64,000 bases of DNA from Limimaricola pyoseonensis. Its GTDB lineage: Bacteria; Pseudomonadota; Alphaproteobacteria; Rhodobacterales; Rhodobacteraceae. Numbering within the stretch: position 1 is the stretch's first letter; the number at the start of each line of letters is the position of its first letter. This document shows positions 1 through 64,000 of the stretch, piece by piece. The translations under genes were made by a program, and so were the position numbers. The stretch lies in the NCBI RefSeq assembly GCF_900102015.1, contig NZ_FNAT01000008.1:1-64000 (forward strand). The letters run 5' to 3'. The notes beneath the pieces were generated by a model. The model worked only from the letters and a program-made list of their open reading frames with translations, did not search any database and was not told the origin of the DNA.

Positions 1-410
1 GAGGAGGTCGAGGCCATCATCAGATGCGCGCAAGGCGTGGCGCGCAACGCCTCGATCAGGCGGAAGCTGCCGATCAGGTTGGCCTCGACATAGCTCTCGG
101 GCGCGTCGATCGAGTGCCGCACCCCGGCCTGCGCGGCCAGATGCACGACGATCTCGGGCCGGGTCTCGGCCACCAGCCGGTCGAGAAGCCCCGCCTCCTC
201 GATCCGCCCCTCGACCGCGGTGAAGCCGGGGTTTTCGGCCAGCGCCGCGTGGCGCGCCCGCTTCAGCGCCACCTCGTAATAGTCGGTCATCGCGTCGAGG
301 CCCGTCACCTGCCAGCCCTCGGCCAGCAGCCGCCGGGCGAGGTGGTAGCCGATGAAGCCGGCCGAGCCGGTGATGAGCGCGCGCCGGGACGGGCTGGCGT
401 GGTCGGTCAT
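1..410 (-). CDS. NAD-dependent UDP-sugar epimerase (UDP-glucuronate 4-epimerase type), N-terminal part only
   Basis: Read on the minus strand from the ATG at 408-410, the frame stays open to the left window edge, so only about 136 N-terminal residues are visible. The Rossmann nucleotide-binding motif GSAGFIG lies at about residues 15-21. HLAAQAGVRHS follows near residue 95. The last visible residues, ASTSS, begin the segment that carries the catalytic serine in extended short-chain dehydrogenases. This order is typical of the UDP-glucuronate 4-epimerase (LspL/CapI) branch, which would supply UDP-galacturonate for surface polysaccharide. The active-site YxxxK lies outside the window, so the exact substrate cannot be read. 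The export and sugar-nucleotide genes nearby fit a role in capsule or exopolysaccharide. Confidence 0.85.
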   Translation of the reverse strand, partial: MTDHASPSRRALITGSAGFIGYHLARRLLAEGWQVTGLDAMTDYYEVALKRARHAALAENPGFTAVEGRIEEAGLLDRLVAETRPEIVVHLAAQAGVRHSIDAPESYVEANLIGSFRLIEALRATPCAHLMMASTS

Positions 411-568
411 GCTGCCTCCGTTTGCAGCCCCCGCCGGGTGCCGGAGCCTGCGGGCAGATAGCGGCGGCGGCGGGGCGATGGCAAGGCAACGCCCGCCCGC
501 TTCACCGGGCGTCATCGCGCCGCCGCTAGGGTGGCACCCGGACCCAATCATGCCCCGAAGGACGCCCC

Positions 569-1906
569 ATGCAGGTTTCGGCCATCCTCTCGCTGCCCTA
601 CATCCAGCCCGCGCAGGCGCAGAAGCACGTCACCCACAACGAGGCGCTGCGCCGGCTCGACGCGCTGGTGCAGCCGGTGGTGGCCGACCGCGACCGTGCC
701 GCGCCGCCCGCCGCCCCCGGCGCGGGCGACCGCCACCTCGTCGGCGTCGGCGCGACCGGCGACTGGGCCGGCCGCGACCACGCCCTCGCCGTCTGGGACG
801 GCGCGGCCTGGCGCTTCGAGACGCCGGCCGCGGGCTGGCGCGCGCATTGCACGGCCGAGGATGCCGAGCTGGTCTTCGACGGCAGCGGCTGGCGCGCCCC
901 GGCCGAGCTTGCGACGCAGGCCGACCGTCTCGGGCTCGGCGCCGAGGCCGATGCCGAGAACCGGCTCAGCGTCGCCGCCCCGGCGGTGCTCCTCAGCCAT
1001 GACGGCGGCGACCACCGGCTGAAGGTCAACCGCGCCGGGCCGGGCGACACCGCCTCGCTGCTGTTCCAGACCGGCTTTACGGGCGGCGCCGAGATGGGGC
1101 TCGCCGGCGGGCCGGATTTCGAGATCAAGACCAGCGCCGACGGCGCCGGCTGGACCAGCGCGCTGCGGCTTTCGGCCAGTGACGGGCGGGCCACCGGCGC
1201 GGCGGTGCAGTCCGGCCCGCGCGACGCGACGCCGGGCCGGCTCATGTCGGTGGGCGCCTTCGGGCTCGGCGCGGCGGCCGCGCCGCAGGCGGCCTCGGCC
1301 GATCTCGCGCGCGAGACAGGCACCTACGCCATGGCGCTGCCCGCCCCCGACGCGCCGCCGGGGGCCAGCGGCCCCGCGCTACTCGAGGTGGCGGCGCAGG
1401 GGCCGGACGAGATCGCGCAGCGCCTGACCGAGACCGGCACCGGCCGGGCCTGGCGGCGTTCGCGCGCCGGCGGGGCCTGGCAGGGCTGGCAGCGGGTGAT
1501 CGGTCAGGCCGACCTGATCGGCCCGGTCGGGCTCGCCTCGGGCCTGCCGACGGGCGCGGTATTCGAGACCGGCACTGGCCCCGGCGGCCGCTTTCTGCGG
1601 CTGGCCGACGGCACGCAGATCGCGCAGGCGGAGGCCGCGCTCTTCGCCCGGCTCTCGGCCGACCGGCTCGAGCATGTCTGGACCTTCCCCGCCCCTTTCG
1701 CCGCGCCGCCGCAGGTCGCGGTGACGCTGCCGGGGGCGGAGGCCGACTACGGCGGCCTCGGGCCGGGCGATCTCGGCCCGGCGATGCAGGAGGCGGGCAC
1801 CGCCTCGGTGGCGCTGCGGCTGCCGCGCGCCGCCGGGGCCGCGAGCTTCGCCGCCGGCGCGCAGGTGATGGGCGCGCGGCTGCTGGCGATCGGCCGCTGG
1901 GACTAG
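569..1906 (+). CDS. DUF2793 domain protein (phage/GTA-type surface-binding protein)
   Basis: A 445-residue protein whose first ~120 residues carry the DUF2793 signature (LPYIQPAQAQKHVTHNEAL, then a WxxRDHALAVWDG-like stretch). DUF2793 proteins are common in Rhodobacterales, often beside prophage or GTA tail genes, and are thought to belong to host-recognition structures. The middle resembles tail-fibre modules with a VGAFGLG-type segment. The last ~110 residues (GGRFLRLADG to the terminal GRWD) look like a compact beta-rich binding domain. No signal peptide is visible. It is convergent with the exporter gene, with 7 bases between the two stops. No phage structural genes lie nearby, so it may be a stand-alone polysaccharide-binding protein. 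The domain call is firm; the role is inferred. Confidence 0.8.
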   Translation: MQVSAILSLPYIQPAQAQKHVTHNEALRRLDALVQPVVADRDRAAPPAAPGAGDRHLVGVGATGDWAGRDHALAVWDGAAWRFETPAAGWRAHCTAEDAELVFDGSGWRAPAELATQADRLGLGAEADAENRLSVAAPAVLLSHDGGDHRLKVNRAGPGDTASLLFQTGFTGGAEMGLAGGPDFEIKTSADGAGWTSALRLSASDGRATGAAVQSGPRDATPGRLMSVGAFGLGAAAAPQAASADLARETGTYAMALPAPDAPPGASGPALLEVAAQGPDEIAQRLTETGTGRAWRRSRAGGAWQGWQRVIGQADLIGPVGLASGLPTGAVFETGTGPGGRFLRLADGTQIAQAEAALFARLSADRLEHVWTFPAPFAAPPQVAVTLPGAEADYGGLGPGDLGPAMQEAGTASVALRLPRAAGAASFAAGAQVMGARLLAIGRWD

Positions 1907-1913
1907 GGCCGGC

Positions 1914-3032
1914 TCAGAAGGCGGTGGCCTGCCGCGCCAGCCCGAAGCTCGAGCCGATCAGCCCGAAGATGGTGCGCGCCGTCGTCACCGGGCTTTCGGT
2001 GGCATAGACCAGGTCGCCGGGCCGGATCTCGAAGGCGCCGGCGCTGAACAGCCCGTCGGCCGAGGTGAGGTCGATTGTGAAGACCACGCGCTCGTGGTCG
2101 GGCGCGCCGGGGCCGGGGCCGACCTGCCCGGCCGGGTAGCGGCGCAGGATCAGCACCCCGCCGGGATCGGCGCGCGCGTCGTTGACGCCGCCGATGATCG
2201 ACAGCGCCTCGAGCGCGGTGACGTGGTCCTCGGGGAAGGGATGCAGCGATTCGCGCCCCGCCGCGCCGAGCGACAGGAAGGTGCGGTCGTCGGCCTCGAC
2301 ATGGATCTTGTCGCCGCCGACCAGCGTGGTGTCGAGCCGCGGCGTGTCGAGCAGCCGCTCGACCGAGGTGCCGAAGATCCGCTCGCCGCGCACCAGCCGG
2401 ATCTGCGGGTTGTTGAGCGCCGGCGGCACGCCGCCGCCCTCGGCAATCAGGTTCATCACCGTGAAGTCGCGGTCGGGCAGCGGGTAGGAGCCGGGCCGCG
2501 CCACGCCCGACACGAGGCTCACCGTGTTCTGCCGGCCTTCGGCGAACTCGAGCTGCACCTGCGCCGAGGGCGTGACGGTGACGTATTCCGCCTCGATCCG
2601 CGCCCGCGCCGTCTCGGGCGACATGCCGGAGATCTTCAGGTCGCCGACATAGGGCAGGAACACCGTGCCGGCCGATCCGACCCGGATCTCGGGCAGCACC
2701 GCGAAGCGCTGGCCCGGCCCGGTCAGGAGGCCGTTCTCCTCGGTGCTCCAGATCGTCACCTTGATGACGTCGCCCGGCGCGATGATGCGGGTGTCGGGCT
2801 GGTCGACCCGCTCGATCCAGGGGTAGCGCTCGCCCCCCGTCTCGGGCCATGCGGCATAGACCGGCAAGAGCGCGCGGGTGACCGGCGCCACCATGAAGTT
2901 GCGCGCCTCGCCGTCCTCGACCGCCTCCTCGCGCAGGATCTCGCGCTTGAGCGCGGCGCCGCGCGGCAGGGTCGTGCAGCCGGCGGCGAGCAAGATCATC
3001 CCGAAAAGCACGGGAATGCGGAGATGGGCCAT
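1914..3032 (-). CDS. Polysaccharide export outer-membrane lipoprotein (Wza/KpsD-like)
   Basis: A 372-residue protein with a clear lipoprotein signal: a hydrophobic stretch ending in LLAAGC, with the lipid-modified cysteine at about residue 19. The Poly_export domain begins near DTRIIAPGDVIKVTIWS (residue ~80). SLBB-type segments follow (VSGVARPGSYPLPD, then LSIIGGVNDARADPGGVLILRR). This is the architecture of the outer-membrane channel that passes capsule or exopolysaccharide out of the cell. It is the longer of two export proteins in the window; the shorter one is at 52037-52720. It is transcribed alone and convergent with the DUF2793 gene. No chain-length partner is adjacent, so it may work with the Wzc-like protein at 45.9 kb or with genes left of the window. 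Confidence 0.93.
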   Translation of the reverse strand: MAHLRIPVLFGMILLAAGCTTLPRGAALKREILREEAVEDGEARNFMVAPVTRALLPVYAAWPETGGERYPWIERVDQPDTRIIAPGDVIKVTIWSTEENGLLTGPGQRFAVLPEIRVGSAGTVFLPYVGDLKISGMSPETARARIEAEYVTVTPSAQVQLEFAEGRQNTVSLVSGVARPGSYPLPDRDFTVMNLIAEGGGVPPALNNPQIRLVRGERIFGTSVERLLDTPRLDTTLVGGDKIHVEADDRTFLSLGAAGRESLHPFPEDHVTALEALSIIGGVNDARADPGGVLILRRYPAGQVGPGPGAPDHERVVFTIDLTSADGLFSAGAFEIRPGDLVYATESPVTTARTIFGLIGSSFGLARQATAF

Positions 3033-3103
3033 TCGGGGTCCTGCCTGGCTTGCCTGTTTTGCCGGCAGACTAGCGCAGCGCGGCGGTCAAGAAAACACCG
3101 CGC

Positions 3104-3598
3104 TCAGATCAGCCGCCAGCCGGCCTGCCCGGCCCAGAGCAGCGCCCATGGCAGCACCACGAGATTCTCCGCGAGCCCGTTGACCTTGAGGAGCCGGAAG
3201 CCCGCCTTGCGCTCGCTCAGCGGCCAGAACAGCGGCACGCCGGCACCGCGGAATGTGAAACGCTGCCCGTAGCCGTAGCTCACCGCGTCGGCGGCCAGAT
3301 GCGTGGCGATGCCGGCGCCGAGCGCGATCCCCACCGGCGGCGAGGCCACCGCCAGAAGCGCCGCGGCGAACACCAGGAACACCGCCGAATGCGTGCCGCC
3401 GCGATGGCCGAAGCTCCAGTAGACCAGCCGCGACAGCGGCCAGAGCCTGCGGCCGAGCTTGCTGTAAGGCGTGTCGAGATCGGGCAGGATCGAGCCCAGC
3501 AGCGCGGCCGCCGCCACCGGCAGGCCGAGCCCCGGCGCCGCGGCCGCCAGATGCACCCCCGCCACCGCGCCAAGCGCCAGATGCGTCCGCCCCATCAT
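3104..3598 (-). CDS. YdjM-type membrane-bound metal-dependent hydrolase family protein
   Basis: A 164-residue membrane protein with HLALGAVAGVHLA at the N-terminus, SILPDLDTPYSKLG near residue 40, FGHRGGTHS near residue 65 and ATHLAADAVSYGYG near residue 100. These conserved His and Asp clusters in transmembrane helices mark the LexA-regulated inner-membrane hydrolase family (YdjM, formerly DUF457). The biochemical function of the family is not established. Two ATG codons occur in tandem at the start, and the AAAGGGGA sequence upstream serves either. It is transcribed away from the peptidoglycan-binding-domain gene on the same strand with a 71-base gap. Confidence 0.88.
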   Translation of the reverse strand: MMGRTHLALGAVAGVHLAAAAPGLGLPVAAAALLGSILPDLDTPYSKLGRRLWPLSRLVYWSFGHRGGTHSAVFLVFAAALLAVASPPVGIALGAGIATHLAADAVSYGYGQRFTFRGAGVPLFWPLSERKAGFRLLKVNGLAENLVVLPWALLWAGQAGWRLI

Positions 3599-3669
3599 CG
3601 CCGATTCCCCTTTCGTTCCCCGGCCGCCCCTCTAGCGCATGGCGCGGCGAACACCAGAGCGGCGCCGCG

Positions 3670-4419
3670 TCACTCGGGCGGGAACATCTCGTGGAAGATC
3701 TCCGACTCGATCAGCCGGTAGGCCCAGCGGCTGCCAGGCGCGCCGCCCACGGCGAAGCCCACGCCGCGCGCATGTGCTGCGTCGAGAAAGCGGCGCATCG
3801 CCTCCAGCGTGGCCGTGCCCCACATCCCGTCGACCGACCCCTCGAGAAAACCCGCCGCCGCGAGTCGCCCCTGCACCAGCCGCTGCCGGTAGTCGGGCAA
3901 CCGGTCGAAGCCCGCCTCGAGCCCGGCGGCGCGTCGCCGAGCCAACTCCTCGGGCGACGGCCCCCCGGCCCCGGCCTCGGTTCGGGCCCCGGCTTGCGGC
4001 GCCTCGGGCGCGCCGCGTCCCAGCGCCGCGCGCAGGTCGCGCAGCGCCGCCTCGCTGTCATCGGTCGCGGCGCGCTCGGGCGCCGGGGCGGGGGCGCGCG
4101 CGGCGTCGGTCTCGGCGCGGAACACGCCGATCGTGGTCAGGAGCTGCCGCTCGATGCAGGCCGCGTCGGAGCCGCAGGCCTCGCGCCGCTCGAGCTGGAT
4201 GTCGGCGATGCGCCGCGCCTCGGCCTCGCCCGCCGCCGCCACCAGACCGTCATAGACGGCGACGAGGCGGCGCTCGAGATCGGCCAGCGCCGGGCGGGCG
4301 CAGATCGTCTTCTCGGTGGCGGTGCGGGCGGCGCCGCAATCGAAGGAGGGCTGCGCCCCCGCCGGCCCCGCCACCGGCGCGGCCAGCATGAGGCCCAGGG
4401 TGATTGCCATCGCGCGCAT
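3670..4419 (-). CDS. Secreted LprI-like protein with C-terminal peptidoglycan-binding domain
   Basis: A 249-residue protein with a signal peptide (AITLGLMLAAPVAGPAGAQ). Next comes a cysteine-bearing LprI/DUF1311-like domain (FDCGAARTATEKTICARPALADLERRL, later ACGSDAACIERQL). A low-complexity Ala/Pro/Glu linker follows. The C-terminal segment resembles a PG_binding_1 module (RQRLVQGRLAAAGF, GSVDGMWGTATLEAMRRF). LprI-type domains inhibit lysozyme in some bacteria, and the C-terminal module would anchor the protein to peptidoglycan, so a periplasmic wall-associated role is likely. The ATG at 4419 is preferred to the one at 4425 because GGAGG directly abuts the latter and is properly spaced only for the former. 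Confidence 0.85.
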   Translation of the reverse strand: MRAMAITLGLMLAAPVAGPAGAQPSFDCGAARTATEKTICARPALADLERRLVAVYDGLVAAAGEAEARRIADIQLERREACGSDAACIERQLLTTIGVFRAETDAARAPAPAPERAATDDSEAALRDLRAALGRGAPEAPQAGARTEAGAGGPSPEELARRRAAGLEAGFDRLPDYRQRLVQGRLAAAGFLEGSVDGMWGTATLEAMRRFLDAAHARGVGFAVGGAPGSRWAYRLIESEIFHEMFPPE

Positions 4420-4584
4420 CGTCATCCTCCCGCATCCATGTCCTGCCGGCTCAAGTCCCGCGCCCCGGCCCGCGTTCCCCCCCTGCCCGTCCCCCGGACC
4501 CCGCCGCGCGGCTCTGCCGATGGTTGCGGCGGCGGGGGGCGGCGGCCTAATGAGGAAGGCAATGCACAGCGGACAGGATCGAAG

Positions 4585-5982
4585 ATGCCCCCCAAATTCG
4601 GAACCAGCGGCCTGCGCGGCCTCGTCACCGAGCTGACCGACGCGCTCGTCGCCCGCCACGTGCGGGCCTTCCTCGCCGCCTGCCCGCATGGCGGCGCGCT
4701 CCATGTGGGCCGCGACCTGCGCGCCAGCTCGCCGCGCATCGCCGCCGCCGTCGCGGCCGCGGCGCGCGGTGTCGGCGTCGAGGTAGTCGATTGCGGCGCG
4801 GTGCCGACGCCGGCGCTGGCGCTGGCCTCGACCGGGGCCGGCGCGGCGGCGGTGATGGTCACCGGCAGCCACATCCCCGACGACCGCAACGGGCTGAAGT
4901 TTTACACGCCATCGGGCGAGATCACCAAGGCCGACGAGGCGGCGATCCTCGCCGCGCTCGACGCGGAGGCCGCGCCTGCCCCGGCCGAGGGCGCGCTGCG
5001 CGAGGACGCGGGCTGCGGCGCGCGCTACGTCGCCCGCTACGTCGAGGCCTTCGGGACGGACGCGCTCGACGGGCTCAGGATCGGTGTCTACCAGCATTCG
5101 AGCGTGGCACGCGACATGCTGGTCGATCTGGTGGAGCGGCTCGGCGGCACGGCCGTGCCGATCGAGCGGGCGGCCGGCTTCGTGCCGGTCGACACCGAGG
5201 CGGTTGCGCCCGAAACCCGCGCCGCCCTGCCCGGCTGGGCCGCCGAGCACCGGCTCGACGCGGTGATCTCGACCGATGGCGACGCCGACCGGCCGATGGT
5301 GGCCGACGCGGCGGGCCGGATCGTCCCGGGCGACGTTCTGGGCCCGCTCACCGCGCGGCTTCTGCGCGCCGCGATCGTCGCGACGCCGGTCTCCTCCAAC
5401 ACGCTGGTCGAGCGGATGCAGCCGGGCTTCGAGCTGCGCCGCACCAGGATCGGCTCTCCTTACGTGATCGCGGCGATGGCCGAGGCGCTCGACGCCGACC
5501 CGGCGGCGGCGGTGGTCGGCTACGAGGCCAATGGCGGCTTCCTGCTGGGCTTCGAGGCGCCGGCCCCGGCCGGGGCGCTGGCGCCGCTGATGACCCGCGA
5601 CGCGGTGCTGCCGATCCTCGCGCCGCTGGCGGCGGCGCGCGCCGCCGGGATCGGGCTGGAGGAGCTGGCCGCGGCGCTGCCGGCGCGCTTCACCGCCGCC
5701 GACCGGCTGCAGGAGGTGCCGACCGACCGCTCGGCGGCGCTGATCGCGGCGCTCACCGACGACCCGGAGGCGCGGGCCGCCTTCTTCGACACCGGCGCGG
5801 CGGAGGCCGGGCTCGACCTGACCGACGGTCTGCGGCTGGCCTTCGAGAACGGCGAGGTGGTGCATCTGCGCCCCTCGGGCAACGCGCCCGAATGCCGCTG
5901 CTACGTCGAGGCGGCGAGCGCGGAGCGGGCCGAGGCGCTGCTGGCCGCGCATCTGCAGCGGCTGCGCGACCGGCTCGGCTGA
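4585..5982 (+). CDS. Phosphomannomutase (alpha-D-phosphohexomutase family)
   Basis: A 465-residue enzyme with all four phosphohexomutase signatures: FGTSGLRG at the N-terminus; the phosphoserine loop VTGSHIPDDRNG with Ser near residue 95; the Mg-binding DGDADRP near residue 230; and the C-terminal phosphate-binding loop RPSGNAPECR. The sugar-recognition loop reads GYEANGG, which fits phosphomannomutase rather than GlmM. It would convert mannose-6-phosphate to mannose-1-phosphate, the substrate of the ManC enzyme encoded at 23.5-25.0 kb, and so feed the exopolysaccharide pathway. Glucose-phosphate activity cannot be excluded. A strong intrinsic terminator follows the stop codon. Confidence 0.92.
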   Translation: MPPKFGTSGLRGLVTELTDALVARHVRAFLAACPHGGALHVGRDLRASSPRIAAAVAAAARGVGVEVVDCGAVPTPALALASTGAGAAAVMVTGSHIPDDRNGLKFYTPSGEITKADEAAILAALDAEAAPAPAEGALREDAGCGARYVARYVEAFGTDALDGLRIGVYQHSSVARDMLVDLVERLGGTAVPIERAAGFVPVDTEAVAPETRAALPGWAAEHRLDAVISTDGDADRPMVADAAGRIVPGDVLGPLTARLLRAAIVATPVSSNTLVERMQPGFELRRTRIGSPYVIAAMAEALDADPAAAVVGYEANGGFLLGFEAPAPAGALAPLMTRDAVLPILAPLAAARAAGIGLEELAAALPARFTAADRLQEVPTDRSAALIAALTDDPEARAAFFDTGAAEAGLDLTDGLRLAFENGEVVHLRPSGNAPECRCYVEAASAERAEALLAAHLQRLRDRLG

Positions 5983-6018
5983 CCCCCCTGCCCCGCACGC
6001 GAGACCTTGCCTGCCCCC

Positions 6019-6057
6019 GACCGCCCCGGCGCCACGCCGCGGGGGCGGTCTTTTTTT
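6019..6057 (+). terminator. Rho-independent terminator after the phosphomannomutase gene
   Basis: The arms GACCGCCCC (6019-6027) and GGGGCGGTC (6042-6050) pair perfectly and are followed by seven T residues (6051-6057). It lies 36 bases after the stop codon and ends the transcript before queF. Confidence 0.9.
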
Positions 6058-6107
6058 CCCCGGCCGCGGGGCCTATGGCGACGGCACCCTGACACCCGGA
6101 GTGCCCG

Positions 6108-6575
6108 ATGACCGACAAATCCATCTATGACGGCCTGACCGTGCTGGGCGGCGAGACCCGGCAGCCGCAGAGCCCCGAGGAGGCCGTGCTCGAGCGCGTG
6201 CCCAACCCACAGGCCGATGTCGACTATGCCGTGCGCTTCACCGCGCCCGAGTTCACCTCGCTCTGCCCGCTGACCGGCCAGCCCGATTTCGCGCATCTGG
6301 TGATCGACTACGTGCCGGGCGACTGGCTGGTGGAGTCGAAGTCGCTGAAGCTCTTCCTGACCAGCTTCCGCAACCACGGCGCCTTCCACGAGGACTGCAC
6401 CGTCTCGATCGCGCGGCGGCTGTGCGAGACGCTGTCGCCGAAATGGCTGCGGCTCGGCGGCTACTGGTACCCGCGCGGCGGCATCCCGATCGACGTGTTC
6501 TACCAGACCGGCGCGGTCCCGGCCGGGGTCTGGATCCCCGAGACCGGCGTGGCGCCCTATCGCGGCCGCGGCTGA
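6108..6575 (+). CDS. queF: preQ1 synthase (NADPH-dependent 7-cyano-7-deazaguanine reductase)
   Basis: A 155-residue unimodular (type I) QueF. The catalytic cysteine lies in [13 protein letters not shown] (Cys near residue 53, conserved Asp near 60). The NADPH-binding ESKSLKLFL motif is near residues 76-84, and NHGAFHEDC follows. The enzyme reduces preQ0 to preQ1 in the biosynthesis of the tRNA base queuosine. It stands as a single gene between a terminator and a 235-base spacer. I looked for a preQ1 riboswitch in the upstream spacer and saw none. No other queuosine genes are in the window. Confidence 0.96.
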
Positions 6576-6810
6576 ACTGTACGGTAACGCACATAGTTGA
6601 CGCTGCGTCATCTCGGCCTTTCCTTTGCTGCGTTGCCGCGTAACGCTGCAATTGCGGGCGCGGCATGGCCGGGCTGCGGTGGCGCGCGAGAAAATCGCCG
6701 CCCGGCTCTGGTCGCCGCGCCCGCGCGCAACAGATGATCCCCGCGCCCGCGGCACAACCGCCGGTTTGGCGCCGGGACTTGGGCCCGAGCGGCCCTGTGG
6801 AAGGAGAACG

Positions 6811-7173
6811 ATGATGCACGACGACCGCGAAGACCGCATCCGGAAGCGCGCATACGAGAAATGGGAACGCGCCGGCGCCGAGCACGGGCAGCACGAGGCG
6901 CATTGGGACGAGGCCGCGCGCGAGATCGATGCCGAGATCGCCGCCGAGGCCAGCACCGGCGCGACCGGCACGCCGACCGGCGATGACGCGGCCGCCGACG
7001 GCGCGGCCAAGCCGGCGCGCAAGACCACGCGAAAGCCCGCGACGAAGAGCGCCGCCAAGCCGAAGGCCCCGCCCAAGACCCAGAGCAAGGCGGCCGCCAA
7101 GACGGCCGAGTCCTCGGGCCGCGCCAGCAAGCCCGCGACACCACGAAAACCACGGGCCAAGAAGACCGACTGA
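6811..7173 (+). CDS. DUF2934 protein with lysine/alanine-rich histone-like tail
   Basis: A 120-residue protein. The first ~45 residues match the DUF2934 pattern (RIRKRAYEKWERAG then HWDEAAREI). The rest is a Lys/Ala/Pro/Thr-rich tail resembling histone H1-like and AlgP-type C-termini, which usually bind nucleic acid or polyanions non-specifically. A good ribosome site (AAGGAG, 6801-6806) precedes the tandem ATGs at 6811/6814. The gene ends just before a terminator that contains a parS palindrome, so its transcription runs into the partition locus. Function of the family is unknown. Confidence 0.82.
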   Translation: MMHDDREDRIRKRAYEKWERAGAEHGQHEAHWDEAAREIDAEIAAEASTGATGTPTGDDAAADGAAKPARKTTRKPATKSAAKPKAPPKTQSKAAAKTAESSGRASKPATPRKPRAKKTD

Positions 7174-7196
7174 CGCGCCACGCCGCGCGTCGGCCG

Positions 7197-7227
7197 GGCC
7201 GGTTCCCCGCGGGGAACCGGCCTTTTT
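7197..7227 (+). terminator. Intrinsic terminator built on a parS palindrome
   Basis: A perfect 26-bp palindrome (7197-7222) is made of the 18-bp parS core flanked by GGCC on both sides and is followed by TTTTT (7223-7227). It sits 24 bases after the stop of the DUF2934 gene and has the form of a rho-independent terminator for that gene. The same core occurs at three other places in the partition locus. Confidence 0.75.
7201..7218. promoter_or_regulatory. parS site 1 (partition centromere)
   Basis: Perfect 18-bp palindrome GGTTCCCCGCGGGGAACC. Four identical copies occur between 7.2 and 9.9 kb, all within or next to parA and parB, which is the pattern of a ParB-binding centromere. This copy is the core of the terminator after the DUF2934 gene. 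Confidence 0.85.
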
Positions 7228-7299
7228 CTTGCGCGGTGTCCTGGTGCCGGATCGGCGGTGCCGCCGCGAATGGCGCGGGGGCCGGCGGCAGGTGCGCCC

Positions 7300-7317
7300 G
7301 GTTCCCCGCGGGGAACC
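7300..7317. promoter_or_regulatory. parS site 2
   Basis: Second exact copy of the 18-bp palindrome, in the spacer between the DUF2934 gene and the 3' end of parB, 82 bases from site 1. Confidence 0.85.
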
Positions 7318-7333
7318 GCTGCCGCCCGCGCAT

Positions 7334-7361
7334 GAAAAAGGGGCCGGCGCTGGCCGGCCCC
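7334..7361 (-). terminator. Rho-independent terminator of the parAB operon
   Basis: On the minus strand, GGGGCCGGC and GCCGGCCCC arms (7353-7361 and 7340-7348) with a 4-base loop are followed by a T tract (A residues 7335-7339 on the plus strand). It lies 24 bases beyond the parB stop codon. Confidence 0.88.
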
Positions 7362-7384
7362 TTCCCGTCACGTCGCGCTTGGGC

Positions 7385-8530
7385 TCAGCCGTCGAGCGCG
7401 TCGAAGAAGGCCTCGAAGGCGCGTTGCAGCCGCGCCCGGTCGAGCGCCGAAAAGTCCCGTGCCAGCCGCAGCTCGACCCGCCCGTCGGAGGCCGCGATCT
7501 TCGCCTCGCCCTCGGGGCGCGGCAGCCGCAGCATCGTCTTCGACACCGATTTCGGGCGCGGCTTCACGATCTTCGGGGCGCGCTGCACGAAGTCCTTCAG
7601 GATCGCCGTCTCGGCCTCGGCGTCGCGATCGGGCACGCGCTTGAGCATGCCGATCATCTCGTCGCCGAGGATCGGGTCGGCGTCGATGATCTTGAACAGC
7701 TCCAGCCCCAGCGCCCGCGGCATCGCCTCGGGGTGGCGGATCGTGCCATGGGCGCGCTCCAGCACGCGGGTGAAGCTGCGGATGTAGCTGCGCTTCTGCT
7801 TCAGCGCCGAGGCGTAGAGCTCGCCCACCGCGTCATGCGGCTTGATCCCGGTCTCGCGCGCGTAGTTCAACGCCAGCTGCGCCATCTCGCCGAAGGAGAT
7901 GTCCTTCCGCACCAGGTTCTCGTCGACCATCTTGCGGTAGAGGTCGCGCACCGGTTCCCCGCGGGGAACCATCGCCGCCGGGATCCTGGCGTAGCGCTGG
8001 TCGCCGGTCTGCTCCAGAAGTTCGCGGAACGCGGTCAGGCGGCGGAAGCCCTGGATCAGCTCGTAACCGCCGGCGCCGTCCTGCTCGACCCGGATCGGGT
8101 TCGACAGGCCGACATCGAGGATCGACTGCTTCAGCTCCTCCAGCTCCGGGTCGCGGGTCTTGGCGCGGTCGCGGGTGAGCTTGTCGGTCTTAACCGCGTC
8201 GACCGCGATCAGGTCGGTGATCAGGCCCAGCCGCTTGAGCCGGACATGCTCATGCGCGAGCTGGTCGTTCTCGGCCCGGATCCGCGCCTCCGCCTCGGCC
8301 CGGCCGCGCGCGGCGTCCGCCGTCTCGGTGATCGCCGAAGCCATCGGCCCGCGCCGGCCGGCGGCGGGGGCCGGCGCGGGCGCAGGTGCAGGCTCCGGCC
8401 GGGCCTCGGCCTTCGGCTCCGGCTTGGCCTCCGGTTCCGGCTCGGGCTTCGGCGCGGGCGTCGCGGGTGCCGCCTCGGCCTCGGGCTCGGGGTTGAAGTC
8501 GATGTCGAACATGGAGCGTTTGCGGGCCAT
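7385..8530 (-). CDS. parB: Plasmid partition protein ParB
   Basis: A 381-residue ParB. After a Pro/Glu/Ala-rich N-terminal linker (residues ~15-60) comes the ParB/Srx-like domain: VDAVKTDKLTRDRAK, LEELKQSILDVGLSNPIRV, YELIQGFRRLTAFREL. A helix-turn-helix region follows (ISFGEMAQLALNYARETG, LKQKRSYIRSFTRVLERAH). It binds parS and acts with ParA to segregate the replicon. ATG 8530 starts one base after the parA stop (TGA-G-ATG), so the two genes are translationally linked. A parS palindrome lies inside the gene at 7953-7970 and encodes the residues VPRGEP, a peptide fixed by the DNA site. Confidence 0.93.
   Translation of the reverse strand: MARKRSMFDIDFNPEPEAEAAPATPAPKPEPEPEAKPEPKAEARPEPAPAPAPAPAAGRRGPMASAITETADAARGRAEAEARIRAENDQLAHEHVRLKRLGLITDLIAVDAVKTDKLTRDRAKTRDPELEELKQSILDVGLSNPIRVEQDGAGGYELIQGFRRLTAFRELLEQTGDQRYARIPAAMVPRGEPVRDLYRKMVDENLVRKDISFGEMAQLALNYARETGIKPHDAVGELYASALKQKRSYIRSFTRVLERAHGTIRHPEAMPRALGLELFKIIDADPILGDEMIGMLKRVPDRDAEAETAILKDFVQRAPKIVKPRPKSVSKTMLRLPRPEGEAKIAASDGRVELRLARDFSALDRARLQRAFEAFFDALDG
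7953..7970. promoter_or_regulatory. parS site 3, inside parB
   Basis: Third exact copy of the 18-bp palindrome, within the parB coding sequence, where it is read in frame as part of VPRGEP. Confidence 0.85.
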
Positions 8531-8531
8531 C

Positions 8532-9827
8532 TCAGTCCTCCAGCTTGTCCCAGGCCGCGACCAGCGTGGCGCGGAACTCGTCATAGGCGCGGTCGAAGCT
8601 GGCGCGGGCGCGGCGCCAGGTCTCGCGCGTCATGTTGCGGTAGTCGATCTCGTAGACCGACGACAGGAAGCGGCCCGACTGCTCGACCGCGCGGGTCATC
8701 TCGATCGGGTGCTCGGCCACGTGTGAAGCAAAGACCTTGTGAAAGGCCTGCTGCATCGCGCGGTGCAGGTCGTTGTTCGGCTCGAACCGGGTCAGCAGGA
8801 AGCGGATGTCGGCGAAGTGCTTCTCGGGCTCGGTGCCCGCAGGCACCGCGCCGCGGAACCGGCCGAGATCCTCGAGCGCCTCCGACAGCTGGCCGATGAA
8901 GGAGGTGGTGCTGTCATATTCCCAGTAGCCGGGGCCCGAGGGGATGTAGAGCACGTCGGCCGCGAAGACCGCGTTCATCGACTGGTAGCCGATCGCCGGC
9001 GGGCAGTCGAAGATGACGATGTCGTAGGCATCGGCCGGCAGCTGCGCAAGGTAGCGCTCCACCGCCGCGAAGAACGACCATTCGGGGTTGAGGTGGCGGT
9101 ACTGCGCGGAGGCGAACTCGACGAAGGCGGCGTTGGCGCAGGAGGGCACGAGGTCGATCGTCGGCCACGAGGTCGCCTTGATGAAGTCGGTGACGCGCAG
9201 ATCGTCGAGCCCCATGCCGGTGACCGAGGGCGGCAGCTTGCGCTCGGGCAGGGCGGTGCCGCTCTCGGCGCCGCGGCCGGAGGCGTTCATCCGCTCGGTC
9301 TCGCGGATCAGGTCGCGGGCCATGATGCCCCAGACGGTGTATTCCTCGGCGACGTCCGACAGGCCCATCGAGTGCGACAGCGTCGCCTGCGGGTCGAAGT
9401 CGACGCAGAGCACGCGGTAGCCGTCGAGCGCGGCGGCATGGGCGAAGTGCAGCGCCACGGTCGACTTGCCGGCGCCGCCCTTGAAGTTGGCGACGGCGGC
9501 GCGGATCGCGCGCTTGCCGGCCGGGCGCGGCGGCAGCAGCGGCTTGCCCTTGTGCCGCAGCCGGCGACGCAGCTCGTTGATTTCCTCGAGCGAGTACCAG
9601 CGCTGGCGGCCGTCCTCCTCGACCTGGCCCTGCGGCAGCGACGGGTCGGCGGCGAGCCGGCCGCGGAAGGTCGAGGGGTTCAGCCCGAGGATCAGCTCGG
9701 CCACCTCCCAGCTCGAGAAGCGGCGCAGGTGCTTCTCGTTCTCCGGCGAGAAGGTCTGCTGCCGGATGTAGCCCTGCATCTTGAGCGACTGCGACTGCAG
9801 CCGGGCCAGGTCCGTGTGCGTGTACAT
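8532..9827 (-). CDS. parA: Plasmid partition ATPase ParA
   Basis: A 431-residue ParA of the large plasmid type. The N-terminal ~90 residues hold a MerR-like DNA-binding segment (FSSWEVAELILGLNPSTFRGRL, then RWYSLEEINELRRRL). The ATPase domain has a deviant Walker A NFKGGAGKST (~114-123), CVDFDPQATLS and Walker B DIVIFDCPPAIGYQ. With ParB it drives segregation and probably represses its own operon. An ATG at 9827 is chosen because the reading frame upstream runs through parS and because GGAGGG lies about 11 bases before it. parS site 4 is 16 bases upstream of the start, so ParB binding there could affect expression. Confidence 0.94.
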   Translation of the reverse strand: MYTHTDLARLQSQSLKMQGYIRQQTFSPENEKHLRRFSSWEVAELILGLNPSTFRGRLAADPSLPQGQVEEDGRQRWYSLEEINELRRRLRHKGKPLLPPRPAGKRAIRAAVANFKGGAGKSTVALHFAHAAALDGYRVLCVDFDPQATLSHSMGLSDVAEEYTVWGIMARDLIRETERMNASGRGAESGTALPERKLPPSVTGMGLDDLRVTDFIKATSWPTIDLVPSCANAAFVEFASAQYRHLNPEWSFFAAVERYLAQLPADAYDIVIFDCPPAIGYQSMNAVFAADVLYIPSGPGYWEYDSTTSFIGQLSEALEDLGRFRGAVPAGTEPEKHFADIRFLLTRFEPNNDLHRAMQQAFHKVFASHVAEHPIEMTRAVEQSGRFLSSVYEIDYRNMTRETWRRARASFDRAYDEFRATLVAAWDKLED

Positions 9828-9843
9828 TGTGTCTCTGCCCTCC

Positions 9844-9861
9844 GGTTCCCCGCGGGGAACC
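9844..9861. promoter_or_regulatory. parS site 4, in the parA leader
   Basis: Fourth exact copy of the 18-bp palindrome, 16 bases upstream of the parA start and partly overlapping its ribosome-binding region. This is suited to autoregulation of parAB. Confidence 0.87.
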
Positions 9862-10059
9862 GGTGATCCGGAAACCGCGGGAACGCTAATTCTTCTGATG
9901 CTCCGATCTACGCCGGAATTGCGCTTCGAGAAAACCCCGCTAATGTGGAATCCGCGAATTCGCCGGATTGGCGTCCGCGCCAGTGTCGCAAGGGCCACGC
10001 CGGGCCACGCACGATTCGTGGCCAGGGCGGACGACCGGGGGGCGAAACCGCCGCCGCAA

Positions 10060-10134
10060 GGGGGACATGATCGCGCCGCCGCACCGGAAATGGGGGACAT
10101 TTCGGCGCGAATAGGGGACATCTTGGATGTCCCC
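10060..10134. repeat. Four GGGGACAT repeats (iteron/operator candidates) upstream of the initiator gene
   Basis: GGGGACAT occurs at 10061-10068, 10093-10100 and 10114-10121, and inverted (ATGTCCCC) at 10127-10134. The last two form a palindrome with 9-base arms GGGGACATC and GATGTCCCC separated by three bases. Several copies preserve one or two extra G residues before the core. Such clustered repeats upstream of a plasmid rep gene usually bind the initiator protein for replication and autoregulation. Confidence 0.75.
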
Positions 10135-10201
10135 CAATACCAATACATACCGATTTCCATCCGGAAATGGATTGGCGCCAGGACGCCGATCCGGAGTTCG
10201 C

Positions 10202-10230
10202 TTGACAGAATCGAGTTTCCGGACGCAAAT
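10202..10230 (+). promoter_or_regulatory. Candidate promoter of the initiator gene
   Basis: A perfect TTGACA (10202-10207) is followed after 17 bases by GCAAAT, a poor -10 match. It lies downstream of the GGGGACAT repeats and about 85 bases before the initiator start. The -10 is weak, so this is tentative. Confidence 0.35.
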
Positions 10231-10314
10231 CAGGAGCAGTTGGGGAAAGGCGTTGCAAAGACGGGCCACCCTGCGAACGGTGGCCGAGCTTTCCGTTCAT
10301 CGAGGAGCAGTAAG

Positions 10315-11040
10315 GTGACCACCCCGGCGACGGGAGTGGCAATGACAGGGCGCGCCATGTTGACGACGAAGCCCGTGGGCCGGGGTGCGGCGGCCCGCAA
10401 GTACGACATCCTCACCGCGCTCGGCGCGCATGCGCTGTCGCGCGGCAAGGCCGAGCAGAAGCTGGTGCTCAGGCTGATGACGCTGATCACCGCGCGCTAC
10501 AACTGGACGCGCGAGGAGCTGGCGGTGGGCCAGCGCGAGATCGCCCGGCTCTGGGCCGTGGACGAGCGCACCGTCAAGCGCGAGATGGCCAAGCTCCGGG
10601 CGATGGGCTGGCTCAGCGTCTCGCGCGCGGGCGCGCGCGGACGGGTCACGGAATACCGGCTGGAGATCGAGCGGCTGCTCAAGGACACGCGCCCGACATG
10701 GGAGGCGGTCGGCCCCGACTTCGCGCTGCGCCTCGAGGGGCAGGAGGAGAGCCCCAAGGTGGTGCCGCTGCCGATGAAGGGCGAGGTGCCGGCGCCGGAC
10801 CTCTCGGCCGGGCACGAATGGGCGCTGGCGCAAGGCGTGCTGCATTCCGAGGACCCGGCGCTTTACGGCTCGTGGCTGCGCGGGCTCAGCCGCGAGAGCA
10901 GGGCAGGGGGGCGGCTCACGCTGGCCGCGCCCTCGCGCTTTCACGCGGCCTACGTGCAGACGCATCTGGAGCGGCGGCTGCTGGCCGCCTGCCAGTCGGT
11001 CGACGACAGCGTCAGCGAGATCGTCCTGACCGTGCGCTGA
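10315..11040 (+). CDS. DnaA-like plasmid replication initiator
   Basis: About 241 residues from GTG 10315. The first half contains a winged-helix-like DNA-binding segment (VGQREIARLWAVDERTVKREMAKLRAMGWLSV). The last ~75 residues (AGHEWALAQGVL, LYGSWLRGLS, RLTLAAPSRFHAAYVQTHLERRL) look like the N-terminal protein-interaction domain of chromosomal DnaA; there is no AAA+ ATPase. This is the composition of the DnaA-like replicase described as one of the main plasmid replication types in Rhodobacterales. GTG 10315 is chosen because GAGGAG at 10302-10307 is ideally placed; the in-frame ATG 10342 with GGGAG before it is a real alternative. It stands divergent from parAB across the putative origin. 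Confidence 0.85.
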   Translation: MTTPATGVAMTGRAMLTTKPVGRGAAARKYDILTALGAHALSRGKAEQKLVLRLMTLITARYNWTREELAVGQREIARLWAVDERTVKREMAKLRAMGWLSVSRAGARGRVTEYRLEIERLLKDTRPTWEAVGPDFALRLEGQEESPKVVPLPMKGEVPAPDLSAGHEWALAQGVLHSEDPALYGSWLRGLSRESRAGGRLTLAAPSRFHAAYVQTHLERRLLAACQSVDDSVSEIVLTVR

Positions 11041-11144
11041 GCGCCATCTTCAAGTTTTCCCGAACAGAGCCGAAGGCGCCGGGGCCCTTTCGCGCGGCCG
11101 GGCGGGCGCGCAGGATGCGTGCGATCTCAAGAAGGAGCGCGGCG

Positions 11145-11966
11145 ATGACCGACAGGACCTACTACGCCCCGACGGGCGGCCATCCCGGGCAGGAGGCGCT
11201 GCACACCGGCCGCGCCGTCTTCACCGAGGCCTATGCCGTGATCCCCAAGGGGGTGATGCGCGACATCGTCACCTCCTTCCTGCCGCATTGGGAGGGCACG
11301 CGGCTCTGGGTGCTGTCGCGGCCGCTTTCGGGCTTTGCCGAGACCTTCTCGCAATACGTGATGGAGGTGCAGCCCGGCGGCGGCTCGGACGCCCCCGAGC
11401 CGAACCGCGAGGCGCAGGGCGTGATCTTCGTGACCGAAGGCCGGATCGAGCTGACGCTCGCGGGCGAGGTCCACGCGATGGGGCAGGGGGGCTTCGCCTA
11501 CATCCCGGCCGGCACCGAATGGCGGCTGCGCGCCACCGGCGAGGCGCCGGCGCGCTTCCACTGGATCCGCAAGCGCTACGAGCCGGTCGAGGGGCTGGAC
11601 AGGCCCGAGCCCTTCGTCACCTCCGACGACGCCGTCACCCCCACCGCCATGCCCGGCACCGAGGGCCGCTGGGCCACCACGCGCTTCGTCGACCCGGCCG
11701 ACCTGCGCCACGACATGCATGTGACCATCGTCACCTTCCAGCCCGGCGGCGTCATCCCCTTCGAGGAGACCCACGTGATGGAGCACGGGCTCTACGTGCT
11801 CGAGGGCAAGGCGGTCTACCGGCTGAACCGCGACTGGGTCGAGGTCGAGGCGGGCGACTACATGTGGCTGCGCGCCTTCTGCCCGCAGGCCTGCTACGCC
11901 GGCGGGCCGGGGCCGTTCCGCTACCTGCTCTACAAGGACGTGAACCGCCACGCGGCGCTGCCCTGA
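11145..11966 (+). CDS. (S)-ureidoglycine aminohydrolase-like bicupin
   Basis: A 273-residue two-cupin protein. It starts with RTYYAPTGGHPGQ, has a first cupin around residues 70-130 (GVIFVTEGRIELTL, YIPAGTEW) and a second around 190-265 (MHVTIVTFQPGGVIPFEETHVMEHGLYVLEGKAVYRL, then GDYMWLRAFCPQACYAGG). The His/Glu pattern of the second cupin is the Mn site of ureidoglycine aminohydrolases (YlbA/UGlyAH), which release ammonia from ureidoglycine to form ureidoglycolate in allantoin breakdown. The next two genes (a 2-hydroxyacid dehydrogenase and a FAH-family hydrolase) could act on the products, but allantoinase and allantoate genes are not in the window. The GAAGGAG ribosome site fits ATG 11145. 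Confidence 0.85.
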   Translation: MTDRTYYAPTGGHPGQEALHTGRAVFTEAYAVIPKGVMRDIVTSFLPHWEGTRLWVLSRPLSGFAETFSQYVMEVQPGGGSDAPEPNREAQGVIFVTEGRIELTLAGEVHAMGQGGFAYIPAGTEWRLRATGEAPARFHWIRKRYEPVEGLDRPEPFVTSDDAVTPTAMPGTEGRWATTRFVDPADLRHDMHVTIVTFQPGGVIPFEETHVMEHGLYVLEGKAVYRLNRDWVEVEAGDYMWLRAFCPQACYAGGPGPFRYLLYKDVNRHAALP

Positions 11967-12034
11967 GCCTCGCCCCCGAGTTGACTTCCCCCCTTCCGCC
12001 GAGGCCAATGGCCCGGCTGAACAGGGAGGGGCAG

Positions 12035-12970
12035 ATGGACGTACTTGCAATCGGCGGACACGGCGAGGCCGACCGCGCGGCGCTGCGCGACGCCTTCGAG
12101 GTGGGCTTCATCGACGGCCCCGGCGATCTCGCCGGGATCGAGGAGGCCGCGCGCGCGCAGGTGCGGGCCGTGGCCTACAAGTCAGGCGCGCCGCTCGGGG
12201 CGGAGGCTTTCGACCTGCTGCCGGGGCTGGGGCTCGTCGCCAATTACGGCGTGGGCTTCGACGCGATCGACGTCGACGCCGCCCACGCGCGCGGCGTCGC
12301 GGTCAGCAACACGCCCGGCGTGCTCGATGCCGACGTGGCCGACCTGGCGGTGGCGCTGCTCACCTCGGTGCATCGCGGTCTGGGGCAGGCCGAGGCGCAT
12401 CTGCGCAGCGGCGACTGGGCGGCGGGAACGCCGCTGCCGCTGGCGCGGCGGCTGGCCGGGCGGAAGGTCGGCATCCTCGGGCTGGGGCGGATCGGGCATG
12501 CCATCGCGCGGCGGCTCGCGGCCGCCGATTGCGAGATCCACTACTGGTCGCGCCGCGAGAAGGACACGCCCGGCTGGGCGCACCACGCCACGCCCGAGGC
12601 GCTGGCCGAGGCCAGCGACGACATGGTGGTGGCGCTGGTCGGCGGGCCGGAGACGCGCGGCATGGTCTCGCGCGGGGTGATCGCGGCGCTGGGGGAGGAC
12701 GGCGTGCTGGTCAACATCTCGCGCGGCTCCTGCGTTGACGAAACCGCGCTTCTGGACGCGCTGGAGAATGGTGGTTTGCGCGGGGCCGGTCTCGACGTGT
12801 TCGAGAACGAGCCCGATATCGACCCGCGTTTCCTGCAGCTCGACAACGTCGCGCTGCAGCCGCATCGCGGCTCGGCCACGCGGGAGACGCGCGCGGCGAT
12901 GGCACGGCTGATGCGCGACAACATCGCCGCGCATCTGGCCGGGCGAAAGCTGCTCACCCCGGTCGGCTGA
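12035..12970 (+). CDS. NAD(P)-dependent D-2-hydroxyacid dehydrogenase (glyoxylate/hydroxypyruvate reductase type)
   Basis: A 311-residue enzyme. The nucleotide-binding motif VGILGLGRIGHAIARRL is near residue 150. The catalytic triad is visible: Arg in LVNISRGSCVDE, Glu in FENEPDIDP, and His in QPHRGSATRE. The N-terminal ANYGVGFDAID and VSNTPGVLDADVADLA segments are typical of glyoxylate/hydroxypyruvate reductases. It begins 68 bases after the bicupin gene on the same strand and could reduce the glyoxylate produced by ureide breakdown; that link is inferred from context. Its stop codon directly abuts the stop of the convergent FAH-family gene. Confidence 0.9.
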   Translation: MDVLAIGGHGEADRAALRDAFEVGFIDGPGDLAGIEEAARAQVRAVAYKSGAPLGAEAFDLLPGLGLVANYGVGFDAIDVDAAHARGVAVSNTPGVLDADVADLAVALLTSVHRGLGQAEAHLRSGDWAAGTPLPLARRLAGRKVGILGLGRIGHAIARRLAAADCEIHYWSRREKDTPGWAHHATPEALAEASDDMVVALVGGPETRGMVSRGVIAALGEDGVLVNISRGSCVDETALLDALENGGLRGAGLDVFENEPDIDPRFLQLDNVALQPHRGSATRETRAAMARLMRDNIAAHLAGRKLLTPVG

Positions 12971-13816
12971 TCATTTCGCCGCCACGGCCTCCTGCCGCTG
13001 GCGGCCCAGCCCCTCGACCTCGAGCTCCATCAGGTCGCCGGGGCGCAGGAAACGCTGCGGCGACATGCCCATGCCGACGCCCGACGGCGTGCCGGTGGCG
13101 ATGATGTCGCCCGGCAGCAGCCGCATGAAGCGCGACATGTAGGAGATGATCTCGGCTACCGAGAAGATCATGTCGGCGGTGCTGTCGTCCTGCACCACCT
13201 CGCCGTTCAGCGCGAGGCTGAGCCGCAGCGCCTGCGGGTCGGGCACCTCGTCGGCGGTGACGAGCCATGGGCCGATCGGCCCGAAGCCCGGCGACGACTT
13301 GCCCTTGATCCACTGGCCGCCGCGCTCGGCCTGGAAGTGGCGCTCGGAGACGTCGTTGACGACGCAGTAGCCCGCGACATGCTCGAGCGCGCGCGCCTCC
13401 GACACCTCGTAGGTCTCGCGGCCGATCACCACGCCCAGCTCCACCTCCCAGTCGGTCTGCTCGGAGCCGCGCGGGATCACCACCGCGTCGTTCGGCCCCG
13501 ACAGCGCCGAGCTGGCCTTGGAGAAGAGGATCGGCTCGCTCGGCGGCGGCTTCCCGGCCTCGGCGGCGTGGCGGGCGTAGTTCAGCCCGACGCAGTGGAA
13601 GTTCGGCACGCGCGACAGGCAGGCGCCGATCCGCTGCGGATCGGTGATCTCGCGCAGCTCCGCCGGGTCGAGCCCGCGCAGCCGGTCGAGCGTCTCGGGC
13701 CCGACCGCCGCGCCGGACAGGTCGGGCAGGTGTTCCGACAGGTCGCGCAGGCGGCCCTCGGCGTCCAGCATCGCGACCCGCTCATGGCCCAGCGGCCCGT
13801 GTCTCAGCAGTTTCAT
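12971..13816 (-). CDS. Fumarylacetoacetate hydrolase (FAH) family protein
   Basis: A 281-residue protein with the FAH C-terminal fold: NFHCVGLNYARHAAEAGKPPP, PILFSKASSALSGPNDAVVIP, the metal-ligand segment DWEVELGVVIGRETYEV, NDVSERHFQ, KSSPGFGPIGPWLVT and GDIIATGTPSGVGMG. Family members hydrolyse acylpyruvates, or act as 2,4-diketo-3-deoxy-sugar-acid hydrolases, and some are annotated as ureidoglycolate lyase. Beside the ureidoglycine-aminohydrolase-like gene that last option is attractive but unproven. The ATG at 13816 is preferred over an upstream in-frame ATG because a GGAGGG site precedes it. Confidence 0.88.
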   Translation of the reverse strand: MKLLRHGPLGHERVAMLDAEGRLRDLSEHLPDLSGAAVGPETLDRLRGLDPAELREITDPQRIGACLSRVPNFHCVGLNYARHAAEAGKPPPSEPILFSKASSALSGPNDAVVIPRGSEQTDWEVELGVVIGRETYEVSEARALEHVAGYCVVNDVSERHFQAERGGQWIKGKSSPGFGPIGPWLVTADEVPDPQALRLSLALNGEVVQDDSTADMIFSVAEIISYMSRFMRLLPGDIIATGTPSGVGMGMSPQRFLRPGDLMELEVEGLGRQRQEAVAAK

Positions 13817-13873
13817 GTCCCATTCCCTCCTTGCCGGGCGCATCCAAGCGCCCGGGCGGGGGAATGTCGAGCC

Positions 13874-14224
13874 TCAGACCAGCAGCGCGATGATGGTGAG
13901 CACCAGCGCCGTGCCGACGGTGACGGCGATCAGGATGTTGCGGTTCTTCTGCTCGGTCGAGGTCCGGCCGCCGCCATGCTCGGCCGTGACCGGCCGCTTG
14001 GCGCCCGAGGCTTGCTTGGCCTCGCCGCGAGCCGGGTTCTCGGTCTCGGCGGCCTGCGCCATCTTGACCTGTTCCTCGGTGTTGGGGTTGCCCGAGGCCT
14101 CGTCATCGGTACCGAGCGGCGAGGCGGAGGTGTCGGGGAAGCCCTTCTTGTCGCCGGCCTCGCCCGCGTCGATGTCGTGGCGCAGGCGGTCGGTGCTGTG
14201 CGGTTTCTCGTCGGTCTCGGCCAT
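13874..14224 (-). CDS. Small tail-anchored membrane protein of unknown function
   Basis: A 116-residue protein with a hydrophilic, acidic N-terminal region rich in Asp, Glu and Lys (TDRLRHDIDAGEAGDKKG) and one C-terminal membrane segment (ILIAVTVGTALVLTIIALLV). I do not recognise the family. It is divergent from the molybdoenzyme gene, with about 190 bases between them. Confidence 0.65.
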   Translation of the reverse strand: MAETDEKPHSTDRLRHDIDAGEAGDKKGFPDTSASPLGTDDEASGNPNTEEQVKMAQAAETENPARGEAKQASGAKRPVTAEHGGGRTSTEQKNRNILIAVTVGTALVLTIIALLV

Positions 14225-14412
14225 GGGGTGCCTTTCCTTGCAAGGTTGCCCGGCCAACCGGCACCGGTGGCGCGCGGTTCCCGCCGCGCCCCCCGGGGGC
14301 GACGGCGCGCCGCGGGGCGGGGCAGGGGGGGGCGCGGAACAAGCCCCCGGCACGCAGGTTCACCCCGCGAGACCCGCCGCGAGCGCGGCGCGGGGCGGAC
14401 CGGGAGGGCATC

Positions 14413-16695
14413 ATGAGCGACCGCAAGGAAACCCGGCAGCGCGAGGAGCTGCCGCATTACGACGCGCCCGCCGGCGGCTGGGGCTCGTTGCAGAGCGTGG
14501 CGCGGCATCTCGGGCAGGACCGGCCCGACAAGGGCGCGCTCGACACGCTGATGCGGCAGAACAAGCCCGGCGGCCACATGTGTACCTCCTGCGCCTGGGC
14601 CAAGCCGCCCAACCCGCATGTCGCCGAGTTCTGCGAGAACGGCGCCAAGGCGACGCTGTGGGACCTGACGCGCGACCGCTGCACGCCCGACTTCTTCGCC
14701 CGCCACACGGTCGAGGAGCTGAAGGGCTTTTCCGACTACGAGCTGGAGATGCAGGGCCGGCTCACCCACCCGATGCGCTACGACCCCGAGACCGACAAGT
14801 ATGTCGAGACGACATGGGACGCGGCCTTCGCCGGGATCGGCGAGCGGCTGAAGGCGCTCGATCCGAAATCGGTGGTGTTCTACGCCTCGGGGCGGGCGAG
14901 CCTCGAGACCTCCTATCTCTACGCGCTCTTCGCCCGGCTCTACGGCCACAACAACCTGCCCGACAGCTCGAATATGTGCCACGAGACCACCAGCGTCGGG
15001 CTGAAGGAAGTCACGGGCTCGCCGGTCGGCACCTGCGTGCTGTCGGATTTCGATCACTGCGACCTGATCCTGTTCTTCGGCCAGAACACCGGCACCAACT
15101 CCCCGCGTTTCCTGCACCCGCTGCGCGCCGCCAAGAAGCGCGGCTGCAGGATCGTCACCTTCAACCCGGTGCGCGAGGCGGGGCTCGTCACCTTCCGCGA
15201 CCCGCAGAACCCGGTCGAGATGCTGGCCGGGGCCGAGACGCAGATCTCGGACCGCTATTTGCAGGTCCGGCCCGGCGGCGACATCGCGGCGCTGATGGGG
15301 CTGTGCAAGCGGGTGCTCGAGATCGACGGCGAACAGGGCGGCGGCGTGCTCGACCGGACCTTCATGGCGCAGCACACCTCCGGCTGGCCGGAATTCGAGA
15401 AGATGGTGCGCGACACCCCGTGGCCCGAGATCGAGCGCGCCTCGGGGCTTTCGCAGGAGGATCTGGCCGAGGTCGGCGAGATGTATGCCGAGAGCGAGAA
15501 GGTGATCGGCATCTACGGCATGGGGCTGACGCAGCACGTGCATGGCAGCCTCAACATCGCGATGCTGGTGAACCTGCTGCTGATGCGCGGCAATATCGGC
15601 CGCGAGGGGGCGGGGATCTCGCCGGTGCGCGGCCATTCCAACGTGCAGGGGCAGCGGACGGTCGGCATCTCGGAAAAGCCGGATCTCGTGCCGCTCGACA
15701 AGCTGGAGGAGATGTTCGGCTTCACCGCGCCGCGCGACGAGGGCACCACCACGGTCGAGGCGGTGAAGGGGGTGATGGACGGCACCGTCAAAGGCTTCGT
15801 GAGCTTGGGCGGCAACTTCGCCCGCGCCATCCCCGACATCGGCCGCGCCGACCCGGCCTGGGCCGGGCTCGACATCAACGTGCAGATCGCGACCAAGCTC
15901 AACCGCTCGCACCTGCTGGTGGGCAAGGAAACCTGGCTTCTGCCCTGCCTCGTGCGCGCGGAGGAGGACATGCAGGCCACCGGGCCGCAGGCGGTGTCGA
16001 TGGAGGACAGCCTCAGCCACATCCACGGCAGCCAGGGGCGGCGCACGCCCGCCTCGAAGATGCTGCGCTCCGAGCCCTTCATCGTCGCCGGCATCGCCAA
16101 GGCGACGCTGCCCGGGAACCCCAAGGTGAAGTGGGACGACTGGGTGGCCGACTACGCGCTGGTGCGCGACCTGATCGAGGAGACCTACCCCGACAAATTC
16201 GAGAACTTCAACGCGCGGCTGTTCGAGGCGGGCGGCTTCTACAAGGGCAACCCCGCGCGCGAGCGGCAGTGGCAGACCGAGACCGGCCGCGCCATCTTCA
16301 CCGCGCCGAAGACGCTTTCGGCGCTGGGGCAGGATCCGGGGGCGGACAGCTACACGCTGGTGACGCTGCGCTCGAACGACCAGTTCAACACCACGATCTA
16401 CGGCTTCGACGACCGGCTGCGGGGTCTCAAGACCGACCGGCAGGTGGTGCTGATGAACCCCGAGATGATCGAGCGGGCGGGGCTGGCCGAGGGCCAGCGC
16501 GTGACGCTGGACTGCGCGGTGGATGACGGCCATGCCCGCACGGTCGCCGGGCTGAAGGTGATCGCCTACGACCTGCCCGACGGCTGCGTCGCGGCCTATT
16601 ACCCCGAGACCAACCCGCTGATCCCGCTGGGCTATCACGACGAGCTGTCGAAGACCCCGGCCTACAAGGGCGTGCCGGTGCGGATCAGGGGGTGA
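14413..16695 (+). CDS. FdhF/YdeP-family molybdopterin oxidoreductase
   Basis: A 760-residue protein of the molybdopterin oxidoreductase superfamily. An N-terminal Fe-S-type cysteine segment (CTSCAWAKPPNPHVAEFCENG) is followed by the molybdopterin domain (VVFYASGRASLETSYLYALFARLYG, SSNMCHETTSVGLKE, FGQNTGTNSPRFLHPLR) and the dinucleotide-binding domain (SYTLVTLRSNDQFNTTIYGFDDRL). Length and motifs match the YdeP/FdhF-like group. Members are annotated as formate-dehydrogenase-like, but substrates are mostly unknown, and YdeP is linked to acid resistance in E. coli. No beta or gamma subunit genes are adjacent. Confidence 0.9.
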   Translation: MSDRKETRQREELPHYDAPAGGWGSLQSVARHLGQDRPDKGALDTLMRQNKPGGHMCTSCAWAKPPNPHVAEFCENGAKATLWDLTRDRCTPDFFARHTVEELKGFSDYELEMQGRLTHPMRYDPETDKYVETTWDAAFAGIGERLKALDPKSVVFYASGRASLETSYLYALFARLYGHNNLPDSSNMCHETTSVGLKEVTGSPVGTCVLSDFDHCDLILFFGQNTGTNSPRFLHPLRAAKKRGCRIVTFNPVREAGLVTFRDPQNPVEMLAGAETQISDRYLQVRPGGDIAALMGLCKRVLEIDGEQGGGVLDRTFMAQHTSGWPEFEKMVRDTPWPEIERASGLSQEDLAEVGEMYAESEKVIGIYGMGLTQHVHGSLNIAMLVNLLLMRGNIGREGAGISPVRGHSNVQGQRTVGISEKPDLVPLDKLEEMFGFTAPRDEGTTTVEAVKGVMDGTVKGFVSLGGNFARAIPDIGRADPAWAGLDINVQIATKLNRSHLLVGKETWLLPCLVRAEEDMQATGPQAVSMEDSLSHIHGSQGRRTPASKMLRSEPFIVAGIAKATLPGNPKVKWDDWVADYALVRDLIEETYPDKFENFNARLFEAGGFYKGNPARERQWQTETGRAIFTAPKTLSALGQDPGADSYTLVTLRSNDQFNTTIYGFDDRLRGLKTDRQVVLMNPEMIERAGLAEGQRVTLDCAVDDGHARTVAGLKVIAYDLPDGCVAAYYPETNPLIPLGYHDELSKTPAYKGVPVRIRG

Positions 16696-16903
16696 GGGTC
16701 GGGGGCGAGGTTTTATGTCAAATGGGTTGCGCGGGGGCGCGCACGGTGCCGAGCGTCAGGCGTCCTGGAAGGGCGGACGCCCGCGCGGAGACCTGCGGGG
16801 GCGCTGTTGCCTCGGAGGTCCGCCATGCGGACTTTGCCGACTTTGAACGAGTGGCGGCTCCAGAGACGGAACAGAAACAGTTGATTTGGTCTGAGACCAG
16901 AAA

Positions 16904-17967
16904 CGTATGAGTTTTGGTCTACCGTTCAAACTTCACGTTCTCGGTCGAAAGCCATTCTGACATCTCATTAACTTGTTCCGGATTGGGGCCGCCAAACATC
17001 GTGCTTTGTATGGCGATGGTGCGGTTGAAGCCTGTCAAATGAATAGGATCAAATTCTCCCAGTATGACCGTGTCTTCCGCCATGTCCAAACGAATCACCA
17101 ATCGGGGTGAAATGGGCGTCCAAGCTTCTGCTTCGGGATCGGTTAAAGGTTGCCTTGTTCGTGCTGTCGGCAATTTTTTAGTTAGGAAGTCACAGCCTCC
17201 TGGTGGGAGTTGGAGGATCTCGATACCGCGCCGAGCGAAAATGTTGAGAGTCTTCCCAATAGGAATAGACATTCCCTTAATTTTCCCGGCTTGAAGGAGT
17301 CGCTTTCGGCTCTGGGGTGAATTAAGGGCAGCAATTTCGGCTTCTTGGTCTGGGTTCTTTATTAGAAGTGCTTTAAAAGTATCATCTAGAAATTCGGGGC
17401 CTGTATTTATGGAATCGGCTTTTCCGAAGAAATCGGGGGAAGGTTGGCGTTTCCATGCTGTTTAAAAAAAAGGTCAAGGTTCGCCTTTTCTGAAGCGCTG
17501 AATGTGGGTGCCCTACCCTGCTCAACCGCACCCTCGATGGCGTCTATGAGTTTGGCAGCCGTCGCTTCAATTCCGATCATCTCCTTCTCGAACGAAGTGT
17601 CCGTCTCGCCACGCTCATTTTCGACAGTGTAGAGGTGCGTCTCTCCGAACGTGTTGTTTGGGACCTGCTGCAGGAGTTTGCCTGCCGCTTGTTCCATACA
17701 GACAGCTTGCCATTCAAGTCAGTGAACTGCTCCAGTTGCATCTTCGGAGGGAAATGTTGAAACTTCTCGACTTGCAATTATCCGCCTTGATTTTTCCTCA
17801 GCTTAACAGTATGGGTGAATGGCAGCCATTTGAAAATCACTCCCGGAGCGGCGTACGTCCGAGTGTCTAGGACGACCTTCATTTTTCGTTGGGTCACAAA
17901 ATCTTGGACAAAACAGGTCGGTCGAAAACGGTCGCTTCCCCTGCGACATAAGCGTATGAGTTCTGGT
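16904..17967 (+). repeat. Imperfect direct repeat flanking the DUF4238-like remnant
   Basis: CGTATGAGTTTTGGT (16904-16918) and CGTATGAGTTCTGGT (17953-17967) match at 14 of 15 positions and bracket the decayed gene 1.05 kb apart. They could be remnants of an insertion boundary, or chance. Confidence 0.4.
16919..17777 (-). pseudogene. Decayed DUF4238-like gene with at least two frameshifts
   Basis: Three minus-strand pieces in different frames read as one protein. The first (from about 17777) begins FQHFPPKMQLEQFTDLNGKL and stops being sensible near 17690. The second (17407-17697) has LYTVENERGETDTSFEKEM and ends at a stop. The third (about 17410 to 16919) has LDDTFKALLIKN, an IEILQLPPGGCDFL segment and ISPRLVIRLDMAED. 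This order resembles DUF4238 proteins, where a conserved nuclease-like C-terminal half contains FxxxDxP and PLSPR motifs; here the first of these is changed to FLTKKLPT. The DNA is clearly less GC-rich than its neighbours. Frameshifts are inferred from reading-frame continuity; assembly error is an alternative. Confidence 0.5.
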
Positions 17968-18006
17968 GGCTCCGTGAGGCCAAAAGCTAACCCTTAAATG
18001 CCGCCG

Positions 18007-19116
18007 TCAGTTGGCCAATGCGCTACTGCAAACTGGAACATCTGATAGCCAAGAAAGTTGCACCAGGCTATTACGGGTTTCAACATAGTCTCTTAGGAGC
18101 CCAATGGACGAAGGGCCTGGGTGCTGGATTAAGTTAATAGTCATGAATCTTGCCTGCCAGTTCGGATAACCTGGCACGGTATCCAAAAACCGCAGACACC
18201 GCGCCTCACGCGACTTGCCTTTCATTCCAACGATAAACGTCAGCATCGAGAGCTCGGCAGCGGCGAGACAAGCATTCTCTTCGGCTGGGACCAGCCGCCT
18301 ATCAAAACACGCGCGTCGGAGGACACTTCCAGTAAACGCGTCAGCGCGAAGCTCCTCCCGGCGCTCCTCGTGAAGATCGTCGATCAGCTCGTCCAGACCA
18401 GAAGCCATAGTCGTTTCCGTGGAACTGATCGAGTAACTGGTGGAATGTCCCACCTCGTGGAGAAGAATTAGCGTGAGCATGGCAGCTAGCGTGACGGTTT
18501 CGCCATCTGTGAGAGCTTCGGGCAGACGACCTTCCTTGATCGCAGCCTCCAGCTCGCCCGGAAAACCAGCGAACCTCGTGAGTAGAATATATCTGTCCCA
18601 GTCTGCACCAAAGACTAGCTCAAACATTCTTAGATCATGCTCAATTAGCACAATACACCGACACTCTTTTCTGGTCTTTCCAACCTCCCAGCGGGTTAAC
18701 TCGTTTAGTGTACGCATCGCAAGATTCACTGTTTCTTCAGGATAAAGCTGGTCTATACAATCGTCCAGCTCCCCGCAATCGAACGCCCCATCGTCAATAC
18801 CAGATTGGTCAGCCTGCATCGCTGATAGGACTTCGGCAGTTCGGTTTCTCTGAGCTGCTCTGGCCGCCGGACTTGCTGGCGATTGCATAAGGTAAACAAC
18901 AATTTCGTTTGCGTCAGACGCCCGGCTGTCTCGCGACCAAGAAGTCGTGACCTTGTAGGGTTCGTTGGAAACGCTGAGCAGACGGTTCGCGAGAGTGATC
19001 GCCTCTTCGACTACAGGACGCAACATGACCGCTTCCGTGAGCTGCGTCGCCTCGGGTGGCAGTTCGGGTGCGCAATTTGCGAACCACGTCGCAAGGACAG
19101 CGCACAGCATACTCAA
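18007..19116 (-). CDS. Putative secreted zinc metalloprotease (HEVGH) of unknown family
   Basis: A 369-residue protein with a hydrophobic N-terminus (LCAVLATWFANCAP) that may be a signal or anchor. The sequence LILLHEVGHSTSY places HEVGH at about residues 220-224, and the downstream REELRADAF supplies a Glu near 255 in an E-x-x-A-D setting, the arrangement of gluzincins such as M48 peptidases. Four cysteines cluster at residues ~114-154. Nothing else is recognisable. It overlaps the upstream membrane-protein gene by 3 bases (TTG start over a TGA stop; ATG 19110 is an alternative), so the two form an operon. The pair lies in the AT-richer island with codon use unlike its neighbours, pointing to transfer. 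The metal site is seen; protease activity is inferred. Confidence 0.7.
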   Translation of the reverse strand: MSMLCAVLATWFANCAPELPPEATQLTEAVMLRPVVEEAITLANRLLSVSNEPYKVTTSWSRDSRASDANEIVVYLMQSPASPAARAAQRNRTAEVLSAMQADQSGIDDGAFDCGELDDCIDQLYPEETVNLAMRTLNELTRWEVGKTRKECRCIVLIEHDLRMFELVFGADWDRYILLTRFAGFPGELEAAIKEGRLPEALTDGETVTLAAMLTLILLHEVGHSTSYSISSTETTMASGLDELIDDLHEERREELRADAFTGSVLRRACFDRRLVPAEENACLAAAELSMLTFIVGMKGKSREARCLRFLDTVPGYPNWQARFMTINLIQHPGPSSIGLLRDYVETRNSLVQLSWLSDVPVCSSALAN

Positions 19117-19643
19117 GGTCCATGCTCCGCCAGAGTAACCTCGAGCGCGGCTAGGACGTGGCGCTCCGATGTTGGGTCCGCTGCAATTTCCGCCGGCACC
19201 TCGACGAGAGCGGCCTTAAGTGCCTCAATCCCGCCATTAAGAGGATCGACTAGTGCATTAGCAGTTAGATCACTTCCAGCGCTGGCCAGTGTCGCAAGTG
19301 CAGTGAGGGCACCGATGCTTGTGATTTTCTTGTTTAGGAACTCCTCTCGATCCGTACGGCTCTCGCGACGACGTCTGCCGGCGATGATCGTGGCCGCCGC
19401 AGTCAGACCCAGAGCGAGAAGCCCCGCCGCAAGGCTCACCCGTTTCCAAACGTTCTGACGTTTGACAAGCGCCAGTGCTTGCTCCTTGGTTCTATCCAGC
19501 AGAACCTGTGCCTCATTCGATAGTGAAACGCCCCCAAACCCCTCCATCTCAAGGGGCGGAGATGTGAGTTCAATAGATGGAATATGAATAAAACCGATGT
19601 ACAGGAAAGCTGCAATACCAATGACAATGAATAGCCGTCTCAT
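19113..19643 (-). CDS. Two-helix membrane protein paired with the HEVGH protein
   Basis: A 176-residue protein. A first membrane segment is at residues ~5-20 (IVIGIAAFLYIGFIHI) and a second at ~70-88 (SLAAGLLALGLTAAATIIAG), followed by the basic RRRRESRTDRE. About 50 residues lie between the helices and would be periplasmic if both ends are cytoplasmic. The C-terminal third is Ala/Leu-rich and acidic. I do not recognise the family. Its stop codon overlaps the start of the metalloprotease-like gene, so the two products probably act together in the membrane or periplasm. Confidence 0.65.
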   Translation of the reverse strand: MRRLFIVIGIAAFLYIGFIHIPSIELTSPPLEMEGFGGVSLSNEAQVLLDRTKEQALALVKRQNVWKRVSLAAGLLALGLTAAATIIAGRRRRESRTDREEFLNKKITSIGALTALATLASAGSDLTANALVDPLNGGIEALKAALVEVPAEIAADPTSERHVLAALEVTLAEHGP

Positions 19644-20040
19644 AGCAGCCTTCGAGAATATTTTGTTTTTGTCCTAGAGAATAACGTTGCCACCTAAGCG
19701 CGGGAATATCAATCAACCTTTCCGCTATCTTGACGCTTCGCGGTTACCCTGAGGTGGTACCGGCATTCAAGGACCCGCCAAGACGGGTGATTTTTGTCCC
19801 TCTCTGCGGCTCCGATTCGCATCATCACCTTAGCGCGGACACGACCTTCGGGGTTGTAGGACGATTGTGGCTCACTGGTGCGAGCGGCCATTCGCTGCGG
19901 CCCGTCGAAAGCGTAAGTTGGGCTCGATCCGGACATCGCTCCCGGAAAGCCCGCCCATGCGGCAACCTGCGGTCAACGACACCCAGCAAGAGGCCCCAAG
20001 CCCGGACCGGGCGGCCCCCGTCGGGGGCCACCCACTCCTG
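19644..20040. other. Gene-poor spacer at the right edge of the low-GC island
   Basis: About 400 bases in which no open frame has convincing coding character or a ribosome site. Base composition changes here from AT-richer (TATTTTGTTTTTGTCC near 19660) back to the GC-rich background at about 19.75 kb. Nothing else was identified. Confidence 0.5.
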
Positions 20041-20313
20041 TCAATCGCGCTCGACCAGCTTGTTGAAGCGGCTGGCCGAGCCGTCGGCGGCGCGGTCCTG
20101 GTGCAGGAAGGCGAGGTCGCTCTCCTCGAAGATCTCGAACCAGTCCTCCCACGAGATCCGCTCCAGCCCGTCGGCGGGCGGTTCGAAGTCGATCCTGAGG
20201 ATGCCGCCCTCGCCGTGATCGGCGGTGGTGGCGACGCGCGCCGGGTGGCCGCCGCGCGCCTCGCACCAGTGCCGGATCTCGTCGTGGTCGATGGTGGTCT
20301 TGCCGTCGCTCAT
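20041..20313 (-). CDS. Conserved small acidic protein
   Basis: A 90-residue protein (IRHWCEARGGHPARVATT, GILRIDFEP, ISWEDWFEIFEESDLAFLHQD, SRFNKLVER). It resembles a widespread family of small soluble proteins that databases sometimes mislabel as glucan-branching enzyme; its real function is unknown. The ATG at 20313 begins the conserved part; longer in-frame readings upstream show no coding character. It lies divergent to purU. Confidence 0.78.
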   Translation of the reverse strand: MSDGKTTIDHDEIRHWCEARGGHPARVATTADHGEGGILRIDFEPPADGLERISWEDWFEIFEESDLAFLHQDRAADGSASRFNKLVERD

Positions 20314-20479
20314 GGCCTGTCTCCTATCGGAAAGTTCCGTCGCCCAACGCGACCGCGCGGCCGCGGTTTCCGGCGCCCCATGTCGCCAAATCGCGCAAAT
20401 GCGCCGCGCCGGTGCTGGCGGCCGGGGCCGCGCCGGTCCAGAACCGGGGCGACAGATGACCCCGGGGGACGACACGCCG

Positions 20480-21337
20480 ATGACCACCCATATCCTGACG
20501 CTGACCTGCCGCAACCGCCCCGGCATCGTCGCCGCCGTCGCCACCGCGCTGGCCGACTGCGCCGGCGACATCACCGAGGCGCGGCAGTTCGACGATCCGC
20601 TGACCGGCACCTTCTTCATGCGCGTGGCCTTCCGCCTGCCGCAGGAGACCGGCGGTGACGGCAGGTTCCGCGCCAAGATGGACGGGATCGGCACCGCCTT
20701 CGGCATGGAGTGGCATCTGGCGCCGCAGGACCACCGGCCGAAGGTGCTGATCCTGGTGTCGAAGTTCGACCACTGCCTCGCCGACCTGCTCTACCGCTGG
20801 CGCATCGGCGAGATGCCGATGGATCTCGTGGCCGTCGCGGGCAACCACCCGCAGGAGGTGCTCAGCGTCAACCTGCCGGCGGGCGTGCCCTATCACCACC
20901 TGCCGATCACCCGCGAGACCAAGCCGCAGCAGGAGGCCGAGATCCGGGCGCTGGTCGAGGAGACGGGGGCCGAGCTGGTGGTGCTGGCGCGCTACATGCA
21001 GATCCTCAGCGACGAGATGTCGGCGTGGCTGTCGGGGCGCTGCATCAACATCCACCATTCCTTCCTGCCGGGCTTCAAGGGCGCCAAGCCCTACCACCAG
21101 GCGCATGCGCGCGGCGTGAAGATGATCGGCGCGACCGCGCATTACGTGACCGAGGATCTCGACGAGGGGCCGATCATCTCACAGGACGTCGAGCACGTGA
21201 CCCATGCCGACACGCCCGACGATCTCGTGGCCAAGGGCCGCGACATCGAGCGGCGCGTGCTGGCCCGCGCGGTGGCGCTGCATCTCGACCGGCGGGTGCT
21301 TCTGAACGACGGGCGGACGGTCGTCTTCCCGAAGTGA
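20480..21337 (+). CDS. purU: Formyltetrahydrofolate deformylase
   Basis: A 285-residue PurU. An N-terminal ACT domain (LTLTCRNRPGIVAAVATALA, residues 1-80) is followed by a formyltransferase-like catalytic domain (KVLILVSKFDHCLADLLYRW, LARYMQILSDEMS, INIHHSFLPGFKGAKPYHQA, VTEDLDEGPIISQD). The Asn and His of INIHHSFLP and the Asp of the last segment form the active site. The enzyme hydrolyses 10-formyl-tetrahydrofolate to formate and tetrahydrofolate, balancing one-carbon units. The stop codon abuts that of the convergent AI-2E-family gene. Confidence 0.96.
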   Translation: MTTHILTLTCRNRPGIVAAVATALADCAGDITEARQFDDPLTGTFFMRVAFRLPQETGGDGRFRAKMDGIGTAFGMEWHLAPQDHRPKVLILVSKFDHCLADLLYRWRIGEMPMDLVAVAGNHPQEVLSVNLPAGVPYHHLPITRETKPQQEAEIRALVEETGAELVVLARYMQILSDEMSAWLSGRCINIHHSFLPGFKGAKPYHQAHARGVKMIGATAHYVTEDLDEGPIISQDVEHVTHADTPDDLVAKGRDIERRVLARAVALHLDRRVLLNDGRTVVFPK

Positions 21338-22606
21338 TCACTCGCGCGCCCCGGCCTCGCCCGGGGCGCCGAGCCGGGCGTCGACGCCCTCGTAATCGGT
21401 CTCGCCCGACAGGAAGAGCGCGATCCAGCGCAGGGCGGGGACATGCGCGCAGGCGACCATCACCACCATGGTGATCGGCACCGCCAGCACCGCGCCCGCG
21501 ACGCCCCAGACCCAGCCCCAGAACAGCAGCGCCGACAGGATCACCAGCGCCGAGATCGACAGCTGCCGCCCCTGCACGCGCGGGTCGACGAAGTTGCCCA
21601 TCACCTGCTCGATCACCAGCAAGCCCGCGCCGATCGCCATCGCGGTCCAGGGGTCGCGGGTGGCGAAGGCGTAGATCACCGGCAGGATGCCCGAGATCAG
21701 CGAGCCGATCGAGGGCACGAAGTTCAGCACGAAGGTCAGGAGCGCCCAGACCAGCAGCAGGTCGACCCCGAAGAGCCACAGCCAGCCGGTGTAGAGCAGC
21801 GCCGTCGCCACGCCCAGCACGAAGCGCACCGCGAGGTAGCGCCGCAGCTTGCTGGCCACCAGCGCGACCGAGCCCGTGACCTCGGCGCGCCGCTCGGGCC
21901 GGGTGGCGGCGGCGAGCTTGGCGTGCCAGCGCGGCGCCTCGATCAGCATCAAAAGCGTCAGGAAGAACACCAGCACCAGCGCCAGCATGATGCCCGAGGT
22001 GGTCGAGAGCACCGTGGTGGCAAGGCCCGAGGCGCGCTGCACCAGCGTGCCGCCCAAGCCGCCGCCGCCCGCCATCTCGCGGATCTGCTCGACGAGGCCT
22101 GTGGCCGTGCCGCTGCCCCCGCCGCCGTCGGGGCCGGTGCCGGGCGCGGGCGCCCGCTCGGGGTTGAGGCCGGCGCCCGGCGTCGCCTCGATCGCGCTCT
22201 CGAAGGCCGCGCCGGCGGCGATGTCGGCGGCGCCGGAAGCGCCCGAGGCACCGGAGGCGTCCTCGCCCGAAAGCTGCTCCATCGCCTGCTGCGCCTCATG
22301 CGCGGGAAAGCGGTCGAGGAACTGCTGCGCGGCGAGCCAGAGCACGCCGAGGAAGGCCAGCAGCGCGGCGGCGAGCGCCAGCATCGCCGCGACGTGGCCG
22401 ACCCAGCGCCGCCCGCCCGCCAGCCGCGCCGCGCCGCCGTCGAGCGGGGCCAGGAGCAGCGCGAGGAAGGTGGCGAAGACGATCGGCAGGAAGACCGACT
22501 GCATCGCGTGCAGCGCCCAGCCCGCCAGCACCACCGCGATCAGCGCCAGAAGCCCCAGCGCCGGGTGGGCGATCTTGCGCGGCATGTCGTCGTCGCGGCC
22601 CGCCAT
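21338..22606 (-). CDS. AI-2E transporter family (PerM-like) membrane protein
   Basis: A 422-residue multi-pass membrane protein. Helices occur at residues ~15-60 and ~75-95. A long low-complexity extracytoplasmic loop (Gly/Ala/Ser/Pro-rich, ~120-190) follows. The conserved C-terminal block includes FGVDLLLVWALLTFVLNFVPSIGSLISGILP and FVDPRVQGRQLSISALVILSALLFWGWVWGVAGAVLAVP, which is diagnostic for the family. Members are permeases of varied or unknown substrates; true AI-2 export is shown for few. It starts 7 bases after the SDR stop, so the two are probably co-transcribed. Confidence 0.9.
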   Translation of the reverse strand: MAGRDDDMPRKIAHPALGLLALIAVVLAGWALHAMQSVFLPIVFATFLALLLAPLDGGAARLAGGRRWVGHVAAMLALAAALLAFLGVLWLAAQQFLDRFPAHEAQQAMEQLSGEDASGASGASGAADIAAGAAFESAIEATPGAGLNPERAPAPGTGPDGGGGSGTATGLVEQIREMAGGGGLGGTLVQRASGLATTVLSTTSGIMLALVLVFFLTLLMLIEAPRWHAKLAAATRPERRAEVTGSVALVASKLRRYLAVRFVLGVATALLYTGWLWLFGVDLLLVWALLTFVLNFVPSIGSLISGILPVIYAFATRDPWTAMAIGAGLLVIEQVMGNFVDPRVQGRQLSISALVILSALLFWGWVWGVAGAVLAVPITMVVMVACAHVPALRWIALFLSGETDYEGVDARLGAPGEAGARE

Positions 22607-22613
22607 GCCGGGC

Positions 22614-23393
22614 TCAGGCCCCCTGGCCCACGTTCAGCGACAGCCCGCCATCGATGACGAAGCTCTGGCCGGTGACGTAGTCGGCCTCGGGCGAGGCGAG
22701 GTAGACCGCCATGTGCGCGACCTCCTCGGGGCGGCCGGCGCGCTTCCACGGGATGTTGCGGGTCTGGCGCTCGAGCTGTTTGGGGTTGTCCATCGCCTCC
22801 TGGTTCATCTTGGTCAGGATCATGCCGGGCGCGATGTTGTTGACCGCGATCCGGTCGGGGGCGAGCTCGAGGCAGAGCGTGCGGGTCAGCATCTTCAGCC
22901 CGCCCTTGGCCGCGTCATAGGCGGCCGAGGCGGGGCGGGCGATCTCCTCGTGCACCGAGGAGATGTTGACGATCCGGCCGCCGCCGCCGGCGGCGCGGCG
23001 GGCGCGGATGAAGGCGCGGCAGCACAGGAAGGGGCCGAAGAGGTCGGTCTTCAGCATCTTGTCCCACGTGGCGTCGTCCATCTCCGCCAGTTCGACGCCC
23101 GGTGCGTCGAGCCCGGCCGAGTTCACGAGGATCTCGGGCGCGCCGAAGGTGTCGGCGCAGGTCGCGAACAGGCGCTCGACGTCGTCGGGCTGGGTGTGGT
23201 CGCATTTCACGATCACCGCGGCGCGGCCGGCCGCGCGCACCGCGTCGCGGGTCTCCTCCGCGCCCTCGGTGTTGGAATGGTAGCCCAGCACGCAATCGGC
23301 GCCCTCGCGCGCGAAGGCCATGGCGATCGCCTGACCGATGCCGGATTCCGAGCCGGTGAGGATCGCCACCTTGTCCTTCAGCCTGTCGCCCAT
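22614..23393 (-). CDS. Short-chain dehydrogenase/reductase (glucose 1-dehydrogenase-like)
   Basis: A 259-residue classical SDR. TGSESGIG for cofactor binding is near residue 14, NSAG (in place of NNAG) near 90, the catalytic Ser in NISSVHEE, and YDAAK for the Tyr/Lys pair. The segment following it (TLCLELAPDRIAVNNIAPGMILT) and the C-terminal YVTGQSFVIDGGLSLNVGQG are typical of glucose 1-dehydrogenase-type enzymes. The actual substrate cannot be read from sequence. It is followed closely by the AI-2E-family gene. Confidence 0.92.
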   Translation of the reverse strand: MGDRLKDKVAILTGSESGIGQAIAMAFAREGADCVLGYHSNTEGAEETRDAVRAAGRAAVIVKCDHTQPDDVERLFATCADTFGAPEILVNSAGLDAPGVELAEMDDATWDKMLKTDLFGPFLCCRAFIRARRAAGGGGRIVNISSVHEEIARPASAAYDAAKGGLKMLTRTLCLELAPDRIAVNNIAPGMILTKMNQEAMDNPKQLERQTRNIPWKRAGRPEEVAHMAVYLASPEADYVTGQSFVIDGGLSLNVGQGA

Positions 23394-23489
23394 GCGCGCC
23401 TCCGCTTGCCGCCGCGGGCCGCCTTCGGCCCTTCCGTCGCGGGGCCAACGGCAAGCCGGGGCGCGCGGTTCCTCGCGCGTCCGGCCATG

Positions 23490-23533
23490 CGTTCGGAGGG
23501 GCGCTCAGGCGTACGTTCGGACGTGCGCTCGGC
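23490..23533. repeat. Imperfect 20-bp tandem repeat in the manC-SDR spacer
   Basis: Two copies begin CGTTCGGA and contain GCGCTC (23490-23509 and 23514-23533), sharing about 15 of 20 positions. They lie just after the manC stop. No function is evident. Confidence 0.4.
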
Positions 23534-23540
23534 CGGGCGG

Positions 23541-24983
23541 TCAGCCGCGAGCGTACACGTCCTCGTAGCGGATGATGTCGTCCTCGCCGACATAGGCGCC
23601 GGTCTGCACCTCGATCAGCACCATCGGCACCTTGCCGGGGTTTTCCATGCGGTGCGTGGCGCCGAGCGGGATGTAGACCGACTGGTTCTCGGTCACGAGC
23701 TTGACCTCCTGGTCCACCGTCACCCGCGCCGTGCCCTCGACCACGATCCAGTGCTCGGAGCGGTGGTGGTGGCTCTGCAGGCTGAGCGCGGCGCCCGGAT
23801 GCACGAGGATGCGCTTGACCTGGAAGCGCGGGCCCGTGACGAGGCTTTCGAACCAGCCCCATGGGCGGTGGTCCTTGGGGTGGCTCACCGCCTGCGCCGC
23901 GCCCTTGGCCTTGAGGGCCGCGACCGCCTGCTTGACGTCCTGCGCGCGGCGCATGTCGGCCACCAGCACCGCGTCGCGGGTGGCCACCGCGATCACGTGC
24001 TCGAGCCCGATGCCGACGATCTCCAGCCGCTCGCTTTCCGAGCGCAGGAGCGTGTCGCGGCACTCGATCGCGGTGGCGTTCTGGGAGGTGACGACGCCCG
24101 CCGCGTCGGGCCCGCCCTCGCGCCAGACCGCGTCCCAGCCGCCGAGATCGGACCATTCGCCCTCGTAGGGCACGACCGAGAGATTGGCCGCCTTCTCCAT
24201 CACCGCGTAGTCGATCGAGACGTCCTCGGCGCCGGCCCAGGCCTCGGGGTCGAGCCTGAGGAAGCCGAGATCGGTCTTGGCGCGCGCCAGCGCCGCCTCG
24301 ACCGGCGGGCAGAGGCCCGGCGCATGCGCGCGGAAGGCCGCGACCATGTCGGCGGCGGCGGCCATGAAGATGCCGGCGTTCCACAGGAAATGGCCGGAGG
24401 CGAGCATCTTCTCGGCGGTGGCGGCGTCGGGCTTCTCGACGAAGCGCGCCAGCGGCCGGGCGGCGCCGTCCTCGCCGGCCTCGCATTCGAGGTAGCCATA
24501 GCCGGTCTCGGGCCGGGTCGGGCGGATGCCGAAGGTGACGATCTGCCCCTCGGCCACCGCCTTCAGCCCCTCGGCCACGGCGGCGTGGAAGGCGTCCGCG
24601 TCGGGGATCACGTGGTCCGACGGCGCGACCAGCATCACCGCGCCGGGGTGGTGCGCCTCGAGATGCAGCGCCGCGGCGAGGATGGCGGGGGCGGTGTTGC
24701 GGCTTTCGGGCTCGATCAGCACCGGGCCGGGATCGATGCCGGCGAGGCCGAGCTGCTCGGTGACGATGAAGCGGAAATCGGTGTTGGTCAGCGTCAGCGG
24801 CGCGGCGAAGTCGACCCGCTGCCGCGGCCCGAGCCCGCGCCCCGAGAGCCGGCGCGCCGAGGCCTGGAACAGCGTCTCGGTGCCGGTCAGCGGCACGAAC
24901 TGCTTGGGGTAGCTCTTGCGCGACAGCGGCCAGAGCCGGGTGCCGTTGCCGCCGCACAGAAGGACTGGGGTGATCGTGGTCAT
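23541..24983 (-). CDS. manC: Mannose-1-phosphate guanylyltransferase / mannose-6-phosphate isomerase
   Basis: A 480-residue bifunctional enzyme. The guanylyltransferase domain begins LLCGGNGTRLWPLSRKSYPK and has the substrate motifs SDHVIPD and RFVEKP. The C-terminal cupin domain is the type II phosphomannose isomerase (PWGWFESLVTG, HHHRSEHWIVVEGTARV, YIPLGATHRMENPGK). It makes GDP-mannose and can supply mannose-6-phosphate from fructose-6-phosphate. With the phosphomannomutase at 4.6 kb and the dehydrogenase at 28.5 kb it completes a GDP-mannuronate route. It is divergent from the first VPLPA-CTERM gene across a regulatory spacer. Confidence 0.96.
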   Translation of the reverse strand: MTTITPVLLCGGNGTRLWPLSRKSYPKQFVPLTGTETLFQASARRLSGRGLGPRQRVDFAAPLTLTNTDFRFIVTEQLGLAGIDPGPVLIEPESRNTAPAILAAALHLEAHHPGAVMLVAPSDHVIPDADAFHAAVAEGLKAVAEGQIVTFGIRPTRPETGYGYLECEAGEDGAARPLARFVEKPDAATAEKMLASGHFLWNAGIFMAAAADMVAAFRAHAPGLCPPVEAALARAKTDLGFLRLDPEAWAGAEDVSIDYAVMEKAANLSVVPYEGEWSDLGGWDAVWREGGPDAAGVVTSQNATAIECRDTLLRSESERLEIVGIGLEHVIAVATRDAVLVADMRRAQDVKQAVAALKAKGAAQAVSHPKDHRPWGWFESLVTGPRFQVKRILVHPGAALSLQSHHHRSEHWIVVEGTARVTVDQEVKLVTENQSVYIPLGATHRMENPGKVPMVLIEVQTGAYVGEDDIIRYEDVYARG

Positions 24984-25136
24984 AGAGCAACTCACTCTTC
25001 AAACGGGTGGGCGGCGCGGGGGCCGGCGCCGATCGATCACGGCATGTCGAAGGCTAACCCCGGCACCGGCCCCGCGTCGAGAGGGCAGGGCGGGGCGCGA
25101 CCCGCCCGTCGGTCCGGGAGCCGCACAAACTTGATG

Positions 25137-25149
25137 CAATCTGGGGTTG
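25137..25149. promoter_or_regulatory. Inverted-repeat motif copy 1 (CAATC TGG GGTTG)
   Basis: A 9-of-10 match to CAACC-N3-GGTTG, in the divergent spacer between manC and the first VPLPA-CTERM gene. TTGCTAGGCTG follows at 25153-25163 with the same 3-base gap as at the second VPLPA-CTERM gene. Confidence 0.6.
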
Positions 25150-25218
25150 AACTTGCTAGGCTGCGATCGCGGGCGCCGCGTTTGCCCCGCGGGTTCGTGG
25201 TTGTCGAGGTGCCTGGTG

Positions 25219-25764
25219 ATGCGTGTTCGAAACGTCCTGTCGGCCGGTCTTCTTGTCCTGCTGGTGCCGTTCTCCGCCGCCGCCGCCGTGATCGTGCCCG
25301 GCAACGACCCCTTCGCCATCGGCTATCCCGACGCGGCCCCGCTCGCCAAATGCGACGAGGGCGGCGCGGCCGGCGATCTCTGCGACGACTGGGAGGACAG
25401 CGCCTCGCCCGGCGACTACACCGCCGCTTTCACGGTGAGCTTCCTCGACGCCTTCACCGTCGACTGGAGCTTCGACCCCGGCGCGGTGACCGGGCTCGGC
25501 GGTGCCGAGCTGCTGTTCCCGACCCGGATCGCGGTGAAGGGCGCGCAGGCCCACAAGCTCTACGAGATCGCCGCCGGCACGCTGTCGGGGCAGGTGGGCA
25601 CGGCCGGGCTGATCAACAACGGCGGCAACCGGCCGGCGATCTCGCATGTCAGCTTCTACGGCGCGCCGGCGCCGATCCCGCTGCCGGCGGCGGGCTGGCT
25701 GCTGCTCGCGGGTCTGGCCGGGATGGCCGGGCTGCGCCGGGCGCGGGGGGCGCGCCGCATCTGA
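25219..25764 (+). CDS. VPLPA-CTERM sorted surface protein 1
   Basis: A 181-residue secreted protein. The N-terminal signal peptide ends near PFSAAAAV. The body is acidic with two Cys ([11 protein letters not shown]) and an [16 protein letters not shown]-like beta-rich core. The C-terminus has the tripartite sorting signal: [17 protein letters not shown], a hydrophobic helix, then the basic RRARGARR. This is the VPLPA-CTERM type, recognised by exosortase D, whose gene follows 73 bases downstream. It is probably cleaved and attached to the outer surface or exopolysaccharide. ATG 25219 starts the signal peptide; an upstream in-frame start would spoil it. Confidence 0.88.
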
Positions 25765-25770
25765 GTTCCG

Positions 25771-25795
25771 GCCCGGCGCGCCTGCCGCGCCGGGC
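25771..25795 (+). terminator. Intercistronic hairpin between the VPLPA-CTERM gene and xrtD
   Basis: Perfect 10-bp arms GCCCGGCGCG (25771-25780) and CGCGCCGGGC (25786-25795) with a 5-base loop and no T tract. It may stabilise or partly terminate the upstream message, which would give more substrate protein than sortase. Confidence 0.45.
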
Positions 25796-25837
25796 CCGCT
25801 TCGCGTCTTCGTTCTTGCCAGTTTTCCCGGGTTCGCC

Positions 25838-27445
25838 ATGTCACTCCAGTCGCCGCTGCGCCGCCCCCTGCCGCTCTTTCCCCCGCAATTGCGGCTCGAG
25901 CCCGGCGGGCTGGCGCTGATGGCGCTGCTCATCGGCGCGGCGCTGCCGGTGTTCTGGATCGGGCTGGCCTCGCTCGGCGCGGCTTGGATGACGCCGGAAT
26001 ACAGTCACGGGCCGCTGATCCCGCTGATCTCGCTCTACCTGTTCCTGCGCGAGCTGCGCGACGCCCCGCTTGCGCGACCGGCCCGGCCAGACCGGCGGCC
26101 GGGGCTGTGGGTGATGGCGGGCGCGCTGGCGCTGGCGCTGTTCGGCAACCTCGTGCGGATCCCCGACATCGTCACCTACGCGCTGATCCTGTGGATCTCG
26201 GGGTTGGTGCTGGTCTGCATGGGCTGGGCGCGCGGCCGGCGCCACCAGCTGCCGGTGCTGCACCTCGTCTTCATGCTGCCCTTGCCGCAGTTCCTCTACT
26301 GGAAGCTCACCATCTTCCTGCAGCTCGTTTCCTCGCATCTCGGCGTGGCGATGGTCGAGCTGGCGGGCATCCCGGTGTTTCTCGAGGGCAACGTCATCGA
26401 CCTCGGCGTCTACAAGCTGCAGGTGGCCGAGGCCTGTTCGGGGCTGCGCTACCTGTTCCCGATCCTGAGCTTTTCCTACCTCTTCGCGATCCTCTATCGC
26501 GGGCCGATGTGGCACAAGGTGGTGCTGTTTCTGGCCGCCGCGCCGCTGACGGTGCTGATGAACTCGTTCCGCATCGGCATGATCGCGCTTCTGGTCAACC
26601 GCTACGGCATCGGCCAGGCGGAGGGGTTCCTGCACTTCTTCGAGGGCTGGGTGATCTTCGGCGCCTGCATCGCGGTGCTCTTTTCCATGGCGGTGGCGCT
26701 GCAGCGGCTGACGCCGGACCCGCTGCCGATGCGCCGCGCCGTCGATCTCGACTTCGGGGGCTTAAGCGAGCCCGCCGCGCGGCTGGGGCGGATCGCGCCG
26801 ACGCGCGGGCTGGGCATCGGGGCTCTGGCGACGCTCGGCCTCGCGGTGCTCCTTTGGGCCGCGCCGGCGCGCGACGCCACGCCGCCCGCGCGCGACGGCT
26901 TCGCGCTGTTTCCACGCATGGCCGGCGACTGGTCGGGCGCGGCCCGCCCGCTCGAGCCGGAGGTCGAGGCGGTGCTGGCCGCCGACGACTACATCGACAT
27001 CACCTATGCCGCGCCGGGCATGGCGGCGCCGGTCAACTTCTTCTCGGCCTGGTACGCGCGCCAGACCGAAGGCTCGGGCATCCATTCGCCCGAGGTCTGC
27101 CTGCCGGTCGGCGGCTGGGAGGTCTCGGCGATCGAGCCGGCGGCGGTGTCCTTCCCCGGCACGGTCTACGGCGATTTCGCGGTGAACCGCGCGGTGATCC
27201 GCAACGGCCTGTCGCGGCAGCTGGTCTATTACTGGTTCGAGCAGCGCGGCCGGCGCATGACCGGCGACTATGCCGCCAAGGCCAGCGTGCTGTGGGACGG
27301 GCTGACGCGCGGGCGCAGCGACGGCGCGCTGGTGCGCTTCGTCACGCCGATCGGCCCGCAGGAAAGCGTGGCGGCGGCCGAGGCGCGGTTGCAGGGGCTG
27401 ATGGCCGAGCTGCTGCCGCGGCTGCCGCGCTTCATCCCCGAATGA
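25838..27445 (+). CDS. xrtD: Exosortase D (VPLPA-CTERM-specific) fused to an EpsI domain
   Basis: A 535-residue protein. The first ~330 residues form a multi-pass exosortase with its three catalytic residues in place: Cys near 200 ([13 protein letters not shown]), Arg near 245 (LMNSFRIGM) and His near 266 (GFLHFFEGW). The C-terminal ~190 residues are an EpsI domain ([39 protein letters not shown]), fused to the sortase as in the XrtD type. It would cleave the PLPA motif of the two CTERM proteins in this window and transfer them to the outer surface. It follows the first substrate gene in the same direction. Confidence 0.93.
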
Positions 27446-27644
27446 GCCGGCGGTATCGCGGCGCGGATCGCTGCGCCGTAAAGGCGGCGAGGAGCAGCGG
27501 CAGCCAGAACAGGCAGGCGAGGCATCCCAGAAGGCACAGCGGCGTGCGGGCGCGGCCCTTGCGGGCGGCCTCGCGCAGCGTCGCGCCGACCGCGAGGGCG
27601 GCGATGGTCGCATAGACAGCGGCGATGAGGAGGGGCAGGGTCAT
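27432..27644 (-). CDS. Possible small membrane protein antisense to the xrtD 3' end
   Basis: A 70-residue reading frame with two hydrophobic segments ([17 protein letters not shown] and [18 protein letters not shown]) flanking a basic loop. It overlaps the last 14 bases of xrtD and is divergent from the rhomboid gene, whose favoured start overlaps its own. A TM-TM small protein is plausible, but no family was recognised. Confidence 0.4.
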
Positions 27645-28410
27645 GGGGGTCCCGGAAAACGTGTCGAACCATGCAGCCACGCTCAACGATGCCGCGCCCG
27701 AAGCGCGAATGTCAACGACAAAGCGCAACCATGAGTTGCGCGCGCCACCGGCCCGCCCGTCCGGGGCGGCTCCGGTGAGCGCGGCCGCCCCGGCGCCCCG
27801 CGGCGGCCGCGCCGCGGTGCTGTGGCTGCTGGCGCTGGCGCTGGTGCTGCCCGAGCTGGCGCTCAGCCTCGCCGATCTCGGCGGCGCCGCGATCTGGCGC
27901 GCCCGCGCCTACCAGAACGGCGCCTTCTGGGTCGGGCTCCTGCATGACTGGCGGCCCAACTACGCCGTGCAGCCGGCGCTGATGTTCCTGAGCTACTCGA
28001 TCTGGCATGCCGGGCCGCTGCACCTTCTGGGCAACCTGTCGGGGCTGGCCTGGCTCGGCCCGCCGCTCTTGGCGCGGCTGGCGGCGCGCGGGCTGCTGGC
28101 GGTCTGGCTGGCCGGGGTGCTGGGCGGCGGCGCGGGCTTCGCGCTTCTGTCGCGCGCGCCCGAGCCGATGGTCGGGGCCTCTGGCGCGGTGTTCGGGCTG
28201 GCCGGCGCCTGGGTGGCGCTGGGGGCGCGGGCGCGGGCGGGGCGGCGGCTGTGGCGCTGGATCGGCGGCTGGCTGCTGCTCTTGGTGGCGGTGAACCTGC
28301 TCGGCTGGGTCATGGCCGACGGCCAGCTCGCCTGGCAGACCCATCTGGGCGGCGCGCTGGCCGGCGCCGCGGCGGCGGCGCTTATGCCGACGAAGCGTGG
28401 AACAACCTGA
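27643..28410 (+). CDS. Rhomboid-family intramembrane serine protease
   Basis: A 255-residue protein from ATG 27643. After an Ala/Pro-rich N-terminal tail come six or so hydrophobic segments. The catalytic Ser is in GASGAVFGLAG (near residue 180) and the catalytic His in HLGGALAG (near 234), with HLLGNLSGL earlier, all as in active rhomboids. ATG 27643 is favoured by the strong GAGGAGGGG site at 27627-27635; ATG 27709 is an alternative. The gene stands between exosortase D and GDP-mannose dehydrogenase, so it could process membrane-bound products of the sorting system, but a housekeeping role is equally possible. The inverted-repeat motif lies over its stop codon. Confidence 0.85.
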   Translation: MGVPENVSNHAATLNDAAPEARMSTTKRNHELRAPPARPSGAAPVSAAAPAPRGGRAAVLWLLALALVLPELALSLADLGGAAIWRARAYQNGAFWVGLLHDWRPNYAVQPALMFLSYSIWHAGPLHLLGNLSGLAWLGPPLLARLAARGLLAVWLAGVLGGGAGFALLSRAPEPMVGASGAVFGLAGAWVALGARARAGRRLWRWIGGWLLLLVAVNLLGWVMADGQLAWQTHLGGALAGAAAAALMPTKRGTT

Positions 28411-28415
28411 GGTAG
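28403..28415. promoter_or_regulatory. Inverted-repeat motif copy 2 (CAACC TGA GGTAG)
   Basis: A 9-of-10 match, overlapping the rhomboid stop codon and ending 90 bases before the GDP-mannose dehydrogenase start. The spacing is similar to that seen at other polysaccharide genes. Confidence 0.5.
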
Positions 28416-28504
28416 ACAAAATCCACGACCGACCAGCTTGACAGGCGATTTGTTCTGACCGAGCCTCGTACACGTTAAAGTTGTGCTTGGTGGGAGCGGT
28501 TCGC

Positions 28505-29773
28505 ATGAAGGTCGTCGTCTTCGGTCTGGGATATGTCGGCGCCACGGCGGTCGGCTGCATCGCGCGCTGCGGCCACGAGGTGGTCGGGATCGACGTCAAC
28601 CGCGACAAGGTCGCGACGCTGAACGCCGGCCGCTCGCCGATCCTCGAGCCGGGGCTCGAGCCGATGATCGCCGCCGCCGTGGAAGAGGGCCGGCTGACGG
28701 CGCAGGGCGACATCGGGGATGCGCTGGACCGGGCCGACCTGGCGCTGGTCTGCGTCGGCACGCCCTCGGCCGCCGACGGCGCGCACAACATGGGCTACAT
28801 CGCCGAGGTCAGCCGCCAGATCGCGCAGGCGGTGGCGCGCCGCCCGGCCGGGCCGCCGCTGGCGGTGGTCTACCGCTCGACCATCCGCCCCGGCACCACG
28901 GCGCAGCTGATCCGGCCGATCTTCGAGGGCGTGCTGGGCGCCGGCGCGCCGGGGGTCGACCTGGTCTACAACCCCGAATTCCTGCGCGAGGGCAGCGCGG
29001 TCGCGGACTACTTCGCCCCGCCCAAGATCGTGCTCGGCACCGAAAGCGCCGCCCCCGTGCCGGCGATGGAGGCGCTCAATGACGGCATCGACGCCCCGGT
29101 CTTCCGCACCGGCTTCGGCGAGGCCGAGATCACCAAGTTCGTCGACAATTCCTGGCACGCGGTGAAGGTGGCCTTCGCCAACGAGGTCGGGCGGGTCTGC
29201 CTTTCGGCCGGGCTCTCGGCCACGCGGGTGCACGAGATCTTCGTCTCCGACACCAAGCTCAACATCTCGGCCTGCTACACCCGGCCGGGCGGCGCCTTCG
29301 GCGGGTCCTGCCTGCCCAAGGACGTGCGCGCGCTGCAGCATCTGGGCGCCGATATCGGCGCCAACCTGCCCTTGATCGACAGCCTGCTGCGCTCGAACGA
29401 GGCGCACAAGAACGCGCTCTTCGCCGCCGCGACGCGCGGGCTGGCGCCCGGCGCAAGTCTCCTGATGGTCGGGCTCGCCTTCAAGGCCGGCACCGACGAC
29501 CTGCGCGAAAGCCCCAATGTCGATCTGGCGCGCAAGCTCTTGGCCGCGGGTTACGCGCTCGACATCTACGACCCGGCGATCCGCGCCGACATGCTGCTCG
29601 GCGCCAATCTCGGCTATGCCTACAGCCAGCTGCCGCAGCTCGAGCGGCTCTTGATCCCGCGCGGTTCGGCCGAGGCGCGGCGCTATGACCGGATCCTGCT
29701 GTCGAACGCCACGGCGCGGGAGGTGCGGCTACCGCCCGGGGCCGAGACCTTCGATTGCGGGGCGCTGGCGTGA
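28505..29773 (+). CDS. algD: GDP-mannose 6-dehydrogenase-type nucleotide-sugar dehydrogenase
   Basis: A 422-residue enzyme. The N-terminal NAD fold has GLGYVGATAVGCIA. The central block NPEFLREGSAVADYFAPP, the KVAFANEVGR helix and the catalytic Cys269 in GGAFGGSCLPKD follow, then GLAFKAGTDDLRESP. These details match AlgD (GDP-mannose to GDP-mannuronate) better than UDP-glucose dehydrogenase, and the presence of ManC supports it. A UDP-sugar substrate cannot be ruled out. Its stop overlaps the glycosyltransferase start (GTGA), so the two are translationally coupled. Confidence 0.87.
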   Translation: MKVVVFGLGYVGATAVGCIARCGHEVVGIDVNRDKVATLNAGRSPILEPGLEPMIAAAVEEGRLTAQGDIGDALDRADLALVCVGTPSAADGAHNMGYIAEVSRQIAQAVARRPAGPPLAVVYRSTIRPGTTAQLIRPIFEGVLGAGAPGVDLVYNPEFLREGSAVADYFAPPKIVLGTESAAPVPAMEALNDGIDAPVFRTGFGEAEITKFVDNSWHAVKVAFANEVGRVCLSAGLSATRVHEIFVSDTKLNISACYTRPGGAFGGSCLPKDVRALQHLGADIGANLPLIDSLLRSNEAHKNALFAAATRGLAPGASLLMVGLAFKAGTDDLRESPNVDLARKLLAAGYALDIYDPAIRADMLLGANLGYAYSQLPQLERLLIPRGSAEARRYDRILLSNATAREVRLPPGAETFDCGALA

Positions 29774-31065
29774 CCGCGCTCGAGCGGGCGCTGCCGACGC
29801 CGCATCTCGACGCCGCGCGCGCGGGCCGGCCGATGGCCGGGCGGCGCGTGCTGATCATCGTCGAGAACCTGCCTCTGCCCTTCGACCGCCGCGTCTGGCA
29901 GGAATGCCTGACGCTGCGCGCCGCCGGCGCCGAGGTGGCGGTGATCTGCCCCAAGGGCCGCGGCTTCGAGGCGCCCTACGAGCGGATCGAGGGCGTGCAC
30001 ATCTACCGCCACCCGCTGCCCTTCGAGGCGCGCGGCGCGGCGGGCTACCTGCTCGAATACGGGGCGGCGCTGTGGCACGAGGCGCGGCTGGCGCTGAAGG
30101 TGCTGCGCCGGCACGGCTTCGACACGATCCAGGCCTGCAACCCGCCCGACCTCATCTTCCTCGTGGCCTGGCCCTTCAAGCTTCTGGGCAAGCGCTTCGT
30201 CTTCGACCACCACGACATCATGCCAGAGCTGTTCGAGGCCAAGTTCGGCAAACGCGGCTGGCTCTGGCGGCTGACCCGCGCCTTCGAGCGGCTGACCTTC
30301 CGCGCCGCCGACGTGGTGATCTCGACCAACGAGAGCTACCGCGAGATCGCCCGCGCGCGCGGCGGCAAGCGCGCAAGCGAGGTCTTCGTGGTGCGCTCGG
30401 GGCCCGATCTCAACCGGCTGCGGCGTGTGGCGCCGAACCGGGCCTGGGCGCGCGGGCGCGACCACCTGATCGGCTATGTCGGCGTGATGGGCGCGCAGGA
30501 GGGGATCGACCTGCTGCTCGAGGCGATGCGGCTTCTGGTGCATGAGCGCGGGCTGTCGGTGCAGCTGGTGCTGGTCGGCGGCGGGCCCGAGCGCGCGGCG
30601 CTCGAGGCGCTGTCGGCGCGGCTGGGTCTCGAGGACCACGTCACCTTCACCGGCCGGGCCCCGGACGAGGTGCTGTTCGAGGTGCTCTCCTCGGCCGATC
30701 TCTGCGTGAACCCCGACCGGGTGAACCCGATGAACGACAAGTCGACCATGAACAAGATCATGGAATACATGGCCTTCGGCCAGCCGATCGTGCAGTTCGA
30801 GGTGACGGAGGGCCGGGTCAGCGCCGGGCCGGCCTCGCTCTACGCGCGGCCCAACGACGCCGCCGACATGGCGGCGCAGATCGCCCGGCTCTTGGCCGAT
30901 CCGGCGCTGCGGGCGCGGATGGGCCGGGCCGGCCGGACGCGGGTGGTGCGCGACCTCGGCTGGGACGGCCAGGTGCCGGCGCTGCTCGCGGCTTACGCGG
31001 CGGCGGCGCCGGCCCCGGATGCGGCGGTTCAGCCCAGCGGGAAGAACTGCTCGGGCACCGCCTGA
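29770..31065 (+). CDS. Family 4-type glycosyltransferase
   Basis: A 431-residue GT-B enzyme from GTG 29770, which overlaps the algD stop by 4 bases. The N-terminal Rossmann half has RVLIIVENLPLPFDRRVWQECLTL and FDTIQACNPPDLIF. The C-terminal half has the donor-binding block GYVGVMGAQEGIDLLLEA, LVLVGGGPERAAL, STMNKIMEYMAFGQPIV with the conserved Glu. It probably transfers a nucleotide-activated sugar made by the adjacent enzymes to the lipid-linked repeat unit. Its 3' end overlaps the convergent beta-helix gene by 37 bases. Confidence 0.92.
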   Translation: MTALERALPTPHLDAARAGRPMAGRRVLIIVENLPLPFDRRVWQECLTLRAAGAEVAVICPKGRGFEAPYERIEGVHIYRHPLPFEARGAAGYLLEYGAALWHEARLALKVLRRHGFDTIQACNPPDLIFLVAWPFKLLGKRFVFDHHDIMPELFEAKFGKRGWLWRLTRAFERLTFRAADVVISTNESYREIARARGGKRASEVFVVRSGPDLNRLRRVAPNRAWARGRDHLIGYVGVMGAQEGIDLLLEAMRLLVHERGLSVQLVLVGGGPERAALEALSARLGLEDHVTFTGRAPDEVLFEVLSSADLCVNPDRVNPMNDKSTMNKIMEYMAFGQPIVQFEVTEGRVSAGPASLYARPNDAADMAAQIARLLADPALRARMGRAGRTRVVRDLGWDGQVPALLAAYAAAAPAPDAAVQPSGKNCSGTA

Positions 31066-34000
31066 GCGAGGCAGCCCATCTCGCACAGCAGAAGCGCCTC
31101 CGTCGCCTCGTCGGCATGGGCGGCATGGGCATAGGCCGGCGCCTCGCTGCGGATCGCGAAGGCGTCGATCACCGCGTCGAAGTTGCGGCCGCCCCAGCTG
31201 TGGCCGAAGGTCAGGTCGTGCCGGCCGTTCTGCGACAGCGGGTCCATGCGCGCCTCGTCCTCGAGCACGCCGTCGAGCCACAGCGTCAGCCGCCCGGCAT
31301 CGAAGCGCAGCGCCATCTCGTGGCGCAGCCCGTCATCGACCGGCGCGTCCTCGGATTCGAGCACCGTGACGGTGCCGTCGTCGCTGGTGGCGCGGACCCG
31401 CAGCTCGCCATGGGAATCGACCACCACCACGAGGCTGCCCTGTCGGCGGAACAGGTCGCCATGGCCCTCGCCGGTGAAGGCGAGGTCGATGGCGAAGCTG
31501 TCGGCCCCGAGGATGTCGTCGACATGCTCGAGCGCCACGCGCGCCGCCGTCCCGGTGGGGGCGAGCGCCATGCCGTCGGCCGCGACCGGCCCGCCCAGAT
31601 CGACCGGCCCGGCGTCGCCATGGGCGGTGAAGCCGCGCCCGGCCGCGAAGTCGAGCAGCAGCGCGTCGAGCGCGGCCTCGTCCAGATCCGGCAGCGGCTG
31701 CGGCGCGGGCCCGGACCCGGGCGCGGGCTCCATGCCGGGCTCGATGCCGGGGGAGGGCACGGGGTCGGGCTGGGTGCCCGATTGCGGCGGCGTGGCCGGG
31801 GTTTCGGGCGTCTCTGGCGCCGGCGCGCCGGGGGTGATCACCTCCGTCTCGGGCCGTTCGGGGAAGTCGGAGGCGTTCTGCGTGAGCGCGAAACCGGTGA
31901 TCCGGCCGTCGAAATTGGCGCCGCCCCAGGGGTGGCCGAAGGTCAGGTCATGCGCGCCGTCGCGCGCCAGCGGCCCGGCCTCTTCGGCAGCGGCGCGGGC
32001 GCCGTCGACCCAAAGCTCGAGCCGGCCCGCCTCGTAGCGCAGCGCCACCTCGTGGCGCGCCCCGTCGGCAAGGCCCGGCCCGGAGACCAGCCGCGTCTCC
32101 TCGCCCGCGGCGTCGCTGGCGCGGAACACCAGCCGGCCGCTGCGGTCGATCTGGGCGCTGAAGCTGCCCTGCAGGCGGAACAGCTCGCCCGCCCCGCGGC
32201 CCGCGACCGCGAAGGCGATCTCGTATTCCTCGGCGGTGAGCATCGGCGCCACCTCGGCGCGCGCCACCTCGAGCGCCACGCCGCGCCCGAGATCGAGCGC
32301 GCCGCGCCCGGCCTCGGCGAAGCTCCACAGCTCGGGCGCGGCGATCTCGACCGGCAGCCCGGCCTCGGCGCGCCGCCCGTCGGGCAGGCGCAGCGTCAGC
32401 ACCACGTCATGCGCGCCGCCCTCGGCATAGGCATGGCGCAGCACCATGCCCTCGGCGCGGCTGCCGTCGCCGAAGCTCCACTCGTAGCGGGTGCCGGCCG
32501 GCGGCGGCGCGCCGTCGAGCAGGCTGTGGCGCGCGTCGAAGACCCGCAGCGCCGCCTCGCCCGGCTCGGCGGTGACGTGGAACCGCGCCACCAGCCCCTG
32601 CGGCGCCTCGGCCGCGGCGCCGACGCCGAGCCGGTCGACCAGCCCGCCGGGCAGCACGGCGAGACCGGCCTCGCCCAGCGTCGAGGCGACGAAGGAATCG
32701 CCGTAGAAGCCCGGCGCCGACGGGTCATCGGGCTGCAGCACGGCATTGCCGCCGACCTGCCAGCTCGGCTGGCCGGAAAAGCCGCGCAGGCCGCCGGTGG
32801 CGTTGCCGGTGATCACCACGTTCAGCGCGTCCTCGGCGACGCCGATCGACGGCCGGCCGAGCGCGCCCTCGAACGGCTCGCTCTGCGGGCCGCCGCGGGT
32901 CTCGAGCAGGGTGTTGTTGCGGATCAGCAGCCCGTCGATCTCGCCGACATTGATGCCGTGCATGTGGTTGTTGAGGATGACGTTCTCCTCGATCACGAAG
33001 TCGCGGTAGAACATCTCGCGCCCGGCCAGCCCCTTGTCGACCAGCTCGTTGCGCATGAAGATCGTCTGGGTGAAGCCGCCCTCGCCGATATCGAAAAGGT
33101 TGCCGCGGATCGTCACGTCGCGGCTCGGCGCGGTGGTGCCGGTGGTCCAGACCTGGATCATGTCGCGATGCTCGGTCCAGCCCGGCAGGCCGAAGGTGTC
33201 GCGGAAGACGTTGTCCTCGACCAGGAGCCCCGTCACCTGGTGCACGTCGAGCGCGTCGTTGCGCATGTGGTGCAGCGCGTTGCCGCGCATCACGAGGTCG
33301 GCGCTTTCCTCCAGCGTGACGCCGGTGCGGAAGCGGGCGATGTCGTTGCCCTCGAGCGTGACCCGCTGCGCGCCCCGGACCTGCACGCCGCCGCCGGTCG
33401 CCAGCCCGTCGGCCGGGCTGCCGGTGCCGCGCGCGAGGTCGCCGTCGATCACGCTGTCGCGGATCGCGATGTCGCGGCTGTCGGTGATGCTGACGGCGCG
33501 GGTCCAGTGCGGGTCGCCGGGGCTGTAGACGTAGTCGACGACCACGCCCTCGAGGCTGAGATTGGCGGCGCCGCGCAGCGTCACCGCGTCGAACACCGCC
33601 GGGTCGTCGGGGTCGGCCGAGCGGATCACCACCTCGGAGGCGAACTCGGCGTTCTGGCCCATCCGGCCGTGCTGCAGCGCCAGCCGGCCGTACTGGCCGC
33701 CCTCGAGCAGCAGCACCTCGCCGCCCTGCGCGGCGGCGAGCGCGCGCGCCAGCCCCTCGGCGTCCTCGATGCGGATCGCGCCGGCGGGGGCCGGCTGCGG
33801 CTCGGCCAGCGGTGTGAAGGACGCCGCGTCGGCCTCGCGCGGGCCGTGGCCGGCGCGGGGCGCGGCGGCGTCGGGCGCGGCCGGCTCGACCGTGACGCCG
33901 GAATGGTCGGCGAAGGCCGCCTGCAGTTGCGGCGCGGTGCCGCGCAGGGTGATGCCATCGGCCTCGACCAGCCGGATCTCGGGGCCCGCGGCCAGCGCCG

Positions 34001-34247
34001 GCCAGTCCACCGCCAGCCCCTCGAGCACCACGCCCTCGACCCGCTCGAGCACGACGCCGGTGAAGCGCGGCGGGTCGAAGGGGTCGGCGGCGGCGATGGT
34101 GACGCCGGCGGGGAAGGGCGCGCCGGGGCGCGCCAGTTCGAGTATGCCGAAGGCGCCGCCGGCCAGCTCGATCCGGGCGCCCGGCGCGGCGGTGGCGAGC
34201 GCCTCTTGCAGGGCGGCGGCGGTGTAGACGGTGGTCGGCAGGGTCAT
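31029..34247 (-). CDS. Large extracellular parallel beta-helix protein with PKD and two LamG-like domains
   Basis: A 1072-residue multidomain protein. Residues ~1-560 hold right-handed beta-helix repeats (ITDSRDIAIRDSVIDGD, VEDNVFRDTFG, FVIEENVILNNHMHGINVGEI), the fold of pectate, alginate and other polysaccharide lyases and epimerases. A PKD-like domain follows (YEWSFGDGS, HAYAEGG). Two concanavalin/LamG-like modules end in nearly the same block, HDLTFGHPWGGANFDG and HDLTFGHSWGGRNFDA, and are separated by a Pro-rich linker (~800-850). No signal peptide is visible, so export would be unconventional. The helix lacks the DPHD motif of AlgG-type epimerases. A role in trimming or modifying the polysaccharide is inferred. 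The spacer before it is 355 bases and carries a perfect inverted-repeat motif. Confidence 0.85.
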   Translation of the reverse strand: MTLPTTVYTAAALQEALATAAPGARIELAGGAFGILELARPGAPFPAGVTIAAADPFDPPRFTGVVLERVEGVVLEGLAVDWPALAAGPEIRLVEADGITLRGTAPQLQAAFADHSGVTVEPAAPDAAAPRAGHGPREADAASFTPLAEPQPAPAGAIRIEDAEGLARALAAAQGGEVLLLEGGQYGRLALQHGRMGQNAEFASEVVIRSADPDDPAVFDAVTLRGAANLSLEGVVVDYVYSPGDPHWTRAVSITDSRDIAIRDSVIDGDLARGTGSPADGLATGGGVQVRGAQRVTLEGNDIARFRTGVTLEESADLVMRGNALHHMRNDALDVHQVTGLLVEDNVFRDTFGLPGWTEHRDMIQVWTTGTTAPSRDVTIRGNLFDIGEGGFTQTIFMRNELVDKGLAGREMFYRDFVIEENVILNNHMHGINVGEIDGLLIRNNTLLETRGGPQSEPFEGALGRPSIGVAEDALNVVITGNATGGLRGFSGQPSWQVGGNAVLQPDDPSAPGFYGDSFVASTLGEAGLAVLPGGLVDRLGVGAAAEAPQGLVARFHVTAEPGEAALRVFDARHSLLDGAPPPAGTRYEWSFGDGSRAEGMVLRHAYAEGGAHDVVLTLRLPDGRRAEAGLPVEIAAPELWSFAEAGRGALDLGRGVALEVARAEVAPMLTAEEYEIAFAVAGRGAGELFRLQGSFSAQIDRSGRLVFRASDAAGEETRLVSGPGLADGARHEVALRYEAGRLELWVDGARAAAEEAGPLARDGAHDLTFGHPWGGANFDGRITGFALTQNASDFPERPETEVITPGAPAPETPETPATPPQSGTQPDPVPSPGIEPGMEPAPGSGPAPQPLPDLDEAALDALLLDFAAGRGFTAHGDAGPVDLGGPVAADGMALAPTGTAARVALEHVDDILGADSFAIDLAFTGEGHGDLFRRQGSLVVVVDSHGELRVRATSDDGTVTVLESEDAPVDDGLRHEMALRFDAGRLTLWLDGVLEDEARMDPLSQNGRHDLTFGHSWGGRNFDAVIDAFAIRSEAPAYAHAAHADEATEALLLCEMGCLAQAVPEQFFPLG

Positions 34248-34602
34248 TGCAGGCTCCTATCGGGGCGGCGTCTGGGGCCGGTGGCGTGGTGCGGGGCGAT
34301 CCGGTCGCGCGGCCGCAGCCCGTCGGCCGGGCCGCGTGCGGCGGCTCGGGGTCAGGGCGATGTCGGTCTTGCGTACGGGTTCCCCACCAGGACCGCGGCG
34401 TCGGGTCGTCACCGCGGCGGGCCTAGATTGATCTCGCAGCGGGGACAATTCGGGGCCGGGAATCGGGCCTAAATGGGTCGAAACAGGCGATAACTCGCCA
34501 TTCGTGGCGGCGCGGTCACGGTGTTATGTCGCGAGGCGCCGGCGCGGCCGGTCTGAAGAGCGGGGGAATCGCCGGATTGATTCTCAACCTTTGGTTGTAG
34601 AA
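34248..34602. other. Regulatory spacer upstream of the beta-helix gene
   Basis: 355 bases without a convincing gene. It contains a perfect copy of the CAACC-N3-GGTTG inverted repeat at 34585-34597. Short AT-richer stretches (CCTAGATTGATCTCG near 34425) could hold a promoter, but no clear -35/-10 pair was found. Confidence 0.6.
34585..34597. promoter_or_regulatory. Inverted-repeat motif copy 3 (CAACC TTT GGTTG), perfect
   Basis: Perfect 5-bp arms around three bases, 6 bases past the glycosyltransferase stop and 338 bases upstream of the beta-helix gene start on the minus strand. Confidence 0.65.
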
Positions 34603-35643
34603 TCAGCCGAAGGCGCGGCGCGCGGCCTCGGGCGACAGCCGGCCGCGCACCGCGCGCGGCGGCGGCAGGCCGAGGCTGCCGGCCAGAAGCGCGCGCGCCT
34701 CGGCGCGAAAGCCGCGTAGCCCGAGCTGCGCCGCCTTGGCCAGCGAATAGGCCAGCGCGCCGGGCAGGGCGCGCGGCAGGTGGCGGCGCACGAAGCGGAT
34801 CCGGCCGCGATGCTTGAAGTAGAGCGAGAAGGGCGAGGCCGGCCGCGCAAGCGTGGGCGAGCCGATGGCGCTGCCGGCGCGGTGATAGACCACCGCCTCG
34901 GCGCAATAGGCGATCGGCAGCGCGCCGCGGCGCATCGCCCAGTCCACCTCCTCGTAATAGAGGAAGTAGTCCTCGGGCATCGGCCCGGCGGCGGCGCGGA
35001 AGGCGCGAGAGGTGACCATGCTGCCGCCCATCACGAAGTCCAGCGCCTCGGCCGGCGGCGGCGGCGTCGCCGCCAGCGGCCGGCCGAGATGGATGTTGCC
35101 GGTGACGCCGGTGCGCCGGTCGAGCGTGCCGCCGTCGATCTGGATCTGCTCGGGCGTCTCGAGATAGGCCATGCGCCCGCTCATCACCGAGAACCCGCCC
35201 GCCGGTTCCGGCGCGGTGGCGAAGGCGGCCGGCGTGGCGGGCGGCACGGCGGTGTCGGGGTTGAGGATCCAGACCCGGTCGGGCCCGCCGCCGGGCCGCG
35301 CCGCGAGCGTCTCGAGGCCGCGGTTCACCCCGGCGGCGAAGCCGGCGTTGAGCCCGGCCTCGACCAGCGTGACCGCGTGGCCCGAGGGCCCCTCGGCCCC
35401 GTCGAGCGGCAGCGGGCGGGCGGCCGCCGCCAGCGCGAAGGGCAGCGCCGGCGCCGGGCCCGGCCGGGCGCCGCCCGCGGCCCAGCCGCGCAGCAGCGCC
35501 GGCGTGCCGTCGGTCGAGCCGTTGTCGACCAGCACGATGTCGAGCCGCAGCCCGGTCGCGGCGAGCAGGCTTTCGAGGCAGTCGAGGATCACGGCGGCGG
35601 AATCGTAGGTGACGATCACGACGCCCAAGCGGGGCAGGGTCAT
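34603..35643 (-). CDS. Family 2 glycosyltransferase (rhamnosyltransferase-like)
   Basis: A 346-residue GT-A enzyme. GVVIVTYDSAAVILDCLESLL opens the nucleotide-binding domain, with IVLVDNGSTDGTP, VEAGLNAGFAAGVNRGLE and the metal-binding WILNPDTAVPP. PEDYFLYYEEVDWAMR provides the catalytic region of the rhamnosyltransferase/dTDP-sugar branch. The start ATG overlaps the stop of the upstream Wzy-like gene by 4 bases, so the two are co-translated. Donor and acceptor cannot be read. Confidence 0.92.
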   Translation of the reverse strand: MTLPRLGVVIVTYDSAAVILDCLESLLAATGLRLDIVLVDNGSTDGTPALLRGWAAGGARPGPAPALPFALAAAARPLPLDGAEGPSGHAVTLVEAGLNAGFAAGVNRGLETLAARPGGGPDRVWILNPDTAVPPATPAAFATAPEPAGGFSVMSGRMAYLETPEQIQIDGGTLDRRTGVTGNIHLGRPLAATPPPPAEALDFVMGGSMVTSRAFRAAAGPMPEDYFLYYEEVDWAMRRGALPIAYCAEAVVYHRAGSAIGSPTLARPASPFSLYFKHRGRIRFVRRHLPRALPGALAYSLAKAAQLGLRGFRAEARALLAGSLGLPPPRAVRGRLSPEAARRAFG

Positions 35644-37085
35644 GGCTGGCGTCTCCAGAGCGGGCGGATGTTGCGCGCCAGAACCGGCCGCGGCGCGGGC
35701 AGGGCCGGCGGCCGCCGGGCGGGGCGCGGCGCCGGCGGCGCGGCGGCGGGAAAGCGGGTGAAGACCGGCCCGGCGCGGTCTGGTTGTGGCGCGGCATTGG
35801 GTGTGGCGGGCGTGGCGGCGCCCTGGTCGGGCTGCGCGTTCAGCATCCATTGCCCGGCCCCGAGCATCAGCATCACGAAGATCAGGATCTCGCCCCACAG
35901 CGCCACGGTGCCGGCCACCAGCACGCAGCCCAGCATGGCCAGCGTCCAGCCCAGCCGCAGCGCCTGCAGCGCCGGGTCGGGGCCGAGCTCGCGGCGGTTG
36001 ATCCGCACGAGGCTGAGCCCCAGCGCCGTGCCGAAGAAGACCAGCGCCGGCAGGCCGTGCACGATCGCCAGCAGCAGCCAGAAATTGTCGATGCTGGCGC
36101 TGACCATCCAGTGCGGCCGGGCCCAGTAGTTGTCGCCCACCCCGAGCCATGGCGTGCGCGCGACCTGCGCGCTGCCGTATCGCCAGATCTGCTCGCGGTA
36201 GCTCGCGGTGCTGGAATCGAGCGCCAGCCGCGTGCTGATCGCCACCAGAGCGTTCTTGGTGCTGAGCAGGTCGAGCAGCAGGTAGAGCCCGCCGAGGCTG
36301 AGGCCGATCTCGCGCCAGGGCCGGGCGCTGCGCCGTGCCGCCAGCCGGTGCCACAAAAAGAGCGGCCCCTGGAACATGAGCGCCAGGAGCGGCCCGCTCG
36401 ACACCGACAGCAGGCAGGCCGCGCCGATCAGCACCGCCGCGAGCCCGCGCAGCACCGGCGCCAGCCCCAGCCCGACGACCACCGGCGCGAAGGCCAGCAT
36501 CGCGAAGACGCCGTAATGGATCGGGTGCGCGAAGACCCATTGCGCGCGGTAGAGGCCGAGGCGCGGCTCGTAGTCGTTCTCGACGAAGGTCGAAAACGGC
36601 GTGTGGTCGCGCACCAGCTCGATGATCAGCGGCCGGTCGGCCAGCGCCTCGATCAGCGCGAAGGGCAGGCTCAGCGCCACGATCCAGAACAGGAAGCGCA
36701 GCAGCGCGGCGAAATCCGCCCGGTCGCGGACCAGCACCCGGCCGGCCATGTAGCCGCCGAGGATGGCGAGGCCCTGCTGCCCGGTATAGGCGACGAAGCG
36801 GCCCGGCGTGTTGACCAGCATCGACAGCGACAGCCAGCCGACATAGAGCACGAAGAGCAGGTCCACGAGCCCCAGCCGCAGCCGCCCGCTCAGCACCCGC
36901 ATCAGCAGCATGGGGTAGAGCGCGATCAGCACCAGCAGCGAGGGGGTGAGCCGGAAGCCGGCGATCTCGAAGGCGACGGGCACCACCAGCGACACCAGCA
37001 CCAGCCGCGCGCAGGCCCGGCGGCCGGCGCTGCCGGCGGCCGGCGCGGCGGAAAGCAGGGGCGATGCACCGACCGAAGCCGTCAT
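35640..37085 (-). CDS. wzy: O-antigen polymerase/ligase-like (Wzy) membrane protein
   Basis: A 481-residue protein with about ten membrane helices (LVLVSLVVPVAFEIAGF, LLVLIALYPMLLM and others). A large extracytoplasmic loop lies around residues 270-330 with ISTRLALDSSTASYREQIWRYG and LGVGDNYWARPHW, which matches the Wzy_C/O-antigen ligase region. The last ~80 residues are a Pro/Ala-rich tail. It would polymerise lipid-linked repeat units in the periplasm. It is translationally coupled to the glycosyltransferase downstream. Confidence 0.88.
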   Translation of the reverse strand: MTASVGASPLLSAAPAAGSAGRRACARLVLVSLVVPVAFEIAGFRLTPSLLVLIALYPMLLMRVLSGRLRLGLVDLLFVLYVGWLSLSMLVNTPGRFVAYTGQQGLAILGGYMAGRVLVRDRADFAALLRFLFWIVALSLPFALIEALADRPLIIELVRDHTPFSTFVENDYEPRLGLYRAQWVFAHPIHYGVFAMLAFAPVVVGLGLAPVLRGLAAVLIGAACLLSVSSGPLLALMFQGPLFLWHRLAARRSARPWREIGLSLGGLYLLLDLLSTKNALVAISTRLALDSSTASYREQIWRYGSAQVARTPWLGVGDNYWARPHWMVSASIDNFWLLLAIVHGLPALVFFGTALGLSLVRINRRELGPDPALQALRLGWTLAMLGCVLVAGTVALWGEILIFVMLMLGAGQWMLNAQPDQGAATPATPNAAPQPDRAGPVFTRFPAAAPPAPRPARRPPALPAPRPVLARNIRPLWRRQP

Positions 37086-37173
37086 GAAACCAAACCGAGC
37101 AACCAGAACCCACGGGCGGCGCGCGCGCCGCCTGCCCTCCAGCTAGTAACAATTGTTGGCACCGGTCAATATG

Positions 37174-37186
37174 CAACCTTGAATTG
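37174..37186. promoter_or_regulatory. Inverted-repeat motif copy 4 (CAACC TTG AATTG)
   Basis: An 8-of-10 match, 88 bases upstream of the Wzy-like start (minus strand) and 105 bases before the acyltransferase start (plus strand). CAACAATTGTTAC nearby at 37147-37159 may be a second, weaker element. Confidence 0.45.
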
Positions 37187-37261
37187 TGTCGTGCCACCTT
37201 TAGCCCGCGCCCGGCCGCCCGGCGCGGCAAGGCTTGCAAGATCGTCCCAGCCGGGGATAAT

Positions 37262-37274
37262 CGACCTGTGGTTG
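37262..37274. promoter_or_regulatory. Inverted-repeat motif copy 5 (CGACC TGT GGTTG)
   Basis: A 9-of-10 match in the divergent spacer between the Wzy-like and acyltransferase genes, 17 bases before the ATG of the latter. Confidence 0.55.
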
Positions 37275-37291
37275 CATGTGGGAGGATGGTG

Positions 37292-37786
37292 ATGCAGGGC
37301 GAGATGGCCAAGGCAAGAAGGCGGGGCCTGAACAGGCTGGCGCCGCTGCGCGCGCTGCTGATGGCGGCGGCGCGCCTCTACTACACACGCATATGGGGCA
37401 TGGACATCGACCCTTCGGCGAAGTTCTCGCTCTCGGCGCAGTTCGACCGCACCTTCCCGATCGGCGTGCATGTCGGGCCGAACAGTTACGTCGCCTTCGA
37501 GGCGCGGGTGCTGACCCATGACCGCACGCGCGGGCTCTACCTGCACACGCGGATCGGCGCGAACTGCTTCATCGGCGGCCGGGCGCTGCTGCTGCCGGGG
37601 GTGGAGATCGGCGCGGGCAGCGTGGTTGGGGCGGGGGCGGTGGTGACGCGTTCGGTGCCGCCGGGCAGCCTCGTGGCCGGCAACCCGGCGCGGGTGCTGC
37701 GCGCGGGCATCGATGTCGGCGCCTATGGCCGCTTCGCCGGGGCCGACGCCACGGAGGCCGCCCTCGCCACGGCGGGGCTGACCTGA
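37292..37786 (+). CDS. Left-handed beta-helix (hexapeptide) acyltransferase
   Basis: A 164-residue protein from ATG 37292, which is properly spaced from GGGAGG (ATG 37286 abuts it). After a basic N-terminus come hexapeptide repeats, including VGPNSYVAFEARVLTHDRTRGL and the typical C-terminal IGGRALLLPGVEIGAGSVVGAGAVVTRSVPPGSLVAGNPARVLR. This is the WcaF/maltose-acetyltransferase type of O-acetyltransferase and would decorate the repeat unit. The acyl acceptor is unknown. It heads a cluster of SGNH hydrolase and spike genes on the same strand. Confidence 0.92.
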   Translation: MQGEMAKARRRGLNRLAPLRALLMAAARLYYTRIWGMDIDPSAKFSLSAQFDRTFPIGVHVGPNSYVAFEARVLTHDRTRGLYLHTRIGANCFIGGRALLLPGVEIGAGSVVGAGAVVTRSVPPGSLVAGNPARVLRAGIDVGAYGRFAGADATEAALATAGLT

Positions 37787-38505
37787 GGCGGGTTCTGGCG
37801 GCGGCGCTGGCCGTTCTGGCGACGGGCCTGCTTCTGGCCGCCGCGCCGGGGGGCGAGGCGCCGCGCGACCGGCCGCTGCCGCCGCTCGCGGCGGACGGTC
37901 CGCTGCGGGTGGCGCTGCTCGGCACCAGCCTCAGCGCGCGCTACGACTGGCCGGCCCGGCTCGGGGCGCGGCTCACCGCCTGCCTCGGCCGGCCGGTGAT
38001 GGTCGAGGTGGTGGCGCGCCCGGGCGCGCATTCGGGCTGGGGGGTGGCGCAGGTCGGCCGCGTGGCGGCGCTGCGGCCCGACCTCGTGCTGATCGAGTTC
38101 GCGATCAACGACGCCGACCTGCGCGACGGCCGGTCGCTGGCGCAGGCCGGGGCCGCGCATCGCGCCATCGTCGCGGGGCTGCGCGCGCAACGGCCGGGCG
38201 CGGCGATCGCGCTGATGACGATGAGCCCGGCGCAGGGCCCGCGCGGCTGGATGCGGCCGCGGCTCGGCGCGCATCTGGCGCAGTACCGCGACCTCGCCGC
38301 GGCGCTGGATCTGGGGCTCGTCGATCTCACGCCGCGCTGGCGGGCGCTGCCGCGCGCGGCGCGCGGGCTTAAGGCGGACGGGCTGCACCCCGAGCCCGGC
38401 GTCGCGGCGGCGGTGATCCTGCCGGTGCTGGCGCGCGCCATCGCCACCGCGACGGGGGCGCCGGGGGCAACGGGGGCAACGTGCGCCGGCCCCGCGCCGT
38501 CTTAA
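37783..38505 (+). CDS. SGNH/GDSL-type esterase with signal peptide
   Basis: About 240 residues. A signal-like segment (VLAAALAVLATGLLLAAAP) precedes the catalytic blocks: Ser in LLGTSLSARYDW, Asn in FAINDADLRDG, and the Asp/His pair in ADGLHPEPG. The frame continues upstream of the first GTG at 37909 into this signal peptide, so the real start is further left. The most likely start is CTG 37783, which overlaps the acyltransferase stop (CTGA) behind GGCGGGG; this unusual start is inferred. A secreted esterase beside an acyltransferase suggests cycling of acyl groups on the polysaccharide. Confidence 0.8.
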   Translation: MRRVLAAALAVLATGLLLAAAPGGEAPRDRPLPPLAADGPLRVALLGTSLSARYDWPARLGARLTACLGRPVMVEVVARPGAHSGWGVAQVGRVAALRPDLVLIEFAINDADLRDGRSLAQAGAAHRAIVAGLRAQRPGAAIALMTMSPAQGPRGWMRPRLGAHLAQYRDLAAALDLGLVDLTPRWRALPRAARGLKADGLHPEPGVAAAVILPVLARAIATATGAPGATGATCAGPAPS

Positions 38506-38575
38506 CCCGGCTGCGGCAGGATCACTTGCATCAGGGCCCGCGCCGTTCGCGGGCCGGCGACGCAAGGAGGCGGCG

Positions 38576-38842
38576 ATGCCGGTGATCGACAGTTTCGCGG
38601 GACAGGTGGCCGGGCTCGACAGCCCGGTCGCGCAGGCGGCGGCGGTGGTGCCGTCGGACGACACGGACCTGCCGCAGGCCAGCCGGGCGCTCTACCTCGG
38701 CACCGGCGGCGACCTGCGGGTGACGCTGCTGGGCGGGGCGGTGGTGACGTTCCGCGCCGCGGCGGCGGGCTGGCACCCGCTGCGGGTGGCCCGCGTCCAC
38801 GCCACCGGCACCGGCGCCGCCGACATCGTGGCGGGCTGGTGA
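38576..38842 (+). CDS. ghsA: GTA-type head-spike base protein (RCAP_rcc01079 family)
   Basis: An 88-residue protein whose pattern PSDDTDLPQASRALYLGTG, then VTLLGGAVVTFRAAAAG and RVARVHATGTGAADIVAGW, matches the small spike-base family named after R. capsulatus rcc01079 (GhsA). In R. capsulatus such proteins anchor fibres on GTA heads that bind the capsular receptor. AAGGAGG precedes the ATG. It is coupled to the large downstream gene by a TGATG overlap, as a base-plus-spike pair would be. No GTA or phage structural genes are in the window, so it may complement a GTA cluster elsewhere or be an independent surface component. Confidence 0.85.
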   Translation: MPVIDSFAGQVAGLDSPVAQAAAVVPSDDTDLPQASRALYLGTGGDLRVTLLGGAVVTFRAAAAGWHPLRVARVHATGTGAADIVAGW

Positions 38843-41127
38843 TGATCGGCGTCGGGATCGGGGTGGGCGCGTGGCGGCGGGTCGCGGCGGCGGTGCCGCC
38901 CGCGCCGGCCATGCTGACGCTCGACGCGCTGCCGCGCGACGGGCTGGTGCTCGACACCGGCGCGGCGGCGGGGCGCGACGCGGCGGTGCTGGGGCTGTCG
39001 GGGACCGGCACGCCGGGGCGGGTGGTGCAGGGGCGGGCGCGCTCGCTCGACGATGGCGGGGCAAGCTCGACGCCATGGGCCGACATCGCCACCATCGACG
39101 CCGGCGGCGACTGGTCGGGCGCGCTGAGCTGCCCGCGCAGGACCTCGTGGCTCGCGGCCGAGGTGCGCATCCGCGACAACCCCGCCGTCGGCGCGCAATC
39201 GGCCGAGCGCTTCGGCGCGGGGCATGTCATCGCGATCTGGGGCCAGTCCGAATGGGACCGGATGCTCAACCCCTTCTTCGACGGCACGGCGAAGGCGGGC
39301 GTGACCCATCCGGGCGACGTGACGCACATCTATCACGGCCGCTCGCTCAGCGGCAGCCATGCCGGCACCGGCGCGGCAGGGGTGCGCGCCGTCACCGTCG
39401 ATGCCGCGACGGCAGCCACCGCCGACTGCACCAGCGCGATGATCGCCATGGCCAACACGCTCTCGGCCGCGCGGCCGGGCGAGAAGTTCGCGGTGCTGTG
39501 GCAGACGCTGTCGGGCACCTCGTGGGAGGCGGCGGCCGACGACGCGATCGCCACCCGCCGCTGGATCGACGACCGCGCCGTGCACGACCACGCCGTCCCC
39601 GACGGCTCGGGCCGGGTCGGCGCGGTGATCCACAGCTGGTTCGCGGCGCCGGGCAGCCTGGCCGAGCATTACGGCGCGGCGGCGGTGCCGTTCTTCCTCG
39701 GGGTCGATCTCTCGGGCGCGGCCGTCGCCGTGCCGGGCACGATCACCCACACGGGCGGCAGCTACCACGCCGACCACACATGTGCCGAGCTTTACGACTA
39801 CGCCCATGCCCGGCTGGTGCCCTTCGGGCCGCACGGCTTCATCGAGCCCGCCGATCTCGACAGCGCGACGACGCTGCGCGGCGGCGGCACGGCGGTGCGG
39901 CTGGCGAACAAGCAGGCGGCGGCGCGGTCTTGGCGCGACACGGCCGCCCTGCCGGCGCTGGCGGGATACTTCACGCCCGCCACCTTCAACGCCACCGCGG
40001 TCAAGCTCGGCCATGACGACGGCGCGGGCGGCTGGACCGACCACACCCACCCCGATGGCGGCTCCGATGACGGGCTGCCGCGGCTGGCGCGCTTCACCGC
40101 GCTCGCCGCACTGGAGGGGATGGGGCTGGCCGGCTGGGCCTCGCCGGTCTTCGACAATGCCGCCTGGCAGGCGGACGGCGCCTATGCCGAGATCTGGTCG
40201 AGCGCCGGGCCGATCACCACCAACCGCATCGCCGGGGGGCTGCCGCCGCTCGGCGCGACCTTCCCGCACTGGACGGAGGTGGCGGGCTGGCAGATCGACG
40301 GCGTGCCGGCCGCGCGGGCCGAGATCGTCGCGGGCCGGGTCAGGATATACCCCAACGACGGGGCCTTCACCGACGCGACGGTGTTGAGCTTCGGCGAGGG
40401 CGGCGGCACGGGCGCGATCGAATGGCCGGAGGATGCGCGCAACGCGCTGTGGCGCGACCTGCCGCTGGTCGATGTCGGCGCGCCGACGGTCGAGGGCCTG
40501 CCGCTGCGCACCCTGCCGGACGCGGCGCTGCTGGCAAGCACCGTGCCCGGCGCGGCCAAGTTCGCCACCACAGAGGCGGGCCCGTGGTTCGGCTCGGGCG
40601 CGGCGGGCGCGACGATCCCGGCCGGCACGCGGCAGATGACGTGGTACGCCAAGGGCCGGGTCGACGCCTTCGCCGGCGGCACGCGGTCGCTCTTTCATGT
40701 CACCGGGGCGAAGATGGACCTGCAGGTGCTGTCGAACGGCGCGCTGCGATACTCCCTGACCGACACGGCCGGGCAGCAGGTGGCGCAGACCACCACGCCG
40801 GCGGGCACGATCACGCTGGGCGTCAGCTACGAATTCCTGCTGGCCTTCGACCTCGCGGCCGGCTGGCTGCGGCTGTTCGTGGACGGGGTGCAGGTCGGGG
40901 CGTCCGCCGCCTTCGCGACCACGGGCGAGATGGACCCGGCCCGCAACATGCGGCTGCTCCATCGCATCTCGGGCGACACCCCGGCGGGCGAATGGGAGCG
41001 GCTGGCGATCTGGATCGGGCAGGCCAGCGCCGACGGCGCGTTGCCCGGCGCGGCGCCCCATCACGAGGTGACGGGCCCGGCCGCCACCGCCAATGCCGAT
41101 GCGTGGCGGCAGGGGGCGGCGGCGTGA
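38842..41127 (+). CDS. Spike-like protein with SGNH/sialate-esterase-type domain and C-terminal LamG-like domain
   Basis: A 761-residue protein that follows the spike base with a shared A (TGATG). Residues ~120-330 contain IAIWGQSEWDRML, similar to the GQS block of carbohydrate O-acetylesterases, and GSYHADHTCAELYDYAHARL with a candidate catalytic His. A middle beta-rich part has GLPPLGATFPHWTEV. The last ~190 residues resemble a concanavalin/LamG fold (FLLAFDLAAGWLRLFVDGVQVG). No signal peptide is seen. By position it corresponds to the GhsB spike. An enzymatic spike that deacetylates capsule would resemble phage tail-spike esterases. Catalysis is inferred. Confidence 0.72.
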   Translation: MIGVGIGVGAWRRVAAAVPPAPAMLTLDALPRDGLVLDTGAAAGRDAAVLGLSGTGTPGRVVQGRARSLDDGGASSTPWADIATIDAGGDWSGALSCPRRTSWLAAEVRIRDNPAVGAQSAERFGAGHVIAIWGQSEWDRMLNPFFDGTAKAGVTHPGDVTHIYHGRSLSGSHAGTGAAGVRAVTVDAATAATADCTSAMIAMANTLSAARPGEKFAVLWQTLSGTSWEAAADDAIATRRWIDDRAVHDHAVPDGSGRVGAVIHSWFAAPGSLAEHYGAAAVPFFLGVDLSGAAVAVPGTITHTGGSYHADHTCAELYDYAHARLVPFGPHGFIEPADLDSATTLRGGGTAVRLANKQAAARSWRDTAALPALAGYFTPATFNATAVKLGHDDGAGGWTDHTHPDGGSDDGLPRLARFTALAALEGMGLAGWASPVFDNAAWQADGAYAEIWSSAGPITTNRIAGGLPPLGATFPHWTEVAGWQIDGVPAARAEIVAGRVRIYPNDGAFTDATVLSFGEGGGTGAIEWPEDARNALWRDLPLVDVGAPTVEGLPLRTLPDAALLASTVPGAAKFATTEAGPWFGSGAAGATIPAGTRQMTWYAKGRVDAFAGGTRSLFHVTGAKMDLQVLSNGALRYSLTDTAGQQVAQTTTPAGTITLGVSYEFLLAFDLAAGWLRLFVDGVQVGASAAFATTGEMDPARNMRLLHRISGDTPAGEWERLAIWIGQASADGALPGAAPHHEVTGPAATANADAWRQGAAA

Positions 41128-41134
41128 GGCACGC

Positions 41135-42517
41135 TCAGGCGGGGGCGGCGCCGTGGCGGCGCAGCTCGGGCATGGCCAGCAGGCAGGTGAGGCCGAGCGC
41201 GGCCAGCGCCAGCGCCCCGGCCGGGCCGGCGAGCCCGGTCATCGGCCCCGCCACCGCCAGCCCCATCAGAAGCAGCACCGGCCCGAGCGGCCGCAGCACC
41301 GGGCCGAGCCGCATGCCTGCGCGCCGCCGCGCCAGCCACAGCGCGACCATGAGCCCCCCGGCCTCGGCCAGAAGCCCGACCGCGATCACCGGCTCGACCC
41401 GGCCGGTGCGGGCGGCGAGCCACAGTGCCAGCGGCAGCGCCGCCACGCGCAGCAGGTTCGAGGCCACCGCGTTGCCGGTGCGTCCGCGCGCCAGCGCCAC
41501 CACCGCCGGGCCGCCCTTGGCCAGCCACAGCGCCTGCACCAGCGCCAGCGCCCCGAGATAGGGCAGCATGTCGAGATAGGCGGGCCCGAGCACGAGCCCC
41601 ACCAGCGGCGCGCCGCAGGCCGCGACCGCCGCCACCAGCGCCACCGCCATCGCCAGATGCGCCTGCGCCGCCGCCGCGGCGAGGCGGTCGAACCGGTCGG
41701 CCGCGCCCGCCGCCTGCGCGGCGGCCAGCTGCGGCAGGTAGAAGCTCTGGGCGCTGCGGCGCAGGATCTGCGCCGGCGTCAGCGTCAGCGTGCAGGCCAT
41801 CGCGAAGAGCCCCAGCGCCTCGAGCCCCAGTTCGCGCGCGACGACGATCCGGTCGCCGTTGAACACGCCGAACAGCAGCACCCCGTTGAGCAGGAGCGGC
41901 CAGCCGAAGCGCAGGCTCTCGGCCATCGCCGCGCGGTCGAGCACGACGCGCCAGCGCCGCTCGGCCAGAAGATGCGAGACCAGCACCATCAGCACCGCCT
42001 GCGCCAGCACCGACCACAGCATCGCCCGCCAGTCCCCGAGCCAGAGCGCCAGCGGCACGCCGACGAGCAGCGCGCCCAGGGCCGGCAGCGCCGTGCCGAG
42101 CGCCAGCGGGCCGAAGCGCAGGCCGCGCCCGAGACGGTAAAGGTCGAGATGCACGAGCCCCTTGCACAGCGGCACCAGCGCCAGCGCCCGGTAGGCGCCG
42201 GCGGCCTCGGGCGCGCCCATGAAGGCCGCCGCCTGCGGCGCCATGAGCCACAGCGCCAGCGCCGCCAGCGCGCCGCGCAGAAGCTGGAAGCCCTGCAGCG
42301 CGGCCTGGAAGCGCGGCTCGCCGCCGCGGCGCGATTGCAGGATCTGCTGCTGCAGGCCGAGCTCGGAGGCCATCTCCATCGCCGCGACCACGATCGCGAA
42401 GCTTGCCGCGACGCCGTAATCGGCGACCGGCAGCAGCCGCGCCACCACGAGGTTGCGCGCCAGCAGCAAGAGCGCCGCGAGGGCGTTGCCCGACAGAAGC
42501 AGCAGCGCGGCGCGCAT
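41135..42517 (-). CDS. wzx: Polysaccharide flippase (Wzx, MOP superfamily)
   Basis: A 460-residue protein with about twelve membrane helices. It starts LLLLSGNALAALLLLARNLVVARLLPVADYGVAAS, the N-terminal signature of Wzx/RfbX-type flippases. SLRFGWPLLLNGVLLFGVFNGDRIVVARELG is the matching central repeat. It would move the lipid-linked repeat unit across the inner membrane for polymerisation by the Wzy-like protein at 35.6 kb. It starts 3 bases after the sulfotransferase stop, so the two form an operon. Confidence 0.92.
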   Translation of the reverse strand: MRAALLLLSGNALAALLLLARNLVVARLLPVADYGVAASFAIVVAAMEMASELGLQQQILQSRRGGEPRFQAALQGFQLLRGALAALALWLMAPQAAAFMGAPEAAGAYRALALVPLCKGLVHLDLYRLGRGLRFGPLALGTALPALGALLVGVPLALWLGDWRAMLWSVLAQAVLMVLVSHLLAERRWRVVLDRAAMAESLRFGWPLLLNGVLLFGVFNGDRIVVARELGLEALGLFAMACTLTLTPAQILRRSAQSFYLPQLAAAQAAGAADRFDRLAAAAAQAHLAMAVALVAAVAACGAPLVGLVLGPAYLDMLPYLGALALVQALWLAKGGPAVVALARGRTGNAVASNLLRVAALPLALWLAARTGRVEPVIAVGLLAEAGGLMVALWLARRRAGMRLGPVLRPLGPVLLLMGLAVAGPMTGLAGPAGALALAALGLTCLLAMPELRRHGAAPA

Positions 42518-42520
42518 CGC

Positions 42521-43291
42521 TCAGATCCGCCGCAGGCGGCGGCGCAGCCGCAGCCGCAGCCGCTGCCACGGCAGGCCGAGCCTTTGCAGGTCGCGGTCGC
42601 GGGCGGCGCGGAACTCGGGGTTGAGCGGTGGCGCGGGCCGCAGCGGGCGCGGCGCGTCGGGCACGTAGCCGAAGCGGTCGAAATCGGCGGCGTAGATGGT
42701 GGCGATACGGTCGAGATCCTCGGCCGTCGGCCGCACGCGGGCGCCCGACGCGCCGGCATAGGCGCCGCGCGCGTTCTCGGGCGGCAGCACCCGGTCGCCG
42801 CGCGCCGCGCCCTCGACCCCGTCGAGCCATGGGATCAGCGCGTCGAGACCGTGCTCGATATGAAACAGCGTGGCGCCCGCCGGCACGATCTCGGCCATCG
42901 GCCGGATGTGGTTGTCGAAGGCGAAGCGATCGCGCGCGAGGATGTCTGGCAGCCGCTCGAGCCAGTCGGAAAAGCCCATGTCCTCTGGGATGGTGCGCTC
43001 CAGCTCCTTCTGGAAGTGGAAGCTGCTGACCGCCCGGCCGACCGGGTGGCGCACGATGGCGAAGCAGGCGTCGAAGAAGTCGAGCGGGATCAGCCGGTCG
43101 AGCGTCGCGGCGTCGACATGCTGCGGCGAGCTGCGGCTCCAGCGCGAAGGCTCGGGCAGCGCGGCGAAGCGGCGGTCGTGGAAGGCGATCTCGCCGAAGC
43201 GCGCCGCGAGGTAGGAGGCCACGGCCATGCCGCCGCATTTGGGCACATGCGCGTAGTAGACCAGCCGGGACCCGGCCTTGAAGAAGGGCAT
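42521..43291 (-). CDS. Sulfotransferase-family protein
   Basis: A 256-residue protein with the two PAPS-binding signatures. VYYAHVPKCGGMAVASYLA near the N-terminus is the 5'-phosphosulfate loop, and FAIVRHPVGRAVSSFHFQKEL near residue 80 the 3'-phosphate loop. A very basic C-terminus (RLRLRLRRRLRR) may bind membrane or polymer. It would add sulfate to the polysaccharide, as in sulfated marine exopolysaccharides. It is co-transcribed with the flippase and is divergent from a glycosyltransferase across an inverted-repeat motif. Confidence 0.88.
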   Translation of the reverse strand: MPFFKAGSRLVYYAHVPKCGGMAVASYLAARFGEIAFHDRRFAALPEPSRWSRSSPQHVDAATLDRLIPLDFFDACFAIVRHPVGRAVSSFHFQKELERTIPEDMGFSDWLERLPDILARDRFAFDNHIRPMAEIVPAGATLFHIEHGLDALIPWLDGVEGAARGDRVLPPENARGAYAGASGARVRPTAEDLDRIATIYAADFDRFGYVPDAPRPLRPAPPLNPEFRAARDRDLQRLGLPWQRLRLRLRRRLRRI

Positions 43292-43308
43292 GGCGAAGGG
43301 CCTCCTTT

Positions 43309-43321
43309 CATCCTATGGTTG
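43309..43321. promoter_or_regulatory. Inverted-repeat motif copy 6 (CATCC TAT GGTTG)
   Basis: A 9-of-10 match in the spacer between the divergent sulfotransferase and glycosyltransferase genes, 84 bases before the glycosyltransferase start. Confidence 0.55.
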
Positions 43322-43405
43322 TATCACAAGAGCATGGCGGCCCGGCGCGATCAAGCGTGCAGTGGCGCCGCCGGACGCCCCGAGGATGGTGAGAGGGAGG
43401 CGAGG

Positions 43406-44353
43406 ATGCCGCGACCGCCGGAGCTGAGCGTGATCATACCCCATCACGAGGACCCCGAGCGGCTGCGCCGCTGCCTGATGGCGCTGGCGCCGCAGCTCGA
43501 CGCCGTCGGCGACCGGGTCGAGGCGCTGGTGGTCGACAACGCATCGCGCCACTCGGTGCGGCCGCAGCCGATGCCGCATCCGCGCATCCGGCTGCTGCAC
43601 GAGGCGCGGCGCGGCGCGGCCCATGCCCGCAACCGCGCCGTCGCCGAAAGCCGGGCGCCGTGGCTGGCCTTTCTCGATTGCGACTGCGTGCCGGCCGAGG
43701 ACTGGCTCGCGCAGGCGCTGCGGCTGGCGCGCGGCCCGGCGCTGGTGGGCGGCGCGGTGCGGCTGTTCGACGAGACGCCGGCGCCGCGCTCGGGCGCGGA
43801 GGCCTTCGAGGCGGTCTTCGCCTTCGACAACGAGGGCTACATCGCGCGGCAGGGCTTTTCCGTCACCGCCAACCTGCTGGCGCCGCGCGCGGCCTTCGAC
43901 CGGGCGGGCGGCTTTCGCGCGGGGCTGTCGGAGGATCTCGACTGGTGCCGCCGGGCGGTGGCGGCGGGCTTCGGGCTGCGCTTCGAGCCCCGGCTCGCGG
44001 TCGCGCATCCCAGCCGAGCCGACTGGCCGGCGCTGGCGCGCAAGTGGCGGCGCACCACCGAGGAGGCCTGGGGCCTGCGCGCGGGAGAGCACGGGGGCCT
44101 GCGCGGGGGCGGGCCGCGGGCGCGGGCGCTGTGGGCGCTGCGGGCCCTGGCGATGATCCCGTCGGTCGCGGCGCATGCGCCGCGCGTGCTGCGCCACGAG
44201 GCGCTCGGCCCCGGCGAGCGGGCGCGCGCCCTGGCGACGCTGGCGCGGCTCAGGCTGGCGCGCTGCGGCTGGATGCTGCGGCAGGCGGCGCGGCCGGCGC
44301 GCGCGGAAAACCGGGTCGCGACACAACCGGAGATTGTCAACCATAGGTTGTAG
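43406..44353 (+). CDS. Family 2 glycosyltransferase
   Basis: A 315-residue GT-A enzyme: LSVIIPHHEDPERLRRCLMAL, VDNASRHSV, GAAHARNRAVAESRAPWLAFLDCDCVPAEDWL (with the metal-binding DxD-like CDC element) and GGFRAGLSEDLDWCRR. The C-terminal ~100 residues form a helical, basic membrane-associated region. A GGGAGG site precedes the ATG. The last ten codons contain two inverted-repeat motif copies that probably serve the next gene. Confidence 0.9.
   Translation: MPRPPELSVIIPHHEDPERLRRCLMALAPQLDAVGDRVEALVVDNASRHSVRPQPMPHPRIRLLHEARRGAAHARNRAVAESRAPWLAFLDCDCVPAEDWLAQALRLARGPALVGGAVRLFDETPAPRSGAEAFEAVFAFDNEGYIARQGFSVTANLLAPRAAFDRAGGFRAGLSEDLDWCRRAVAAGFGLRFEPRLAVAHPSRADWPALARKWRRTTEEAWGLRAGEHGGLRGGGPRARALWALRALAMIPSVAAHAPRVLRHEALGPGERARALATLARLRLARCGWMLRQAARPARAENRVATQPEIVNHRL
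44324..44350. promoter_or_regulatory. Two tandem inverted-repeat motifs (copies 7 and 8)
   Basis: CAACC GGA GATTG (44324-44336, 9 of 10) and CAACC ATA GGTTG (44338-44350, perfect) lie side by side over the end of the glycosyltransferase gene. TTGCTAGGCTG follows at 44354-44364, as upstream of the other VPLPA-CTERM gene. They end 58 bases before the ATG of VPLPA-CTERM protein 2. Confidence 0.7.
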
Positions 44354-44408
44354 TTGCTAGGCTGGCGGGGCGACTACGCTCCGTACCGCGTTAACGAGAG
44401 GAATGTTC

Positions 44409-44954
44409 ATGAACCTGCTGAGAAAAGCCTGCCTGGCCGGGGCGCTGGCCCTGGTGCCGGCCCTGCTCCCGGCGGTGGGGTCGGCGGCCACCGTGCTGAG
44501 CGCCACCATCACCGATGGCGGCACGTTCGGGCTGAGTTCGCCGCATCACCACGTCGTCCGCTTCGAGGACGGCGATGTCGCCGGCGGCTACAGCTTCACC
44601 TTCACCAACGACACGGGCTGGGCCTCGACCTTCGGGATCACCGACGCGACGGTGCTGCAGAACGCCACGTTCAGCTTCGCCGACACCGGCGTGACCGCGG
44701 CCTGGGACAGCGGCGAGAGCTTCAACGTCGCGCCGGGCACCATGGCCGCCGGGCTTCGGGTCGTGACCCGGCTCGCGGCCGGCGCCTCGGACACGCTGCG
44801 GATCAGCTACGGCGATCCGACCGCGCTCGACGGCAAGCGCGAGGGCACCGGCACGATCGACATCGCGATCGCCGCGGTGCCGCTGCCGGCGGCGGGGTTC
44901 CTGCTGCTGGCGGGTCTGGGCGCGCTCGGCCTGCGGCGGCGGCGGGGCGACTGA
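44409..44954 (+). CDS. VPLPA-CTERM sorted surface protein 2
   Basis: A 181-residue secreted protein. The signal peptide ends near PAVGSAAT. A beta-rich body contains HHHVVRFEDGD and YSFTFTNDTGWASTF, with no Cys in the mature part. The C-terminus is VPLPAAGFLLLAGLGALG followed by RRRR, a complete VPLPA-CTERM sorting signal and presumably a substrate of the XrtD enzyme at 25.8 kb. ATG 44409 is preferred over 44403 by spacing from GAGAGGA. A hairpin with a short T-rich tail follows the stop. Confidence 0.88.
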   Translation: MNLLRKACLAGALALVPALLPAVGSAATVLSATITDGGTFGLSSPHHHVVRFEDGDVAGGYSFTFTNDTGWASTFGITDATVLQNATFSFADTGVTAAWDSGESFNVAPGTMAAGLRVVTRLAAGASDTLRISYGDPTALDGKREGTGTIDIAIAAVPLPAAGFLLLAGLGALGLRRRRGD

Positions 44955-44987
44955 GCCCCCCGCTTTCGGGCCGTCACGGCCCCTCGA

Positions 44988-45018
44988 GGACCGGCCCGCG
45001 CGGCCGGTCCTTCTCGTT
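44988..45018 (+). terminator. Probable terminator after VPLPA-CTERM gene 2
   Basis: Perfect arms GGACCGGCC (44988-44996) and GGCCGGTCC (45002-45010) with a 5-base loop, followed by TTCTCGTT. The T tract is short, so efficiency is uncertain. It separates this gene from the convergent kinase gene. Confidence 0.55.
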
Positions 45019-45023
45019 GCGGC

Positions 45024-45866
45024 TCAGCCGGCGTCGCGGCTGAGATAGCGGCAGCGGTTCAGCACCACGCCGAGCATGTTGGTCTGGGCCGCCAGCTCGC
45101 GTTCGCAGGCGTCGATCTCGGCGCTGGTGGTGCGCTCGGCGGCGGCGACCAGCAGCACGCAGTCGACCTGCGACATGAAGGCCATCGCGTCGTCGGCGGC
45201 GCGCATCGGCGGCAGGTCGAACAGCATCACCGTCGGCTCGAGCCGCGCCTCGACCGCCGCCACCGCGGCGCGGGCGCCGTCGCTCTGCAGCAGTTCCGCG
45301 GGGTTGCGGCAGCCGGGCAGGGCGGCGGCGATGGCGAGGTTGTCGCCGACGCGGCGGGCGCAATCCTCGATCCGGGCGCCGCCGTCGAGCACCTGCGCCA
45401 TGCCGGCGGCCGGGCGCAGCCCCAGCGCGCCGGCCAGCGAGGGCGCGCGCAGGTCCAGCTCGACCACCAGCGCCCGCTGTTCGGGCTGGCGCGCGAGGCT
45501 GAAGCCGAGATTGGCGGCGACCATGCTCTTGCCGCAGCCCGGCCCGGGCGAGGTGATCGCCACCCGCCGCCAGCCATGGGCGCGCAGCTGCTGCAGGAGC
45601 CGGGTGCGCAGCTGGTCGATCTCGGCCGCGCCGGGGCCGCCGCCGGCGGCGGCGATGCGCGCGCGCTCGAGCAGGCGCGGCTGCGGCGTGAAGCCCGGCA
45701 GCGCGGCCCAGCCTTCGGGCCGGCGCGCCACCGGGGCGGGCGCGTCGGGGCGTGCATCGGGGCGCGCATCGGGGCGCGCGGCCGGGCGCGGCGTGCGCAG
45801 CGCGGCGGCCGGCAGCCCCTCGCGCGCCGCGCGGGCCTTGGCGATGGCGGACTGGATTCTCTCCAT
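45024..45866 (-). CDS. BY-kinase/CpsD-like ATPase of polysaccharide export
   Basis: A 280-residue cytoplasmic ATPase. Walker A ITSPGPGCGKSMVAANLG is near residue 110, Walker A' VELDLRAPSLAG near 140, and Walker B VMLFDLPPM near 215. This is the BY-kinase pattern of Wzc/CapB/CpsD partners. The N-terminal linker has a 4-residue repeat (RPDA three times, encoded by a 12-bp DNA repeat). The C-terminus ends CRYLSRDAG with one tyrosine instead of the usual Tyr cluster, so autophosphorylation control may be reduced. It is the last gene of a three-gene operon with the Wzc-like protein and the ATPase. Confidence 0.88.
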   Translation of the reverse strand: MERIQSAIAKARAAREGLPAAALRTPRPAARPDARPDARPDAPAPVARRPEGWAALPGFTPQPRLLERARIAAAGGGPGAAEIDQLRTRLLQQLRAHGWRRVAITSPGPGCGKSMVAANLGFSLARQPEQRALVVELDLRAPSLAGALGLRPAAGMAQVLDGGARIEDCARRVGDNLAIAAALPGCRNPAELLQSDGARAAVAAVEARLEPTVMLFDLPPMRAADDAMAFMSQVDCVLLVAAAERTTSAEIDACERELAAQTNMLGVVLNRCRYLSRDAG

Positions 45867-45881
45867 GAAACGTCTCCGGGT

Positions 45882-47432
45882 TCAGGCGGCGGCGAGGGCG
45901 AGCTGGCCGACCGCGCGGTCGAGCAGCAGGTCGAGCGGGGTGATCTCGGTGTGCACCCACCACAGACCGGCCGGCAGGCCGACCAGCGCCCCGGCGAAGA
46001 GCGCCGCCAGCGCCGCCTGCCGGCGCCGGGCCTGGGCGCGGGTGCGGATGTAGGGCAGCGTCGCGAAGGGGGTGATGCCGAGCCGCGCCACGAGATCCTC
46101 GGGCCGGCGCACCGCGGCGCTGGTCATCTCCAGCAGCAGCACCGCGCCGATCCCCAGCGCCAGACCGCCCAGGATGCCGGCGGCGGCGACCACCGGCCGG
46201 TTCGGGCTGTCGGGTTCGTCGGGCGGCACCGCCGGCTCGACCACGCTGATCCGCTGGCCCTTGGCCAGCGCCTCGATCGTGTCGCCGGTCTCGGCGCGGG
46301 CGCGGCTGGCCAGCGCCTGGTCGTAGCGCGCCCGCAGCGCGGCGTGGTCGCGCTGCATCGCCTCGAGCCGGATGGCGTTGCCCGGCGTCGCCTCGATCGT
46401 CGCCTGCAGGCGGTCGATCTCCTCGCGGGCCTGCGCCCTCTGGCTGTCGAGATGGCCCATCTGGGCGTCGATGTCGGCGAGCTGCATCTCGAACATCGAC
46501 AGCGGCCCGCCGGCCTCGGCGCCGGCCGGCTGCAGCTCCTGCTCCAGCATGGCGATCTGCGAATCGAGCAGCTTCAGCCGCGGGTTCTGCGGCGACAGCA
46601 CCGCCAGCGCCCGCGCCCTATCCTGGCGCAGCTCGGCCAGCCGCAGCACGGCCGGGTCCTCGCTTTGCGGCATCGGCATCTCGCCCGCGCGCTCGCGCAG
46701 CGCCTCGAGCCCGTCGCGCCGGTCCTGCAGCGCGGCGGCGGCGCGCTCGACCTGGGCCAGCCGCTCCTGCGCGGCCGATTGCTGGCCGCGGCGGAAGTCG
46801 AGGCTGTCGGGCAGCGCGTCGAGATGGGTCTCGCGGAAGGCGAGGATCTCGGCGCCCTGCGCCACCAGCTCGCGGTCGAGCCGGTCGACCTCGGCCTTGA
46901 AGAACTCCAGCGTCTGGCTCGCCACCGCGGTGCGCAGCGCCACGTTCTCCTGCAGGATCATGGTGACGATCTCGTTGGCGACGGTGGCGGCGAGCTGGGC
47001 CGAGGCCGCCTCGAAGCCGACCCGCAGGATCGTCGCCTGCGCGGGCTCGCGCCGGGTGGCGGGGCCGCCGCTGCTGGCGATGGTGATGCGCTCGCGCAGG
47101 TCGATGACGACCTCGTCGGCGCTCATGTAGCGGCGTAGCTCAGGGTCCATCGCGTCGTAGATGCCGAGCCGGTTGGCCATCTCGATCAGCCGGCTGCGGG
47201 TCAGGATGCGCTCGCGGATGATCTGCAGCGCCTCTGTGACCTCGGTGCGCACCGTCGTCTCGGCGAGGTCCGACGGGATCTGCTCGGATTCGACCACCAG
47301 CGTGGCGTTGGCGCTGTAGGTCGGCGGCAGCACCATGGCGAGTGTGAGGCCCGTGGCGCTGCCGGCGACGAGGCACAGGAGGCACCAGTGCAGCCGGCGC
47401 AAGAACAGCGAGAGGTAGAATTTCAGGTCCAT
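45882..47432 (-). CDS. Wzc/GNVR chain-length determinant protein
   Basis: A 516-residue inner-membrane protein. An N-terminal helix (LHWCLLCLVAGSATGLTLAMVLPP) and a C-terminal one near residue ~425 bracket a large periplasmic coiled-coil region (RGQQSAAQERLAQVERAAAAL, LDSQIAMLEQELQP and others). The Wzz domain opens YSANATLVVESEQIP. The ATPase domain is encoded separately by the next gene downstream. It sets polymer length and bridges to the export channel. The gene starts 3 bases after the ATPase stop. Confidence 0.92.
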   Translation of the reverse strand: MDLKFYLSLFLRRLHWCLLCLVAGSATGLTLAMVLPPTYSANATLVVESEQIPSDLAETTVRTEVTEALQIIRERILTRSRLIEMANRLGIYDAMDPELRRYMSADEVVIDLRERITIASSGGPATRREPAQATILRVGFEAASAQLAATVANEIVTMILQENVALRTAVASQTLEFFKAEVDRLDRELVAQGAEILAFRETHLDALPDSLDFRRGQQSAAQERLAQVERAAAALQDRRDGLEALRERAGEMPMPQSEDPAVLRLAELRQDRARALAVLSPQNPRLKLLDSQIAMLEQELQPAGAEAGGPLSMFEMQLADIDAQMGHLDSQRAQAREEIDRLQATIEATPGNAIRLEAMQRDHAALRARYDQALASRARAETGDTIEALAKGQRISVVEPAVPPDEPDSPNRPVVAAAGILGGLALGIGAVLLLEMTSAAVRRPEDLVARLGITPFATLPYIRTRAQARRRQAALAALFAGALVGLPAGLWWVHTEITPLDLLLDRAVGQLALAAA

Positions 47433-47435
47433 CGC

Positions 47436-48311
47436 TCAGTCCGCCTTCTGCCACTGGGCCGGCGCCACCACCACCGGCGGGCGGGGCGGCTGGCCGGACA
47501 GGAAGAACACCCCGTCCTCGAGCACCTGCCGCAGCAGCGCGGCCGAGACCTGCGTCTCGCCGGCGGCGAAGGCGTAGGTCAGCGCCCGGTCGCAGAGCTG
47601 GTTGACGAGGCGCGGCACGCCGCCGCTGGCCTCGTGCACCAGCGCCGCGGCGGCGGCGGAGAAGATCTCGCGCCGGGCGCCGGCGCGCGCCAGCCGGTGC
47701 GCGATGTAGGCGGCCACGGTCGGCGCGCCCATCGTGCCGAGGTGGTAGCAGGAGGCGACGCGCTGCGCGAACTGGCTGAGTTCGGGGCGCGACAGCGTCT
47801 CGCGCAGCTCGGGCTGGCCGACCAGCACGATCTGCAGAAGCTCGTCCTTGCCGGCGTTGATGTTGGTGTACATGCGCAGCTCCTCGAGGTTGTCGGCCCC
47901 GAGGTTCTGCGCCTCGTCGAAGATCAGCACCACGCGCCGCCCCTCGGCGTAGCGCGCGATCAGGAAGGCCTGCAGCTGGCCGAACAGCTCGACATAGGTG
48001 GCGCCGGGCACCGGCGCCTCGCCGAGCGCCAGGAGCACCCAGCGCAGAAGCTCGCCGCGGTCGCCGAGCGCGTTCGAGACCAGCCCGACCACGAGGTCGT
48101 CCTCGAGCCCGCGCAAGAGGTGCTGCAGCAGGGTGGTCTTGCCGGCGCCGACCTCGCCGGTGACGAGGGTGATCGGCGAGCGGGTCAGCAGCCCGAATTC
48201 GAGCATCGCGAAGGCGCGCCTGTGGGCGTCGGACCAGAACAGGAAGTCCGGGTCCGGCACCAGCGTGAAGGGCCGCTCGGACAGCCCGAAATGAGAGGTG
48301 TAAATATCCAA
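47436..48311 (-). CDS. ExeA-like ATPase of PEP-CTERM/EPS loci
   Basis: About 291 residues from TTG 48311. The start DIYTSHFGLSERPFTLVPDPDFLFWS, then Walker A LVTGEVGAGKTTLLQHLL and Walker B RVVLIFDEAQNLG, match the XrtA/PEP-CTERM-associated ATPase family. The TTG is chosen because the family begins at this point; an ATG further upstream (48437) would add about 42 residues without family support. It heads the operon ATPase, chain-length protein, BY-kinase. It is divergent from the initiating sugar transferase across a 368-base spacer. Confidence 0.88.
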   Translation of the reverse strand: MDIYTSHFGLSERPFTLVPDPDFLFWSDAHRRAFAMLEFGLLTRSPITLVTGEVGAGKTTLLQHLLRGLEDDLVVGLVSNALGDRGELLRWVLLALGEAPVPGATYVELFGQLQAFLIARYAEGRRVVLIFDEAQNLGADNLEELRMYTNINAGKDELLQIVLVGQPELRETLSRPELSQFAQRVASCYHLGTMGAPTVAAYIAHRLARAGARREIFSAAAAALVHEASGGVPRLVNQLCDRALTYAFAAGETQVSAALLRQVLEDGVFFLSGQPPRPPVVVAPAQWQKAD

Positions 48312-48679
48312 GGGTCCAGCACCCGTTCCAACCAGAAAACCACGCCGCGCGCCCGTCCCCCCGGGCGCCCGGCCGGCCCCGCCACGGAGGCCTGACCCGG
48401 AGCATAGCCACACAACCCTTGCGCGAGAAGCCCCCAAATCGCACCCGTGTGGGGATAGGCCCGCGACGCAGGGTCATGGCGCGATTTTCGGCGGGTGATA
48501 CACGCAAGGGTTGCGTGACGCCAAACTTTCGCCCTAAAGTTGAATCGTGGTGGTGGACAATCCCTTGGGAAGAGAAGGCGCACTGTCGGACGCGCTCTCG
48601 CCGCAAGGCCCGTGCCCCTGCCAGCGGTGCCCTGTTTAGCGAGTAATGGCCGCCCGGTTCGGCGGCCCGGAGACCAGTG
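48312..48679. promoter_or_regulatory. Divergent promoter spacer between the ATPase and sugar-transferase genes
   Basis: 368 bases without a convincing gene. It contains the inverted repeat CACGCAA-GGG-TTGCGTG at 48501-48517, with perfect 7-bp arms, and a related sequence (CACACAACCCTTGCGCG) in the opposite orientation at 48409-48425. A further element, TAAAGTTG plus TGGTGG (48535-48553), resembles one before the GDP-mannose dehydrogenase gene. These are candidate operator and promoter elements for both operons. Confidence 0.55.
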
Positions 48680-49405
48680 ATGAGTTCTCGGCCCCATGTC
48701 CGTTCCGTGCGTTCCAGCCTTCTCACCTTCGCCGGCCCCGCCGCGGGCCCCGCACCGGGGCCCGTATCAGGCCTGTCCGGCCTGCGCGGGCCGGGGCGCG
48801 GCCTCTACCGGCGGTGGTTGAAGCGCGGCTTCGACCTCGTGCTGGTGCTGCTCACCGCGCCGGCGACGCTGCCGCTGATCGCCATCCTGGCGCTGATGGT
48901 GGCCTGCGACGGCGGCCGGCCCTTCTACAGCCAGGACCGGCTGGGCCGCGGCGGCCGGGTGTTCCGGATCTGGAAGCTGCGCAGCATGTGCCCCGACGCC
49001 GAGGCGGCGCTCGCCGCGCATCTCGCGGCCGACCCGGAGGCGCGGGCCGAATGGGACAGCACCCAGAAGCTCAGGTCCGACCCGCGCATCACCCGGCTGG
49101 GCCGGCTGCTGCGCAAGAGCTCGCTCGACGAGCTGCCGCAGCTGTGGAACGTGCTGCGCGGCGAGATGAGCCTGATCGGCCCGCGGCCGATGATGCCCGA
49201 GCAGCGCCCGCTCTACCCGGGCCGCGCCTATTTCGCGATGCGGCCCGGCATCTCCGGGCTCTGGCAGGTCGCTGCCCGCAACAGCGGCGCCTTCGCCGAG
49301 CGCGCCGCCTTCGACAGCCGCTACCACGAGGCGATCAGCTTCGGCGCCGACCTGCGGCTGCTGCTGGCGACGCTGCGCGTGGTGCTGCGCGGCACCGGCT
49401 GCTGA
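48680..49405 (+). CDS. Initiating sugar-phosphate transferase (WcaJ/ExoY type)
   Basis: A 241-residue polyprenyl-phosphate glycosylphosphotransferase. A basic N-terminus (RRWLKRGFDLVLVLLTAP) leads to one membrane helix (LPLIAILALMVACD). The catalytic domain has RPFYSQDRLGRGGRVFRIWKLRSM, LGRLLRKSSLDELPQLWNVLRGEMSLIGPRP and MRPGISGLWQV. It adds the first sugar-phosphate to undecaprenyl phosphate and so starts repeat-unit synthesis. GTG 48677 is an alternative start to ATG 48680. Confidence 0.94.
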   Translation: MSSRPHVRSVRSSLLTFAGPAAGPAPGPVSGLSGLRGPGRGLYRRWLKRGFDLVLVLLTAPATLPLIAILALMVACDGGRPFYSQDRLGRGGRVFRIWKLRSMCPDAEAALAAHLAADPEARAEWDSTQKLRSDPRITRLGRLLRKSSLDELPQLWNVLRGEMSLIGPRPMMPEQRPLYPGRAYFAMRPGISGLWQVAARNSGAFAERAAFDSRYHEAISFGADLRLLLATLRVVLRGTGC

Positions 49406-49440
49406 GGCGCAGCCCCCGTCATCGACCTGGAGGACCGACC

Positions 49441-51876
49441 ATGCCCCGCCATCTTGCCCGTATGCTGATCCTGTCCTCGGTGCTGCTGATCGCCGGCTGC
49501 GAAAGCGCCGAGGAGCGCGCGGCGCGCTACTTCGCCTCGGCGCAGGCGCTGCTGGAGGCCGGCGACACCGAGCGCGCTCTGGTCGAGCTGCGCAACGTCT
49601 TCAAGCACGACACCCGTCACCGCGAGGCCCGCCAGCTCTATGCCGACACCGTGCTGGCCCGCGGCGAGGTGGCCGAGGCCTACGGCCAGTTCCTGCGGCT
49701 GGTCGAGCAGTATCCCGAGGCGCTGCCGGCGCGGCTGAGCCTCGCGGAGCTGGCGATCCGGCGGCGCGACTGGGAGGAGGCCGAGCGGCACGGCATGGCG
49801 GCGCAGAGGCTCGCGCCCGACGATGCCCGCGGCGCCGCGATCGGCGCGGCGCTGGCCTATCGCGCGGCGGTGATCGAGGAGGACGAGGCCGGCCGCGACG
49901 CCGCCGCCGCGCAGGCGCGCGCGGCGCTGGAGCGGCGGCCCGAGAGCGGCGTGGCGCTCAGGGTGATCGTGCTGCACCTGCTGGCCGGGCCCGCGCCCGA
50001 GGCGGCGCTGCCGGCGATCGACCGGGCGCTGGCGCTCGAGCCCGAGGATTACGAGCTGCAGATGCTGAAGTTCCAGATCCTGAACGACAGCGCCGCGCCC
50101 GAAGTCGCGCAGGCCCAGCTCGAGCGGATGCTCGAGATCTTCCCGGAGGAACGGCCGCTGCAGGCGGCGCTGATCGGCTGGCACATGCGGCATGGCGACC
50201 TCGCCGGCGCCGAGGCGCTGCTGCGTCGCCTCGCCGGCCCGGCCGACGCCGCCCCGGAGGGCCACCTGAGGCTGGTGGAGTTCCTGCGCGAGACGAAAGG
50301 CCCCGAGGCTGCGCTGGAGGAGCTGCGGCGGCTGGCCCGCGAGACCGCCGGTCGCGCCCCGGCCGAGACCTATGCCGCCTTCGCCGCCGGCCTGCGCTTC
50401 GATCTGGGCGAGCGCGCGGCGGCGATGGCCGAGCTGCAGGGGCTGCTGGAAGCGGCCGAGCCGTCGGACGGGACGCGGCGCATCCGGGTGATGCTGGCGC
50501 GGATGCTGGCCGAGACCGGCAACGCCGTCGGCGCGCGGGCCGAGGTCGAGACGGTGCTGGCGCAGGATCCGAGCCATGTCGAGGCGCTGAAGATCCGCGC
50601 CGCCGACTCGATCGCCGCCGACCGCGCGGGCGAGGCGATCAACGACCTGCGCGCCGCGCTCGACCAGGCGCCGCAAGATGTCGAGGCGATGCTGCTGATG
50701 GCCGGCGCGCATGAGCGCGAGGGCCATATCGAGCTGGCCGGCGAACGGCTCGCCGCCGCCGCGGCGCTGCCGCAGGCCGGCGCCGAGGAGGCGCTGCGCT
50801 ACGCGGGCTACCTCGCCGCGCAGGGCCGCGCCGAGGCGGCGCGCGGCGTGCTCGAGGAGGCGCATCGCCGCGATCCGGGCGCGCTGACGGTGCTGCGCGC
50901 GCTGTCGGAGCTGGCGCTGGCGGCACGCGACTGGACCGAGACCGACCGCATCCTCGCGCTGCTCGGCGCGCGCGAGGACGCGGCGGCGGGCGAGCTGGCG
51001 CTGTCGATCCGCACCGCGCGGCTGATGACGGAGGAGCGCGTCGCCGAGACGGTGGCGCTGCTCGAGGCGCAGTCGAACGGCGGCGCCAGCGGCGACCGCG
51101 CCGCGGCGATGCTGATCGAGGCGCGGTTCCGCGCCGGCGACACGGAAGGCGCGCGCGCGGCGCTCGAGGCGGCCCGGCAGGGCCAGCCCGACCATGTCGG
51201 CCTGCGGCTGCTCAGCGCGCAGCTGCACCTCGCGCAGGGCGCGGCCGAGGCGGGCGAGGCCGATCTGCGCGCCGTGCTCGCCGCCGAGCCGGGCCACGAG
51301 GTGGCGGTGGACAAGCTGCGCGCGCTGATGCTCGCGACCGGCCGCGACGAGGCGGCCGAGGCGGTGCTCGAGGCCGGCCTCGCGGCGCGGCCCGAGGCGC
51401 GCGGCCTGCTTCTGATGCGCGCCGCCGCCCATGAGCGGGCCGGCGAGATCGCCCCGGCGGTCGAGATCTACGAGACGCTCTACGCCCGAGACAGCGGCGA
51501 CCTCGTGGTCGCCAACAACCTCGCCAGCCTGATCGGCACCCATCTCGAGGACCCCGCGCAGCTCGCCCGCGCCGAGGTGATCGCGCGGCGGCTGCGCGGC
51601 CGCGAGCTGCCGGCCTTCCAGGACACCTATGGCTGGATCGCGCACCGGCAGGGCGACCACGAGACGGCGCTGCGCCATCTCGAGCCGGCCGCGGCCGGGC
51701 TGCCGCGCGACCCGATGGTGCAGTTCCACCTCGGCATGACGCTGCAGGCGCTCGGCCGCGCCGAGGCGGCGCGCGAAAGGCTCGAGGCGGCGCTGGCGCT
51801 GTGGGGCGAGACCGGCCCGGCGCAGGCGGAGACGGCGCGCGCGGCGCTGGCCGCGGGCGCCGGCGGCGGCGGCTGA
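49441..51876 (+). CDS. TPR-repeat lipoprotein of PEP-CTERM/EPS loci (PrsT-like)
   Basis: An 811-residue lipoprotein. The signal ends SSVLLIAGC with the lipid-modified Cys near residue 20. About twenty tetratricopeptide-like repeats cover the rest (GDTERALVELRNVFKHDTRHREA, and further copies). Size and architecture match the TPR lipoproteins encoded in PEP-CTERM/EPS clusters, thought to scaffold periplasmic or outer-membrane export. It lies 35 bases after the initiating transferase gene and is probably co-transcribed with it. Confidence 0.88.
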   Translation: MPRHLARMLILSSVLLIAGCESAEERAARYFASAQALLEAGDTERALVELRNVFKHDTRHREARQLYADTVLARGEVAEAYGQFLRLVEQYPEALPARLSLAELAIRRRDWEEAERHGMAAQRLAPDDARGAAIGAALAYRAAVIEEDEAGRDAAAAQARAALERRPESGVALRVIVLHLLAGPAPEAALPAIDRALALEPEDYELQMLKFQILNDSAAPEVAQAQLERMLEIFPEERPLQAALIGWHMRHGDLAGAEALLRRLAGPADAAPEGHLRLVEFLRETKGPEAALEELRRLARETAGRAPAETYAAFAAGLRFDLGERAAAMAELQGLLEAAEPSDGTRRIRVMLARMLAETGNAVGARAEVETVLAQDPSHVEALKIRAADSIAADRAGEAINDLRAALDQAPQDVEAMLLMAGAHEREGHIELAGERLAAAAALPQAGAEEALRYAGYLAAQGRAEAARGVLEEAHRRDPGALTVLRALSELALAARDWTETDRILALLGAREDAAAGELALSIRTARLMTEERVAETVALLEAQSNGGASGDRAAAMLIEARFRAGDTEGARAALEAARQGQPDHVGLRLLSAQLHLAQGAAEAGEADLRAVLAAEPGHEVAVDKLRALMLATGRDEAAEAVLEAGLAARPEARGLLLMRAAAHERAGEIAPAVEIYETLYARDSGDLVVANNLASLIGTHLEDPAQLARAEVIARRLRGRELPAFQDTYGWIAHRQGDHETALRHLEPAAAGLPRDPMVQFHLGMTLQALGRAEAARERLEAALALWGETGPAQAETARAALAAGAGGGG

Positions 51877-51882
51877 GACGAC

Positions 51883-51912
51883 CCCGGCTGTGGCCGCCGC
51901 GGCACAGCCGGG
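51883..51912 (+). terminator. Hairpin between the TPR lipoprotein and export genes
   Basis: Perfect 10-bp arms CCCGGCTGTG (51883-51892) and CACAGCCGGG (51903-51912) with a 10-base loop and no T tract. It may attenuate transcription or stabilise the upstream message. A promoter-like TATACA (51972-51977) follows before the export gene. Confidence 0.4.
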
Positions 51913-52036
51913 ACTTGCATCACCCCTTCGGCTTCGCACGAGGGGATTGTGCGACGGCCCCCCGCGGCTGCTATACACGACGCGAGCGGCAGGCGCGGGC
52001 CGAGGCCCGCCCGGACGCCGCCAGAGGAGAGCGCGC

Positions 52037-52720
52037 ATGGTCCTTCCCTTCCCGATCCGCCCGATGTCCGGACCGGCCTCCGGTCGCAAACCCGGCCTGT
52101 CCACCGCCCTGCGGCCGCTGCTCGCGGCGCTCGTCGGGCTGGCGCTGTGGAGCGCCGCCGCCACGGCGCAGGACGCCTACCGCATCCGCGCCGGCGACGT
52201 GCTGCGGATCGAGGTGATCGAGGACGAGGCGCTCGGCCGCTCGGTGCTGGTCTCGCCCGACGGGCGGATCAGCGTGCCGCTGGCCGGGCCGATCCGCGCG
52301 TCCGGGCTGACGCTCGAGGAGGTGCAGGCGGCGCTGGTGGCGCAGCTCGCCCCGAACTTCGCCAGCGGCCCGACCGCCTTCGTCTCGATCGAGCGGCTGG
52401 CCGAGCGCCCGGCGCCGGTGCCGCAGCGGCCGGTGGCGCCCGCGACCGACGCGATCTACGTGATGGGCGAGGTCGGCCGCCCCGGCCTGATCGAGGTCGC
52501 CCCCGGCACCACGGTGCTGCAGCTCTTCGCGCAGGCCGGCGGCTTCACCCGCTTTGCCGCCACCAGGCGCATCCAGCTGCGCCGCCGCGACGCCGCCGGC
52601 GCCGAGCAGGTCTACCCGCTGGATTACGACGCCATCCTCGACGGGCGCAGCCCGAACGGCAGCGCCGTGCTGGTCGAGGGCGACGTGATCGTGGTGCCCG
52701 AGCGGCACCTGTTCGAATAG
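52037..52720 (+). CDS. Short polysaccharide export protein (Wza-like, PEP-CTERM type)
   Basis: A 227-residue protein. A signal peptide (LLAALVGLALWSAAATAQ) is followed by the Poly_export domain (YRIRAGDVLRIEVIEDEALGR, GRISVPLAGPIRASGLTLEEVQAAL) and an SLBB-like segment (VMGEVGRPGLIEVAPGTTVLQLFAQAGGF). It lacks a lipobox, unlike the exporter at 1.9 kb. It probably forms the periplasmic or outer-membrane part of the exporter served by the adjacent operon. ATG 52037 sits behind GAGGAGAG. Confidence 0.92.
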   Translation: MVLPFPIRPMSGPASGRKPGLSTALRPLLAALVGLALWSAAATAQDAYRIRAGDVLRIEVIEDEALGRSVLVSPDGRISVPLAGPIRASGLTLEEVQAALVAQLAPNFASGPTAFVSIERLAERPAPVPQRPVAPATDAIYVMGEVGRPGLIEVAPGTTVLQLFAQAGGFTRFAATRRIQLRRRDAAGAEQVYPLDYDAILDGRSPNGSAVLVEGDVIVVPERHLFE

Positions 52721-52728
52721 GCCGCGCC

Positions 52729-53991
52729 GTGGGGGTTCGCCGGCGCGCGGGGCGACTGGCCGGGGCGCTTTGCGTCGCCGCGCTCTGCGCGGGAGCGGGG
52801 GCCGGCATGGGCGCGGCGCAGGAGCCTGCGGGCGGGCCGATGCTGCGGCTGGGCCTGTCGCAGCAGTTCGAGGCGGCCAGCAATCCCGCGCTGTCGGCCG
52901 ACCCCGACCCGATGGCGCGCGCGGTGAGCGCGCTCGACCTCGCGCTGTCGAGCGAGACCCGGCGCGAGCGGCTGTCGCTGGGCTTCGGCGCCGAGCTTCG
53001 GGCCGAGACAGAGGGCGGCGCCGAATTTGCCGCGCCGGCGCTGCGGCTGGACTACGGCCGCGTCGGCGCGGGCGCCGCGCTCGATGCCGCGGCGCGGCTC
53101 TCGGCGCGCGAGATCGCCTATCTCGCGCCGCTGCCGGATCTCGGCGCCAGCGGGCTGCCGCCCGAGATCGCCGATATCGAGGACCTGCGCGGCACCGGCA
53201 CCCGCGTCGCGGGCGACGTCTCGGCCCGGCTGCGGCTGGGCGAGGGCGGGCCGCTGGGCGGGCATCTGGGGCTGCGCGCCAGCGCGATCGAGTACCGCGA
53301 CGCCAGCGCCCCGGAGCTGCGCGACAGCGAGCGCCTGGCGTTCGAGGCCGGGCTGCGGCTGGCGCCGGGCGGGCGCGGCGAGATCGGGCTCGACCTCGGC
53401 CTCGCCGGGGTCGAGCAGGCGGGCGGCCCACGCCGCGAGACCGCCAGCCTCGAGCTGTCGCTCGAACGCGCGGCCCGGCGCGGCGCGGTCGGCGGCGCGG
53501 CGCGGATCGAGCGGGCCGAGGGCGGCGAGCGCTACGCGCTGAGCGCCCGGCGCCGGGTCGAGCTGCCGCGCGGCACGCTCGACGGCCGGCTGGGGCTGAG
53601 CCGCGACACCGGCGGCGACTGGGGGCTGTCGGGCCGGGTCGATCTGCGCCGCGAGATCGGCGCGGCGGCGCTGTCGCTCGGGGCCGAGCGGGCGGTGATC
53701 ACCACCGCCGAGGGCGAGCGCTGGCGAAGCGCGCTGCGGCTGGGCTGGGAGCGGCCGCTGGGCGAGGCCATGCGGATTGGCTTCGACCTTTCGGCGCAGC
53801 ACAGCGCCGCGGCGGACGGCGAGGCGCGCCGCGCCGTGCAGGCGGCGGCGCGGCTCAGCCGGACGCTCACGCGCGACTGGTCGCTCGACCTCACCGCCCG
53901 CGCCGCCGGGCGCGACGCGCCGGGCGAGGCGGCGGCGCGCGATTACGGCCTGTCGCTCGGGCTGTCGCGCGCGCTCACCCTGCCGTTCTAG
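52729..53991 (+). CDS. Outer-membrane beta-barrel protein of the EPS export locus
   Basis: A 420-residue protein from GTG 52729, 8 bases after the export gene. A signal peptide (LCVAALCAGAGAGMGAAQ) is followed by many short amphipathic beta strands with alternating hydrophobic residues (LRLGLSQQFEAASNPALS, ARLRLGEGG, ending ALTLPF with C-terminal Phe). This resembles the outer-membrane beta-barrel proteins that accompany PEP-CTERM/EPS loci and may form the export pore. The family is recognised only at the level of fold and context. Confidence 0.75.
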   Translation: MGVRRRAGRLAGALCVAALCAGAGAGMGAAQEPAGGPMLRLGLSQQFEAASNPALSADPDPMARAVSALDLALSSETRRERLSLGFGAELRAETEGGAEFAAPALRLDYGRVGAGAALDAAARLSAREIAYLAPLPDLGASGLPPEIADIEDLRGTGTRVAGDVSARLRLGEGGPLGGHLGLRASAIEYRDASAPELRDSERLAFEAGLRLAPGGRGEIGLDLGLAGVEQAGGPRRETASLELSLERAARRGAVGGAARIERAEGGERYALSARRRVELPRGTLDGRLGLSRDTGGDWGLSGRVDLRREIGAAALSLGAERAVITTAEGERWRSALRLGWERPLGEAMRIGFDLSAQHSAAADGEARRAVQAAARLSRTLTRDWSLDLTARAAGRDAPGEAAARDYGLSLGLSRALTLPF

Positions 53992-54072
53992 GCCCGCATC
54001 CCCGCCGCTCGCGCGGGCTGGACAATGCCGGGCCGGCACCGCATGTCTCCCCGGCAGCGCAGGGGAAAAGCG

Positions 54073-55149
54073 ATGAGAGCCACGATCCGGCAGTATTTCA
54101 CATGGTCCTTCGCGGTCACGGCGATCGGCCTCGTGCTCGCGGTCTGGCTGGGCTGGCGCGAGGGCGGGACGGCGGGCGCGCTGTCCTTCGGGGTGATCGC
54201 GGCGGTGCTCGCCGTGCTCGAGATCTCGCTCAGCTTCGACAACGCCATCGTCAACGCCAACAAGCTCGAGACCATGGCGCCGGTCTGGCGCCGGCGCTTC
54301 CTGACATGGGGCATCCTGATCGCGGTGTTCGGGATGCGGATCGTCTTCCCGCTCGCGGTGGTGGTGGTCGCCGCCGGGGTGGGCCCGTGGGAGGCGGTGC
54401 GCCTCGCCGCGGCCGAGCCGCAGGAATACGCCCGCATCATGGAGGAGGCGCATCTGTCGATCACCGCCTTCGGCGGCACCTTCCTGATGATGGTGGCGCT
54501 GAGCTTCTTCATCGACGAGGAGAAGGAGGTCGACTGGATCGGCGGGCTGGAGCGGCGGCTCAGGCGCGCCGCCGGCGTGCAGGGGCTGCAGATCGGTCTG
54601 GTGCTGGTGGTGCTGGCGAGCTTCGCCGCGGCGCTGCCGCCGGCCGAGACCGGCACCTTCCTGTTCTCGGCGATCCTCGGGCTGCTGTGCTTCCTCGCGA
54701 TCGACATGCTGGGCAACTGGCTCGACGCGGCCGACGCCGCGCGCGGCACCGCCGCGGCGGGGGGCTTGGGCGCCTTCCTCTATCTCGAGGTGCTCGACGC
54801 GAGCTTCTCCTTCGACGGGGTGATCGGCGCCTTCGCGGTCACCAAGAACCTGTTTTTGATCGCGATCGGCCTCGGCATCGGCGCGATGTATGTGCGCTCG
54901 ATGACCATCATGCTGGTCGAGAAGAAGACGCTGGCCGAGTTCCGCTACCTCGAGCACGGGGCGTTCTACTCGATCCTCGTGCTGTCGGTGCTGATGTTCT
55001 CGCAGGCGCTGGTGCATGTGCCCGAGCTGATCACCGGGCTTCTGGGCGCGGGGCTGATCGGGCTCGCTCTGGCGGCCTCGATCCGCCACAACCGCGCGGC
55101 GCAGCGCGCGCGGGACGCGGCGGGCGCGGCCGAGGAGGAGGCGGCCTAG
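54073..55149 (+). CDS. DUF475/TerC-like integral membrane protein
   Basis: A 358-residue protein with about nine helices. It has the TerC-type acidic motifs LEISLSFDNAIVNANKLETM near residue 55 and LEVLDASFSFDGVIGAFAVT near residue 240, conserved in metal-handling TerC/DUF475 proteins. A role in metal homeostasis (possibly Mn) is inferred from the family. ATG 54073 follows AGGGGA. It overlaps the convergent acyltransferase by 4 bases and is unlikely to belong to the EPS operon. Confidence 0.9.
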   Translation: MRATIRQYFTWSFAVTAIGLVLAVWLGWREGGTAGALSFGVIAAVLAVLEISLSFDNAIVNANKLETMAPVWRRRFLTWGILIAVFGMRIVFPLAVVVVAAGVGPWEAVRLAAAEPQEYARIMEEAHLSITAFGGTFLMMVALSFFIDEEKEVDWIGGLERRLRRAAGVQGLQIGLVLVVLASFAAALPPAETGTFLFSAILGLLCFLAIDMLGNWLDAADAARGTAAAGGLGAFLYLEVLDASFSFDGVIGAFAVTKNLFLIAIGLGIGAMYVRSMTIMLVEKKTLAEFRYLEHGAFYSILVLSVLMFSQALVHVPELITGLLGAGLIGLALAASIRHNRAAQRARDAAGAAEEEAA

Positions 55150-57137
55150 CGCGCCGCCTGCCGGCGCGCGTCGAGCGCGTCGAGCGCGCGGGTGGCGATC
55201 ATCCGCGCCGCGATGGCGGTCGGGTGGTCGTCGTCGCGGTAGTAGAGCCGGCCGTGGTCGTAGTTCAGGCACAGCCCGTCGGGGGCGGATTCGCAGAACA
55301 GCGAGGCGATCTCGACCACGCCGATCCGCGGCGAGGGCGAGAGCGCGGCGAAGAGCGCGTGGACCCGGGCGTTGCGTTCGCGGAACCGGTCCTTGCCGGT
55401 GCCCAGACGCTCGACCTCGACGCCGCGGCGCAGCCGGCCGGCGACCAGCTCGGGCACGTTCCAGCCGGCCTCGGGGAAGGGGCCGATCAGCAAAAGCGCG
55501 TGGCGCGCGGCCAGCGCCCGCAGCCGGTGCTCGGCCACGAGGGCGAGGTCGGCGTCGCGCGCCGGGTCGCCATCGGCGGCGATCGCCGCGATCTCGACCG
55601 GCCGGCCCTGTTCGCGCCCGCCCAGCCCGTTGTCGAAATGCCGGCTTTCGAGGTTGAGCGCCCAGCGGGTCATCACCACGACAGGCCCGCCCGCCTCCTC
55701 GAGCGCGGCGAAGGCGGTGCGCTTGAAGCGCTCGCAGGAGCGGTGGCGCCGGTCCTCGAGCGGCAGGCGCACGAAGCCGGGCACCGGAAAGCAGCCATTG
55801 TGGTGGAAGCTTACCGGCACCAGCCCGCGCGCCCGCGCCTCGGCGTGGAACGCCTCGGCGATCGCGGCGGCATGGCTGTCGCCCAGAAGCACCGCGGCGC
55901 GCGGGCCGGCGCGGGCGAGGCAGGCGGCGGCGGCCTCGGGGTCGATGCGCTGGCCGAAGCTGCAGGTCAGCTCGGGGTCGGCGGGGGCCGCGGCGCGCTC
56001 GATCGCGGCGATGCGCGGGAAGCGTTCGTGCCACCAGCCGCGCGCGACGTGGCCGCCGAGGCCCAGCCCGACCACCGCCGCCAGCGAGGCGGCCGAGACC
56101 GAGAGCAGCAGCGCCTGGTCGGGCAGCAGCCGCGGCACGCGGCCGCGGAACGGCGCCTCGACGAAGCGCCATGACAGCCAGGCCAGCGGCAGGCTGGCCA
56201 GCGCGAGGCCGAGCATCGCGGGCTCCGACAGGGTGGTGCCGCTGCGCAGCCGCGCGAAGGCGAGGATCGGCTGGTGCAGCAGGTAGGCGCTGTAGCTGAT
56301 CAGCCCGATCGCCACGAGCGGCCGCGTCGCCAGCAGCCGCCCGGCGGCGTTGCCGGGCCCGGCGCCGAGGATCACCAGCACCGTGCCCAGCACCGGCAGC
56401 AGCGCCCATGTCGAGGGGAAGGGCGTGCGCGGGCCGATCAGCGCGATGCCCGCGAGGATCAGCCCCAGCCCGAGCGCGGCGAGCGGGGCGGCGGCGCGCG
56501 GCCCCGGCCGCGCCGCCAGCGCGCAGAGCGCGCCGGCCAGAAGCTCCCAGCCGCGGGCGGGGGCGAGGTAGAAGGCGGCCGAGGCGTCGGCGCGCATCAG
56601 CCATTGGCACAGCGCGAAGCTGGCCGCCGCCAGCGCCCACAGCGCCGGGCGCAGCCAGCGCCGCGGCAGCCGCCACAGCAGCCACAGGAGCGGCGGGAAC
56701 AGCAGGTAGAACTGCTCCTCGACCGCGAGGCTCCAGGTGTGCAGCAGCGGGTTCAGCTCGGCGGCGCGGGCGAAGTAGCCCGACTCCATCCAGAACAGCA
56801 CGTTCGAGGCGAAGACCCCGGTCGCCACCAGCGCCTTGGCGAAATCGGCGAGCTGCGCCGGCGTCATCCAAGCCACCGCGACCGGCAGCGACAGCGCCAG
56901 CGTCAGCATCAGCGCCGGCAGGATGCGCCGGGCGCGGCGTTCGTAGAAGGTGAGGATCGAGAAGCGGCCGCCCTGCAGGTCGGCCACGAGGATCGAGGTG
57001 ATCAGGTAGCCCGACACCACGAAGAAGACGTCGACGCCGACGAAGCCGCCGCCGAAACCCGGCGTGCCGGCGTGGAACAGGATGACAGGCAGCACTGCGA
57101 CGGCGCGCAGCCCGTCGATCTCGGGGCGGTACCGCAT
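55146..57137 (-). CDS. Acyltransferase-3 membrane protein with SGNH domain (OafA-like)
   Basis: A 663-residue protein. The N-terminal ~340 residues form the acyltransferase-3 membrane domain (MRYRPEIDGLRAVAVLPVI, GGGFVGVDVFFVVSGYLIT, HTWSLAVEEQFYLLFPPLLWLL). The C-terminal part holds an SGNH domain with VLLGDSHAAAIAEAFH and DDDHPTAIAA. The pair is typical of O-acetyltransferases of surface polysaccharide (OafA/WecH group). The ATG at 57137 is the natural start of the conserved domain. A palindromic CAACG-CAG-CGTTG lies 95 bases upstream. Confidence 0.94.
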   Translation of the reverse strand: MRYRPEIDGLRAVAVLPVILFHAGTPGFGGGFVGVDVFFVVSGYLITSILVADLQGGRFSILTFYERRARRILPALMLTLALSLPVAVAWMTPAQLADFAKALVATGVFASNVLFWMESGYFARAAELNPLLHTWSLAVEEQFYLLFPPLLWLLWRLPRRWLRPALWALAAASFALCQWLMRADASAAFYLAPARGWELLAGALCALAARPGPRAAAPLAALGLGLILAGIALIGPRTPFPSTWALLPVLGTVLVILGAGPGNAAGRLLATRPLVAIGLISYSAYLLHQPILAFARLRSGTTLSEPAMLGLALASLPLAWLSWRFVEAPFRGRVPRLLPDQALLLSVSAASLAAVVGLGLGGHVARGWWHERFPRIAAIERAAAPADPELTCSFGQRIDPEAAAACLARAGPRAAVLLGDSHAAAIAEAFHAEARARGLVPVSFHHNGCFPVPGFVRLPLEDRRHRSCERFKRTAFAALEEAGGPVVVMTRWALNLESRHFDNGLGGREQGRPVEIAAIAADGDPARDADLALVAEHRLRALAARHALLLIGPFPEAGWNVPELVAGRLRRGVEVERLGTGKDRFRERNARVHALFAALSPSPRIGVVEIASLFCESAPDGLCLNYDHGRLYYRDDDHPTAIAARMIATRALDALDARRQAAR

Positions 57138-57232
57138 CGCGTGTACTCCTACACACGCACTCGCAAACAACCGCCATGCAGCCCGACATGGCGGGAACGG
57201 GCGCAACGATAGGGCAGGGGGCGCGATTCGGT

Positions 57233-57245
57233 CAACGCAGCGTTG
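57233..57245. promoter_or_regulatory. Inverted-repeat motif copy 9 (CAACG CAG CGTTG)
   Basis: A perfectly palindromic variant (8 of 10 to CAACC-N3-GGTTG), 95 bases upstream of the acyltransferase start on the minus strand, a spacing like that at the other polysaccharide genes. Confidence 0.4.
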
Positions 57246-57310
57246 CCGATCTGGAGACGACGCGCCCGGCCGCGGGGGCGGCCGGGCGCGCAGAAGTCGT
57301 CTGGGTCGTG

Positions 57311-59509
57311 TCAGCCGCGGCGCTTGGGCCGGGTCTCGCCGCCGCGGGCGGCGGGCTTGCCCGGCGGGGTGAAGCGGCGCGAGGTGTCGGCGGCGCCGCG
57401 CGGGCCGGCCGGCTTGTCGCCGCGGCCGGGCTTGCCGAAGGGCTTGTCGCCGCGCGGCTTGTCGCCGGGTTTGCCGAAGGGCTTGCCGCCGGGCTTGTCG
57501 CCCGACTTGCCGTAGGGCTTGTCGCCCGGCTTGCCGAAGGGTTTGCCACCGGGCTTGCCGCCCGGCTTGCCGAAGCCCTTGCCCGCGGGCTTGCCCGGCC
57601 GTTCGGAGACCGCGCCGTCGCGGCGCTTGTCGAACGGCTTGTCGCGGGATTTGTCACGCGGCTTGTCGTAGGGCTTGTCGAAGCTCTTGCCCGCGCGCGG
57701 CTTGCGCGGCTTCTTCGCCTCGTCGAAGGCGGGCTTCGGCGCGGGCTTCGGGGCCTCGGGGGCCGGGTCGGGCCGGCGCTCGGGCGCCTCGGCGGGGCGG
57801 GTCTCGGCGCCCGCTTCGCGGCTTTCGGCGCGCGCGGGCTTCGGGCCCTGGCCGCGATGCGGCTTGGCCGGACGGTCGGGGCGATCGGGCCGCGGCGCGC
57901 GTTCGGGCCGCTCGCGCCGCTCGGGGCGCGGCAGGTCGGGGGCGGCGTCGAGGCGGGTCAGCTGCAGCCCCTCCTCGGGCGAGAGGTCCGGCCCCAGCGC
58001 CGCGAGGAAGCCCGGCAGCGCCGCGTCGGCGATCTCGACGAAGCTCTCGTTCTGCTGGATGCGGATCGCGCCGATCGCGTCCTTGGAGATGTCGCCGGCG
58101 CGGCACAGCAGCGGCAGCAGCCAGCGCGGCTCGGCCCGCTGCTCGCGGCCGACCGAGAGCCGGAACCACGTGCCGGGGCCGAACTCGGAGGGCTTGCGCT
58201 TCTGCGGCTTGGCGGCCGGGTCCTGCAGCTCCTCGGGCGCCGAGCGGCGCGAGCGGTAGAGCGCGAGATAGGCGGCGGCGATCTTCTCGGGGCCATGCGT
58301 GGCCAGCAGCGTCTCGGCGAAGGCGCGCGCCTCGGCCGAGGGCTCGGCTTCCCAGACCGGGTCGGCCAGCAGCCGCGCCTCGTCGGCGGCGAGGATCTCC
58401 TCGGCGGTGGGCGGCACGCCCCATTCGGCCTCGAGCTTGGCGAATTTCAGCAGCCGCTGCGCCTTGCCGCGCAGCTTGGGCGAGACGATCAGCGCGCTGG
58501 TGCCCTTGCGGCCGGCGCGGCCGGTGCGGCCCGAGCGGTGCAGCAGCGTCTCGGCGTTCGAGGGCAGCTCGGCATGGATCACCAGCTCGAGCGCCGGCAG
58601 GTCGATGCCGCGCGCCGCGACGTCGGTGGCGACGCAGATCCGGGCGCGGCCGTCGCGCATCGCCTGCAGGGCGTGGCTGCGCTCGTTCTGCGTCAGCTCG
58701 CCCGAGAGCGAGACCACCGAGAAGCCGCGATTGCTCAGCCGCGCGGTCAGGCGGGCGACCATGGCGCGGGTGTTGGCGAAGACGATGGCGTTGGCGGCGT
58801 CGTGCAGGCGCAAGAGGTTGATGATCGCCGATTCCTCGTCGCCATTGGCGACCTGCAGGGCGCGGTACTCGATGTCGGCGTGCTGGCCGCCGGCGGTGGC
58901 GACGGTGACGCGGCGGGCGTCGCGCTGGAATTCCTCGGCCAGCTTGGCGATGGCCGGCGGCACGGTGGCCGAGAAGAGCAGGGTGCGGCGTTCCTCGGGG
59001 CAGGCCGAGAGGATGAACTCGAGGTCCTCGCGGAAGCCGAGATCGAGCATCTCGTCGGCCTCGTCGAGCACGACGGCGCGGATGTCCGACAGATCGATCG
59101 CGTCGCGGCGCACGTAGTCGGCGAGGCGGCCCGGGGTGGCCACGACGATATGCGCGCCGCGCTCGAGCGCGCGGCGCTCCTCGCGGATGTCCATGCCGCC
59201 CACGGCCGAGGCGAGGCGGGCGCCGGCGGCGCGGTAGAGCCAGTCGAGCTCGCGCATCACCTGCATCGCCAGCTCGCGCGTCGGCGCGATCACCAGCGCC
59301 AGCGGCGCGCCGGCGCGCGGCAGCCGGCCGTCCTCTTCGAGCAGGGTCGGGCCGATGGCGAGGCCGAAGCCCACCGTCTTGCCCGAGCCGGTCTGCGCCG
59401 AGACCAGCAGGTCCGCGCCGGCCAGCTCGTCTGCGGTCACCGCCTCCTGCACCGGGGTGAGCGTGTCGTAGCCGCGCGCGTCGAGCGCGTCCCGAAGGGT
59501 CTGGATCAT
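57311..59509 (-). CDS. DEAD-box RNA helicase with DbpA domain and long basic repetitive tail
   Basis: A 732-residue helicase. The core has the Q-motif region TLTPVQ, AQTGSGKT (motif I), APTRELA, the VVLDEADEMLD box, FSATVPP and HRSGRTGRAG. A DbpA-type RNA-binding domain follows near residue 440-510 (GAIRIQQNESFVEIADAALPGFL). The last ~200 residues are basic and repetitive, with many GKPxGKPGDKP units, and probably bind RNA non-specifically or drive condensation at low temperature. ATG 59509 is chosen because upstream residues are not conserved. It is a stand-alone gene. Confidence 0.95.
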   Translation of the reverse strand: MIQTLRDALDARGYDTLTPVQEAVTADELAGADLLVSAQTGSGKTVGFGLAIGPTLLEEDGRLPRAGAPLALVIAPTRELAMQVMRELDWLYRAAGARLASAVGGMDIREERRALERGAHIVVATPGRLADYVRRDAIDLSDIRAVVLDEADEMLDLGFREDLEFILSACPEERRTLLFSATVPPAIAKLAEEFQRDARRVTVATAGGQHADIEYRALQVANGDEESAIINLLRLHDAANAIVFANTRAMVARLTARLSNRGFSVVSLSGELTQNERSHALQAMRDGRARICVATDVAARGIDLPALELVIHAELPSNAETLLHRSGRTGRAGRKGTSALIVSPKLRGKAQRLLKFAKLEAEWGVPPTAEEILAADEARLLADPVWEAEPSAEARAFAETLLATHGPEKIAAAYLALYRSRRSAPEELQDPAAKPQKRKPSEFGPGTWFRLSVGREQRAEPRWLLPLLCRAGDISKDAIGAIRIQQNESFVEIADAALPGFLAALGPDLSPEEGLQLTRLDAAPDLPRPERRERPERAPRPDRPDRPAKPHRGQGPKPARAESREAGAETRPAEAPERRPDPAPEAPKPAPKPAFDEAKKPRKPRAGKSFDKPYDKPRDKSRDKPFDKRRDGAVSERPGKPAGKGFGKPGGKPGGKPFGKPGDKPYGKSGDKPGGKPFGKPGDKPRGDKPFGKPGRGDKPAGPRGAADTSRRFTPPGKPAARGGETRPKRRG

Positions 59510-59740
59510 GTCTGGTAGGGTCCGTTGGTCGTGAGGCGGGCGCATGGGCCCGGGTGGCGGCGGGAGGCCGCGTCAAGCGCCGAGCCATACGCCAAAGGCG
59601 GCGCCGCGTATAGGGCCAATCGCGGGGGTCTGCCCTGCGCTGCGGTCAAATCGGCGCGCGCACCCTTGCGCTCGCCCCGCCGCCGTCCGAGCATGGGCGC
59701 GCCGCGGGAGGGCGGCGCGTGATCGAGGGAGGAGACCGGC

Positions 59741-60910
59741 ATGGCCGAGGCGCAGATCGTGGGCTGGGCGCACAGCGTGTTCGGAAAGAGCGAGGCGCCG
59801 GACACCGTGTCGCTGATGGCCGAGGTGACGGGCCCGGCGCTGGAACATGCCGGGATCGGCGCCGAGGACGTGGACGGCGTCTTCGTCGGCGTCTTCAACA
59901 ACGGCTTTTCCCGGCAGGACTTCCAGGCCTCGCTGGTGGCGATGGGCCATGACGGGCTGCGCCACGCGCCCGCCACCCGCTACGAAAACGCCTGCGCCAC
60001 CGGCTCGGCGGCGCTGAACGGCGCGATGGACTTCATCGCCGCGGGCCGCGGCCGGGTCGCGCTGGTGGTCGGCGCCGAGAAGATGACCGCGACGCCGGGG
60101 CCGGAGGTGGGCGACATCCTCTTGGGCTGCTCGTGGCGCGAGGAGGAGGGCGACACGCCCGGCGGCTTCGCCGGGATCTTCGGGCGGATCGCCCAAGGGT
60201 ATTTCCAGCAATACGGCGACCGCTCCGAGGCGCTGGCCCGGATCGCGGCCAAGAACCACGCCAACGGCGTCGAGAACCCCTATGCGCACATGCGCAAGGA
60301 TCTCGGCTTCGAGGCCTGCAACGCCGTGACCGACCGCAACCCTTATGTCGCCGCGCCGCTGCGGCGCACCGACTGCTCGCTCGTCTCCGACGGCGCGGCG
60401 GCGCTGGTGCTGGCCGATGCCGAGACCGCCGCCACCATGCGCCGCGCCATCGCGGTGCGGGCGCGGGCGCACGTCAACGACATCCTCGCCATGAGCCGGC
60501 GCGACGTGCTGGCCTTCGAGGGGCCGAGGCGCGCCTGGGCCAAGGCGCTGGAGCAGGGCGGCCTCACGCTCGACGACCTGTCCTTCGTCGAGACGCATGA
60601 CTGCTTCACCATCGCGGAGCTTCTGGAATACGAGGCGATGGGCCTCGCGGCCCCCGGGCAGGGCCACCGGGTGATCGAGGAGGGCATCACGCTCAAGGGC
60701 GGGCGGCTGCCGGTGAACCCCTCGGGCGGGCTCAAGTCCAAGGGCCACCCGATCGGCGCGACCGGCGTGTCGATGCACGTGATGGCGGCGATGCAGCTGA
60801 TGGGCGAGGCCGGCGGCATGCAGGTCGAGGGCGCCGAGACGGCGGGCGTCTTCAACATGGGCGGCGCGGCGGTGGCGAGCTATGTCTCGCTGCTCGAGCG
60901 GGCGCATTAG
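59741..60910 (+). CDS. Thiolase-like acyl-CoA acetyltransferase
   Basis: A 389-residue thiolase-fold protein. The nucleophilic Cys is in ENACATGSAAL (near residue 85), with ETHDCFTIAELL and the catalytic-His block GHPIGATGVSMH. The sequence fits the SCP-x/acetyl-CoA acetyltransferase-like branch rather than classical biosynthetic thiolase. A GGGAGGAG site precedes the ATG. Substrate is unknown. It is 66 bases from the gamma-glutamyltransferase gene but there is no evident pathway link. Confidence 0.9.
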   Translation: MAEAQIVGWAHSVFGKSEAPDTVSLMAEVTGPALEHAGIGAEDVDGVFVGVFNNGFSRQDFQASLVAMGHDGLRHAPATRYENACATGSAALNGAMDFIAAGRGRVALVVGAEKMTATPGPEVGDILLGCSWREEEGDTPGGFAGIFGRIAQGYFQQYGDRSEALARIAAKNHANGVENPYAHMRKDLGFEACNAVTDRNPYVAAPLRRTDCSLVSDGAAALVLADAETAATMRRAIAVRARAHVNDILAMSRRDVLAFEGPRRAWAKALEQGGLTLDDLSFVETHDCFTIAELLEYEAMGLAAPGQGHRVIEEGITLKGGRLPVNPSGGLKSKGHPIGATGVSMHVMAAMQLMGEAGGMQVEGAETAGVFNMGGAAVASYVSLLERAH

Positions 60911-60976
60911 CGGCGAGGCTGGACAGCCCCCCTCCGCCTGGTGTTGGCTCGCTGCAACCGAAGGAGGAGGACGAGG

Positions 60977-62761
60977 ATGAGACATTCGCTGACGCCCGTG
61001 CTGCTGCTGGCCGCCTGGCCGGCCGCGGCGCAGCAGGCCGCCGACGCCGTCACCACCGAGGGCACCTCGGCCGGCGAGATCGCCGGCCTGTCGCAGGCCG
61101 CGCAGGCGGCGATGGACGCCAAGCTGGCAGGCCAGCCGGTCGAGGCGCAGGACTGGATGGTCGCCGCCGCCAACCCGCTCGCGGTCGAGGCCGGGGCGGA
61201 GGTGCTGCGCAACGGCGGCTCGGCCGCCGACGCGATGGTCGCGGTGCAGGCGGTGCTGGGCCTGGTGGAGCCGCAATCCTCGGGGCTGGGGGGCGGCGCC
61301 TTCCTCGTCTGGTACGACGCCGAGACCGGCGAGCTGACCACGCTCGACGGGCGCGAGACCGCGCCGCTCGACGCGACGCCGCGGCTGTTCCAGGACGAGA
61401 CGGGCCAGCCGCTCGAGTTCTTCGATGCGGTGGTGGGCGGCCGCTCGGTCGGCACGCCGGGCACGCCGCGGCTTCTGGAGGCCGCGCATGAGCGCTGGGG
61501 CAATGCCGAATGGTCCGGGCTGTTCGACGCCGCGATTTCCCATGCCGAGGAGGGGTTTGCCGTCTCGCCGCGCCTCGCCACGCTGGTGGCCGACGACGCC
61601 GACCGGCTGAAGCGCTTCCCCGACACGGCGGCCTATTTCTTCCCCGAGGGCACGGCCATCACCGAGGGCGACATGCTGCGAAACCCCGACTACGCCGAGG
61701 TGCTGCGCGCCATGGCCGAGGGCGGGGCCGACGCCTTCTACGAGGGCGAGATCGCCGCCGACATCGTCGCGGCGGTGCAGGGCGCCGAGGGCAACCCGGG
61801 CGTGCTGTCGGAGCGCGACTTCGCGATCTACGAGGTGGTCGAGCGCGCGCCGGTCTGCGCGGGCTACCGCGAGTTCGATGTCTGCGGCATGGGCCCGCCC
61901 TCGTCTGGCGCGCTGACGGTCGGGCAGATCCTCGGCATGCTCAACACCTACGACCTCGCCGGGATGGGGGCGATGGACGCCGATGCTTGGCGGCTGATCG
62001 GCGACGCCTCGCGGCTCGCCTTCGCCGACCGCGGCCTCTACATGGCCGACAGCGACTTCGTGCCGATGCCGACCGAGGGGCTGGTCGACCCGACCTACCT
62101 CTCCGAGCGCGCGGCGCTTCTGGCGGGCGACGACGCGCTGCCCGAGGTCTCGGCCGGCACACCGGAATGGCAGCACGCCATGCTTTGGGGGCAGGACCGC
62201 TCGATCGAGTTTCCCTCGACCAGCCACATCTCGATCGTCGATGCCGAGGGCAACGCGCTGTCGATGACCACCACGATCGAGAACGGCTTCGGCTCGCGGC
62301 TCTTCGTGCGCGGCTTCCTTCTGAACAACGAGCTGACCGATTTCAGCTTCGCCACGCATGAGGACGGCCGCCCGATCGCCAACCGGGTGGAGCCGGGCAA
62401 GCGGCCGCGCTCCTCCATGGCGCCGACCATCGTGATGCAGGACGGCGCGCCGGCGCTGGTGGTGGGCAGCCCCGGCGGCAGCCGGATCATCGGCTATGTC
62501 GCGCAGGCCATCGTCAACTGGGCCGACTGGGACATGGACGTGCAGCAGGCGCTGGCCGCGCCGCATCTGGTCAACCGCTTCGGCACCTTCGATCTCGAGG
62601 GCGGCACCGAGGCCGAGAGCCTCGAGGGCCCGCTGGGCGAGCTGGGCTTCGAGACCAACATCCGCGACCTGACCTCGGGGCTGCACGCGATCGAGATCAC
62701 CGCCGAGGGGCTGCTGGGCGGCGCCGATCCGCGCCGCGAGGGCATCGCCTTGGGCGAGTGA
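60977..62761 (+). CDS. ggt: Gamma-glutamyltransferase
   Basis: A 594-residue secreted proenzyme. The signal peptide ends near WPAAAQQA. The N-terminal large-subunit region has AAANPLAVEAGAEVLRNGGSAADAMVA and PQSSGLGGGAFLVWYD. The autocatalytic nucleophile is Thr415 in PSTSHISIVDAEGNALSMT. The small subunit has RPRSSMAPTIV and GSPGGSRIIGY. It cleaves gamma-glutamyl bonds of glutathione or related peptides in the periplasm. AGGAGGAGG provides a strong ribosome site for ATG 60977. Confidence 0.96.
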   Translation: MRHSLTPVLLLAAWPAAAQQAADAVTTEGTSAGEIAGLSQAAQAAMDAKLAGQPVEAQDWMVAAANPLAVEAGAEVLRNGGSAADAMVAVQAVLGLVEPQSSGLGGGAFLVWYDAETGELTTLDGRETAPLDATPRLFQDETGQPLEFFDAVVGGRSVGTPGTPRLLEAAHERWGNAEWSGLFDAAISHAEEGFAVSPRLATLVADDADRLKRFPDTAAYFFPEGTAITEGDMLRNPDYAEVLRAMAEGGADAFYEGEIAADIVAAVQGAEGNPGVLSERDFAIYEVVERAPVCAGYREFDVCGMGPPSSGALTVGQILGMLNTYDLAGMGAMDADAWRLIGDASRLAFADRGLYMADSDFVPMPTEGLVDPTYLSERAALLAGDDALPEVSAGTPEWQHAMLWGQDRSIEFPSTSHISIVDAEGNALSMTTTIENGFGSRLFVRGFLLNNELTDFSFATHEDGRPIANRVEPGKRPRSSMAPTIVMQDGAPALVVGSPGGSRIIGYVAQAIVNWADWDMDVQQALAAPHLVNRFGTFDLEGGTEAESLEGPLGELGFETNIRDLTSGLHAIEITAEGLLGGADPRREGIALGE

Positions 62762-62770
62762 GCGCCCCCG

Positions 62771-62792
62771 CCCGGCCCCCGCGGGGGCCGGG
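62771..62792 (+). terminator. Hairpin after the gamma-glutamyltransferase gene
   Basis: Perfect 10-bp arms CCCGGCCCCC and GGGGGCCGGG with a 2-base loop, 9 bases past the stop. There is no T tract, so termination is uncertain. Confidence 0.4.
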
Positions 62793-62908
62793 CCGACCGC
62801 GCGCCATGGCCGGGCGCGGCCCGCATAGTGAAACCGCGCCCGCCGCCGCTTGCGCGGCGTCGCGGGCGGGTCTAGGCCGAAGGCCGAGAACAGCCAGGAG
62901 GCCGCGCC

Positions 62909-64000
62909 ATGAAGATCACCGCCATCGAAACCTTCATCGTCCCGCCGCGCTGGTGCTTCGTGAAGATCTCCACCGACGAGGGCATCTCGGGCTGGGGCGA
63001 GCCGGTGGTCGAGGGCCGCGCCCACACCGTCGCGGCCGCCGTCGAGGAGCTGTCGGACTACCTGATCGGCAAGGACCCGCAATTCATCGAGGACCACTGG
63101 ACCGTGATGTATCGCGGCGGCTTCTACCGCGGCGGCGCGATCCATCTGAGCGCCATCGCCGGCCTCGACCAGGCGCTGTGGGACATCAAGGGCCGCGCGC
63201 TCGGCGTGCCGGTGCACGCGCTTCTGGGCGGCAAGCTGCGCGACCGCATCCGCGTCTACAGCTGGATCGGCGGCGACCGGCCCGGCGACACCGCCCGCAT
63301 GGCCCGCGACTGCGGCGACCGCGGCTTCACCGCCGTCAAGATGAACGGCACCGAGGAGCTGCAGATCGTCGACAGCCACGCCAAGGTCGACCAGGTGCTG
63401 GAGCGGGTGGCCGCGATCCGCGACGAGATGGGCCCCGATTTCGGCATCGGCATCGACTTCCACGGCCGCGTGCACCGGCCGATGGCCAAAATTTTGGCGC
63501 GCGAGCTGGAGCCGTTCCGCCTGATGTTCATCGAGGAGCCGGTGCTGTCGGAGCACGCCGAGGCGCTCAAGGAGATCGCCAACCACTCGGCGACGCCGAT
63601 CGCGCTTGGCGAGCGGCTCTATTCGCGCTGGGATTTCAAGAAGATCCTGCAGGAAGGCTATGTCGACATCGTCCAGCCCGACCCGAGCCATTCGGGCGGC
63701 ATCACCGAGACCCGCAAGATCGCGGCGATGGCCGAGGCCTACGACGTCGCCGTGGCGCTGCACTGCCCGCTCGGGCCGATCGCGCTGGCCGCGAACCTGC
63801 AGCTCGACGCGGTGTGCTACAACGCCTTCATCCAGGAGCAGTCGCTGGGCATCCACTACAACACCGGCAACGACCTGCTCGACTACATCACCGACCGCTC
63901 GGTGTTCCATTACGAGGACGGTCACGTCGCCATCCCCGACGGCCCCGGCCTCGGCATCGAGGTGAACGAGGAGGCGGTGCGCCGCGCCGCCAAGGAAGGC
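62909..64000 (+). CDS. dgoD: Galactonate dehydratase-like enolase-superfamily enzyme, truncated by the window edge
   Basis: The frame is open from ATG 62909 to the window end, giving about 364 residues. The start KITAIETFIVPPRWCFVKISTDEGISGWGE, GGFYRGGAIHLSAIAGLDQALWDIKG, the metal ligands in IDFHGR, FIEEPV and LGERLYS, and the late LHCPLGPIALAAN match D-galactonate dehydratase of the mandelate-racemase group. It would convert D-galactonate to 2-keto-3-deoxygalactonate. The last residues lie outside the window. Specificity within the family is not certain. Confidence 0.87.
   Translation, partial: MKITAIETFIVPPRWCFVKISTDEGISGWGEPVVEGRAHTVAAAVEELSDYLIGKDPQFIEDHWTVMYRGGFYRGGAIHLSAIAGLDQALWDIKGRALGVPVHALLGGKLRDRIRVYSWIGGDRPGDTARMARDCGDRGFTAVKMNGTEELQIVDSHAKVDQVLERVAAIRDEMGPDFGIGIDFHGRVHRPMAKILARELEPFRLMFIEEPVLSEHAEALKEIANHSATPIALGERLYSRWDFKKILQEGYVDIVQPDPSHSGGITETRKIAAMAEAYDVAVALHCPLGPIALAANLQLDAVCYNAFIQEQSLGIHYNTGNDLLDYITDRSVFHYEDGHVAIPDGPGLGIEVNEEAVRRAAKEG

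Follow-up and report, generated by a model that had tools for sequence, protein, structure and literature searches.

A predicted GTA-type head-spike pair with an acetylesterase-like fibre in a polysaccharide locus of Limimaricola pyoseonensis

We analysed a stretch of 64,000 nucleotides from Limimaricola pyoseonensis (called the window below), in which a short spike-base gene and a gene for a 761-residue protein adjoin each other within a polysaccharide locus. As stated in the original prediction, acyltransferase and GDSL-type hydrolase genes lie on one side of the pair and a flippase gene on the other (Pfam). The features of the window are as follows.

569 to 1906, + strand: DUF2793 protein, likely GTA tail fibre (rcc00171-like), the sole copy in the genome (Pfam PF10983, E 9e-31; fibre-like PDB match)
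1914 to 3032, - strand: Wza-like polysaccharide export protein, tail to tail with the tail-fibre gene (Pfam PF02563, E 3.3e-14)
35640 to 37085, - strand: Wzy/O-antigen-ligase-like polymerase (Pfam PF04932)
37184 to 37786, + strand: hexapeptide-repeat acyltransferase, upstream of the pair and co-directional with it (Pfam); an orthologue lies beside the fibre gene in many relatives
37909 to 38505, + strand: GDSL/SGNH hydrolase, immediately preceding the base gene (Pfam PF13472)
38565 to 38570, + strand: ribosome-binding site AGGAGG of the base gene (sequence)
38576 to 38842, + strand: head-spike base protein, 88 residues, Rcc01079 family (NF048002, PDB 6tb9, phrog_12296)
38842 to 41127, + strand: head-spike fibre, 761 residues, with its ATG within the TGATG overlap (ORF sequence)
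38845 to 38871, + strand: N-terminal anchor peptide IGVGIGVGA, residues 2-10, predicted to insert into the base pentamer (RcGTA register)
39199 to 39876, + strand: SGNH-type carbohydrate-acetylesterase-like domain, spanning roughly residues 120-345 (Foldseek matches to 7kmm and SIAE, conservation)
40627 to 41016, + strand: LamG/pentraxin-like lectin domain, about residues 596-725 (weak Pfam match and fold matches)
41135 to 42517, - strand: polysaccharide flippase, convergent with the fibre gene (Pfam PF13440)
42521 to 43291, - strand: sulfotransferase of the polysaccharide locus (Pfam PF03567)
45024 to 49405, strand unassigned: polymerisation block of Wzc-like ATPase, Wzz, AAA ATPase and initiating sugar transferase, found beside the spike in relatives (Pfam)

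Two further proteins are encoded nearby. The gene at 31029-34247 (- strand) codes for a 1072-residue protein with a right-handed beta-helix, a PKD domain and a double LamG domain, which is probably a polysaccharide lyase or epimerase; at many loci, relatives of this protein are encoded on the flanks of the spike. The small protein encoded at 44403-44954 (+ strand) ends in VPLPAAGFLLLAGLGALGLRRRRGD, which resembles an exosortase-sorted tail, and had no Pfam match.

The 88-residue protein is a head-spike base of the Rcc01079 type by the curated family cut-off. The NCBIfam model NF048002 ("spike base protein, RCAP_Rcc01079 family") scored this ORF at 99.1 bits (cut-off 28, E 1.3e-28), and the sequence also matched PDB 6tb9 (Rcc01079, E 3.4e-10) and phrog_12296 (E 4e-26). 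It is the single spike base above cut-off in the genome. The stop codon of the base gene and the ATG of the fibre gene share TGATG at 38840-38844, in agreement with the coupling of an Rcc01079-type base to a 761-residue protein that had been read from the DNA alone. Glu12 of the RcGTA base is a cation-coordinating acid; its counterpart in the window base, Asp15, was rejected as a diagnostic residue, since an acid occupies this position in only 28 of 121 bases.

Sequence libraries (Pfam, NCBIfam, PHROG and others) gave almost no matches to the 761-residue fibre. A LamG domain at residues 596-693 remained below threshold by sequence (18.1 vs 27.6 bits, Pfam), and a profile of the fibre found zero matches among the sequences of solved structures. 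No Pfam or NCBIfam match to an SGNH/SASA acetylesterase family exceeded the cut-off, and we therefore term the fibre merely acetylesterase-like. No search tied the fibre body to the 325-residue fibre of RcGTA. We then used an alignment of 21 fibre relatives as input for an AlphaFold2 model, which was of moderate confidence (pLDDT 73, pTM 0.61). The top Foldseek matches of the model were the carbohydrate acetylesterase XAC1771 (7kmm, E 5e-12) and sialate acetylesterases, followed at lower ranks by pentraxin, LamG and CBM lectins, so that the esterase-like and LamG-like domains originally proposed both find counterparts at the level of the predicted fold. Matches to Botulinum and other lectins were put down to the common jelly-roll lectin fold. 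Ser136, located in a GHVIAIWGQSE block, Asp311 and His312 were invariant in all 21 aligned sequences and may form a putative catalytic site. The likeness to XAC1771 and the sialate O-acetylesterases lies in the predicted fold of the fibre body and the GQS block of the putative nucleophile; however, these enzymes are not particle spikes, and their identity with the fibre is 18% or less. The modelled fold suggests carbohydrate binding. GDSL, SASA, LamG or CBM domains also occurred in other fibres adjoining spike bases, indicating that deacetylase or lectin bodies recur. At two loci of Frigidibacter sp. RF13 (L074 and L180), the base was intact and the fibre gene was broken across frames, possibly as a pseudogene or through an assembly error.

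The N-terminus of the fibre has the register of the RcGTA head fibre, in which the peptide IALGLGLGL at residues 2-10 plugs into the base pentamer (PMC7296036); the window fibre has IGVGIGVGA at the same residues. When the fibre was modelled alone, the pLDDT of residues 1-19 was under 50. Just 12 downstream proteins fitted a strict regular expression for the anchor, and we instead scored alternation against shuffles of the same residues in 58 proteins whose reading frame opens at the stop of a spike base. Their mean score was 2.79, as opposed to 1.24 ± 0.13 for the shuffled sequences, and none of 5000 shuffles scored as high. The pattern extends to phages RcapNL (gp29-30) and Pben1 (p62-63), in which a short base gene likewise overlaps the gene of a fibre with an alternating N-terminus (MGLGLGIGLGL and MLIGLGIGIGF, respectively), although these pairs belong to phage genomes, and the bodies of their fibres are different and shorter. 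Exceptions to the anchor exist, as it was only partial in the downstream protein of RcapMu. The window fibre fits the GhsB type by its alternating hydrophobic anchor and its pairing with a spike base.

A search of the same genome for a GTA cluster found one on contig C11, where a single stretch holds genes for the megatron, NlpC peptidase, hub, tape measure, TAC, head completion protein, capsid, portal and large terminase. The megatron scored 1811 bits, and the capsid matched Rcc01687 with an E value of 2.8e-167. Most of an RcGTA-type head-tail cluster is thus present in the genome that carries the spike pair. The likely tail-fibre gene sits apart from this cluster, beside the Wza-like gene in the window.

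Relatives of the fibre were found at 24 other loci in genome contigs labelled Rhodobacteraceae/Paracoccaceae or, for metagenome bins, more broadly; 22 of these were judgeable, the other two contigs being too short. The carriers of this fibre type include the culturable Defluviimonas/Albidovulum denitrificans. In 20 of the 22, fibre and spike base were immediate neighbours arranged tail to tail. Another relative had a base about 3.5 kb off, and Actibacterium ureilyticum had none within 10 kb and one about 90 kb off, apparently on the same contig. Polysaccharide genes were present at all 22 judgeable loci. The operon layout of the window is atypical, as base and fibre are convergent in most relatives. 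This last arrangement, in which base and fibre do not share one operon, would suit an ordinary esterase that modifies the polysaccharide of the locus and whose tie to the spike base is incidental, as would the position of the 761-residue gene near acyltransferase and GDSL genes and the LamG or beta-helix enzymes encoded in many such loci. However, the fibre begins at the base stop with an RcGTA-type anchor and, by eye, has no charged n-region of the signal-peptide type, the spike base is adjacent in nearly all judgeable relatives whatever the orientation, and the same domain follows a tail-tip gene in a tailed phage. We consider an ordinary esterase improbable. The phage domain is on contig IMGVR_UViG_3300048837_000139 (L184), where an esterase domain 48% identical to that of the window fibre is encoded at 9971-11017, directly after the tail-tip gene; it differs from the window fibre in its N-terminus, and no spike base was present in the stretch examined. 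Together with the anchor register and the GTA cluster in the genome, the base partners and the polysaccharide synteny of the relatives support the reading as a GTA-like spike pair. The outcomes that would have spoken against the original prediction (a genome lacking any GTA or phage together with homologues that are ordinary secreted enzymes lacking base partners, or absence of synteny with EPS genes in relatives) were not observed.

Spike bases were carried by 138 of 397 genomes of the family. The GTA megatron was detected in 133 of these 138 genomes compared to 224 of the 259 without a base (P 0.0014), and the five base-carrying genomes without a detected megatron (G115, G142, G241, G250 and G393) indicate that the spike is not strictly bound to the GTA. 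Polysaccharide-family genes were nearby at the loci of three of the five (L110 in G142, L131 in G250 and L054 in G393). We further surveyed 100 spike-base loci of other genomes with a reach of about 9 kb, a set that overlaps with the fibre relatives (several loci are on the same contigs). GTA or phage structural genes of the families tested lay beside just one of the 100. This rarity argues against the pair being a prophage remnant or cargo outside the GTA, as do the intact reading frames of base and fibre and the fact that the base is usually a single copy per genome and nearly always accompanied by a GTA megatron. The many tailed phages with spike bases and the five genomes without a megatron are consistent with such an origin, to which we assign a very low probability.

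At least two polysaccharide gene families were found near the base at 61 of the 100 loci. For 20 control regions from other parts of these genomes, the count was 2 (P 3e-5), the controls being arbitrary chromosome stretches that were not matched for accessory-genome location. With stricter families and E-values, the counts were 52 of 100 and 2 of 20 (P 4e-4). The remaining 39 loci, or about 39%, are exceptions without a clear polysaccharide context; their neighbours were mixed, comprising some NDP-sugar epimerases and mostly unrelated genes in a Pfam scan. Polysaccharide loci are hotspots of gene turnover. Considering this and the arbitrary controls, the spike-base loci might simply reside in accessory islands rich in polysaccharide genes, with no functional link between spike and polysaccharide. 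Several observations speak against that explanation, which we regard as rather unlikely. Two parts of the base tree showed similar enrichment (21/36 and 40/64), and displaced tail-fibre genes were likewise associated, with at least one polysaccharide family near 12 of 13 compared to 4 of 20 controls. The window's fibre type also kept specific neighbours; for example, the acyltransferase orthologue was found at 3 of the 6 surveyed loci with this type and at 2 of 94 others (P 0.001). Furthermore, the head spikes of R. capsulatus are known to bind capsule, and their genes adjoin capsule biosynthesis genes (PMC10218006).

The original prediction had also suggested a joint inheritance of spike specificity and polysaccharide structure as one cassette. 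Four of eight congeneric genomes, including that of the window, carried a base. Two of the congeners had different fibres, of 593 and 607 residues, with GQSN esterase motifs and the anchor, whereas the third had the base alone in view; the spike loci of all three were among polysaccharide genes, and one congener shares the Wzc/Wzz/AAA/sugar-transferase block with the window. In the base tree, which rests on few columns, the window base grouped with two loci of other genera (100/93), apart from the bases of its congeners. In the same tree, 19 of the 22 bases tied to the window's fibre type formed one clade, the other three and that of the window lying elsewhere; bases of at least four lineages are combined with this fibre type. 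It appears that the fibre tracks the polysaccharide locus more than the base, in support of fibre and coat genes being turned over jointly. The congener fibres and the mosaicism of the base tree contradict a fixed unit of base plus fibre; the cassette is therefore supported for the fibre with its polysaccharide locus and not for base and fibre together.

Building on the computed base family, GTA cluster, anchor pattern, fold matches and recurrent genomic linkage, we consider it likely that the pair encodes a head spike of the organism's own RcGTA-type GTA, which binds and probably deacetylates the local polysaccharide and whose linkage lets fibre and coat change together. Five base copies would sit on each capsid pentamer, and the hydrophobic and glycine-rich N-terminus of one 761-residue fibre would thread into the base pentamer. 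The polysaccharide produced by the neighbouring genes, acyltransferases included, would then be bound and probably deacetylated by the acetylesterase-like and lectin domains, and particles could thereby attach to cells with the same surface type and get through their coat. With the fibre gene kept in the polysaccharide locus, fibre and coat would change together on recombination. We infer the assembly on the organism's own GTA, the binding to the local polysaccharide, the deacetylation and the selection for linkage. Since spike genes are commonly located among capsule genes, the coat and its reader may evolve together.

The closest known system is GhsA/GhsB (Rcc01079/Rcc01080) of the Rhodobacter capsulatus RcGTA, which shares the base family, the order of base to fibre, the anchor register, the position beside capsule biosynthesis genes (rcc01081-01086 in R. 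capsulatus) and a GTA cluster elsewhere in the genome. However, the RcGTA fibre has 325 residues and the window fibre 761, the latter with acetylesterase-like and LamG-like domains, and the window locus is of the Wzy type with sulfotransferase, acyltransferase and GDSL genes, unlike that of RcGTA. The adjacency of spike and capsule genes in R. capsulatus is already known. No description of a family-wide linkage between spike and polysaccharide genes was found in the literature searched. Judged within this scope, four points are new: the mosaicism, the anchor pattern, the fibre with its acetylesterase-like domain and the repeated occurrence of the linkage in the family. If the linkage is family-wide, genome sequences could be used to predict which cells receive GTA DNA, and the anchor pattern offers a simple handle for locating receptor-binding fibres in GTAs and phages that are uncultured. 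A spike with a predicted acetylesterase points to enzymatic passage of the coat over passive binding.

More broadly, GTA adhesin genes, both head spikes and displaced tail fibres, might be held in receptor-building loci, so that a recombining locus carries receptor and ligand together; we put this forward tentatively, as a possibility with less than even prospects. If true, DNA borne by GTAs would be biased to cells with a matching coat, amounting to a linkage-based self-recognition for gene exchange in Rhodobacteraceae. The tail-to-tail layout of tail-fibre and Wza-like genes was seen again at one other locus (L258). A hexapeptide acyltransferase-like gene lay near the GTA megatron and tail fibre at L220, L226, L230 and L233-L235, and is perhaps the cysE1 of the RcGTA vicinity (PMC9552610).
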